Shown: one piece after another, positions 1 to 35,150 of the stretch
Layout: the number at the start of each line of letters is the position of its first letter
Position numbering within the stretch: position 1 is the first letter of the stretch
Virus record (IMG/VR): IMGVR_UViG_3300028800_000224
Location: 1-35,150 of that record
DNA: 35,150 nucleotides
Source of the DNA: a virus
Strand: one strand, 5' to 3'
Notes under the pieces: model-generated
The model's database searches: none
What the model saw: the letters and a program-made list of their open reading frames with translations, nothing else
What the model was told of the DNA's origin: nothing
Translations under genes and position numbers: made by a program

Positions 1-3000
1 GGGATTTCCCACTCGTAGCGGGCGAAGACTTTGGAAAGATCGCTTGCGCCCCACCCGGTGTATTTGGCGAGGACGGCTTGCTCTTCGGGGGTGGCCTGAC
101 GTTTGTCGGCCTCGCATTCTTTCAGGATTTTGATGGCGGCGAGATTGGCTTGCGCCTTCTGGAGGACGCTACCTTCGCCAAGTCGATCGACTTCCGTTAA
201 CTGGTAGTCTCGGCTGTAGTCGACGGGCTTTCGCCCAGATGCGGTTGATCCTCTTCGCTGGGAGGAAACGCTGCTTCCCTTGCCAGCTCCTCCGCCTGGT
301 TGTACGGAACTCCCTTTTGCGCCTGGTCGGCGAGCAGGTCGGTGTACTCCGCCCACATCCTCTTCGCCGTTGCTTCCAACTGACCCTTCTTCACCAGCTC
401 CGCGTACATCTTCGGCCGGAAGTTCTTCAAATGATCCGCTACCTTCTGTTCCCGGACGCTCAGCTTCTCCATGGGACTGCTCCGATTCCACTATAGGCTT
501 ATTCCCGGAAACTTCAACAGGCTTTTGTCCCGTGACTTCGTCACTCGGAGTAAGTCCTGTTGGCTCCTGTTTGGGGGACGGAGTAGGGGCGTCGAGGATT
601 GCCTGAACTTCAGGCGACGGCTTGACGTTGGCCTTCATCGGCATCACCAGCCCGACGGTCTTGGTGTGGCGCCGGCCCTTGGCGCTCATGATGACGACGG
701 GAGCGCCGGTGCCTGGCGGCTCCGACTTCTGGTAGAACGTGGCGTCGGGAAAGCGCTTCAAGATGTGATCGTACTGGCTTTGTGGAATCGCTACGCCATT
801 CTCGAACCAGATGTAGCGCTCGGCATCTTCGCCGGTGCCCTTGCTTGAAAACGCCCTTGGCTCAATCCGAGACTGCTTGCCCACAAGCGCCTTGTCGTAA
901 GTGCTCTCGAAGCTCGGCTTATTCAGCAGCACGTCGCCAGGCGCTTTGCCTTCGAGTAGGACGCGACCGTTTGAGTAGAACGTCCTCCCGTGGATATCGT
1001 TCTCGTAGAACCCGGAATTGCCGGCATGGAACTCGATAGCATCGAGCGGTTCATCGCCGGGCTTGTAGTCCGCGATGGGGCCCGCCTGCGTCTCAGATTT
1101 CGCGGCTTCCGTCTCGGGCTCAGCGGTTTTCGTCTGAGCTTCGGCTTTCGCCTTCCGTTCGGTGATGCCGTTGTAGTAATCGCCTTGGCCGTCGGGCACC
1201 AGGGCGTTGCGCTCCGCCTCCGTGAGGATATCCGGCCGATCATGCTTATCGAGAAAGACCTTGCCGTCTTTGTACAGGTCCAGAACGGCGTTGTCGAATT
1301 CGGGCTTGGAGGCTTCGATCTCATCTCGTAAGTGCGGGATGGACAGGCCTCCTGGTTTGCCTTTAGTGGAATCCAGGATGTGCTTCTTAACCTCGGCGGG
1401 AGATGAAGACGGTTCTGTGACTTCGCTGGCGGGTTTGAGGCTCGATGGCTGCTGTTGGGGGGCGGGTAGTGCCGACACTCGCTCCCAATGGACGGTCCGG
1501 TCCGTCTGGTCGTCATCGAAGCGAACGCGAACGCCATCACGCAATGCGTCGGGGAATCGGCGCAGGTCGAGCATAAGGATAACGGCGGTCCGCTTTCTGT
1601 CGTCCGGAGTGGTTACCAGGACGTGCTGGCCTACCGTGAATTTATGGGGTACCTCGTGGGGCTTCTCGGGCTGCTTGGAGATGAACTCCTTGATCGCGGC
1701 GTAGGTGTTCTTGATTCCAAGGGCCTTGGTCGTAGCCGCGAACCCTCTACCGTCCTTGCTGTAAGTACCACGGACGATAGCGGCCCGCATCTTGGCAACG
1801 ACGCCTGGCACGGACCCTTCGCCGTAGTGGTACTCTTTCGGGTTGTCCCGGACGATCTGACGCAGCTTTTCCTCGTACACCTTCATGAAGGTGTCGAGGT
1901 TGGGGTACTTCCTCGCGCCCTGCTCTATGTCGGCGGGCTGCCAGGGAGCGTTCGGACTAGCGCTGGCGGGTTCTTCGGTTTTCGCGCTTTCGTTATTTCT
2001 GGCTTTCTGGCTTTCTGGCCATTTGTGCGCGGGTACTTCCAGGGGCTTTGGCTTGGCCGGCGTTCCTGCTGGCGCGTTCTTCGAGAGCTGCTTGATCGCG
2101 TCCTTGATGGCCGCGCCGTGCTTCCGGACATCCGCCTCGTCCAGGCCGGTGTGCTGCTTGACGAAGTCCACATACTGCTTGTCCTGCTTGGAGGGAGTCT
2201 TCTGGGCTGCGATATAGGCGGCCTTGTCCAGATCGTTCGCAAAGTTCAGGCTGTAGGCTTTCAGGCCGTAGTTGTAGCGGGGCTTGGCTCCCGCTAACTC
2301 ATGAGGGAGCTTGGGGTTGGCGGCTGGTACTTCTCCTATTGGTTCTTTAGTTGAGGCGGGATTTCCTAGCTGACTAGGATTTTGAGGTTGTGCGGATTGT
2401 GGCGTTTCTGCAACAGACGGGACTTCTGCAGGCTCCGCCTTGCCCTCTATCGTCTTTCCGGCGAACGGGGCAGGTTTCCCTTTGGCCTGCTGCTGGCGCA
2501 ATCGAGCGTCGAGTTCCTCGGGGCTGAGGTTCATCTCCGCCGCGAGTGCTTTCATGTACTCGGCGGTGAGGAGTCCCTTGCGGCCTGCGAAGTGGGCGGG
2601 ATGCTCTCCCGGTTCCGGACGGATATTGTCGAGGTCCTTTTGGATGGCGGCGCTGGAGCGCGTCACTTCTGGAGTTGCAGTATTTGGCTGCACATTTGAC
2701 GGCAGGATGCTGCCATTTTGAGCAGTATCCGGCTGCGGGACTTCCGATCCGCTGTTCCGTTCTGCGATCGCGGTGACGTCCGGTTTCCCGTTTAGCGGGA
2801 TGTCGACCTTCTTGCCGTCCTTGCCTGAGAATTCTACCGAATCGAAGGTGACCTGCTGGTCGGTGACGCCCGGGATTTCCTGCCCGTCGTACTTTTTGCC
2901 TTCGCCTGGTTTCAGGTAGCCGACAGTGACGTGCGGCTTGTATTCCGGAAATGTGTTTCCGGTGTGTTCTACGGCATCCCCGACTAACTTGTTCAGTTTG

Positions 3001-5075
3001 TGGAGGTCGGGAGAATCGACGTCCACCTTCAGCACGTCCGACTCGCCGGCTCCGCCGCGTGCATCCTTCTTATCCTCGGCAGGGAAAACGGAGAGCGGTC
3101 CGAGCGTAACGGTGATCGGCCCCTGTCCTTCCAGCGCTTTTTCGATGGGGGCGGGGTCGGTGCCGGGGTTGCCGTACTTCAGAGTGATGTGCGACGACTT
3201 GTCCAGGCCGTCGGGCGCCAGTTCGTCTTTCGGGATGGTCTCGCCGAATGCCTGCAGGGGCTCCGCCACTGACGGGGGCATGTTGACCTGGGTGGAGCTG
3301 TAGTCGTGGGTTTCGCCGGTATCATTTGGTGCCGGAATGGAGGCCGCGCGCGGCCCCGTCGCCTTCGGGCTGGCGTAGTCCGTCGTGGAATTAACAGGCG
3401 AAATAACAGGTGGAACAGGTGAAACAACAGGTGGAACAGGTCGCTCCCCTGCCATTTCCGGTTTCCACCAGTCGGGCAGCGTTCCCCCGTTGAGAGCCCG
3501 CATGACGTCTTCGGAGATCGGCTCGGCGGATTGAGTCCCGGCGTGGTGCTGTCCGGCGTTGTCTCGCAGATGGGTGTCGTGCTCGTCCAGAATCTGATCG
3601 AGCAATCCGACTGTCTGTTTCGGGTCGAGCTGGTCCGTCTTCGTGTAAACGGTATGGACGCGACCCTCGGCGTCGGTGACCTGGCGCGCCTGCAGGGTCG
3701 TCGGTGGTTCCGGTTTCCCTTCCGATTCATCCGCGATCGCGTCGAGCAAGCCCTGTGGGATAACCGTGGTGGCTGTCGGGATCTTGCCGGTCGGTACGGT
3801 CGTGCCTCCGTTCCTGCCTGCGATATCTTCAACCGTGGCCGTTGGTGGTCCACCCGGGGTGGAGGGTGGTGTTTCCGGCGGTCCGCCCGATCCCGCCTCC
3901 ACGGCTGTCTGGTAGGCGGCGCGCGCATCGCCGATGTCTTTGACTGCCGCCGGCATCTCGCGCACGCTCGCACGCAGCATCAAGGCGGCGAACAGGCCGT
4001 CGGCTGTGCCCATTCCCCAGTCCCGGGCGGCGCCGTCGAGGTCGCCGGATTGCATTTTCTGGTAGCCCGATACGGCATTGCCGCCGGCAGCGAGGACGGC
4101 CCGGCCGCCGAATAGAGCGGTGGCGCCTTTTTGGATTCCGACGCCCACTCGTCCGAGTGCACCCATGCCGGCGGTACCGATGGCGGTGGCGATCGCGAGC
4201 GGAGATGTCAGGGATTCGGCGCTCTCGGCAACGCCCTGGATGATGTTCGCGGCGACGTGGGATTCCTGGGCGGGCTGCAGGTAGAGCTGTCCGGTTCTGC
4301 TCCGCACCATCATGGCGGGCGTGCTCGGCGGTGCCTTGAAGGCCTGCGAGAAGGGCAGGAGCGGATTGGTCAGCGCTTCCGGGACGAAATCCGACAACGT
4401 GGGATTCTTGGTCGCCTCGTGGATCGGCGGACCGCCGGCAGCGGCTTCCTGCTGGAACTTGGCCTGCGCCTGGTTGCCGGCTTTCCATGCGTCGAGTTGC
4501 CGGTTGTACTCGGCCGCGAGCGCGTTTTGCTGCGGCGTGTCCCAATGTGCGGTATGTGCCTGAAAGTCTTCCGGCGTGTCTTCCGGCAGATCCTGGCCGG
4601 GCGTCCAGTTCGGTGCGGCGAGTCCAGCGGGAAGTTGGGGCGGGGGTGTCGTCAGCGGCGGGGTGGTAATGGTGCCCTTGGGGAAGTGGGTGGCGGCGGC
4701 GGTAGCGATCGGCACGACCTTTGCGCCTGCAGGCGGTAGGGATGGCAGGATGTCGCCCAACTGCTTACCCAGCGGACGCGGTCCGGCCTGGCTCACCGGC
4801 TGTTCCTGGGGGATCGGCGAGGCGGGGGTCGCGGGCTGCGAAACGGCGGTCGCCCCGTACTTCGAGAAATCGATTACCGGGGCGCTCGGCGTGGCTGTGC
4901 TGGTTGCCGCCGGCACCGCGCCGTACTTCGAGAAATCGATAGGCGTAGCTGCCCCCTGGGGCGCGTCGGCCGCGGGGACTGCTCCGTACTTCGCGAAGTC
5001 GATCGACGGCGCGGACTGTTGCGGTTCTTCCGCTTCGGTGGCGCCGTAGCCTGCCAGATCGTCAGGAGTGAGCAT
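1..5075 (-). CDS. giant polyvalent virion/ejection protein (2H phosphoesterase, winged helix, start of DarB-like helicase-methylase), 3' end outside window
   Basis: The frame is open from ATG 5075 to the window edge, giving 1691 codons with no stop. The N-terminus has three IDFxKYGA repeats, then Pro/Ala-rich and hydrophobic stretches typical of ejected internal proteins. Residues about 590-765 hold two H-x-T motifs, HITLKYG (His629) and HVTVGYLK (His715), the signature of 2H phosphoesterases (2'-5' RNA ligase/CPDase/Acb1-type fold). Residues about 925-980 (from KPRYNYGLKAYSLNF) resemble linker domains of phage polyvalent proteins. Residues about 1222-1310 resemble a winged helix (FDNAVLDLYKDGKVFL). 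From about residue 1612, DYQLTEVDRLGEG and AVLAKYTGWGASD match the entry to the helicase/N6-methylase proteins related to P1 DarB. The gene follows two ejection-protein genes by 11 bp, the position of P22 gp16. I infer co-ejection with DNA to counter host defence. The C-terminus is not visible. Confidence 0.85.
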   Translation of the reverse strand, partial: MLTPDDLAGYGATEAEEPQQSAPSIDFAKYGAVPAADAPQGAATPIDFSKYGAVPAATSTATPSAPVIDFSKYGATAVSQPATPASPIPQEQPVSQAGPRPLGKQLGDILPSLPPAGAKVVPIATAAATHFPKGTITTPPLTTPPPQLPAGLAAPNWTPGQDLPEDTPEDFQAHTAHWDTPQQNALAAEYNRQLDAWKAGNQAQAKFQQEAAAGGPPIHEATKNPTLSDFVPEALTNPLLPFSQAFKAPPSTPAMMVRSRTGQLYLQPAQESHVAANIIQGVAESAESLTSPLAIATAIGTAGMGALGRVGVGIQKGATALFGGRAVLAAGGNAVSGYQKMQSGDLDGAARDWGMGTADGLFAALMLRASVREMPAAVKDIGDARAAYQTAVEAGSGGPPETPPSTPGGPPTATVEDIAGRNGGTTVPTGKIPTATTVIPQGLLDAIADESEGKPEPPTTLQARQVTDAEGRVHTVYTKTDQLDPKQTVGLLDQILDEHDTHLRDNAGQHHAGTQSAEPISEDVMRALNGGTLPDWWKPEMAGERPVPPVVSPVPPVISPVNSTTDYASPKATGPRAASIPAPNDTGETHDYSSTQVNMPPSVAEPLQAFGETIPKDELAPDGLDKSSHITLKYGNPGTDPAPIEKALEGQGPITVTLGPLSVFPAEDKKDARGGAGESDVLKVDVDSPDLHKLNKLVGDAVEHTGNTFPEYKPHVTVGYLKPGEGKKYDGQEIPGVTDQQVTFDSVEFSGKDGKKVDIPLNGKPDVTAIAERNSGSEVPQPDTAQNGSILPSNVQPNTATPEVTRSSAAIQKDLDNIRPEPGEHPAHFAGRKGLLTAEYMKALAAEMNLSPEELDARLRQQQAKGKPAPFAGKTIEGKAEPAEVPSVAETPQSAQPQNPSQLGNPASTKEPIGEVPAANPKLPHELAGAKPRYNYGLKAYSLNFANDLDKAAYIAAQKTPSKQDKQYVDFVKQHTGLDEADVRKHGAAIKDAIKQLSKNAPAGTPAKPKPLEVPAHKWPESQKARNNESAKTEEPASASPNAPWQPADIEQGARKYPNLDTFMKVYEEKLRQIVRDNPKEYHYGEGSVPGVVAKMRAAIVRGTYSKDGRGFAATTKALGIKNTYAAIKEFISKQPEKPHEVPHKFTVGQHVLVTTPDDRKRTAVILMLDLRRFPDALRDGVRVRFDDDQTDRTVHWERVSALPAPQQQPSSLKPASEVTEPSSSPAEVKKHILDSTKGKPGGLSIPHLRDEIEASKPEFDNAVLDLYKDGKVFLDKHDRPDILTEAERNALVPDGQGDYYNGITERKAKAEAQTKTAEPETEAAKSETQAGPIADYKPGDEPLDAIEFHAGNSGFYENDIHGRTFYSNGRVLLEGKAPGDVLLNKPSFESTYDKALVGKQSRIEPRAFSSKGTGEDAERYIWFENGVAIPQSQYDHILKRFPDATFYQKSEPPGTGAPVVIMSAKGRRHTKTVGLVMPMKANVKPSPEVQAILDAPTPSPKQEPTGLTPSDEVTGQKPVEVSGNKPIVESEQSHGEAERPGTEGSGSFEELPAEDVRGAGEEGSVGSNGEEDVGGVHRPARRPGAKGSSVQPGGGAGKGSSVSSQRRGSTASGRKPVDYSRDYQLTEVDRLGEGSVLQKAQANLAAIKILKECEADKRQATPEEQAVLAKYTGWGASDLSKVFARYEWEI
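197..472 (-). CDS. 91-aa ORF nested out of frame inside the giant gene
   Basis: This ATG-initiated ORF begins MEKLSVREQKVADHLKNF and ends in TAA at 197-199. It lies one frame away from the giant gene, which stays open across the same bases. Its product looks like a genuine helical protein (RPKMYAELVKKGQLEAT, YNQAEELAREAAFPPSEED), in the style of small phage proteins of unknown function. The giant frame here reads as Gly/Ser/Glu low-complexity linker with many A/T-ending codons. A GGAG lies about 6 nt before the ATG. It may be an overprinted gene or a former separate gene now bridged by the giant frame. No function is assigned. Expression is not shown by sequence alone. Confidence 0.45.
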   Translation of the reverse strand: MEKLSVREQKVADHLKNFRPKMYAELVKKGQLEATAKRMWAEYTDLLADQAQKGVPYNQAEELAREAAFPPSEEDQPHLGESPSTTAETTS

Positions 5076-5086
5076 TTAGATGGGAG

Positions 5087-7111
5087 TTACTTCCAGGAGT
5101 ACTCGGGGTGATCCTTCTTAAAGAGGTCGACGGCCGCCTGATTGGGGAAGTCGTACATCTTGCCGTCGATATTCACGCGCACCTTCTGATTCTGATTGGG
5201 AGGAGGTGGGGGCGGCGTCTTCGCTGGCGCGGGCGGAGTCGGCGGAGCTGCAGGAGGCGGGGGTGCGGCTGCCGGCGTCGGCGGGGTAGCCCCTGCTGCG
5301 GGAGCGGGGGGCTTTACCGAAGGCGGCGGAGTCACGGAACCAGGATGTTGGGTGGCTTTCCAGGCTGCCAGCGTTTGATCGTCTGGTGTTGGTTTTCCTG
5401 GATTCGCTTTCTGGTAGTCCCGGATATCCATGATGTGTTGAAGTGCTGGCGTCTTCCCGCCGCTGTTCGTCTTAGCGGTTCGCGCTTGTGTGTTCGCCGC
5501 GTCCAAATCAGCCTTGTTCATCTTCTGGAACTGTTGAATCAGGGCAGACCGTTTGGCGGATACCTGTTCGTTGTCGCCCCAGCGTTCCGGATCTTTCAGA
5601 TACGCGATCGCATCTGCCGGGCTTACCTTGTCAGGCGTGGTTCCGCCAGCGCTCTTGGCGGCTACGGTGTCTGTCCAGACCTTGTTGACCAGATCCTGCA
5701 GGCTGGCATTTTGTTGGGCGGGGGAGTTGTTCACCCGCTCCTGCGCGATTCGCTCCATCTCTTTATCGTGCGCGAGTTGGCGCGATTCGGTGATGGCTCG
5801 TTCGTCGGCGACGGTGCGTTGTTCCGGAGTCATCCCTCTGCGGTCGAGAGCACTAAAGGACTTCTCGATCCGCTTGCCGGTGGGGTCGAACATCTCGGAC
5901 GAAGACGGATAGACTCCGTTCGGCACCTTATTGTCGTTCAGGACCTGGTTGTACTCGGACGGGTTCTTTGACGCGGATAGCTTGGTAATCAATTGCAGTT
6001 GCGCCTGCTGGTCGGCCTTCTGCTGCTTCTCGCGAACGTCCGCCTGCTTGTCCAGCCACGTCTGGCTCGCGTGCCCGTCAATGATGGACTGTACCGCTTG
6101 CCGCCCCGGGAAGGTAGGGTGAGCGGCCAGAGTAGAAGCGTATTCCGCGTCCGTCATCTGTCCGTCGCGGTGGAGCGAGCCGAGCAGGTTATCCCAATTG
6201 GATTTCAGCCCTTCTTCCGAATCGTCGTCGGGCCTTTTCAGGTAAGCGTTTAAACGGGTGGCCACCTGGTCGCTGCGTTCCGCTTTGGTCTTGTACTCCT
6301 GCTGTTCCGCTTCGCTCAGATCTTTCCGCCGTTTGATCTGGTCGTCGATGATCTTGTTGATCGACGCCCGCGCGTTCCCGAGGCCGATCGGCGACATACC
6401 GTCCGTGGCGGCCTGCTTTAGCGCCTGGTCGAGATCTCCTGGATGTTTCGAGATGGCCTGCCCCCAGATGTCGTTATCTTTCTGGGCGCGCTGCATCTCC
6501 GCCACTTTCATCTGCGATTCCTGGGCTACCGCGCGATCCTGGATGATCTTGGCGGCTTCCGGTCCATACCCGTCCTTCGTCATCTTCTGGAGGAAGCGTT
6601 GTTCCACCCTGGCGTAAGTGGGAGTCGTCGGAGTCGGCGAAGACTGCAAACTGGTGGCGGGCTGCAGGACGGCAGTGGGCGGCGGTGCGGCCGGTACGGC
6701 TTGCGGAGCTGCAGGAGCTTCCGTGGCGTCCGGCTGGTCTTCCATGTCCGGAGATTTCGGGATGTCGTAATTGGCGGGAGTGCTTCCCGCCTGCAGGGAG
6801 GTAGCGGGCTGCAGGGTGGCAGTGGAAGGAGTAGCGGGTTGCTGGGCTGGCTGCGTGGCGTTGGCTTTGTCGGCCTGGTCTTCCGCTTCCGCGTCCTGCC
6901 AGTATTGCGCGGCTTTCTGGCGGAAGTCAGCCTGTCTCTGTAAGTCCTGAACCTGGAGTTGGGCCTGCTGCTGGCGAAGAGGTTGCATTTCCCGGTTGGC
7001 CTGCATTTCCTGTTGCATGTTCGCAAGGGAAAGCATTCTCCCGTAGGTCTGGGTAGGGTCTTGCGCTTCTACATTGGGGTGATACATCAAAGGAATGCTT
7101 GCTGCGCTCAT
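5087..7111 (-). CDS. internal virion (ejection) protein, P22 gp20 position
   Basis: This protein has 674 residues and no signal peptide. The N-terminal 70 residues are Gln/Met-rich and coiled-coil prone (NMQQEMQANREMQPLRQQQ). A Pro/Ala/Thr-rich region follows, with a duplicated LQPATSLQ motif near residues 98-105 and 148-155. The central part is charged and helical. A Pro-rich hinge leads to a short C-terminal unit (VRVNIDGKMYDFPNQAAVD) that could be a small beta-alpha domain. The gene starts 4 bp after the stop of the preceding Ala/Gly-rich gene and ends 11 bp before the giant gene. In P22-like phages this position holds ejection protein gp20. The assignment rests on position, size and composition rather than a conserved motif. 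Confidence 0.75.
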   Translation of the reverse strand: MSAASIPLMYHPNVEAQDPTQTYGRMLSLANMQQEMQANREMQPLRQQQAQLQVQDLQRQADFRQKAAQYWQDAEAEDQADKANATQPAQQPATPSTATLQPATSLQAGSTPANYDIPKSPDMEDQPDATEAPAAPQAVPAAPPPTAVLQPATSLQSSPTPTTPTYARVEQRFLQKMTKDGYGPEAAKIIQDRAVAQESQMKVAEMQRAQKDNDIWGQAISKHPGDLDQALKQAATDGMSPIGLGNARASINKIIDDQIKRRKDLSEAEQQEYKTKAERSDQVATRLNAYLKRPDDDSEEGLKSNWDNLLGSLHRDGQMTDAEYASTLAAHPTFPGRQAVQSIIDGHASQTWLDKQADVREKQQKADQQAQLQLITKLSASKNPSEYNQVLNDNKVPNGVYPSSSEMFDPTGKRIEKSFSALDRRGMTPEQRTVADERAITESRQLAHDKEMERIAQERVNNSPAQQNASLQDLVNKVWTDTVAAKSAGGTTPDKVSPADAIAYLKDPERWGDNEQVSAKRSALIQQFQKMNKADLDAANTQARTAKTNSGGKTPALQHIMDIRDYQKANPGKPTPDDQTLAAWKATQHPGSVTPPPSVKPPAPAAGATPPTPAAAPPPPAAPPTPPAPAKTPPPPPPNQNQKVRVNIDGKMYDFPNQAAVDLFKKDHPEYSWK

Positions 7112-7115
7112 ATGG

Positions 7116-8090
7116 TTAGCTCTTCACTCCGCCGCCGCTGGTGTTCATGTTGCCCTGGGGTAACGCCGCGCCCCAGGTTCCGTAAGTCGTCGGGGTCGCC
7201 CCCGGCAGCATCTGCGACAGACCGTAGGTTTGCGCCGCATTGGCTACGCTGTTCAGCGCCCCGCCCCATGCGTTTGCAGCGCCCACTGTGCCAGCAGCCT
7301 TCGCGTTGCCCGCGCCGATGTAATCGTTCATGGCGGCTTCTTCGCCCTGCAGGCCGATCGAGCCGATGTACTGGTTGCCCTGCATCGCCGTGTTCGAGAG
7401 CATCCCCGCGCCTTGCAGGTTGGTGTTTGCTCCCAGATTGGCCAACGATACCAGTTGCGATCCGTAGGTCGATCCGGCGTTGAGGTTCTGATTGACGGCG
7501 TTCGTCCCCAAATTCGCCAGGGTCTGGTATCCCGACTGGTTCGCGTTATAGGTGGCGAGGGCGTTGTTGTAAGTCTGTTGGTACGTCGTGCCCGCCAGGC
7601 CTTCGGCGTATCCCATATTGGCCTTTAGGTTCGCTCCCGACTGTAGCGAGCCACGAATGGCGGCCAGGTTGTTCATGGCCTTCTCGCCTTGCGAGAGGGT
7701 GAACTGATAGCCCGGGGTGGCTTCCGCCTCCGCCGCGGTGGGCGCTTTGAAGGTGCCGGCTGTCGACTGCAGCGCGTTCAATCCCTGCAGTCCGGCGTTG
7801 AGATACGGCTGCAGCGTGCCGGTTTCCGAGCCGTAGATTCCGCCGACGCCTGAAGTCGTATCGGCTACCGTCTTGTTGGCTGCCGAAACTCCCGAGTTGA
7901 TGGCCGCGTTCGACTGGGTGATCGCGTCCTGGCCGGACTGGATAGCCTGCCCGGTTTGGGACTGGAGTTGCTGGGCGGCCGCCTGGTCCGTCGCGGCTTG
8001 CTGTTTCGCCGCCTTACTGGCCGCCGACGATCCGATGATTCCTTTGGCAATGCCGGCGACTGCCGAAATGCCTGCGCCTAGAAGTGGCAT
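7116..8090 (-). CDS. internal virion / DNA transfer protein, P22 gp7 position
   Basis: This 324-aa protein is rich in Ala, Gly, Gln and Asn. It starts with an apolar helix (GAGISAVAGIAKGIIG), then a Lys/Gln/Ala-rich helical stretch (AASKAAKQQAATDQAAA), then repeated NLG/NAG-type short segments to the end. Such proteins occur in tailed phages just after the tail-hub genes, where they are ejected with the DNA and help form the trans-envelope conduit. The ATG is 1 bp after the TAA of the GNAT-like gene. The order GNAT, this gene, Pro/Gln-rich gene, giant gene parallels P22 genes 14, 7, 20 and 16. The role is inferred from position and composition. Confidence 0.75.
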   Translation of the reverse strand: MPLLGAGISAVAGIAKGIIGSSAASKAAKQQAATDQAAAQQLQSQTGQAIQSGQDAITQSNAAINSGVSAANKTVADTTSGVGGIYGSETGTLQPYLNAGLQGLNALQSTAGTFKAPTAAEAEATPGYQFTLSQGEKAMNNLAAIRGSLQSGANLKANMGYAEGLAGTTYQQTYNNALATYNANQSGYQTLANLGTNAVNQNLNAGSTYGSQLVSLANLGANTNLQGAGMLSNTAMQGNQYIGSIGLQGEEAAMNDYIGAGNAKAAGTVGAANAWGGALNSVANAAQTYGLSQMLPGATPTTYGTWGAALPQGNMNTSGGGVKS

Positions 8091-8091
8091 G

Positions 8092-8556
8092 TTAGTTTTC
8101 CTCCGGCCTGCTCACGCCCAATAAAATGCGATCGCGGAGTATGCCTTCTTTGAGATACGATTTCGGACTGACGCCGAATACTTTCAATCCCGCCCGTTTA
8201 CCGAAGCGCAGCGCGATGGGGTTCGAGCTGGGTACGAACGTCTCCGCTCTCTGGCACTTCGTGTTCTTCCACAACCACCCGTTATTTTCCAGGAGGCACT
8301 GCATGGCTACCATGGCCTTTGCGTTCAATGGCATCACAGTGTGAAATTCCCAGAGGATGGGGGTGCGGGGCTGGAAGAGGAAGAACCCGATGGGGGTGTT
8401 GTTGAGCTTTGCCAGGATGTACCAGAGGGCAGGATCTTCAATTACCTCTGCGTCTTCAATCTCTGGGGCAAAGTCATCTCCTAGAAAAGGAAATATAGAA
8501 GGCCTTGTCAGAAGAGAGTTTAGAAGGGGGTAATCGAAGCTGCGTTCAAACACCAT
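8092..8556 (-). CDS. GNAT-fold protein, P22 gp14 (DUF2824)-like
   Basis: This 154-aa protein contains a GNAT-like layout: a beta strand pair around PIGFFLFQPRTPILWEFHTV, an acceptor-loop region, and a C-terminal SSNPIALRFGKRAGLKVFGV resembling the N-x-x-A-x-x-x-Y/F-x-K-x-G-F motif of N-acetyltransferases. P22 gp14 lies immediately before the ejection genes and is annotated DUF2824; position and size agree with it here. Whether it acetylates anything is unknown. The ATG at 8556 lies 7 bp from the inner palindrome of a repeat copy, so its mRNA leader is largely repeat sequence (CTTAACAAGTCTTTTGT before ATG), with no clear Shine-Dalgarno. Confidence 0.75.
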   Translation of the reverse strand: MVFERSFDYPLLNSLLTRPSIFPFLGDDFAPEIEDAEVIEDPALWYILAKLNNTPIGFFLFQPRTPILWEFHTVMPLNAKAMVAMQCLLENNGWLWKNTKCQRAETFVPSSNPIALRFGKRAGLKVFGVSPKSYLKEGILRDRILLGVSRPEEN

Positions 8557-8563
8557 ACAAAAG

Positions 8564-8617
8564 ACTTGTTAAGTTGAGAACGGGCTTTCGCCACCGGGGA
8601 GTTTCACTGCTTTCGGC
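8564..8617 (-). repeat. intergenic repeat, copy 1
   Basis: The plus strand begins ACTTGTTAAGTTGAG (8564-8578) and runs through CGCCACCGG (8589-8597) to CACTGCTTTCGGC. It matches copies at 17572, 21719 and 30570 most closely. The 11-bp end ACTT-GTT-AAGT is an interrupted palindrome. Read on the minus strand, it ends 7 bp before the start codon of the GNAT-like gene. It forms an inward-facing pair with the copy at 8769-8824. Confidence 0.8.
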
Positions 8618-8768
8618 TGCCGGCGGTCGCGTTCGGCGTTATGCTGGTGAGGAATCTGTTCAACTTTCAGTGAAAGGAGTGAGCAACCGGAGCAAATGTC
8701 GGGAGCGAGCCCATGCAGTGCAAATCCTCTGGCCGGGGTGATGCGGGTTCGCTCCTGATGGGTAAACT

Positions 8769-8824
8769 GCCGGAAGCAGTGCGTGCTCCCGGGGCTCAAC
8801 CGAAGCGCACTTAACTTAGCAAGT
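8769..8824 (+). repeat. intergenic repeat, copy 2 (opposite orientation)
   Basis: Plus strand: GCCGGAAGCAGTGCG, then CTCAACCGAAGCGC, ending TTAACTTAGCAAGT at 8811-8824. The complement starts ACTTGCTAAGTTAAG and contains CGGTTGAG. It belongs to the subgroup that includes 24601 and 31043. It ends 16 bp from the 3' end of the tail-fibre gene. Confidence 0.75.
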
Positions 8825-8840
8825 GCTTGTCTTCTTTGAG

Positions 8841-10985
8841 CTACAGTCCTCGGTGAACTCTGTATGTTAAATGCACTACCGCTGTTCCTCCGCCAGTAGC
8901 AAAATCCAGTCCATTCACCGTAAACAGCTTCAGGTCTGAATTCAGAATCCCCGAGAATCCTGTTAACGATGTAGTCCCCGCTCCGAGGTCTTTCCCTTGC
9001 ACAATCGCTACGGTTTTCTGGGTATTGGTAACGACAGCGGATGCAACCGGGTTGGTCATCTGCACGCCCAGATTCCCCAGCGAATTGGCGTATCCTGCGG
9101 CCACATTTCCTCCTCCGGTAAAAGCTGCTGTCGCGTAGAGCAGTTCGAACAGGAGCGAGAGGGGCTCGACCAGCGTGCCCGGGCCCAATGCCGAGACCAG
9201 CGTCTTGCCGAAGGACAGGGATTTCAGATCGGCGTTGGAAATGGTGACGATAACCGTGTGGAGACCCGATCCCAACTGCGAGAGCACCTGCATGTCGGTG
9301 CCGTCGTAGAACAGATCGACCGCCATGCCGGCGATGAAGTCTGCCGGATCGAGGTCGACCGCCGCGCCTTCGACGAGCTTCTTGACGGGTACGGCCCCGA
9401 TGCCGTTCAGGTTGATCGTGACCGCCGCAGTATTCGTGCCGCCGAGCTTCACGCGGTAAACCGCGCCCGTAGAGTACGCCGCAATCGCGGGAGACAAGGT
9501 GGCCGTGAGCGTGTTCGTCCCGGATGTCAGCCCGTATGCCGGCACGCCGATGTGATTCGCATCCAAGGGCAGGTTTGCCAGGGGCACGAGAGACCCCGAA
9601 TCGAGCGGAGCATAGCCGCTGGCTGCGCCCTTGTTCGCGGCGTTCTCGGGGGTGTAGCCGATCGGAGCCTGATAATCTGTTCCCGCGACCGCAGGGGCCG
9701 TGGTGTCGAGAGCGGTCCGCTTGACGATGCCGTTCGATCCGGGATCCGGGAGGAGATTCGGGAGGTTGGCGACGGGGACTTTCGAGCCCGAATCGAGCGG
9801 AGCATAGCCGCTGGCCGCCCCCTTGTTCGCGGTGTTCTCGGGGGTGTAGCCGATGGGAGCCTGGTAATCGGTCCCGGGCACCGCGGGTGCTGTGGTGTAC
9901 GGTGCGGTGCGTTTGATGATTCCGTTCGAGCCCGGGTCGGGCATATACACCGGCAGATTTGCGTTGGGGACGAAGCCCGAGGAATTGAGGGGCGCGTATC
10001 CGTTGGGTTGGCCCTTATGATTCATCGTCTCGGCCGAATTCGGCGGCGACACCAGCCAGAAGGAGGCGCCCGACTGGTTGTAGACGAGTTCGAGCACCTG
10101 GCCGATCTGCACATCTCCGGCGGACAGCCCGACGCCGCCTGTCTGGCCGGGACGAAAAACCAGGCACGCCCCCAGCCCGTTCAGGTTCACTGTCACGTCT
10201 CCGGTGTTCGGGCCCGTGGTGACACGGATGCGGTAATGCGCCCCGTCTACATAGGCACCGATCGCCGGGGAAAGGGTGGCCGTGTAGTCGTTGGCCGTTC
10301 CCGCGGCGACGGCAAACATAGGCGCGCTCAAATCCTCCGCTTTCGCCGGCGCCGTGGTGTTCAGGGCCGTTCGCTTCACGATACCGTTTGCCCCCGGATC
10401 CACCAGGCCGCGGAGATTGGCCACAACTGCGCCCCAGGAGCCCGCGGATTTCGGACCGTAAATGTCCCCGTTCGACGAGTCGAGGTACATGTCGCCGTTG
10501 TTGCCGGTTCCGCCCGAAGGCGCGCCCGATGCGACGATCCACACCCCGGAGTAGCCCGTCGCGCCGGTGGCGCCCTTGATGTTGCATTGAATCGAGCCCC
10601 AGGAGCCGGCGTTCTTCGGCCCGTACACATCGCTCGTAGCCGAGTTGATGTACATGTCGCCGTTGTTGCCCGTGCCGCCCGAAGGCGCGCCCGATGCGAT
10701 GATGTAGCGCGGAGAGTAGCCCGCGTTTCCAGTGGCTCCGGTGGCCCCGGTGGCCCCAGTGGCTCCGGTTGGGCCCGTTCCGCCTTGCACGACCGGCCCC
10801 CACGTCCCCGGATTGCCGTTGGGGTCGACATTGGTATTGGCGGAAAGGGCGATATAGGCGTTGGTGGCCGATCCGACTACCCGCGAAACGGTGTCGTTGA
10901 CGACGTAGGCCGAGGCATTCGACCAGGCGCCCTTCCATTGGGGGCCTTGCGAATAGACTTTGTGGTGGACGTTACCGGAGGGCAT
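8841..10985 (-). CDS. tail fibre with collagen-like and modular repeats
   Basis: This protein has 714 residues. The N-terminal domain (about 1-65) ends in WGPVVQGG, followed by a short collagen-like run of Gly-X-Thr/Ala triplets (GPTGATGATGATGATG, about residues 71-86). Two copies of ASGAPSGGTGNNGDMY follow (about 97 and 150). Two or three longer modules carry KRTA, TTAPAV, DYQAPIGYTPEN and GYAPLDSGS (about residues 350-490), a pattern of phage receptor-binding fibres. The C-terminal 150 residues form a different, beta-rich domain ending in HLTYRVHRG. It lies downstream of tail genes and before the ejection genes. Host-surface binding is inferred from architecture. No chaperone domain or catalytic motif is seen. 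Confidence 0.85.
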   Translation of the reverse strand: MPSGNVHHKVYSQGPQWKGAWSNASAYVVNDTVSRVVGSATNAYIALSANTNVDPNGNPGTWGPVVQGGTGPTGATGATGATGATGNAGYSPRYIIASGAPSGGTGNNGDMYINSATSDVYGPKNAGSWGSIQCNIKGATGATGYSGVWIVASGAPSGGTGNNGDMYLDSSNGDIYGPKSAGSWGAVVANLRGLVDPGANGIVKRTALNTTAPAKAEDLSAPMFAVAAGTANDYTATLSPAIGAYVDGAHYRIRVTTGPNTGDVTVNLNGLGACLVFRPGQTGGVGLSAGDVQIGQVLELVYNQSGASFWLVSPPNSAETMNHKGQPNGYAPLNSSGFVPNANLPVYMPDPGSNGIIKRTAPYTTAPAVPGTDYQAPIGYTPENTANKGAASGYAPLDSGSKVPVANLPNLLPDPGSNGIVKRTALDTTAPAVAGTDYQAPIGYTPENAANKGAASGYAPLDSGSLVPLANLPLDANHIGVPAYGLTSGTNTLTATLSPAIAAYSTGAVYRVKLGGTNTAAVTINLNGIGAVPVKKLVEGAAVDLDPADFIAGMAVDLFYDGTDMQVLSQLGSGLHTVIVTISNADLKSLSFGKTLVSALGPGTLVEPLSLLFELLYATAAFTGGGNVAAGYANSLGNLGVQMTNPVASAVVTNTQKTVAIVQGKDLGAGTTSLTGFSGILNSDLKLFTVNGLDFATGGGTAVVHLTYRVHRGL

Positions 10986-10986
10986 G

Positions 10987-11457
10987 TTATTCGACCCCGA
11001 GCTGCTGCTTCACTTCCGGAGACCAGCGTGCCGGATCCGGATCGACCCCGCGATATCCGAAGCATCCGCAGTGCACCTTGCGGGCAATGCGAAACGCCGC
11101 GTGGATGGCGTCTTCGAGGTCTCCGGAGTCGAGCGCTTCCTGGAAAGAGAGAGCAAGTTGGTCATGGCCGGAGGCGGCCTGCGTACGCTCCTCCTCCGTC
11201 ATGGGCTTGCGAAACTCGTCGCGCAGCGTCTTCAGCCACTCTTCCCGCTTTTCCGCCGGCACCGATTCGGTAATTGCCAGCTTGGGCTGCGATGCCTTGG
11301 CTTTCTGGGCGTCGGTGCGGCGTTTGCGGTGGATCAGCCGAAGCTGGAATGTCTCCGGCTTGCCGCCCGATTTGACGTGAGCGGCGAGAAGGCGCTCGCT
11401 CGCTTCGAGCATCCGGTCGAGATCGGCGTCGGTGGGGGCGTTGGTTTCTCTGGTCAT
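10987..11457 (-). CDS. hypothetical protein of the tail module
   Basis: This 156-aa soluble, charged, helical protein has no recognised family. It begins with a helix around DADLDRMLEASERLLAAHV. The middle is basic (RLIHRKRRTDAQKAK) and a C-terminal part has KVHCGCFGYRGVD with two Cys. Its stop TAA is 1 bp before the tail-fibre ATG, so the two are probably co-translated. Its start faces a plus-strand gene (TTG 11491) across a 33-bp gap. By position it may be a small tail or fibre-attachment protein, which is a guess. Confidence 0.65.
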   Translation of the reverse strand: MTRETNAPTDADLDRMLEASERLLAAHVKSGGKPETFQLRLIHRKRRTDAQKAKASQPKLAITESVPAEKREEWLKTLRDEFRKPMTEEERTQAASGHDQLALSFQEALDSGDLEDAIHAAFRIARKVHCGCFGYRGVDPDPARWSPEVKQQLGVE

Positions 11458-11490
11458 TCGGGTGTACTCTTTTGGGAAGGGAGAAATCGG

Positions 11491-11841
11491 TTGAAGCGCT
11501 TCCTCTGCCTGCTAGTCTTGTTGCCGCTGTTCGCGGCGGATTTTGACGGGACGAAGGGCACAATCACGATCGCGACAACGGGAGACGCGCATCATACAGT
11601 GGTTGCGGTCTCATCCTCGGCGCCGCTGGGCCCGGGCGCGTTCCAGGTGTCCCTGGTCTACAAACCGGCCGGATCGGCGCTGAACAAGACCGACGTGCGT
11701 TTCGTTTCTCGCCCCTTCAATCCCAAGCTGCCGCTCGCGCCTGTGCTGGCGGTGTTCGATGTCGCGGTGACTGATGTGACGTCGGTATCCGTGGGGCTGC
11801 AGCGCCAGGAAGAATCCCAGATCTTCACGCCGCGCAATTAG
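11491..11841 (+). CDS. small exported protein on the opposite strand (moron-like)
   Basis: This 116-aa protein starts at TTG 11491, preceded by an AAGGGAG Shine-Dalgarno with about 8 nt spacing. The N-terminus is a clear signal peptide (KRFLCLLVLLPLFAADFDG), followed by a compact beta-rich domain (TITIATTGDAHHTVVAV, ending QRQEESQIFTPRN). It reads against the whole surrounding operon and exactly fills the gap between two leftward genes. Its TAG (11839-11841) overlaps the TAA (11838-11840) of the convergent tail gene. The layout suggests a separately expressed cargo gene changing the host surface. Family not recognised. Confidence 0.7.
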   Translation: MKRFLCLLVLLPLFAADFDGTKGTITIATTGDAHHTVVAVSSSAPLGPGAFQVSLVYKPAGSALNKTDVRFVSRPFNPKLPLAPVLAVFDVAVTDVTSVSVGLQRQEESQIFTPRN

Positions 11842-14462
11842 GTCAGCAGGCCGTGCCCTGTTCCGGATTTCAAGGCGTTGTACAGGTTCTGGCACCAGGT
11901 CTGCGCGTCGGCAAGCACCGCAAAGGATGGGTTGCCGGGCCCTGTCTGCCGCACAGTCAATACCTGCTGGGGCGAAAGCGTCCCGATGCTGATCGTCTGC
12001 AGATTCGGGTTCAGGTTGATCGAGCGCGAGTTATAGAAGTCCCGGATGTCGAGGTCGCCGTATGTGCCGAGCGGGCTCTTTCCCAAAAACAGCATCGTGT
12101 TGCCCGAACCGTCCACCACGTGATAGCCCTGCGGTTCGACGGCCGCGTAGATGCCCGAGCTGTTGTCTTTGACCTTCAGTCCGACGTTCGCGGAAAGCGA
12201 GGAATCGAGCGAGTTGTCGACCGTGGTGGTAACCCCACCCACATTCAAGGTCAACGTGCACGCCGCGATCGCCCCGTTCGATCCGGAGAGCGAAACGATG
12301 GCGTGGGCCGGGTCGACTCCGCCTGCATAGAAGGCCTTAGCCCAGACGCCATAAAGCCCGCCGAGCAGATTGCCGATCCACGCGACCACGGCGTTGCTCC
12401 CGTCGAGGACGTCGATCAGTCCGGGGTTTGCGCCCGTGCCCGCCACCGTCAGCGTGCCCGCGGTAATCTGGCTCGCGTTGATATTTCCGGCGTAGATTAC
12501 GCCAGCAACAATTGTGCCGGCGGTGATCTGGTTCGCCGCGATGGTGGTGTTCGACTTGATCGCGCCGTCGAGCAGGGTAGTGGGGTCTTGCGTCGACACC
12601 CACACCGGAGTCAGTCCCGTGGCGGCGGTGTTCTTGTAAAACCCGTTCGTCACACCGCCAGCGCTGGCCGTAAGCTGGATGATCGAACCCTGCGGATAGT
12701 ACGTCGGCAGGGTAGGGAGCGAGGAAAGGACCGGGATCCCGAAGAAGCTCAACCGGCTGGACGCATCGAAGCCCAGGGTGGGAGCGACAGAACGCGGATT
12801 CACGAGCCCCAGATCGATGGCGTGCGCCTGCGGATCCGGCGTCAGATCGTAATGGTCCGCGCTTGCCGTCCAGCACTTTTGTAAGGTGTGGACATTCGGA
12901 TTGCCGGAGGGTAACTGCGCCAGTCTCGATATGGCGTACAGGCGGAACCGGAACGTCCGGTAAAGATTCGTCGAGCCGTCGATGTTCAGTGCCGGCGGGA
13001 ACGTCCAGAACGGATTGCCCGGGTTATCCGCGCCCATCAGTTGGATGGTTGCGCCCGTGGGGCCTTCGATCAGTCCGCCCGGCAATTCGCCCGAGTCGGC
13101 GATCTGGCGGCCGCGGTAAATCAGAATGTCGTCGTCGCGCCCTTCGTCGTCGGTGCCGGTGACGGGCGACGGGATCCAGAGCTTGACGGTGACGCCCGTT
13201 CCATTGCTGACCGCATTCGCGAGGGTGATGTGAGTGGTCGAATGCCAGGCCGACATCAGCACCACCGGATCGCTACCGCAGTGGACGTCGTACGGCGCCT
13301 GAGTGGATCCGATATTGGGGATCGAGCCCGAGGTAACAACGACGTCCGTGCCGCTGGTGATCGTGGCAGTGACAGTCAGCTCGTAGCCTTTTTGTACGGT
13401 GACGGATGAAAACCAGTAGTTGGGATCCGTCGCGAAGGTCGGCTCGTCCCAATCCAGTTCCCAGAAATCCCAGATCCAGATACCCGGCTCATTCAGCCGA
13501 TAAACGCGGTTGTCGCCCGATGCCGGGTTCGGCAGGAAGAAGGCGTTGCTCAGGCTGTTCGAGGGCGAGAGTCCCACCGGCTGCACGGTGAATGCGGTCT
13601 GGACATACCCGTCGGGAGGCGTGGCGGTCTGGTTGACCGCCCCCGCGATCGCGGCGGCTTTCCAGTTCACCTGCGTGGGGTCGGTGGGCACCCAATACGG
13701 CCCGTCCACCGGAGATCCGTCCGCGCCGAACGTCCGCTGTCCGAGCTCGATCGTGGGGCTACCAGTGTCCACCGTGAACGTGCCCTGCCACTCCCAGCCG
13801 TTCCCATCGTTGCGGTCGACCCACAAGGTCACCACCATGGGAAACTGGCCATTCGCCGGCGTCGGGCTAAAGTCCAAGACGGTGTGCAGGCTGCCGTTCT
13901 GGTCCGAATAGCGCAGGTCGGTTCTTTCCGTGACGGAAAGCGACGTCAGGCTGGCCGGATGAAGAACGACCGTCAGGGTAAGCGGGTTCTGGGTAAGATT
14001 GCCGTTGACGTCGTAGCAGCGGAATTCGACCGTCCAGGTCTCATCCGCCAGAGGCTGCGGTTCGACCGCTGCGCTGTAATTCAGGACAGTCGAACCCGGC
14101 ACCCAGCCCGTGAACTTGCCAAGGGCATGTTCGTTGCCGGCCGGGTCGATCGCCACCACGTCAATTTCCGTCAGCAGCGAATACGCCGGGTCTGTCGTCG
14201 GCAGCGAAATCACTCCCGAGATGACAGCGTTCTGCGGCCCGTTGCCGCTCAACTGGTAGGAGACGGCCGCGGTGGCGGTGACGATATTCGGCGCGACCCC
14301 GGAGGTTGTACCCGAAGAAGACGCCGAAGTGATCTCGTTCAGATAGCCCAGCCACGGACGGGCCACGTTGCCCAGCGCCTTGACGATCTGCGGGCCCAGG
14401 ACGGGATCGCCCGAACCGTCAAAGAAGTCGGAACGTACAGGTGGCTTGGGAGGCTTGGCCAT
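11838..14462 (-). CDS. large tail / tip protein
   Basis: This 874-aa protein starts at ATG 14462, inside a TAATG overlap with the preceding gp10-like gene. Longer in-frame starts upstream would overlap that gene. Residues about 1-45 (FFDGSGDPVLGPQIVKALGNVARPW) are helical and could be an attachment segment. The rest is beta-rich with Thr/Ser/Gly and repeated Ig-like or fibre-like strands. Residues about 590-690 (IKSNTTIAANQITAGTIVAGVIYAG, read in parts) show the NQITAGTI/SQITAGTL repeats seen in phage host-specificity and tail-tip proteins. The C-terminus (ILTVRQTGPGNPSFAVLADA) is a small separate domain. I infer a tail component distal to the gp10-like hub, possibly the equivalent of a needle or tip. 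Confidence 0.75.
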   Translation of the reverse strand: MAKPPKPPVRSDFFDGSGDPVLGPQIVKALGNVARPWLGYLNEITSASSSGTTSGVAPNIVTATAAVSYQLSGNGPQNAVISGVISLPTTDPAYSLLTEIDVVAIDPAGNEHALGKFTGWVPGSTVLNYSAAVEPQPLADETWTVEFRCYDVNGNLTQNPLTLTVVLHPASLTSLSVTERTDLRYSDQNGSLHTVLDFSPTPANGQFPMVVTLWVDRNDGNGWEWQGTFTVDTGSPTIELGQRTFGADGSPVDGPYWVPTDPTQVNWKAAAIAGAVNQTATPPDGYVQTAFTVQPVGLSPSNSLSNAFFLPNPASGDNRVYRLNEPGIWIWDFWELDWDEPTFATDPNYWFSSVTVQKGYELTVTATITSGTDVVVTSGSIPNIGSTQAPYDVHCGSDPVVLMSAWHSTTHITLANAVSNGTGVTVKLWIPSPVTGTDDEGRDDDILIYRGRQIADSGELPGGLIEGPTGATIQLMGADNPGNPFWTFPPALNIDGSTNLYRTFRFRLYAISRLAQLPSGNPNVHTLQKCWTASADHYDLTPDPQAHAIDLGLVNPRSVAPTLGFDASSRLSFFGIPVLSSLPTLPTYYPQGSIIQLTASAGGVTNGFYKNTAATGLTPVWVSTQDPTTLLDGAIKSNTTIAANQITAGTIVAGVIYAGNINASQITAGTLTVAGTGANPGLIDVLDGSNAVVAWIGNLLGGLYGVWAKAFYAGGVDPAHAIVSLSGSNGAIAACTLTLNVGGVTTTVDNSLDSSLSANVGLKVKDNSSGIYAAVEPQGYHVVDGSGNTMLFLGKSPLGTYGDLDIRDFYNSRSINLNPNLQTISIGTLSPQQVLTVRQTGPGNPSFAVLADAQTWCQNLYNALKSGTGHGLLT

Positions 14463-16423
14463 TACGAAATGCCCACGAAATAGTCGAGGAAGCAATTGAC
14501 CAACGCTTTCCTCGCGTTGCCGGTGACCGCAATGCGGAATACGCGGTTGTCAGCCGAGCCGAGTTGCCAGAAAGCCGCGCGGTCGAGTTTCTTTGAGGTC
14601 GACGCGGTATAGACGAAGTCCGCGCTGCCGGCGCTCCAGGTGTTGCCGCCGTCGGTGCTGACCTCTCCACCGACCCAGTTGGTCCCGCCGTCGTCCGACC
14701 AGGAAACGGTGATGGTCAGCGCGTTGCCCCCGCCCGTCTCGAGATCGAGCTGCAGCTTCTGGAAGAACTGGCGTAAGCGGTTGGCGTCCAAATGCGGCAG
14801 CGTCCGCGCGCACAGCATCGGCTGCGTGTTGTCGGTGTAAATCGAATCCGACAACTGGTAGATCTGGCCGTTAGCGAAGTCACCCACCCAGTGCTTGTTG
14901 AAGACATGGCAGTGGCAGCTTGCCCGGTGGCGGTGGAATGCCGAGCCGTCGTAGCTGTTGCGTTCGTGCCACATCGGCTTGCCGAACTGCTCGGAAGCGG
15001 TCCGGTCGTACACCCAGGTCTGGTCGCCGGTTGGGAACGAGACCTGCCAGAACTCATGCCCGTCGAGTTCGTACACAAATGCGATCGCGTCCGAGAACTG
15101 CGCATACTTCTTCCAGGCCTTCTCGATCGCGTGGGTGGAAATTCTTACCGGTACGAACCCCTTGGCGAAGTAGGCGATAGGTTGGCCTCGCAAGCTTGCG
15201 CCGATCCACACCGGCCCGTCTCGCAAAGAACAGAGCGACGCCGGTGCCGCAATCCCGATCGGGACGGTATAGGAGTCGTTTCGGCCAAAGGGAAGATTCG
15301 GGTCGTTCGAAAGCCCGGGTTGCCAGACTTCCATGGTCGACTCGCCTAGGATGAGCAACTCCTGGTGGTCCGCCGCAATCGCGCCGATGTTGTCCGGGTA
15401 GCTCTCCTTCACGGCCTGGTCGGTCGGGTCGAAGGTGGACCCATCGTTCGGAGCCGAGAACTGGAACACCTTGGAGTTCGGGGTGGCCACCACGAAGAAG
15501 CTGTCGAGGAACGCGCCGCTCGATGCGTAGATCGGTCCGAAGACTTCGGTCGCCGATCCGCCCGCAGAGCCTTCCGTTGCCGGGGAAGATGACAGCGTGG
15601 CGTTTCCGTACGCGTCGACGGAATTAATGGTGGGACTGACTGCCGAGAATGCGCCGCCGCCGGCGAAGTTCAAAGTCGCGCCCACGTCGGCCGCGGTGAA
15701 CGGATTCGCCGCGCTGAACGCGATCACATTACTGAGGACGATGTCGTAAGTCGCCCCCGTCAGGTTGACCGTGTACCCGAGCGGGCCGACATTCAGATGC
15801 GTCGGGTCGACGACGTTCGTGACGAAATAGGCCACCCCGTTCAGCAGGATGGTCATTCCGTTCATGCCGGAATTGAAAGGATTGCCGCTCAGCGCTTCCA
15901 AGTGGCCGTGCACGACGTTGCAGGTGCCTGCCCACCCGATCGCGATGTCGCCGTAAGCCGAGCCCGGGTAATTGATTGCCACCGGCCCGAGGCCGCTATC
16001 GCAGTAGAATTGCCCCGCGCTCACGATGCCCAACTGGTTGCCGTTTACCAGCAAGGTCACCGGCCGGCCGTCGTTCCCGACCGATCCGCGCCACGGATTG
16101 CCGCCCAGGCCGTTGATGGGCGATCCGGAGGAGTCCAGTTCGTAGAGATACTGCCCGGAAACGACAAACCACCGGCCGCCCGATCCATCGAGAGGATTCA
16201 AGGGCGTGCCGGCGGCCAGCATTCCACGAATTGGTCCACCTCCCAGGGTGGTGTGCGGTACGTCGAGCCCCGGGCAACCGCGCAGATATCCGATTTGCGG
16301 TTCGCTGTCATTCTCGGCGGCGATGATTTCCGCAAAGAGATTCAGCAGTCTTTGGGCGCCAGCCAGCAAGCTATCGAGGAGGTAAGGCCCGGAAAGCCAG
16401 CCTTTCATGGGAAGCAGGGGCAT
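14462..16423 (-). CDS. packaged-DNA stabilisation / tail hub protein, P22 gp10-like
   Basis: This 653-aa protein is of the expected kind for the gp10 family that plugs the portal-gp4 channel. The N-terminus (about 13-30, YLLDSLLAGAQRLLNLFAE) and the following IGYLRGCPGLDV resemble the RCQNLYLE.../GTPGL start of that family. Later motifs YAIAYFA-like (PIAYFAKGFVPVRISTHAIE), FWQVSFPTGDQTWVYD and ERNSYDGSAFHRHR are typical beta-propeller strands. ATG 16423 has no clear Shine-Dalgarno; Met6 (16408) is an alternative. It lies just downstream of the gp4-like gene, separated by a plus-strand gene, in P22 order. Confidence 0.8.
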   Translation of the reverse strand: MPLLPMKGWLSGPYLLDSLLAGAQRLLNLFAEIIAAENDSEPQIGYLRGCPGLDVPHTTLGGGPIRGMLAAGTPLNPLDGSGGRWFVVSGQYLYELDSSGSPINGLGGNPWRGSVGNDGRPVTLLVNGNQLGIVSAGQFYCDSGLGPVAINYPGSAYGDIAIGWAGTCNVVHGHLEALSGNPFNSGMNGMTILLNGVAYFVTNVVDPTHLNVGPLGYTVNLTGATYDIVLSNVIAFSAANPFTAADVGATLNFAGGGAFSAVSPTINSVDAYGNATLSSSPATEGSAGGSATEVFGPIYASSGAFLDSFFVVATPNSKVFQFSAPNDGSTFDPTDQAVKESYPDNIGAIAADHQELLILGESTMEVWQPGLSNDPNLPFGRNDSYTVPIGIAAPASLCSLRDGPVWIGASLRGQPIAYFAKGFVPVRISTHAIEKAWKKYAQFSDAIAFVYELDGHEFWQVSFPTGDQTWVYDRTASEQFGKPMWHERNSYDGSAFHRHRASCHCHVFNKHWVGDFANGQIYQLSDSIYTDNTQPMLCARTLPHLDANRLRQFFQKLQLDLETGGGNALTITVSWSDDGGTNWVGGEVSTDGGNTWSAGSADFVYTASTSKKLDRAAFWQLGSADNRVFRIAVTGNARKALVNCFLDYFVGIS

Positions 16424-16434
16424 AAAATTGGGCT

Positions 16435-16812
16435 ATGGGTTCCGATCAATTTCGCTTGCTGCCGGACCACGGCGAAGGTAGCTATCCAGCCGAAGTGCGG
16501 CGAAACTTCGGGGTGGATCCGTGCCCGTACTGCGGCGAGATCGGCGATCACATGTGCGCGGGCCGGAGTCGGACCCAGATCAACCGGGAGGCTTGGTCCC
16601 GGGCTAATCGATCCATCGCTCCGATCCTCGAATACAAATCGGACCCTCCCCTCGTGACGGCTGACTTCGATGGTTTGTCCCCTGGCCCAAAGCCTGCGGG
16701 ACTTACGGCCAGTAGCGGAGTCACAGAAAAGAAGCCGGAGCTATCTGCTTTTGCACCCGATCACTCTCTTCTTCTTCCGGTAGAACATGAAGCTCTTTAT
16801 TCCCGGAAGTAG
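16435..16812 (+). CDS. small CxxC protein on the opposite strand (moron-like)
   Basis: This 125-aa protein begins at ATG 16435, 11 bp from the divergent gp10-like ATG. It ends at TAG 16812, directly against the stop of the convergent gp4-like gene, and so fills the gap completely. Near residues 29-41 it has CPYCGEIGDHMC, a possible metal-binding knuckle. The rest is polar with no membrane segment. No family recognised. Its fit into a junction of two conserved virion genes, on the wrong strand, suggests an inserted accessory gene. Shine-Dalgarno is weak, so expression is less certain than for neighbouring genes. Confidence 0.55.
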   Translation: MGSDQFRLLPDHGEGSYPAEVRRNFGVDPCPYCGEIGDHMCAGRSRTQINREAWSRANRSIAPILEYKSDPPLVTADFDGLSPGPKPAGLTASSGVTEKKPELSAFAPDHSLLLPVEHEALYSRK

Positions 16813-17544
16813 TTAGTCGCCAGTTCTGTAGTTAAAGTCAGCTACTCCACGTCTTACCGGTAATACTCCCGGGTCTACATCCATTTGAGGAGTCGGAGCA
16901 TTCAATCGTTGGATCTTAGCCAATGCTTCAGTGGCCAGCATAAGGACGCCATCTTTTAAAGGTTTGTCCCATTCCATTGCCAGCCGTACGGCCAGTTGAT
17001 ACCGCACCGCATCGAGATATCCGGGAGGAACGTCGAAGGTGGCGTTTTCGTCGGTGATCCCACCGCCCAATGGTTGTTCCGAGCAGAGCACGACTTTATC
17101 GCTTGAGTTCGTCGGTACGGGCCACAGAGTGACTGTGCCCAGCGGATACGTCGTGTTGTAGTACAGCCTTTGCGGAATGGTGCTTGCGGTCAGCGGCAGC
17201 CTAATGCCGAGGAACTGTTCGTCGTTGATGCACTCCAGGTCCTCGTATAGAGGCTGCGCGGGGTTCGTCATTACGACGTACTTGGCGGTGATGATGCGCG
17301 TCGGCCGCGGGCCGTTGAAGTCGCCGCCCGATCCCACGGTGTAGGTCTGCTTGGCGGTCCCCAGCGTGTAGGTAGCGGTCAGGGTCGACGGTGCATTCAG
17401 ATCGTCTGCCGCCCAGGAATCGAGCATGGCGTTCATGACGAAGAGCCCGTCGGTCAGCTCGTTGGGGGCGTAGCCGAAGCCCGGGCGCAACTGTCCGATG
17501 CAACGGAAGGAACTGCGGAGGAGGTCTTTGATTTGAACTGCCAT
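16813..17544 (-). CDS. head completion / tail accessory factor, P22 gp4-like
   Basis: This 243-aa protein starts MAVQIKDLLRSSFRCIGQL. The features ELTDGLFVMNAMLDSWAADDL, YTVGSGGDFNGPRP and LPLTASTIPQRLYYNTTYP are characteristic of the gp4 family that binds under the portal ring and starts tail assembly. The conserved W/P-rich stretch (GTVTLWPVPT) and PPGYLDAVRYQLAVRLA near the end fit as well. It lies immediately upstream of gp10 in the transcription order, as in P22. ATG 17544 is downstream of a repeat copy, and its leader comes from that repeat region. Strong assignment by motifs and position. Confidence 0.9.
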   Translation of the reverse strand: MAVQIKDLLRSSFRCIGQLRPGFGYAPNELTDGLFVMNAMLDSWAADDLNAPSTLTATYTLGTAKQTYTVGSGGDFNGPRPTRIITAKYVVMTNPAQPLYEDLECINDEQFLGIRLPLTASTIPQRLYYNTTYPLGTVTLWPVPTNSSDKVVLCSEQPLGGGITDENATFDVPPGYLDAVRYQLAVRLAMEWDKPLKDGVLMLATEALAKIQRLNAPTPQMDVDPGVLPVRRGVADFNYRTGD

Positions 17545-17571
17545 GGAGGATTACCTGAGGAGGGGAAAAGA

Positions 17572-17647
17572 ATGGGCTAAGCTGAGCAGGCCCGTTCGCT
17601 ACCGCATAGCTTCACAGCTTCCGGCCTGCAGGCGGTCGCGGTGAGGC
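17572..17647 (-). repeat. intergenic repeat, copy 3
   Basis: The outer end is degenerate (ATGGGCTAAGCTGAG, 17572-17586). The body contains CGCTACCGC (17597-17605; GCGGTAGCG in the transcribed sense). A 31-bp tail (17617-17647), including the palindrome CCTGCAGG, is identical to the copy at 21764-21794. It lies between the SGNH hydrolase and gp4-like genes. Confidence 0.85.
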
Positions 17648-17671
17648 ACCGGTCCTACAAGATTACGGCTC

Positions 17672-18937
17672 CTACGGCCTGCCAATCACGCTGAACAATC
17701 CTCGCGCCTGATCGGCATAACCCGGTCCGTTTGGATGCACCGAATCGTTATATAGCCCGAGGGGATTCGTCACAGCATAAGAGACCCAGCGCCCGAAGAT
17801 ATCGAAGGATGCAGTGCCGGCAGAGGCTGCGAGACCTTGAATCACCGCCTGGAATGACTGCTGCGTGGCGTATGACGCGTGGCCACTCGGATCGGTCGGG
17901 GTATAGGTGTACAAAAGCACGTCACCCACAGCCTGTGCTGCCGTGACAATTGCTGACAGGTTTGCCTGAAACGTTGAGGGTGAGACGCTATTGTTGGCGT
18001 CGTTGATTCCCAGACAAATCACGCTCAGGTCCTGGCCCAGCGAGAGCGTGTTTGGGACCGAGAAGATGTTCAGCGCGCCCGACCAGTCGGAACTCTGCGA
18101 GCCCACCCAGCCCCCATTCAATGTGAGCACCTGCTTTTTCGAAGAGTCGTACGCGTCGATCCCCAGAATGTAGACCGTGCCCGACACCCAGTTCAGGTTC
18201 AGGGTGTTGCTGGTCAACGAGCCGGTCACTGTCAGGGTCTGTATGCTGTTTGTGCCATTCGTGCTCTTCGTTGTGTCGCTTCCGCCATTAATATTCCATT
18301 TGTAAGATCCGCCACCCCCAAATTGGAAGAAATAGATTACGAAGGTATCAACGTTGACGGTCGGGAGGAATGCGAGGCTCGATGTAGAGGATGTCGCGGA
18401 GAACGTGTCGCCACCAGGGAAGGTAGCGCCAGTCTTACTCCATCCGGACCCGACCGTGAGACGGCCATCGTACTGCGAGGTTTCTGAGCCTGCACCGCGA
18501 TTTCCTCCGTTTCCAAGCCATCCATTCGCTTCGCTGGTAATCCCAATTCCGCTAAACTGTGAGGCGATATAGGAACTGAGGCCGTTGTAGCGCATCTGTA
18601 AGGTGGTGGCGTTCGAGCCATAAAACTGAGTACTGTCTCCAATGAACAGGATCTTGGCATTGGCTGTCCCAGCCGCGACCTTGCCCAGCGCCGCTCTCCA
18701 ATGGGGCAGCAACACCGCCTGATTGGTATTCGGCCCGATGATCCCCTGCGTGGGACTGATTACAATGCCCGCACTCCCAGGTGCCGTAGTCCCTACCTCA
18801 AGGGTGTCTCCCGGGTTGGTTGGCGACAAGGTGGTGCCTGTCCGCGTCCACCCCGACGGGCTGCCGGAGCCACCCGGCTTAGGGAACTGGGCTAAGGCGA
18901 GGCCGGCAAAAAGAAAGATGGCTGTCAGGCGTTTCAT
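17672..18937 (-). CDS. exported SGNH/GDSL-family hydrolase
   Basis: This 421-aa protein starts at ATG 18937, in an ATGA overlap with the gene before. A signal peptide covers residues 1-17 (MKRLTAIFLFAGLALAQ), followed by a Pro/Gly/Ser linker. SGNH catalytic blocks are visible: block I GDS with nucleophile Ser102 (ILFIGDST), block III GIND with Asn312, and block V DSVH with Asp398 and His401. A beta-sandwich-like insertion lies between blocks I and III (about residues 150-260). This family removes acyl or acetyl groups from esters and polysaccharides. In a virion operon, a secreted enzyme suggests modification of host surface glycans or receptors, or a tail-borne deacetylase. The signal peptide favours export from the infected cell. 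Confidence 0.85.
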   Translation of the reverse strand: MKRLTAIFLFAGLALAQFPKPGGSGSPSGWTRTGTTLSPTNPGDTLEVGTTAPGSAGIVISPTQGIIGPNTNQAVLLPHWRAALGKVAAGTANAKILFIGDSTQFYGSNATTLQMRYNGLSSYIASQFSGIGITSEANGWLGNGGNRGAGSETSQYDGRLTVGSGWSKTGATFPGGDTFSATSSTSSLAFLPTVNVDTFVIYFFQFGGGGSYKWNINGGSDTTKSTNGTNSIQTLTVTGSLTSNTLNLNWVSGTVYILGIDAYDSSKKQVLTLNGGWVGSQSSDWSGALNIFSVPNTLSLGQDLSVICLGINDANNSVSPSTFQANLSAIVTAAQAVGDVLLYTYTPTDPSGHASYATQQSFQAVIQGLAASAGTASFDIFGRWVSYAVTNPLGLYNDSVHPNGPGYADQARGLFSVIGRP

Positions 18938-19419
18938 TGCTCGCTCCAGTAGAGGGTGATGTTCGCCGTGCCCGTGATCGAGGAGATGGCGATGGTGTAG
19001 TTCGTGCCCGTGCCCGTGTTGCCCATATGCATCAGCGTCAGGTCGAGCGTCTGGTGCTCGCCGGCCGCGAGAGACAGGATGCCGCCGGCGGGGGTGCCTG
19101 CGCCGACGTTGGAGGCTGTCCACACGGTGGCGATCGCGGCGGGGCCGATCGGGAGGAGGGCGTTAACCGTGCCGGCAGTGGCGGTGGCCGCCGTGCCGTT
19201 CTGCGACTGCGTCACGTCGCAGGCAACCGAGCATTGGACCACGGCTGCGACGAGGCTGACCTGCTTGGCATTGGTTGCCGGTTGCTGGATGGTGAACTTG
19301 GTGCCGGCGCCGGAAAGCGTAACGTTCCCGGTGGTCGCCGAATAGGCGTTAGGGGTTTGCTGGGCGCTGGCGGTAAACGCGAGGAGCGCCAAAAGGCCGA
19401 TCAGAAGGAAGGATTTCAT
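18934..19419 (-). CDS. exported beta-rich protein between portal and SGNH hydrolase
   Basis: This 161-aa protein has a clean signal peptide (MKSFLLIGLLALLAFTASAQ). The rest is a Thr/Ala/Gly-rich beta protein with two Cys close together (VQCSVACDV) and a C-terminus ending NITLYWSEQ. It is coupled by ATGA overlaps to the portal upstream and the SGNH hydrolase downstream, so the three form one block. Family not recognised. A virion decoration protein with a leader is unusual. A periplasmic or surface partner of the hydrolase is equally possible. Confidence 0.75.
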   Translation of the reverse strand: MKSFLLIGLLALLAFTASAQQTPNAYSATTGNVTLSGAGTKFTIQQPATNAKQVSLVAAVVQCSVACDVTQSQNGTAATATAGTVNALLPIGPAAIATVWTASNVGAGTPAGGILSLAAGEHQTLDLTLMHMGNTGTGTNYTIAISSITGTANITLYWSEQ

Positions 19420-21692
19420 GAGGGGTTCTCTCCGGAAGTTGCGGTCGGCGGCTGCTGGGCCTGTTTGCCGGCCATCTCCTGCTGGTGCGCCTGGTCAGCC
19501 TGCTGGAGCGACTGATCGAACTGCTGCTGCTTGTCCTGCAGTTGTTGGGCCTGGGCATGTTCCATGGCGTCGCCGGCGGCGTCCGCTTCGACCGTGATCT
19601 GGTGGTGGAGCAGTTCCGCGCGCCGGTCGAGCTCGCCCTGGATGTGGGAGTGGTCCAGTTCGGCGATCTTGTTCATGACGGCCGATTTGGCGGTGGTCTC
19701 GGCGGCCTGCATCTTGACGACGTTGGTTTGCGTCGCGATGCGTTCGGCCGATTCGATTTTGGCGCGGGCGATGCGTTCGGCCGAATCGGCGCGTACCTGT
19801 AGTTCCGTCAGCTTGCCCTTGACCATCTGCAGCAGCTGAGCGTTCTGCTGGGTGAGCTGCTGGATGGCCTGCTGGTCCTGCGCCATCTTGGCCTGGAGCT
19901 GCGGCGGCACGTCGGGGTTGCCGTCGTCGTCCTGCAGGGCGGGAGGCAGAGCCTTTTTGAAGCGCTTCGCGAGACGGTCGGCGCCGATGAAGTCCTGGTT
20001 CTCGAAGAAGATGTCGGCCGCCAATTGCCAGACTTCCGGATTGCCTTGGGCGAGAGCCATGATCATCTCGCGGGTTTCGAGCCGCTGCGTCTGATAGCTT
20101 GGCCCCTGGTCGACGGTGACGTCGTACTTGCCGGCGTCGAGCAGGTAATGATACGGCTTGCCGTCCTTGTCCGCCCCCGGAGCGTTGACTTGGACAATTC
20201 GTTCCTTCTGGTCATCCCCGATGATGCGGACCTCGCGGGCGGTGTCGTACTTCTTGGGGATGAGTTCGACCAGGATCCGGCCGCCGCGCTTGATGGCGCG
20301 TGCCAGGTTGTCGAGGAAGTGGAAGTTCGAGACGTCGCCCTGCCGCTGCAGGAGGCCAATAGCCTTTCCCGACTGCTCGGCCTTTTGATTGCCCAGGGAG
20401 GGGTCGAAATACCCCGTGGATGCCTTGATGTCGTCGATCGCGGCAGCGGCGCCGGTCGCCAGCGCCTGGACCGGAGGATCGAACGTTCTCCATTGGGGCT
20501 CGGGCGCCATCTTGTCGCCCACAGCCACCGGATCGTACTCAAGATACGCGGCGTTGTCGGTGTTCGCCCGCTGCCAGTCTTTCCGCTTGGTCTTGAACTG
20601 CCCGACCGCCCCCACCCACTTCGGCTTGGGGGCCAAGGCGATGGTCTCGGCCTCCATCGTCTTGTAGTAGTTGAGGAGCTGCTGCGGATCGCGCGCAAAG
20701 CGCGTCATCGAGAAGATCTTGCGTTTGCCCCTGACGACCATTTCAAGGCCGGTGACCATCACGATCGGGATGGTCGACCCGTCCCATCTGGTGGGCTCTT
20801 CCAGGACTTCGCTGCCGTTGATGATGTACTGCATCACCACAGGCAGTTCGTCTGTCGCCTCTTTGGCGGGGGAGTCCGGGTCGTCTTCGTCCTCGCGCAC
20901 CCACTCGAAGGAGCCGGGATCTTCGTCTTCGTCCAGGTCTTCCAGGTAAACCGGGTGAACCGTACCGTCCTCGTCCCGGCGATAGCGTAGGGTCTTCGGT
21001 TCGGTGGTGACTTCCCAGTACTCGCAAACGCGACGGGTGTTGTCGCCGTACCAGCCCTCGGAGACGAGGGTGGAGCGGAACTCCGACGTCAGGTCCGACG
21101 TGTCCTCGCCGAAGCGCGCCTGGTAGGCGTCGTCGGCCATCTTGTCCTCGACGAACGCCCACTTCATGTCGGAGCGGTCGGGCTTCCTGGCGTTGTTGTC
21201 GAGGTAGACGGAGAACGGATCTTCGACCGTGACGGACTTCAATTCCTGGTCGAAGCTTCCGGGGATGCGTTCGCAGGTGTAGCGCCAGTAGCCGAAGCCG
21301 CAGCCGGCGGCGTAAAGCAGCGCGGTGTCGTAGGCCTGGTCGGCATCCGAGTCGTACTCGATATGCCGGATCATTCCCTGCAGGACTTTGGCCGTGTCCG
21401 GATCCCCCGCGGAATCGACCGGGCTGATCTTGATCGCCGGTTTGTTCTGCCGCGCCTGGTTGCCCAGCTGCAGGACGGGAGGCAGGACTTTATTGAAGAC
21501 TAGACAGGGGCGCGGAGACGGGCCTCGTTCCCTTTCACTCTTGACCTTGCGGTCCCACTGGTCTCCTGAGAGGTAATCGAGATCCAAGAGAGCTTCAGCT
21601 CTGATCTCACTCTCCGCCTGTACGGCCGCGTTGTACCTCTTACGTGCTCGTTCGAGGACTTCGGCGTACTGGGACTGTTCTGGGCGGGGCAT
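19416..21692 (-). CDS. portal protein, P22 gp1-like
   Basis: This 758-aa protein matches P22-type portals in length and layout. Near the start it has LDYLSGDQWDRKVK, then RPCLVFNKVLPPVLQLGNQARQ. These are followed by DADQAYDTALLYAAGCGFGYWR and EDPFSVYLDNNARKPD-type motifs and an acidic insertion (about residues 250-280). The C-terminus is a long Gln/Ala-rich coiled coil (QQNAQLLQMVKGKLTELQVR, then DKQQQFDQSLQQADQAHQQE), as in the P22 barrel. It forms the dodecameric DNA gate. The ATG at 21692 is followed by a normal reading frame, and the leader runs into repeat copy 4. Downstream it is coupled (ATGA) to the exported protein, not to scaffold and coat as in P22. Confidence 0.92.
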   Translation of the reverse strand: MPRPEQSQYAEVLERARKRYNAAVQAESEIRAEALLDLDYLSGDQWDRKVKSERERGPSPRPCLVFNKVLPPVLQLGNQARQNKPAIKISPVDSAGDPDTAKVLQGMIRHIEYDSDADQAYDTALLYAAGCGFGYWRYTCERIPGSFDQELKSVTVEDPFSVYLDNNARKPDRSDMKWAFVEDKMADDAYQARFGEDTSDLTSEFRSTLVSEGWYGDNTRRVCEYWEVTTEPKTLRYRRDEDGTVHPVYLEDLDEDEDPGSFEWVREDEDDPDSPAKEATDELPVVMQYIINGSEVLEEPTRWDGSTIPIVMVTGLEMVVRGKRKIFSMTRFARDPQQLLNYYKTMEAETIALAPKPKWVGAVGQFKTKRKDWQRANTDNAAYLEYDPVAVGDKMAPEPQWRTFDPPVQALATGAAAAIDDIKASTGYFDPSLGNQKAEQSGKAIGLLQRQGDVSNFHFLDNLARAIKRGGRILVELIPKKYDTAREVRIIGDDQKERIVQVNAPGADKDGKPYHYLLDAGKYDVTVDQGPSYQTQRLETREMIMALAQGNPEVWQLAADIFFENQDFIGADRLAKRFKKALPPALQDDDGNPDVPPQLQAKMAQDQQAIQQLTQQNAQLLQMVKGKLTELQVRADSAERIARAKIESAERIATQTNVVKMQAAETTAKSAVMNKIAELDHSHIQGELDRRAELLHHQITVEADAAGDAMEHAQAQQLQDKQQQFDQSLQQADQAHQQEMAGKQAQQPPTATSGENPS

Positions 21693-21718
21693 TAGAATGG
21701 AAAGAAAATGCAGAGAAG

Positions 21719-21794
21719 ACTGGTTAAGTTGAGAGCGAACTTTCGCTACCGCACGGCTCCACCGCTTCCGGCCTGCAGGCGGTCGCGGTGAGGC
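21719..21794 (-). repeat. intergenic repeat, copy 4
   Basis: The outer end is ACTGGTTAAGTTGAG (21719-21733), then a perfect AGCGAA-CT-TTCGCT hairpin, then CGCTACCGC (21744-21752), then the 31-bp block (21764-21794) shared exactly with copy 3. It separates the portal from a plus-strand gene, whose GTG start (21788) lies inside the repeat. Confidence 0.85.
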
Positions 21795-22126
21795 GTCGGC
21801 TGTTTCTCGCGCTGCTGCCGTTCACGGGCGCGATCGCGAAATTACGGCCGAAGCGGTTGAGTCTGCGCGAGCAGTACCTCAGCGGAAAGCTGAGCAATGC
21901 CGGCGGATTCGACTGGTACATGGCGCCAGCCGGAAAGCTCACTGCGGCTCAGCAGGAAGCGTTCGACAAGCTCAACAAAATACTGGACGACTGGAACGAA
22001 ATGCAGATGGAACTAATCGAGCTTGCGCCGCGTGCACCGTGGGTCGGCTCTCTCACTCAGGAAGACGCCGACATCTGGGAGCGCGTCAATTCTCGCCCAC
22101 CGGCAACATACACTCATGAGCAATGA
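21788..22126 (+). CDS. small opposite-strand protein starting inside a repeat (moron-like)
   Basis: This 112-aa protein reads rightward against the operon. The GTG start (21788) lies in the last bases of repeat copy 4. The N-terminus is hydrophobic after three Arg (RRRLFLALLPFTGAIAKL), possibly a signal anchor. The rest is helical and charged (KLTAAQQEAFDKLNKILDDW, then NEMQMELIELAPRAPW). It overlaps the convergent leftward gene by 41 bp at the 3' ends. The opposite frame (21724-21942) looks less protein-like. Unknown function; it may be cargo carried with the repeat. Confidence 0.6.
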   Translation: MRRRLFLALLPFTGAIAKLRPKRLSLREQYLSGKLSNAGGFDWYMAPAGKLTAAQQEAFDKLNKILDDWNEMQMELIELAPRAPWVGSLTQEDADIWERVNSRPPATYTHEQ

Positions 22127-22364
22127 CCGCCCCGCCCTTGCGCCCGCACTGCAAACAATCCAAATCCTTCTCCACGTCCGGGACGAACGATAGATAGGGC
22201 GCGATCCGTTCGAGCATCATCTCCCGCATTTGCCTGGAAGATCCTTCGAGCAGTTTGTCGAGCGTGGCCTGGTCGTGGATCTGCAGCGCCATGACTTTGA
22301 TCTGACGCTCATCCCGGCGAACCTGGGGATCGATATGACGCGGGCTTTTCCAGCGGTGAGACAT
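22086..22364 (-). CDS. hypothetical small phage protein with CxxC
   Basis: This 92-aa protein contains DEREIKV-like helical sequence (DERQIKVMALQIHDQATLDK) and a C-terminal LDCLQCGRKGG...HEC, a possible zinc knuckle. It starts in a TAATG overlap with the previous gene, so it is translationally coupled. It belongs to the cluster of short conserved-looking proteins between terminase and portal. No function recognised. Confidence 0.7.
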   Translation of the reverse strand: MSHRWKSPRHIDPQVRRDERQIKVMALQIHDQATLDKLLEGSSRQMREMMLERIAPYLSFVPDVEKDLDCLQCGRKGGAVIAHECMLPVGEN

Positions 22365-22636
22365 TACGCGGTGAAGTGGATGACCTGGATCGAGAGCGAC
22401 ACGTTCTGATACTGCCCGGTTTTCTTTTCCCAGTCGCTGAATCCCATGTGGCCGGAGGCGGCTACGCTGACCGGCTTCTCCGGATCGAAGGTCGAAAGCG
22501 TTTGGGCGATGGTGTCCGCGACCTTGGCGACGGTCTCCATTTCGCCAGCGTCGCTCAGGTTGATCTTGCCTGCCTGCGCGGCGATTTCGACGGCTACGTC
22601 TTTGGCCTTACCGGTTGAACTGATACTCCACGACAT
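22364..22636 (-). CDS. hypothetical small phage protein
   Basis: This 90-aa soluble protein (MSWSISSTGKAKDVAVEIA...) is acidic in the middle, with a C-terminal beta region (GQYQNVSLSIQVIHFTA). It resembles small proteins common in phage structural clusters but without assigned function. The SISSTGK start and final strand suggest a compact alpha/beta fold. TAATG coupling to the next gene. No motif points to activity. Confidence 0.7.
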   Translation of the reverse strand: MSWSISSTGKAKDVAVEIAAQAGKINLSDAGEMETVAKVADTIAQTLSTFDPEKPVSVAASGHMGFSDWEKKTGQYQNVSLSIQVIHFTA

Positions 22637-22652
22637 GTTGAATTTGCTCCGT

Positions 22653-22886
22653 TCAGATTTTGAGAACTACCTTCAAGAGAATTTGGCCCACGATGCCCAG
22701 CAGCGTCAGCAGGACACCCCAGATGATCTTGTCCAGCTTCTTTGCGATTCCCTCGGTAGCCTTCTTTTGGTCGGCAATGTCTGTTTTGTGCTCGGCGAGC
22801 TGAGAGGTATGTACGGCGAGGGTCGCCTTGTGTTCGGAGAGCTGGCTGGCGTGCTCGGCGAGTTGCCGTTCGATGGCTGGGGTCAT
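22653..22886 (-). CDS. coiled-coil membrane-anchored protein, holin/XhlA-like
   Basis: I chose ATG 22886 because GGAGG lies 7 nt upstream; an upstream ATG at 22940 would add 18 residues without a ribosome site. The 77-aa product has a heptad-type repeat (LAEHASQLSEHKATLAVHTS...), then LDKIIWGVLLTLLGIVGQILL, a single C-terminal membrane segment. This layout resembles XhlA-type holin accessory proteins. Position among small genes before the portal gives no further support. A lysis role is a guess. Confidence 0.65.
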   Translation of the reverse strand: MTPAIERQLAEHASQLSEHKATLAVHTSQLAEHKTDIADQKKATEGIAKKLDKIIWGVLLTLLGIVGQILLKVVLKI

Positions 22887-23011
22887 GGGGTTGCCTCCGG
22901 AGGCGGCGTTGGCCGGCCGGTCTGAAAAATGTTTGGGCATACAGGCTCACGCCGCGGTATGCCAGCGCCTTGCATTCCCGGGCGCGGGGGACGGTGAAGG
23001 AGGGGCACCAT
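22883..23011 (-). CDS. possible 42-aa ORF upstream of the coiled-coil gene
   Basis: A short frame from ATG 23011 ends in TGA overlapping the next ATG (ATGA at 22886-22883), the coupling style used across this operon. The product is Pro/Arg-rich (MVPLLHRPPRPGMQGAG) without a recognised family, and no ribosome site is evident. It would account for part of the 22887-23037 gap. It may be chance. Confidence 0.25.
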   Translation of the reverse strand: MVPLLHRPPRPGMQGAGIPRREPVCPNIFQTGRPTPPPEATP

Positions 23012-23037
23012 CCGCGCTGAGGAACTTCAAGCTTGAT

Positions 23038-23343
23038 TTACCAGGAAGACGTTCCCGTCCCGGCGTCGAGATCCAGCACCTTATTCATCGCGCCGGCCTC
23101 GTTGCGGTCGGGCATTCTCCACTCGCTCGACTGGATGCGAGCCAAATGCTGCTTCATTTTGTTGGGGTCGGAGAATACGAACGGCAGCTTCTTGGGCCCG
23201 TGCGTCATCAGGTGCTGCACTTTGAACTTGTTGCCCACCTTGGCGATGTGGATGGCCGCGATCTTCGGCGCCGGTACCTTGATGGGCTTCGGTAGCTTCA
23301 TGGCGTGCGGCTTCGGGATCGAGATGGGGTGGAAGGAATTCAT
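23038..23343 (-). CDS. hypothetical small phage protein
   Basis: This 101-aa basic, Pro/Lys-rich protein (KLPKPIKVPAPKIAAIHIAK) contains a beta-alpha unit (NKFKVQHLMTHGPKKLPFVF, then SDPNKMKQHLARI). The style matches short phage proteins in which a KPxKxPxP leader precedes a small fold. Function unknown. It lies 5 bp downstream of the preceding stop. Confidence 0.7.
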   Translation of the reverse strand: MNSFHPISIPKPHAMKLPKPIKVPAPKIAAIHIAKVGNKFKVQHLMTHGPKKLPFVFSDPNKMKQHLARIQSSEWRMPDRNEAGAMNKVLDLDAGTGTSSW

Positions 23344-23348
23344 GGGGT

Positions 23349-23807
23349 TTACGCGGGCCGTGCGTGCTTCGGCCAGGGATCCCGGCCGATGGCGTTGCCG
23401 ATCTTGCGATTGCCGAGGGTGGCGAACTCCGCGTCGTAGCGGTGCATGATTGTCGCCGTGCGCAGATTCTTTCTGAGAGTCTCCAGAGTCATCGTGGTGA
23501 TCTGCTCCGCCGACAGCGTATTTCCGTGGCCATACAACACGTCCATCCGGTCTACAAACTGGCCGGTCGTGTGGTCGTACATCCGGACGAAGCGGGTCGA
23601 CATGCCGACTTCGCCCTCCGGAATCGCCAGCTTCGGCAAGGCTGCGATCGCCGCCGCTCCGCCGAGGATTCCAAAGAAGAACCGCCGGCTCATTCGCTTG
23701 CGCGCGCAGGCGTCGACGTCGTGCCCTTCGAGCGAACGTTCGCAGTGCGGGCAGAGCAGCTCGGCGGAGGACTCCGACTTTCTGAATAGACGATTGAAGA
23801 TGCCCAT
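23349..23807 (-). CDS. protein with zinc-knuckle start and Tat-like hydrophobic segment
   Basis: This 152-aa protein starts at ATG 23807 in a TAATG overlap. Near residues 18-31 it has CPHCERSLEGHDVDAC, then RKRMSRRFFFGILGGAAAIA, where SRRFFF followed by an apolar stretch resembles a twin-arginine signal although it lies inside the protein. The remaining 90 residues are soluble (HTTGQFVDRMDVLYGHGNTL). Either the segment anchors the protein in the membrane, or translation starts at the internal Met before SRRFFF. Function unknown. Confidence 0.7.
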   Translation of the reverse strand: MGIFNRLFRKSESSAELLCPHCERSLEGHDVDACARKRMSRRFFFGILGGAAAIAALPKLAIPEGEVGMSTRFVRMYDHTTGQFVDRMDVLYGHGNTLSAEQITTMTLETLRKNLRTATIMHRYDAEFATLGNRKIGNAIGRDPWPKHARPA

Positions 23808-24223
23808 TAATTGGCCTTCAACGGCGTTCCCTGCCCGTAGCCGATCGACAGCGTCAATTCGGACTCGCCCTCCACGCTGGGCGACATCGTGGTGGCGAGC
23901 ATGATGCCAGGGCTGCCTTTCTCGGTGTCCGGCAATACCAGGGATCCATCGGGCGCCCAGGGGCACAGATACAGCGGCTTCGTCGCATCGCAGGCGTTGT
24001 CGATGCGCTGCGCGATCGCCGTCACGGCAGGAAGAACGTGGCGAGCCGAGAACTGCTCGATCGACAGGCCGCGTTCCGACTCCTGATATAAGAAGGATGC
24101 CCAGCAGGCCAGGTTGCAGCCCTTCCACCCGTTCTGCACCTGCATCCAGCGGAAGCCGCGGGCTTTCAGTTCGTTCGCCATCAGGCGGTTGGCTTCGCGG
24201 CGGATTTCTTCGGGATGGAGCAT
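23807..24223 (-). CDS. hypothetical protein
   Basis: This 138-aa protein begins with a helix (EEIRREANRLMANELKARGF), followed by a Trp/Cys-rich part (GWKGCNLACWASFLYQES) and a C-terminal beta region. Both ends use TAATG overlaps with neighbours, so it is firmly part of the operon. No family recognised. Confidence 0.7.
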   Translation of the reverse strand: MLHPEEIRREANRLMANELKARGFRWMQVQNGWKGCNLACWASFLYQESERGLSIEQFSARHVLPAVTAIAQRIDNACDATKPLYLCPWAPDGSLVLPDTEKGSPGIMLATTMSPSVEGESELTLSIGYGQGTPLKAN

Positions 24224-24441
24224 TACGCCGCCCTCATCGTGTCCAGGCCTCGCAGTCTGCTGCGGTCTGCCAGGTGCTCGTTGTGCTTCCGCTCCATCGC
24301 GCGCCCCTTGGCGGTAATTACGTTGCCTTTGACTGCCCCGAGGTTATTCATCGCGCCCCAAACGTACCTGTCGGCGTTCTTGCCTTTCAGGCCTTTCTTC
24401 GCTGCCGATTGCTTGAGCTTGTCTTCGAGGAACTGAGGCAC
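24223..24441 (-). CDS. small basic phage protein
   Basis: This 72-aa protein uses a GTG start (24441). Sequence MPQFLEDKLKQSAAKKG with YVWGAMNNLGAVKG and ITAKGRAMERKHNEH matches a small conserved type seen in many phage structural clusters, function unknown. It follows the stop of a 26-codon ORF by 2 bp and overlaps the next gene by TAATG. Confidence 0.75.
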   Translation of the reverse strand: MPQFLEDKLKQSAAKKGLKGKNADRYVWGAMNNLGAVKGNVITAKGRAMERKHNEHLADRSRLRGLDTMRAA

Positions 24442-24443
24442 AG

Positions 24444-24524
24444 CTATTTACCTTCGCTCTCGCAAACTTCCAGGCTGTCTTCTTCCGGGTAGATGCGCTC
24501 GCTAGAGACAAGGCTGATGGACAT
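24444..24524 (-). CDS. possible 26-aa ORF
   Basis: ATG 24524 to TAG 24444 encodes MSISLVSSERIYPEEDSL followed by EVCESEGK. Its stop is 2 bp before the GTG of the next gene, matching the tight spacing of the operon. GGAG lies only 3 nt before the ATG, closer than ideal. It is the best candidate in the 24442-24605 gap. The rest of that gap shows nothing else convincing. Confidence 0.35.
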   Translation of the reverse strand: MSISLVSSERIYPEEDSLEVCESEGK

Positions 24525-24600
24525 CCGCTCCGCTTTGACCTCTCGGAATTCCTATGGTGGGCCGGAGTTCTTTGCCCTTGGAATTCAAAATCATGAACGC

Positions 24601-24657
24601 ACTTGTTAAGTTGAGTTGGCGTCGGTTGAGACCGGGAAGTCCGCACTGGTTCCGGGC
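24601..24657 (-). repeat. intergenic repeat, copy 5
   Basis: Plus strand starts ACTTGTTAAGTTGAG (24601-24615), then CGGTTGAGACCG, a perfect 4-bp stem with loop TGAG, and GCACTGGTTCCGGGC. It is closest to the copy at 31043-31099. It encodes the last residues (ANST) and the TAA stop of the 24606-25082 gene, and pairs, facing inward, with 27305-27360. Confidence 0.8.
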
Positions 24658-25082
24658 GGATCGGCCGGATGGGTTGGTCGGCCAAGGTACTTCGGCGGGA
24701 TCGCATGCGCGGGATCGAACAGCGTTATATCGATCGGCCCGAGAAGCGTATAGCCCTCTTCGAAGGCTTTCGCTTTCGAGAACGATTCGTACCCGTCGTC
24801 ATAGCGGACATAGTAGCCGCCAGCCTCGGGTCTGTGCTTGGCGAGGTACGCGGATCCCACCTTGACCGGATCGAGTTCCGGGTTCTGAGGCACCAGCGTG
24901 GCGGTCGGCCAGTCACCGTGCTCGCGGAAGAATTGGCAGCGTTCACAGCGTCCGCAGGCGCTTCCGAACAAGAGGGATCCCCGGCATACGGGGCGCAGGA
25001 ACGCCGGCATCTGGTCGTGACGCACTTCGGCAATCTTGAACGCCCGGACTTCTTTATGGCAGCGGTAGCGCGGCAAGCTCAT
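24606..25082 (-). CDS. phage protein with Cys cluster; stop codon inside a repeat
   Basis: I chose ATG 25082, which forms an ATGA overlap with the small membrane-protein gene. The 158-aa product starts MSLPRYRCHKEVRAFKI and contains GSACGRCERCQFF (likely metal-binding) and AGGYYVRYDDGYESFSKAKA followed by FEEGY. The RYRCHKEV...GGYYVxYxDGYxS combination is common among small phage proteins of unknown function. The C-terminal 15-20 residues (GTSADFPVSTDANST) are encoded by repeat copy 5, so the true end may have been altered by that element. Confidence 0.75.
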   Translation of the reverse strand: MSLPRYRCHKEVRAFKIAEVRHDQMPAFLRPVCRGSLLFGSACGRCERCQFFREHGDWPTATLVPQNPELDPVKVGSAYLAKHRPEAGGYYVRYDDGYESFSKAKAFEEGYTLLGPIDITLFDPAHAIPPKYLGRPTHPADPPGTSADFPVSTDANST

Positions 25083-25216
25083 TCGGTGCGTCTTTTCGCG
25101 GCTGCGATGACATCTACGATCACCTCTCCAAGCTTTTCCACTAATAGGTAGACGGTCACGGCGGCGGCTGCGCAGATATAAGGATTTTCCGCGGCGAGTT
25201 GGACGTATTCCTTCAT
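25079..25216 (-). CDS. 45-aa single-span membrane protein
   Basis: ATG 25216 overlaps the GroES-like stop (ATGA), and its own stop overlaps the next ATG. The product MKEYVQLAAENPYICAAAAV continues TVYLLVEKLGEVIVDVIAAAKRRTE: one membrane segment with a charged C-terminus. It could be a small holin or envelope protein. The short length gives no family. The double coupling makes it likely to be a real gene. Confidence 0.65.
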   Translation of the reverse strand: MKEYVQLAAENPYICAAAAVTVYLLVEKLGEVIVDVIAAAKRRTE

Positions 25217-25671
25217 GCCTCGACAACTCCGTATGCAAACTGCTGTTCGTGGAACATGACGTACGTTTCGCCTTCGAGCGTCAGAGAGTATTCCCCGCCC
25301 GGCATCGAAGGCCTTCGCGGCAGCACGACGCGATCGCCGACCTTGACTTCCATCGGGGCGTGGCCGGTGGCCACCATCTCGGAGGCCGATTCCCCGCATT
25401 CGCACTTGCCGACCGAAATACCGCTGCGGACGTTCCTCTTATTGAGGATGCGCGTGCGCGTCTTGCGGCACTTCTTGCATTCGAGGATTACTAACTGGTC
25501 GCCGGGCCCGGTGGCCACCACCGTGCCAATGAAGCTGTCGTGGTAGTCGCCCGGCCGGTCCGCGCCGGCGAGCACGCCTTGCGGAATGACGATGGATCCG
25601 ATCCTGTCAGCCACGTGGTCGGGCTTCACGAGAATCATGTCCCCGAGGGGACGGAAGTTAACGGCGTTCAT
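25213..25671 (-). CDS. GroES-like co-chaperonin with inserted Cys4 zinc module
   Basis: The start is ATG 25671, with AAAGGAGG 10 nt upstream and an ATGA overlap with the preceding small ORF. The product has 152 aa; Cpn10 proteins are usually about 95-100. Residues 6-60 (FRPLGDMILVKPD, IVIPQGV, IGTVVATGPGD) and 106-152 (VKVGDRVVLP, GETYVMFHEQQFAYGVV) are the two halves of a Cpn10 barrel. Between them about 45 residues are inserted, with C65-x2-C68 and C90-x-C92, likely binding zinc. Phage co-chaperonins (T4 gp31) replace GroES in folding capsid protein; that role is inferred here. No GroEL partner is in the window. Confidence 0.85.
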   Translation of the reverse strand: MNAVNFRPLGDMILVKPDHVADRIGSIVIPQGVLAGADRPGDYHDSFIGTVVATGPGDQLVILECKKCRKTRTRILNKRNVRSGISVGKCECGESASEMVATGHAPMEVKVGDRVVLPRRPSMPGGEYSLTLEGETYVMFHEQQFAYGVVEA

Positions 25672-25799
25672 TCGCTTGCGGCCTCCTTTGCCTGCATGCG
25701 TAGTCGACGCGGCGACGCTATCGCGCCAGCCCGGGCGCGATCCAATTGCCGCAAGAAACTGCCTAGCCACCAGCCAAGCATCTGGAACAGATACGTCAT
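25668..25799 (-). CDS. 43-aa coupled small protein upstream of the GroES-like gene
   Basis: ATG 25799 forms ATGA with the stop of the 25796-25996 gene, and its TGA (25670-25668) overlaps the GroES-like ATG. The product is MTYLFQMLGWWLGSFLRQLD followed by a basic Arg/Ala tail. The N-terminal 18 residues are strongly hydrophobic or amphipathic with paired Trp, suggesting a membrane-associated peptide. Its 3' end carries the ribosome site for the GroES-like gene. Exact coupling on both sides supports it despite its size. Confidence 0.6.
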   Translation of the reverse strand: MTYLFQMLGWWLGSFLRQLDRARAGAIASPRRLRMQAKEAASE

Positions 25800-25996
25800 T
25801 TCGTCAGTTCAACCTCACTCACTCGGATGCGGTACGTCTTCTCTCCCACGCGGACAATGGAAGTGCCGCGGCGTACGAGTTCCTCTACGGTGACCTTGGG
25901 CTTCGCGGGCTCGGCCTGCCGGTCGGTCGCGGGACGGACTTCGAAGAAGTCTCGGAGGAAGCCGTCGAGGTCGATATTGGAGGAGCTATGCGCCAC
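25796..25996 (-). CDS. hypothetical 66-aa protein
   Basis: GTG start at 25996 with GGGAG about 7 nt upstream; it overlaps the preceding gene by 11 bp. The protein has an acidic helical start (NIDLDGFLRDFFEVRP) and a small beta C-terminus (TSIVRVGEKTYRIRVSEVEL). No family recognised. Confidence 0.6.
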   Translation of the reverse strand: MAHSSSNIDLDGFLRDFFEVRPATDRQAEPAKPKVTVEELVRRGTSIVRVGEKTYRIRVSEVELTK

Positions 25997-26159
25997 TTGC
26001 GTCTCCCTTTACCAGCCGCTCGAATTCCGCGGCGCTCATGCGTTCCATGTCTTCGAGCCAGATGTAGCCGGCCGAAGCGTTGCACCCGATCACCAGCAGC
26101 TTGCGGCCGTCCGCAGTCGTCACAACGTCGCCCGTCGTTACGTGGTCGATTGCAGTCAT
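25986..26159 (-). CDS. hypothetical 57-aa small beta protein
   Basis: The start could be ATG 26159 or ATG 26183 (8 residues longer, 4 bp after the previous stop). The core, GDVVTTADGRKLLVIGCNAS then AGYIWLEDM, is a short SH3-like beta unit, followed by a helix (SAAEFERLVKG). Its end overlaps the next gene by 11 bp. Function unknown. Confidence 0.6.
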   Translation of the reverse strand: MTAIDHVTTGDVVTTADGRKLLVIGCNASAGYIWLEDMERMSAAEFERLVKGDASGA

Positions 26160-26187
26160 GCCGACATGGCCTACTGGAGACATGGGC

Positions 26188-26427
26188 TCAAGCCGCCATG
26201 CTGGATAAGGGCCGCATCTTGCTCGGGTCCATCCCGATCGACGGAAAGAGCTTGTGCGCCTTGGCCCGGACCTTCTTCTCCACCGGCTTGCCGGAGGCGC
26301 GAGAGAGAGCTGCGTCGGCATGCTGTTTGTCGGGCATCGGATAAGAGCTTGACTTAGGCGCTTTCTCGGGGACGCCGAATACTTCCTTCGGCAGCTTCTT
26401 GCGTTCGTCGGCGGTGAGTTTCGCCAT
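26188..26427 (-). CDS. small basic phage protein (AKLTADERKKLP type)
   Basis: I chose ATG 26427 (79 aa) over ATG 26463, because the family starts MAKLTxxxRxKLP. Residues contain KLTADERKKLPKEVFGVP, YPMPDKQHADAALSRASG and KVRAKAHKLFP, a pattern common in phage and Acidobacteria/Proteobacteria small proteins of unknown role. Possibly a nucleic-acid or head-associated peptide. No catalytic motif. Confidence 0.75.
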   Translation of the reverse strand: MAKLTADERKKLPKEVFGVPEKAPKSSSYPMPDKQHADAALSRASGKPVEKKVRAKAHKLFPSIGMDPSKMRPLSSMAA

Positions 26428-26474
26428 GGTGCACCTCGGGTGAAATTCGGACGGGCGGCGCATGCCGGCGCCAA

Positions 26475-26531
26475 CCGGGCTCCTCCCCGGCTTTTCCGTG
26501 CCCCGTCGTCACGGCCGGGAGTCGAACCCGG
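26475..26531 (-). other. three consecutive intergenic hairpins, one tRNA T-arm-like
   Basis: Three stem-loops are stacked between two leftward genes: 26475-26490 (CCGGG/CCCGG), 26496-26514 (CCGTG/CACGG) and 26515-26531. On the minus strand the last reads CCGGGTTCGACTCCCGG, the form of a tRNA T-stem and loop. No acceptor partner, anticodon arm or CCA is found, so this is not a complete tRNA. Confidence 0.5.
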
Positions 26532-26536
26532 AAAGG

Positions 26537-26836
26537 CTAATCCTCGTCTTCGTCGCCGTCGTCTTCCGCCTTAACGCCGTAAGTACGGCCCACGTGATCG
26601 AGCATGTCCTGCCCGTCCTCGTGGAGCGTCTCCTCCGGTTCCGGAGATGGAACATACGGTCCACCCTTATCCATGGCGGCCTGCTGTGCGGCGGGACGAT
26701 TGCGTTGAATCAGAGTACGGAAGGCCTGTCCGCCCTTGCTGTTTTTGGCGGGATGGATTTCGACGTGGTGGATGCTGCCCTTGTCAGTCTTCTTCAGATG
26801 AGACAGGGGCTTCAACTTCTTGGTGGGTGTTGCCAT
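26537..26836 (-). CDS. hypothetical small phage protein with acidic tail
   Basis: This 99-aa protein has a basic N-terminal half (MATPTKKLKPLSHLKKTDKG) and a conserved-looking HHVEIHPAKNSKGGQAFRT segment. The tail is strongly acidic (KAEDDGDEDED). Proteins of this layout occur in phage late clusters; function unknown. Intergenic hairpins lie on both sides. Confidence 0.65.
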   Translation of the reverse strand: MATPTKKLKPLSHLKKTDKGSIHHVEIHPAKNSKGGQAFRTLIQRNRPAAQQAAMDKGGPYVPSPEPEETLHEDGQDMLDHVGRTYGVKAEDDGDEDED

Positions 26837-26865
26837 GGCGAGAGGTCCTTGCTGCGGAATGGGGT

Positions 26866-26901
26866 GGGCGGCATCTCACCGCCCGGGCAGGCTATTTGCC
26901 C
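26866..26901. other. tandem hairpins between two small genes
   Basis: Two perfect stems stand side by side: GGGCGG/CCGCCC (26866-26871 with 26879-26884) and GGGCA/TGCCC (26885-26889 with 26897-26901), each with a 7-nt loop. No T-run follows on either strand, so an intrinsic terminator is unlikely. They may be mRNA processing or stability elements. Confidence 0.45.
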
Positions 26902-26937
26902 CTGCTGGCTCTCTGTGGTGCTAGGGGTTAGATCGGA

Positions 26938-27261
26938 TTAGAGTCGGCTCTGGATACTGTTCAACTGCTCGATCGCCGAGGACGCGAGCCAGTGAGCCTT
27001 TTCGAGAGTCGGCGCGATCGGCGGGACACACTCGGACTTGTCGGCCGGAGCCTGCGGATCGGTCTCATCGCCAAACAGGCGATAGCGAACGTTCTCCAGT
27101 CGGCCGTTGAGTTCCTGAAGGCATCGCACCAGGGCGGCGGCGAATTCACTCGGCGACTGGGCCGGGGAGATAGAGTTGTTGGCCACCAATTCGGTTTCCG
27201 CTTGGCGTGCGTGGAATTCGCGCGTGGCGGGCTGTTTGGGAAATTGTTGCTGTATTTTCAT
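26938..27261 (-). CDS. hypothetical protein
   Basis: This 107-aa helical protein (SPSEFAAALVRCLQELNGRL, and APTLEKAHWLASSAIEQLNS) has no recognised family. The alternating helices could form a small bundle. It follows repeat copy 6, with the ATG at 27261 about 44 bp from it. No ribosome site is obvious. Confidence 0.6.
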   Translation of the reverse strand: MKIQQQFPKQPATREFHARQAETELVANNSISPAQSPSEFAAALVRCLQELNGRLENVRYRLFGDETDPQAPADKSECVPPIAPTLEKAHWLASSAIEQLNSIQSRL

Positions 27262-27304
27262 GCCGGTATAAAAAGAAGGGAATTCGTGGCGCCGCCGGCT
27301 TACT

Positions 27305-27360
27305 GCCGACAGCAGTGCGTGCCCTGTGGCCGCGTGCGGACCGTGCTCAACTTAGCAAGA
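27305..27360 (+). repeat. intergenic repeat, copy 6 (opposite orientation)
   Basis: Plus strand GCCGACAGCAGTGCGTGCC runs to CTCAACTTAGCAAGA (27346-27360). The TAA stop of the zinc-ribbon gene (27354-27352) lies within the end palindrome. It pairs, facing inward, with copy 5, enclosing 2.76 kb of small genes. Confidence 0.75.
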
Positions 27361-27594
27361 TCCGTCTTGTGTTCTTTTGCAGAAAGGACACCTGTATCCA
27401 TTCAGAGCCCACTTCTCCGAAGGTTCGAGTACTCCGCAGAAGTGACAGTGGATATTTCCCTGGACGAGAACTTCTTCCATGCCCAATCGAAACATCCGTT
27501 CCAGTTCGCCGATCTGTTCGTGATCCGCTTCGGAAAGTGCCACCATACAGCGAAGCTTGGCTTGTGCGGCCGACTTGCTGAGTTCCTGGGTCAT
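27352..27594 (-). CDS. small zinc-ribbon protein
   Basis: This 80-aa protein starts at ATG 27594 in an ATGA overlap with the terminase stop (ATG 27603 is possible, adding 3 residues). After a helical start (SEADHEQIGELERMFRLGME) there are two CxxC knuckles, CHFCG and CPFCKR, the pattern of a zinc ribbon. The last residues and stop (GSC, TAA) fall in repeat copy 6. Possibly a nucleic-acid-binding partner of the packaging genes; not established. Confidence 0.7.
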   Translation of the reverse strand: MTQELSKSAAQAKLRCMVALSEADHEQIGELERMFRLGMEEVLVQGNIHCHFCGVLEPSEKWALNGYRCPFCKRTQDGSC

Positions 27595-29177
27595 CGCATC
27601 CATCCGCCCGGTCTCGCGCCGAAGTTCCCGCCCATCTGCAGGAACTGCTCTTCTTCGTCCTCTTCGTCCTTCGGTTCGACGGGCCCCACGTGCTGTGCAA
27701 AGGTGAGCGCTAAAGCGTCTCCGTCGTCGGGAGAGTCGAAACCGCGCGCCTGCATTTCGGCTTTCGATTCGAGGAACAGCTTGCCGGTCTTCTCTTTGAC
27801 GGTCGCCCCGGGCGCTCCTAGGTCGATTGCCAGCCTGTCGTCAGCCGGGCCGATCGCGCCCTTGGGCAGCCATTCCTTCATCGCGTTCCACATATAGGCG
27901 CGCATGTTGCCCATGTGGCGGTCGGGCGACGGCGCTCCGAAGGTCACTTCGATGACATTGGAATAGCCCAGGACGTGAAGACGTTCCACGTAAGGCGCTC
28001 CGAATGCCGAGTCGACGAACATGGCGGCAACCTTGCGGTCCGGATGCTCGTCGCGCATCACTCCCGCGAGTTTGGCGATCAGCGCATTGCGATCGCGCGT
28101 CTGTTCGCCCGGCACGCGGATCGGCGCCGGCACTCTGGGCCCGGGCCGTGCGTCGAGGCCCCGGCGGAAGCGAATCACCGCCCACGCCTTGCCCCCGCCC
28201 GATGCGTCGAAGCCGGCGATCAGCGGTTCGTCGTCGAAGGTGACGACTGCCTCCCGCTGCTGCGCGGCCTTGATGCGCGCGCTATCGATGAACTGCAGTT
28301 CGTCCTGTGCCGGCGGTAGTCCCATGACACGCACTCGAAAGTAGTCGCTGTCCTCGCCGTACGTCTGGCGCCACTCTTCGATCTCGTCCTTATTGGTGAG
28401 TCGGGAGGAGCGGCTATCGAACCGCCGCGACATCCACTCCTTGCGGAGCTTGCCGGAGGTGACCTCGAAGAACTTGCCCGAGTTTCGCTCCGGCTGCCCC
28501 CAGGCGAACCACATGGGCTGTCCGTCGGTCAGTCCGCCCTGGGCCACTTCCCAGACCTTGTCGGGTACGAGGGACGCCTCGTCGAACATGTACCAACTGG
28601 TCGACGTCAGTGCGTGCTGGCCGGCGAAGGCCTGCGCGTTCTCTTCCTTGCAGGTCTGCGGGGTGACGTTCCAGGCTTTCGGCCTTCCTTTATGGAAGAT
28701 CCCGTTTGCTTGCACGTGGAACCAGTGCCCGGTGATGCACAGCCTGGTCCAGCGCTGAATCGCCGCCCAAGTGCGCGTCTCGAGCTGCTTCCAGGTGCCC
28801 GCGGTTACCGTCCCCAGGGAATCGGGCCTGGTCGACAGGATCCAGTTCGTCAGCCAGGCTCCCATGGCCGACTTGCCGGTACCGTGACCCGACGCGATCG
28901 CCATGCGGATGGGCTTGACTGGCGCGGTCCCGTCGAAGCGTCGCTTCCTTACTTCCTTGCCCAGGTCGTCGAGGAAGCGCTCCTGATTTTCGTCGGGCCC
29001 GGACTGGTTGGCGAGTTCGGTTCCTTTGACGCCCCACGGGTACGCGTAGTAGACGAATCCCAGAGGGTTAGCCCAGTATCCCGCGACGTCCGCATGGATC
29101 AGGCGTTCCCGCTCAGCCTTCGGGCTCTTCCGCTTGGGCGGGTGCGTCCGCGTCGGTCTGATTTCTGGCTGATTCAC
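27591..29177 (-). CDS. terL: terminase large subunit
   Basis: This 528-aa packaging motor has an ATPase domain with Walker A GHGTGKS (residues 97-103) and Walker B YMFDEAS with Asp199/Glu200. The nuclease domain shows GFDASGGGK (Asp324), MFVDSAFG (Asp389) and DSPDDGDALALTFA (Asp487 region), the acidic triad of the RNase H-like fold. It cuts and pumps phage DNA into the prohead through the portal. The start at 29177 overlaps the small-subunit gene by 65 bp. The C-terminus is acidic and ends in GGWMR. Strong assignment. Confidence 0.93.
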   Translation of the reverse strand: MNQPEIRPTRTHPPKRKSPKAERERLIHADVAGYWANPLGFVYYAYPWGVKGTELANQSGPDENQERFLDDLGKEVRKRRFDGTAPVKPIRMAIASGHGTGKSAMGAWLTNWILSTRPDSLGTVTAGTWKQLETRTWAAIQRWTRLCITGHWFHVQANGIFHKGRPKAWNVTPQTCKEENAQAFAGQHALTSTSWYMFDEASLVPDKVWEVAQGGLTDGQPMWFAWGQPERNSGKFFEVTSGKLRKEWMSRRFDSRSSRLTNKDEIEEWRQTYGEDSDYFRVRVMGLPPAQDELQFIDSARIKAAQQREAVVTFDDEPLIAGFDASGGGKAWAVIRFRRGLDARPGPRVPAPIRVPGEQTRDRNALIAKLAGVMRDEHPDRKVAAMFVDSAFGAPYVERLHVLGYSNVIEVTFGAPSPDRHMGNMRAYMWNAMKEWLPKGAIGPADDRLAIDLGAPGATVKEKTGKLFLESKAEMQARGFDSPDDGDALALTFAQHVGPVEPKDEEDEEEQFLQMGGNFGARPGGWMR

Positions 29178-29721
29178 GTCTGGCGGCGGCTTCGGCGGCT
29201 CTCTTGCGGCCGGCGAGCAGTGTCTCGATCGATTCTTCGAGGCTTATTTCGTCCGGATCGACAGGCTTGGGTTTGTGCTCCCCTTTGGCGATCGCAACTT
29301 CGTCGCGCAATTCCCGCAAACGTTCGAGTAGGCCCACGTCGACCCGGAATTCCGGCACTGCTTCCGTCCCGAGCCCTTCTCCCAACGACTTCATCTTGTA
29401 GGTGACGGTAAGCAATCCAGTGTTGCCACCGCCCGGGATTTTCTTCATCAGCTTCGCCCGCTGCGTGATCACCGCGCGCAGGCGCTTGTGCTCGTCGTTG
29501 GCGGCACGCAGGCGCATGTCGGGATCGGCGATTCCCAATGTGCGGGCCCGCTCCCGCCAGATGTTTTTGAACTCCGCGACTAACGCCTGGAATTCAGCTT
29601 CGGCCTTCCAGGTGCTCAGCGTGCGGCGGGTGACTGCCACCTCTTTACCGATCTGCTCGTGGGTCAACTTGCCCGCGGCAATGAGTTCGGCGGCCTTACT
29701 CTTACGTTCCTGGGCGGTCAT
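29113..29721 (-). CDS. terminase small subunit-like HTH protein
   Basis: I chose ATG 29721, coupled by ATGA to the gene before; the longer frame upstream overlaps another gene. The 202-aa product starts MTAQERKSKAAELIAAGKLT and has a helix-turn-helix (LTHEQIGKEVAVTRRTLSTWK) of the type that recognises packaging sites. A helical central domain, IPGGGNTGLLTVTYKMKSLG, and a charged C-terminal tail follow. Position directly before the large subunit and the N-terminal HTH support a DNA-recognition subunit. Sequence identity to a named TerS family was not tested. Confidence 0.75.
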   Translation of the reverse strand: MTAQERKSKAAELIAAGKLTHEQIGKEVAVTRRTLSTWKAEAEFQALVAEFKNIWRERARTLGIADPDMRLRAANDEHKRLRAVITQRAKLMKKIPGGGNTGLLTVTYKMKSLGEGLGTEAVPEFRVDVGLLERLRELRDEVAIAKGEHKPKPVDPDEISLEESIETLLAGRKRAAEAAARRESARNQTDADAPAQAEEPEG

Positions 29722-29918
29722 CGGGGCGAGCGGGGCGGCCGGCGCAAGTTGAGCGTCTTTTTCGTCCTGGCATGGAGTCTTTCGAGAAAGCTGCCGGTTT
29801 GCGGCGGTTCCGCGGGCGTGTCTTTGGCCGTGCAGAAGTCGGCGTGCTCTCCGATATCGAAGGCGCACTTCTCACAGCACTGCTGCTGGTCGGGCTTGAA
29901 TCGTTCGGAGTGGATCAT
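29718..29918 (-). CDS. small Cys-rich protein between recombinase and terminase
   Basis: This 66-aa ORF starts at ATG 29918 in a TAATG overlap with the serine recombinase and stops in an ATGA overlap with the terminase small subunit. The sequence CCEKCAFDIGEHADFC suggests a zinc knuckle. The C-terminus is basic (TKKTLNLRRPPRSPR). Coupling on both sides makes it a likely real gene. Unknown function, perhaps nucleic-acid binding. Confidence 0.65.
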   Translation of the reverse strand: MIHSERFKPDQQQCCEKCAFDIGEHADFCTAKDTPAEPPQTGSFLERLHARTKKTLNLRRPPRSPR

Positions 29919-30559
29919 TAGGTTGACTTTCGAGCTAGCTTTTTCAGGGCCTGCCTTACCGCGGACTCTCGAACTCCTAACTGGTTGCCGATGGCGCGCC
30001 AACTCAATCCCAGATCCCGCAGCTTCTTGGCGTGCTCCGGACGGAAGCGGTGCGGCCTGCCGACCGGCAGGTCTTTCCCGGACTTGGAGTGGCGTACGAT
30101 TCCGACCTTGCCCTTCTCGTAATCGGCCCGATAGGCTTTGTACCCGCCCTGGGTTCGTTCGAGGATGAAGTCCCGCTCTAACTCGGCGATCAGCGCAAAG
30201 ATGCCGATCATGAACTTCGAAATAGGAGAGCGCTCGTCGGTGTCGATGTTCATCGACGGGCAGAGGAATCGAACCTTGGCTTCGGCCAGTAACCGGATGT
30301 TCGACAGGGTATCGAGCGTGGAGCGCCCGAACCGGTCCATCTTCCAGACCATGACGGTGTCGATCTTCCCGTCCCTGGCATCCTGCATTAACTGATCGAG
30401 CTTGGGTCGCCGGTTGCCTTCTTTGCCCGAGAGCTTCTCGACGTACTCCCGGTATTCCGGCCATTCGTAACGCGTCATTAACTGCTTCAGGCCGGCGAGC
30501 TGCACGGCGCAGTCCTGGTCAAGCGTAGAAACGCGGGCGTAGACGGCCTGGCGGGACAT
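29918..30559 (-). CDS. serine recombinase (resolvase/invertase type)
   Basis: This 213-aa protein has a resolvase-type catalytic domain: YARVSTLDQ with Ser11, SGKEGNRRPKLDQLMQDAR, and KMDRFGRS with Arg76 and Arg79. A long helix region follows (FMIGIFALIAELERDFI), then a C-terminal HTH (LSWRAIGNQLGVRESAVRQA). Such enzymes resolve multimers or invert DNA between short sites. It lies just before the packaging genes and 10 bp from repeat copy 7. No classical 26-bp crossover site is evident, but palindromic repeat ends are nearby. Substrate unknown. Confidence 0.9.
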   Translation of the reverse strand: MSRQAVYARVSTLDQDCAVQLAGLKQLMTRYEWPEYREYVEKLSGKEGNRRPKLDQLMQDARDGKIDTVMVWKMDRFGRSTLDTLSNIRLLAEAKVRFLCPSMNIDTDERSPISKFMIGIFALIAELERDFILERTQGGYKAYRADYEKGKVGIVRHSKSGKDLPVGRPHRFRPEHAKKLRDLGLSWRAIGNQLGVRESAVRQALKKLARKST

Positions 30560-30569
30560 AAGGAAAAAG

Positions 30570-30627
30570 ACTTGCTAAGTTGAGCGCGCGCCCGTCGCTA
30601 CCGGAGGGTTCGACTGCGGTGAAGGGC
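30570..30627 (-). repeat. intergenic repeat, copy 7
   Basis: Plus strand ACTTGCTAAGTTGAG (30570-30584), then CGCTACCGG (30596-30604; CCGGTAGCG in the transcribed sense). It encodes the last residues (ARST) and TAG stop of the next gene upstream in transcription (30575-31030). It forms an inward-facing pair with copy 8, bracketing that single gene. Confidence 0.75.
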
Positions 30628-31030
30628 TAGCGGTCACGGCAATCAGCTCGTACCGTGCGCCGGCGGAATAGCCGGACTTCCTGATGTCCGGCATCTGCCC
30701 GAGGGTGGTGGCGATGCGGGAGCGCGCCGACGCGGAGTAAATCGGGATCAGGCGCAGGCGTTCGAGGTAGCTGCAAATCTCCTCGATATGTACCGGCCCG
30801 TCGGCGCCGAGAAAGAAGTCTTCGATGGCAGCCCTGATAGTGTCCGGCTCGAAGTCCGGCTCCGCCTCGGCTACCTTCCCTTCCGGCCGCCATCCGCGCA
30901 AGTAGTCGATCGTCGTCGACAGGGACTCCAGCGCTTTCCGCTTCCCAGCCAGTTCGTCGGCCAGTGCCGAGATCTCGCCCGACAGTTCCTTGCGGGCCCT
31001 TAAGAGGACATCGAGCGCGTCGGCGTTCAT
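30575..31030 (-). CDS. coiled-coil plus winged-helix protein flanked by inverted repeats
   Basis: This 151-aa protein has an N-terminal coiled coil (LLRARKELSGEISALADELA) and a C-terminal unit (DTIRAAIEDFFLGADGPVHI, EEICSYLERLRLIP, SARSRIATTLGQMPDIRKSG) resembling HARE-type winged helices. It probably binds DNA or proteins. The gene lies entirely between repeat copies 7 and 8: its stop is in one, and its start is 13 bp inside the other. That makes it a possible cargo gene. Confidence 0.7.
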   Translation of the reverse strand: MNADALDVLLRARKELSGEISALADELAGKRKALESLSTTIDYLRGWRPEGKVAEAEPDFEPDTIRAAIEDFFLGADGPVHIEEICSYLERLRLIPIYSASARSRIATTLGQMPDIRKSGYSAGARYELIAVTASPSPQSNPPVATGARST

Positions 31031-31042
31031 CGTGGCTTTCAG

Positions 31043-31099
31043 CTTTGGAAGCAGTGCGGAGTGTTCGGTCTCAACCGGAACGCGCTCAACTTAACAAGT
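31043..31099 (+). repeat. intergenic repeat, copy 8 (opposite orientation)
   Basis: Plus strand GCTTTGGAAGCAGTGCGG, then CGGTCTCAACCG, ending CTCAACTTAACAAGT (31085-31099). It mirrors copy 5 closely, and both are preceded outside by ACGC. It lies between the 31115-31315 gene and the coiled-coil/winged-helix gene. Confidence 0.8.
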
Positions 31100-31114
31100 G
31101 CGTTTTGCATGGGG

Positions 31115-31315
31115 TCATTTGCCGTCGAGGGTGCGGTCAATCGCCCGGAGGGCCTGTCCGATCTGAGGGGTGGGCTTCATCTTCCGTAGAAAGTCGCGTA
31201 AGGTGACCAGACAGCACTCCATGTCCCAAGGGTCAGGCCGGTAAGGCTGATACGGAGCGCAAGGGGGTGTCGTAGCAGGGTTACACTTCTTGCGTGCCGT
31301 GGTGGTCTGGCCCAT
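31115..31315 (-). CDS. hypothetical 66-aa protein
   Basis: This small protein has a Pro/Tyr-rich start (CAPYQPYRPDPWDMECCLV) and a helical C-terminal half (TLRDFLRKMKPTPQIGQALR). It starts 6 bp after the preceding stop. No family recognised. Several Cys suggest possible metal binding. Confidence 0.55.
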   Translation of the reverse strand: MGQTTTARKKCNPATTPPCAPYQPYRPDPWDMECCLVTLRDFLRKMKPTPQIGQALRAIDRTLDGK

Positions 31316-31321
31316 GGAGAA

Positions 31322-31558
31322 TCACCGGATGTGCTCTTCGCCGCCGTCGCAGCGGTAGATGGTCTGGTCGGGAGTGGTGAAAGAGGAGACGCCGCCCTGC
31401 GAGTCGATCACGGTCGAGGTCGCGCCCTCGACGATGCCAACCGCCGCGCAGTGATGATCGAGCGCGTATTGCTGCCACGCCCGCTCCTCGGCGATCGAGG
31501 CGAGAACCATGAGGACGAAACAGGCGACGCAGGCGACGGCGGATAGGGCGATCTTCAT
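31322..31558 (-). CDS. small exported or membrane protein of a common phage type
   Basis: This 78-aa protein has an N-terminal membrane or signal segment (MKIALSAVACVACFVLMVLA). WQQYALDHHCAAVGIVEG, SFTTPDQTIYRCDGGEEHIR and the overall size match a small protein type frequent in phages (HHCxxV...TxYxCDDG). It starts at ATG 31558 in an ATGA overlap. The role is unknown; the two conserved Cys may form a disulfide outside the membrane. Confidence 0.75.
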   Translation of the reverse strand: MKIALSAVACVACFVLMVLASIAEERAWQQYALDHHCAAVGIVEGATSTVIDSQGGVSSFTTPDQTIYRCDGGEEHIR

Positions 31559-31902
31559 TTGACCGAACGGCAGTAGATGTTGCCTGCCGCCAATTCCGGA
31601 ATCATGCCCTTGCTCAGACAGGTTTTGATAATCTGCTGGCGGAGGACGGCATCATTCCGCTGGCACTCCAATTGGAAGTCGGCTTGTTTCTTCGCCAGTT
31701 CCAGTTGCACGTTCCCGGTTCTCTGGCGCTCGATTTCGATCTGCTGCTCCGCGCTGGGGGATCGCTGCGCGAAATAGAAGGCGAAGAATGCTGCTATGGT
31801 CATTATGGCCATCAAGGCAAAGGCAACCGATACGGGAACGCCGGAGCGCTGGGGCTGCTCGTCGTTCGCCCCGGATGACACGGTCTGTGCGTTCTCGAAC
31901 AC
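31555..31902 (-). CDS. membrane-anchored protein with long helix
   Basis: This 115-aa protein starts at GTG 31902 with a strong AAAGGAGG site 8 nt upstream. A membrane segment at about residues 24-47 (VSVAFALMAIMTIAAFFAFY) is followed by a charged helix (SAEQQIEIERQRTGNVQLEL) and a C-terminal domain with two Cys (KTCLSKG, IYCRSVK). It may be a spanin- or holin-like protein, but this is not established. Its stop is coupled to the next gene. Confidence 0.7.
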   Translation of the reverse strand: MFENAQTVSSGANDEQPQRSGVPVSVAFALMAIMTIAAFFAFYFAQRSPSAEQQIEIERQRTGNVQLELAKKQADFQLECQRNDAVLRQQIIKTCLSKGMIPELAAGNIYCRSVK

Positions 31903-31928
31903 TTGTCGTTCCTCCTTTTAGAAACGAA

Positions 31929-32438
31929 TCATGCTGCTTTGGCCGCCGGGGCCAGTAACTCGAGCGAATTGGGGTCGACCTGCGCCGAGATGCTGCGCTC
32001 GAGCATCGTCACCGAGACGACCACCCAGGCGACGTTCTTCCGCCGGACGACGTAGCCTTCGAACCCGACCAGCGGGCCGCAGCGGACCCGGATGCGATCG
32101 CCGGCATTCAGAAAGCGGTGGGGCTGGACGCTCGGGAGCCTCACGATCTTGCGGACTGCCTCGATCTCGGATTCAGGTATGGGCACGGCATGGCTTCCCC
32201 AGCCTAAGATGTTGACCACCCACGGGATGGCGATGACCGGCGTCTTGCGTTCGAGCGCAAACCGGCCGAACACATAGCCCGGCATGAACTTGCGCTCGAT
32301 CTCCCGGTTGCGATGCTGGGAAGATCGCGGCGCCGGCGCCATCACATGCGGATAGAAGGCCTCGATGCTGGCGGCGTCCAGGCGGTCGGCGACCAGGCGT
32401 TCGTGATTCGGGCGGACGTGGAGCGCGTACCAGTTCAT
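31929..32438 (-). CDS. NusG/RfaH-family transcription elongation factor (paralogue)
   Basis: This 169-aa protein has an NGN domain (WYALHVRPNHERLVADRL, IEAFYPHV, RKFMPGYVFGRF, VVNILGWGSHAVPIP) across residues 2-105. A KOW-type C-terminal domain (AGDRIRVRCGPLVGFEGYVV then RRKNVAWVVVSV) covers about 111-162. The family binds RNA polymerase at the clamp and suppresses pausing or termination; specialised members (RfaH, UpxY, LoaP) act on single long operons after reading a DNA element. Here it is the second gene of a leftward operon of over 32 kb, so an antiterminator role is likely by inference. It is shorter than housekeeping NusG, as specialised paralogues often are. Confidence 0.9.
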   Translation of the reverse strand: MNWYALHVRPNHERLVADRLDAASIEAFYPHVMAPAPRSSQHRNREIERKFMPGYVFGRFALERKTPVIAIPWVVNILGWGSHAVPIPESEIEAVRKIVRLPSVQPHRFLNAGDRIRVRCGPLVGFEGYVVRRKNVAWVVVSVTMLERSISAQVDPNSLELLAPAAKAA

Positions 32439-32505
32439 CGATTGGACAGCCTTCGGCCCCTAACTGCCGCTTATGATCTTTAAATGAACGACTTACGCGG
32501 CTGTC

Positions 32506-32940
32506 TCAGGCCGCTTCGCCGGGCGCTTCGATCAGCACCGCGTCGATGTCGCGCGATCCCGTTCTCTCCTGGAGGACGAACGCAGCCTGCTTTTCGGCAG
32601 GGATGTGCTGATCCAGGAGCTTGAACGTGAACTTGATGGCCTTCACCAGAGCGGTGAGGCCCATGGCCCGCTTCAAGGCGTCGAACGCCTTTTGCGGATC
32701 GGTAATGGTACGCTTATACTCCCGCTGCGTGAGATCGATGAAATACATCTCCCCGCGTGCCCGGATGGGGACGTCGGCGGGGTTGCGCTCGTAGTGCTTT
32801 TGGATCTCCTCGGAGAGGTCCTTGAGTTCCTGGCGCCATGGTTCGGCGTCAGAGGCTTTCTTCTTTAGAATCAGATAGCCCAGGCGGTCCAGCTTCTTCC
32901 GGAACGCCGCGGTATCGATGGCTACTGTATTGCCCTTCAC
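32506..32940 (-). CDS. hypothetical first gene of the leftward operon
   Basis: This 144-aa protein uses GTG 32940. It is helical and charged (AAFRKKLDRLGYLILKKKAS, RQELKDLSEEIQKHYERNP), with a central RARGEMYFIDLTQREYKRTI and a C-terminal amphipathic part. No family recognised. It is the first gene downstream of the palindromic control region and upstream of the NusG paralogue, so it may be an early or regulatory protein. Confidence 0.7.
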   Translation of the reverse strand: MKGNTVAIDTAAFRKKLDRLGYLILKKKASDAEPWRQELKDLSEEIQKHYERNPADVPIRARGEMYFIDLTQREYKRTITDPQKAFDALKRAMGLTALVKAIKFTFKLLDQHIPAEKQAAFVLQERTGSRDIDAVLIEAPGEAA

Positions 32941-32985
32941 GGTCTCAGAATAGACCTGCTCGAATCCCCTGGAAATTAGAAAAAA

Positions 32986-33038
32986 CCCGGTTTTCTCGGT
33001 TACAACCGAAATCCTCGGCTTTTCCCGAGAAATCCGGG
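32986..33038. promoter_or_regulatory. operator-like palindrome cluster in a divergent intergenic region
   Basis: A 14-bp inverted repeat, CCCGGTTTTCTCGG (32986-32999) and CCGAGAAATCCGGG (33025-33038), has two mismatches and centres 39 bp apart, near four helical turns. Between them lie the perfect palindrome TCGGTTACAACCGA (32996-33009) and CTCGG/CCGAG. The region separates the HTH gene from the leftward operon. On the minus strand TTGTAA falls in the central palindrome, and a TCTAAT follows 19 bp later. This fits an operator over a promoter, and perhaps a partition site. Confidence 0.6.
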
Positions 33039-33079
33039 AAAATTGTTATTCTAAGTACGTAGTACCGGGCGGTGGGTCG

Positions 33080-33439
33080 GTGTCGGATGCGGTCCTCAAC
33101 GAACGCAAGAAACGCGTCCTTTTCAACTACAACGAGAGGGAGATAGCACGGCGTCTTTACGACGGCTTCTCGCCCAAGGAACTGGCCGGCTGCTTCTGCG
33201 TCTCGGACGATACCATCCGTTCCCGGATTGCGGTCATGTGTCGCAAGGCTGAGGTCGCCGACCGGTTCGAACTGGTGATCTGGATACAGCAGCATCCTGG
33301 ATGCCTCCATGAGGGGGTAGCCTGCAGCTCCGGACTTCACAAGCAGCCATGCTTCTGCGGCAGCGCCTATTGCGCCGGCCGGATCGCGGCCTTCACTCCC
33401 CCCGTGGGTCCGCCGACCCCTTTCAGTGTTGACGCGTGA
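33080..33439 (+). CDS. LuxR/GerE-type HTH regulator
   Basis: This 119-aa protein starts at GTG 33080. Residues about 15-75 (FNYNEREIARRLYDGFSPKE, then LAGCFCVSDDTIRSRIAVMCRKAEVADRFELVIW) carry the four-helix GerE fold with a recognition helix at SDDTIRSRI. There is no receiver or ligand domain, only this DNA-binding unit and a Cys/Pro-rich tail. It reads away from the palindromic region and is the nearest candidate to bind it. Likely the local repressor or activator of the leftward operon; that is inference. Confidence 0.8.
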   Translation: MSDAVLNERKKRVLFNYNEREIARRLYDGFSPKELAGCFCVSDDTIRSRIAVMCRKAEVADRFELVIWIQQHPGCLHEGVACSSGLHKQPCFCGSAYCAGRIAAFTPPVGPPTPFSVDA

Positions 33440-33459
33440 AAACTTTCCTCCGATATATA
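33429..33459 (+). promoter_or_regulatory. probable sigma70-type promoter for parA
   Basis: TTGACG (33429-33434) is followed after 19 bp by TATATA (33454-33459). The predicted start lies within about 10 bp of ATG 33472, so a leaderless mRNA from that ATG is possible. The -35 overlaps the 3' end of the HTH gene. Confidence 0.45.
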
Positions 33460-33519
33460 TAGCGTGCTCCCATGTGGGTATGGCATCATGGCCGCATGGC
33501 TCCAGAGTATCGTAAGCCC

Positions 33520-34179
33520 ATGAGGATTATCGCCATCGTTTCGCAGAAGGGCGGGGCGGGAAAGACGACCATCGCGATCAATCTCGCCGGCGCGGCGGAG
33601 GCCTCCGGGTTATCGACAGTCGTGGTCGACCTCGATCCGCAGGCGAGCGCCAAGGAATGGCACGACCTGCGCAGCCACAGCGCAGCTCCGGTCGTGATTT
33701 CAGCCCAGCCGGCCAGGCTCGCGGCCGTGCTGAAGGACGCCCGCGACGCCGGCGCCGATCTCTGCATTATCGACACGGCTCCGCATTCGGAGACGGCCGC
33801 GCTTTCCGCCGCGAAGGTCGCCGACCTGGTGCTGATTCCCTGCCGGCCGAGCTACATGGACCTGGTGGCCATGGCGACGTCGGTCGAACTGGTGACCATT
33901 GCCCGCCGTCCGGCCATGTTCGTCCTGAATGCCGTGCGCCCGGGCGACAAGTCCTCGCCGCGGCAGGCAGAGGAGAGCCTGGTCAGCCTGCACGCGATAC
34001 CGGTGGCGGCAGCCCGGGTAGGCCATCGTGCGGCGTTCGTGCGTTCGGTGCCGGAAGGGAAAACCGTCTGCGAGCTGGACGCGGACAGCCCGGCCGCACG
34101 GGAAATCCGCGACCTGTTTGTGCTAACCTGTCCGCATGATCCCATGGAGCCAGGCGCTCATGGAGGCTTGAGTAAATGA
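33520..34179 (+). CDS. parA: ParA-family partition ATPase (type Ib/ParF-like)
   Basis: From ATG 33520 the protein has 219 aa and begins MRIIAIVSQKGGAGKTTIAI, containing the deviant Walker A motif KGGAGKTT. VVVDLDPQASAKEW (A') and ADLCIIDTAPHSET (Walker B) follow. There is no N-terminal HTH, so it fits the short type Ib class (ParF, ~210 aa) that works with a small RHH partner. An in-frame ATG at 33472, close to the predicted promoter, would add 16 residues unlike the family. It overlaps the next gene by ATGA. It probably segregates the element as a low-copy plasmid. Confidence 0.9.
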   Translation: MRIIAIVSQKGGAGKTTIAINLAGAAEASGLSTVVVDLDPQASAKEWHDLRSHSAAPVVISAQPARLAAVLKDARDAGADLCIIDTAPHSETAALSAAKVADLVLIPCRPSYMDLVAMATSVELVTIARRPAMFVLNAVRPGDKSSPRQAEESLVSLHAIPVAAARVGHRAAFVRSVPEGKTVCELDADSPAAREIRDLFVLTCPHDPMEPGAHGGLSK

Positions 34180-34436
34180 AAAACGCTCTGCAAGAGGCAA
34201 TGAAGAAACACGACCGGCGGGCAGTAGAGACGCCGGCGCCCGAGCCCGAGACGGTGCGCAAATCGCAGATCGCGCCGTCGAGAGTGGGGAAGAGGCGGAT
34301 AGGCGCGTATGTCTCAGCGGACGCACACCGGCTCTGGAAACGGATGGCCGCCGATCGCGACAGTAACGTCGAGGCGATGCTGATCGAGGCGATCAACGAT
34401 TACTGCGAAAAGCACGGGATGCCGACGCTCGCGTAG
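34176..34436 (+). CDS. ribbon-helix-helix partner of ParA (ParG-like)
   Basis: This 86-aa protein starts in an ATGA overlap with parA. The disordered basic N-terminal half (KKHDRRAVETPAPEPET) is followed by an RHH core: beta strand RRIGAYV, helix SADAHRLWKRMAADR, turn, helix NVEAMLIEAINDYCEKHG. ParG and Omega proteins have the same layout: the flexible arm stimulates ParA and the RHH dimer binds the centromere and represses the operon. Assignment by architecture and neighbour. A different RHH repressor is possible. Confidence 0.8.
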   Translation: MKNALQEAMKKHDRRAVETPAPEPETVRKSQIAPSRVGKRRIGAYVSADAHRLWKRMAADRDSNVEAMLIEAINDYCEKHGMPTLA

Positions 34437-34810
34437 GGCCTTTACCGGGGGCGAATGAAAGACGAAGGCAATTAACTCTTGGTAGGGTGGCTGTAACCGT
34501 TTTAGAATGGCAGCCAGTACTTCGTGGACAAAAAGGAATCGGGGCAGCTCGGACGGTGTTGACGCCGAAGTGCCCCGGAGTTTTTAAACGTGATTGTTGA
34601 AGCCAACTTATCACATCGGATCGAATCGCGCCAGAGAGCAAGCCGCCAAGCATTACCTCTCGGGTGCACCGGAAAGCCGCCTCGCCTCGAAAAAGCAGGA
34701 AGAGAGAGAGGAGGGCTGACGTGAGTAACTTTACCACCCCTTCCAGGCCCCGCACATCTAGGATTTTGCTTATCTCCAGTGGCAATAGTACGCCGTACCT
34801 GGAGGCTGCC
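34437..34810. other. gap between the partition operon and the tyrosine recombinase
   Basis: No convincing gene lies here. It contains a 6-bp inverted repeat TGGCTG/CAGCCA (34488-34493 and 34510-34515), a terminator hairpin (34539-34587) and AT-richer stretches with short runs of A and T. A GTG with GAGGAGG upstream (34721) opens a plus-strand frame, but it runs antisense to the recombinase and is probably not coding. Such a segment beside an integrase may hold an attachment site; none can be identified from one strand alone. Confidence 0.4.
34539..34587. terminator. bidirectional intrinsic terminator after parA-RHH
   Basis: Stem CGGGGCA (34540-34546) with TGCCCCG (34571-34577) is followed by GAGTTTTT on the plus strand. 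On the other side AAAAAGG provides a T-run for the minus strand. It lies about 100 bp after the RHH gene and before the leftward recombinase end, so it could stop both. Confidence 0.6.
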
Positions 34811-35150
34811 TCACAATCCCATAGCACTGCAGGGATTGCCGCGAAACGGATCGCGCGATCGCAGGTAGACGCGCAGGGTGTCGAGCGAGGCGTGGCCGGT
34901 CTGGCGGGCGAGCGAGATCTCGTTCACCTGCCTTTCGAGCCCCTCGGTGGCAAACCCCGCCCGCAGGCTGTGGGCCCCGTAGCGTTTCCGGTCGAGTCCG
35001 ATTGTCGCCACCGACTCCTGGACAATTTGAGCGATGCGGTTGCCGAGCAGCGCGTGGCCGCTCGGATGGCCCCCGTGCACCCGGCAGAACAGCGGACCCG
35101 GCCGGTCTCGTCCTCTCGCGTCGAGCCAGCGATCGAGCGCCCGTACCGGA
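34811..35150 (-). CDS. tyrosine recombinase, C-terminal part (5' end outside window)
   Basis: The frame is open to the window edge: VRALDRWLDARGRDRPGPLF can be read upstream of the GTG at 35080. The catalytic C-terminal half shows HSLRAGFATEG (H-x-x-R), RQTGHASLDTLRVYLR with His and the Tyr nucleophile, typical of phage integrases and Xer-like enzymes. The first Arg box lies in the missing part or around the edge. It could integrate the element, or resolve dimers of a plasmid form; with ParA nearby, both are plausible. Confidence 0.88.
   Translation of the reverse strand, partial: PVRALDRWLDARGRDRPGPLFCRVHGGHPSGHALLGNRIAQIVQESVATIGLDRKRYGAHSLRAGFATEGLERQVNEISLARQTGHASLDTLRVYLRSRDPFRGNPCSAMGL

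Follow-up and report, generated by a model that had tools for sequence, protein, structure and literature searches.

What does a domain with the active-site motifs of a phosphoesterase do inside a giant protein encoded next to the DNA-ejection genes of a phage? The stretch of DNA analyzed here (hereafter the window, positions 1 to 35,150 of IMG/VR virus record IMGVR_UViG_3300028800_000224) belongs to a P22-like soil phage, and its first 5 kb are occupied by a reading frame of at least 1691 amino acids that stays open to the contig end (Table 1). The initial annotation held that this protein carries a 2H phosphoesterase domain related to Acb1, lies in the ejection-protein position upstream of a DarB-like module, and could enter the cell with the DNA and degrade a nucleotide alarm signal.

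A 2H phosphoesterase domain in the giant protein

The two H-x-T motifs are exactly where they had been placed, with H629 (codon 3191-3189) and H715 (codon 2933-2931) separated by 86 residues. The span first given for the domain (2790-3310) covers the same stretch but is out of frame, residues 590-765 corresponding to the coordinates listed in Table 1. A bare H-x-S/T pair is weak evidence, because 37% of composition-shuffled versions of the giant protein also contain a loose pair 60-110 residues apart; pairs with flanking hydrophobic residues occur in 0.9% of such versions, and an H-[VIL]-T-[VIL] pair in 1 of 5000. A chance pairing of motifs was nevertheless rejected, as profile, fold and relatives all oppose it. 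The Pfam family PF13563 (2_5_RNA_ligase2) matches the isolated domain with 29.7 bits (E 7.6e-7, gathering cut-off 27), while within the whole giant protein it scores 24.2 bits, slightly under that cut-off, and PHROG 755, described as "RNA ligase", matches the giant protein as well (E 5e-6). The AlphaFold2 model of the domain, built from 69 aligned sequences, reached a mean pLDDT of 93.4 and a pTM of 0.88, and in a Foldseek search this model matched 34 PDB chains (E <= 0.001), which with few exceptions are 2H enzymes, e.g., drCPDase, Usb1, LigT, the poxvirus cGAMP PDE and Acb1. Two of the features that define the 2H superfamily, the pair of H-x-[ST] motifs and the 2H fold (here in a predicted model), are present, which bears out the proposed domain and confirms that the giant protein carries a complete 2H phosphoesterase domain with its active-site motifs intact. 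PADLOC gave no hits when run on the giant protein.

Scanning viral contigs with the single sequence gave no relatives of the domain; the alignment-based scan gave 346, of which 80 were kept and 68 of these were distinct, being 35-63% identical to the window domain. The scan pattern consisted of the second HxT motif only, so that the invariance of this motif is partly imposed by the search; the first was not asked for and is present in all 69 sequences (the 68 relatives and the window domain), every one of which also matches PF13563. This bears on the idea that the 2H fold catalyzes nothing and has been retained for a structural role in the ejection apparatus, where it would bind nucleotides or DNA. 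The domain does sit within a protein at a structural position, but a first HxT retained throughout the family at such divergence, and without the search requiring it, leaves this idea with a very small chance of being right.

Gene order and the carriers of the domain

Behind the portal and gp10-like genes, the window shows a P22-type block in the order gp7-like, gp20-like, giant. The placement of the giant gene at an ejection-protein position thus stands, as it is the third gene of this block, and the order gp10-like, gp7-like, gp20-like, giant is kept in the closest relative, a P22-like contig of 90 kb (G001). There the giant (L096-L097, 33367-52992) is a single frame of 6541 aa containing DnaJ, 2H, ddrB-ParB and Strawberry-notch helicase domains. 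The 674-aa gp20-like protein had no match among phage and Pfam families.

The predicted DarB-like module was likewise recovered downstream of the 2H domain, with the contig ending inside it. Its YTGWGAS fits the motif GXG[G/A/S] of LPD36, which is described in Iyer et al. 2017 (PMC5512222) as a domain N-terminal to a methylase-helicase pair. In another related phage (G003, giant frame of 4962 aa) the DarB-like segment is 56% identical to that of the window, and the frame continues past it into methylase and SNF2-type helicase domains. With a 2H domain and a DarB-like segment in one late-operon reading frame, the giant has the make-up of a polyvalent protein.

Table 1 Features of the window discussed in the text
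Feature	Position	Strand	Evidence
Giant polyvalent ejection protein (putative)	3..5075	-	1691+ aa, contig ends within; relatives' frames 3402-6541 aa
DarB-like segment with YTGWGAS, residues 1537-1679	39..467	-	phrog_10089 E 1.2e-15
2H phosphoesterase domain, giant protein residues 590-765	2781..3308	-	PF13563, AlphaFold2, Foldseek, 68 other distinct relatives
Second catalytic HxT motif, H715-V-T717 (HVTVGYLK)	2925..2933	-	Sequence; invariant, but required by the search pattern
First catalytic HxT motif, H629-I-T631 (HITLKYG)	3183..3191	-	Sequence; H and T in 69/69
Second ejection-block gene (P22 gp20-like by position), 674 aa	5087..7111	-	26% identical gene at the same place in G001
First ejection-block gene (gp7-like), 324 aa	7116..8090	-	phrog_598 DNA ejection E 3.3e-7; 49% identical in G001
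P22 gp10-like head-closure protein	14462..16423	-	phrog_578 E 3e-78; PF11134 E 3e-5
P22-like portal	19416..21692	-	PF16510 E 1.8e-158; portal 67% identical in G001
Terminase large subunit	27591..29177	-	phrog_2 terminase E 1.6e-22

Several other features of these late regions were recorded. The N-terminus of the giant protein (window about 4850-5075) has IDFSKYGA-type repeats, three copies and a weaker first one, of which the start of the G001 giant shows none. Scaffold- and coat-like genes are present in G001 (66477-68799), and a coat gene also in G022 (L101:8939-10150); no convincing match to either was found in the window between 16813 and 21692, where only about 1.9 kb separate the portal from the gp4-like gene, and a deletion, a misassembly or a relocation beyond the contig are the alternatives for this gap. 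Two late-operon reading frames (18934-19419 and 17672-19123) begin with signal-peptide-like N-termini (MKSFLLIGLLALLAFTASAQ, MKRLTAIFLFAGLALAQ), and about seven signal-peptide-like genes lie amid the head genes of G001 (60062-77603), which is unusual for phage structural regions. The window also encodes an UpxY/RfaH-type antiterminator (31929-32438, E 3.9e-23) and, as judged by eye, a GroES-like protein (25213-25770).

The domain recurs in a variety of carriers. Among the 68 relatives, 35 are large proteins (>=1000 aa, many with a frame that runs off the locus), 11 are portal-like at the N-terminus, eight are standalone and 14 are intermediate. According to Pfam, portal and MuF domains share chains with the 2H domain in some relatives, and LPD38, LPD5, ART-PolyVal, Zeta toxin, Peptidase M15, DnaJ and other domains do so elsewhere. 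When 13 relatives were compared with the window protein, the best-matching shared stretch was the 2H domain in 12 of them. On the family tree, 21 architecture changes were counted against a shuffled mean of 29.9 (the bootstrap is not fully settled and some labels come from truncated loci), and the domain therefore appears to have moved repeatedly among these settings. Standalone copies adjoin terminase or portal genes at three loci (L069, L077 and L033), and another lies beside terminase/portal genes in LR756511 (gene roles by eye), while two standalone members (L042 and L067) have no clear head-gene neighbours.

The existence of standalone members, some of them away from recognizable head genes, would suit a scenario in which the giant protein is expressed late and never packaged, its 2H domain acting in the infected cell as free Acb1 does. 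The position in the ejection block and the fusions to portal and MuF speak against it, and we hold this scenario to be improbable. The best reading would instead be a virion-borne, co-ejected 2H enzyme, because the giant is the third gene of an ejection block and its relatives occur in giant, portal, MuF and head-adjacent settings.

Two carriers outside the window deserve note. The solved portal of cyanophage Pam3 (PDB 8hds) has a C-terminal Acb1-like 2H domain at residues 484-610, which matches a phage Acb1 profile (E 2.9e-8) and has both motifs (HVT and HIS), making it an intact candidate enzyme within a known virion structure. The Tunturiibacter phage Tunturi_5, which has been isolated and is in culture, encodes between its connector and minor tail genes a protein annotated as MutT/NUDIX hydrolase (ORF321, L004:1432-5520) that by eye reads as polyvalent, combining a metalloprotease-like motif with 2H, GNAT and two ART-like domains in the order protease-2H-ART-GNAT-ART.

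Subfamily and probable substrate of the domain

Acb1, to which the initial annotation had related the window domain, destroys CBASS cyclic-nucleotide signals. Compared with solved structures, the family profile is nearest to Acb1 of Burkholderia phage BCSR5 (E 8e-9), followed by plant CPDase (2.5e-6), an archaeal LigT-like protein (1.8e-5) and FBB1 Acb1 (4.9e-5), and profile-profile comparison with phage Acb1 gave 97.8% probability over 100 columns. In Acb1 the catalytic tetrad is formed by H44, T46, H113 and T115, the aromatic Y12, W74 and F107 stack on the bases, E141 contacts adenine and W147 is part of the lid (PMC9117128). The tetrad has counterparts in the window domain, and Y12, W74 and F107 align with Y592, F664 and F709, positions that are aromatic in most relatives (the F107 position is often His, and Y12 falls outside the hhalign core). 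Thus, the link to Acb1 holds for the nearest solved profile match and for the tetrad. It does not hold for the Acb1 family PF23474, which gives the window domain 15.6 bits against a cut-off of 27 (some relatives pass it, e.g., L024 and L036 with 35.3 bits), nor for E141 and W147, whose positions are taken by K755 and L761, residues that are not conserved in the family (from a sequence alignment that is less sure at the C-terminus). Strict membership in Acb1 is rejected on this score and these mismatches, and a LigT equivalog is rejected by TIGR02258 (14 bits, cut-off 65.7). The structure prediction for residues 590-765 yields the 2H fold without setting Acb1 apart from CPDase, LigT or Usb1: in the Foldseek ranking, CPDase and Usb1 come no lower than Acb1, and similarity to LigT is equally high. 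As these Acb1 features are missing and the fold scores do not separate the subfamilies, the domain is, going by these alignments, better assigned to a separate phage subfamily of 2H phosphoesterases than to Acb1, and a specific tie to Acb1 or CBASS is not supported. SSTQ at the N-terminus, G635, K722 and a K-x-G-x-G-x-K-Y-x-G stretch after the second motif would mark this subfamily.

A fold so close to CPDase and Usb1 raises the question whether RNA is the substrate of the ejected domain, which would then repair the 2',3'-cyclic phosphate termini that anticodon nucleases and toxins leave, or degrade host RNA as a Usb1-like exoribonuclease. Structures of both enzymes are among the best fold matches, PF13563 is matched by the entire family, and RNase action is one of the options named in Iyer et al. 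2017 (PMC5512222). An RNA ligase (PF09414 or PF09511) occurs in four of 22 related records; the remaining 18, which like the others are fragments, have none, and this speaks against a standing RNA-repair partnership. Moreover, Pfam found no RNA-binding neighbour domain in the window protein and the family profile is nearest in sequence to Acb1, so that a role on RNA appears possible yet unlikely. The section of Iyer et al. 2017 (PMC5512222) that deals with these domains states that an RNA ligase partner was "never observed", whereas here such ligases do occur, if not as a consistent partner.

The highest TM-score among the listed PDB matches (0.69) belongs to 1jh7, the Appr>p (plant ADP-ribose cyclic) phosphodiesterase of Arabidopsis. 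Action on ADP-ribose cyclic phosphate is known for the 2H superfamily, one family member shares its chain with an ART-PolyVal domain, and the order read by eye in Tunturi_5 ORF321 also combines 2H with ART-like domains. The domain might accordingly serve phage NAD/ADP-ribose tactics by clearing ADP-ribose signals or ADP-ribose 1'',2''-cyclic phosphate; with neither an ART nor a macro domain found by Pfam in the window protein, and Foldseek E-values that do not favour the Appr>p phosphodiesterase subfamily, this seems rather improbable.

As for the cell in which the domain would act, a closer-alignment scan gave three strong matches in bacterial genome bins, two in Acidobacteriota and one in Chloroflexi, and the genome scan also gave a remote Brevundimonas/Caulobacter family. 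Since two of the three strong matches lie in that phylum, the hosts are probably Acidobacteriota. The CBASS cyclase family PF18144 (SMODS) scored above its cut-off in 11 of 149 sampled genomes from the phylum of the Pyrinomonadaceae hit, a low prevalence that keeps CBASS from being named as the specific target and makes it one of several possible ones.

We postulate that the giant protein is a late product, packaged into the head along with the other ejection proteins and delivered to the next host together with the DNA. In the host, its 2H domain would cleave, independently of metal, a small nucleotide with a cyclic or 2'-positioned phosphodiester. The most likely target would be a second messenger used by a nucleotide-signalled defence, such as a cyclic oligonucleotide of the CBASS type or a related molecule; its removal would precede the expression of phage genes, and the DarB-like module would shield the incoming DNA alongside it. 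Packaging and ejection of the giant protein and cleavage of an alarm nucleotide are plausible steps. For the reading as a whole, i.e., a co-ejected 2H phosphoesterase of a phage likely infecting Acidobacteriota that removes a defence nucleotide signal at entry, we estimate a probability of roughly 45%; the domain, its fold, the intact active-site motifs, the gene position and the recurrence in head-associated proteins are shown by computation, and packaging, ejection, catalysis, substrate and anti-defence action are what we infer from them. A broader proposition is more doubtful, namely that this distinct subfamily is a widespread virion-borne immune-signal nuclease that tailed phages have shifted repeatedly among portal and MuF fusions, standalone genes of the head operon and giant ejection proteins, destroying second messengers at DNA entry, possibly including ones that resist Acb1.

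Comparison with known systems

A prediction of this kind is already in print. Iyer et al. 2017 (PMC5512222) treat the 2H domains of polyvalent proteins, MuF and portal fusions included, in a section of their own, and proposed that these either act as RNases or degrade defence nucleotides; the packaged-and-injected, anti-signalling proposal returns in Iyer et al. 2022 (PMC9503650). The anti-signal role suggested by the initial annotation is therefore a rediscovery, because the passages of these two papers on 2H domains contain the same prediction, and the literature searched held no experimental test of the 2017 injected-2H prediction. We regard as useful additions the family alignment, the confident model, the placement in a P22-type ejection block and the case made from individual residues that the domain is not simply an Acb1. 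If the proposal is true, the alarm could be dampened while the phage has yet to synthesize a single protein, and the timing of nucleotide-signalled defence would have to be seen differently. Outside this contig there are two handles: Tunturi_5, an isolated phage with a 2H polyvalent protein, and Pam3, whose solved portal has an Acb1-like 2H domain.

With the polyvalent, portal and MuF proteins in the 2H section of Iyer et al., the window protein has in common a 2H domain within a large, probably injected multidomain protein with a DarB-like, LPD36-type segment. It differs from the cases given there in belonging to a P22-like phage, most likely of Acidobacteriota, and in occupying the third ejection-gene position, and those parts of the two papers (PMC5512222, PMC9503650) that treat such proteins do not mention DarB and 2H together in a block of ejection genes.

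P22 gp16 is far smaller than the giant protein of the window and, to our knowledge, has no such enzyme domain. What the window does share with P22 gp7, gp20 and gp16 and with the N4 virion RNA polymerase is a block of probably co-ejected proteins and the precedent of a giant enzyme, the N4 polymerase being an ejected protein of about 3,500 residues (PMC12633501). The likeness to DarB of phage P1 lies in the C-terminal segment, which matches the DarB-like family; in contrast to P1 DarB, the contig ends before any methylase or helicase, and a 2H domain is located N-terminal to the DarB-like segment.

With LigT (TIGR02258, PF02834) and plant CPDase, the domain shares the fold and both HxT motifs, but it is below the PF02834 cut-off, as it is for TIGR02258, and its context is of virion type. 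Acb1 (T4 57B, FBB1 and BCSR5) has the same HxT/HxT tetrad and base-stacking aromatics that may have counterparts here, whereas the window domain has a different C-terminal region with the K-x-G-x-G-x-K-Y-x-G stretch. Acb1 is small and, like Apyc1, a free phage protein active against immune nucleotide signals in infected cells (PMC9117128), while the 2H domain of the window is part of a giant protein that would probably arrive with the DNA.
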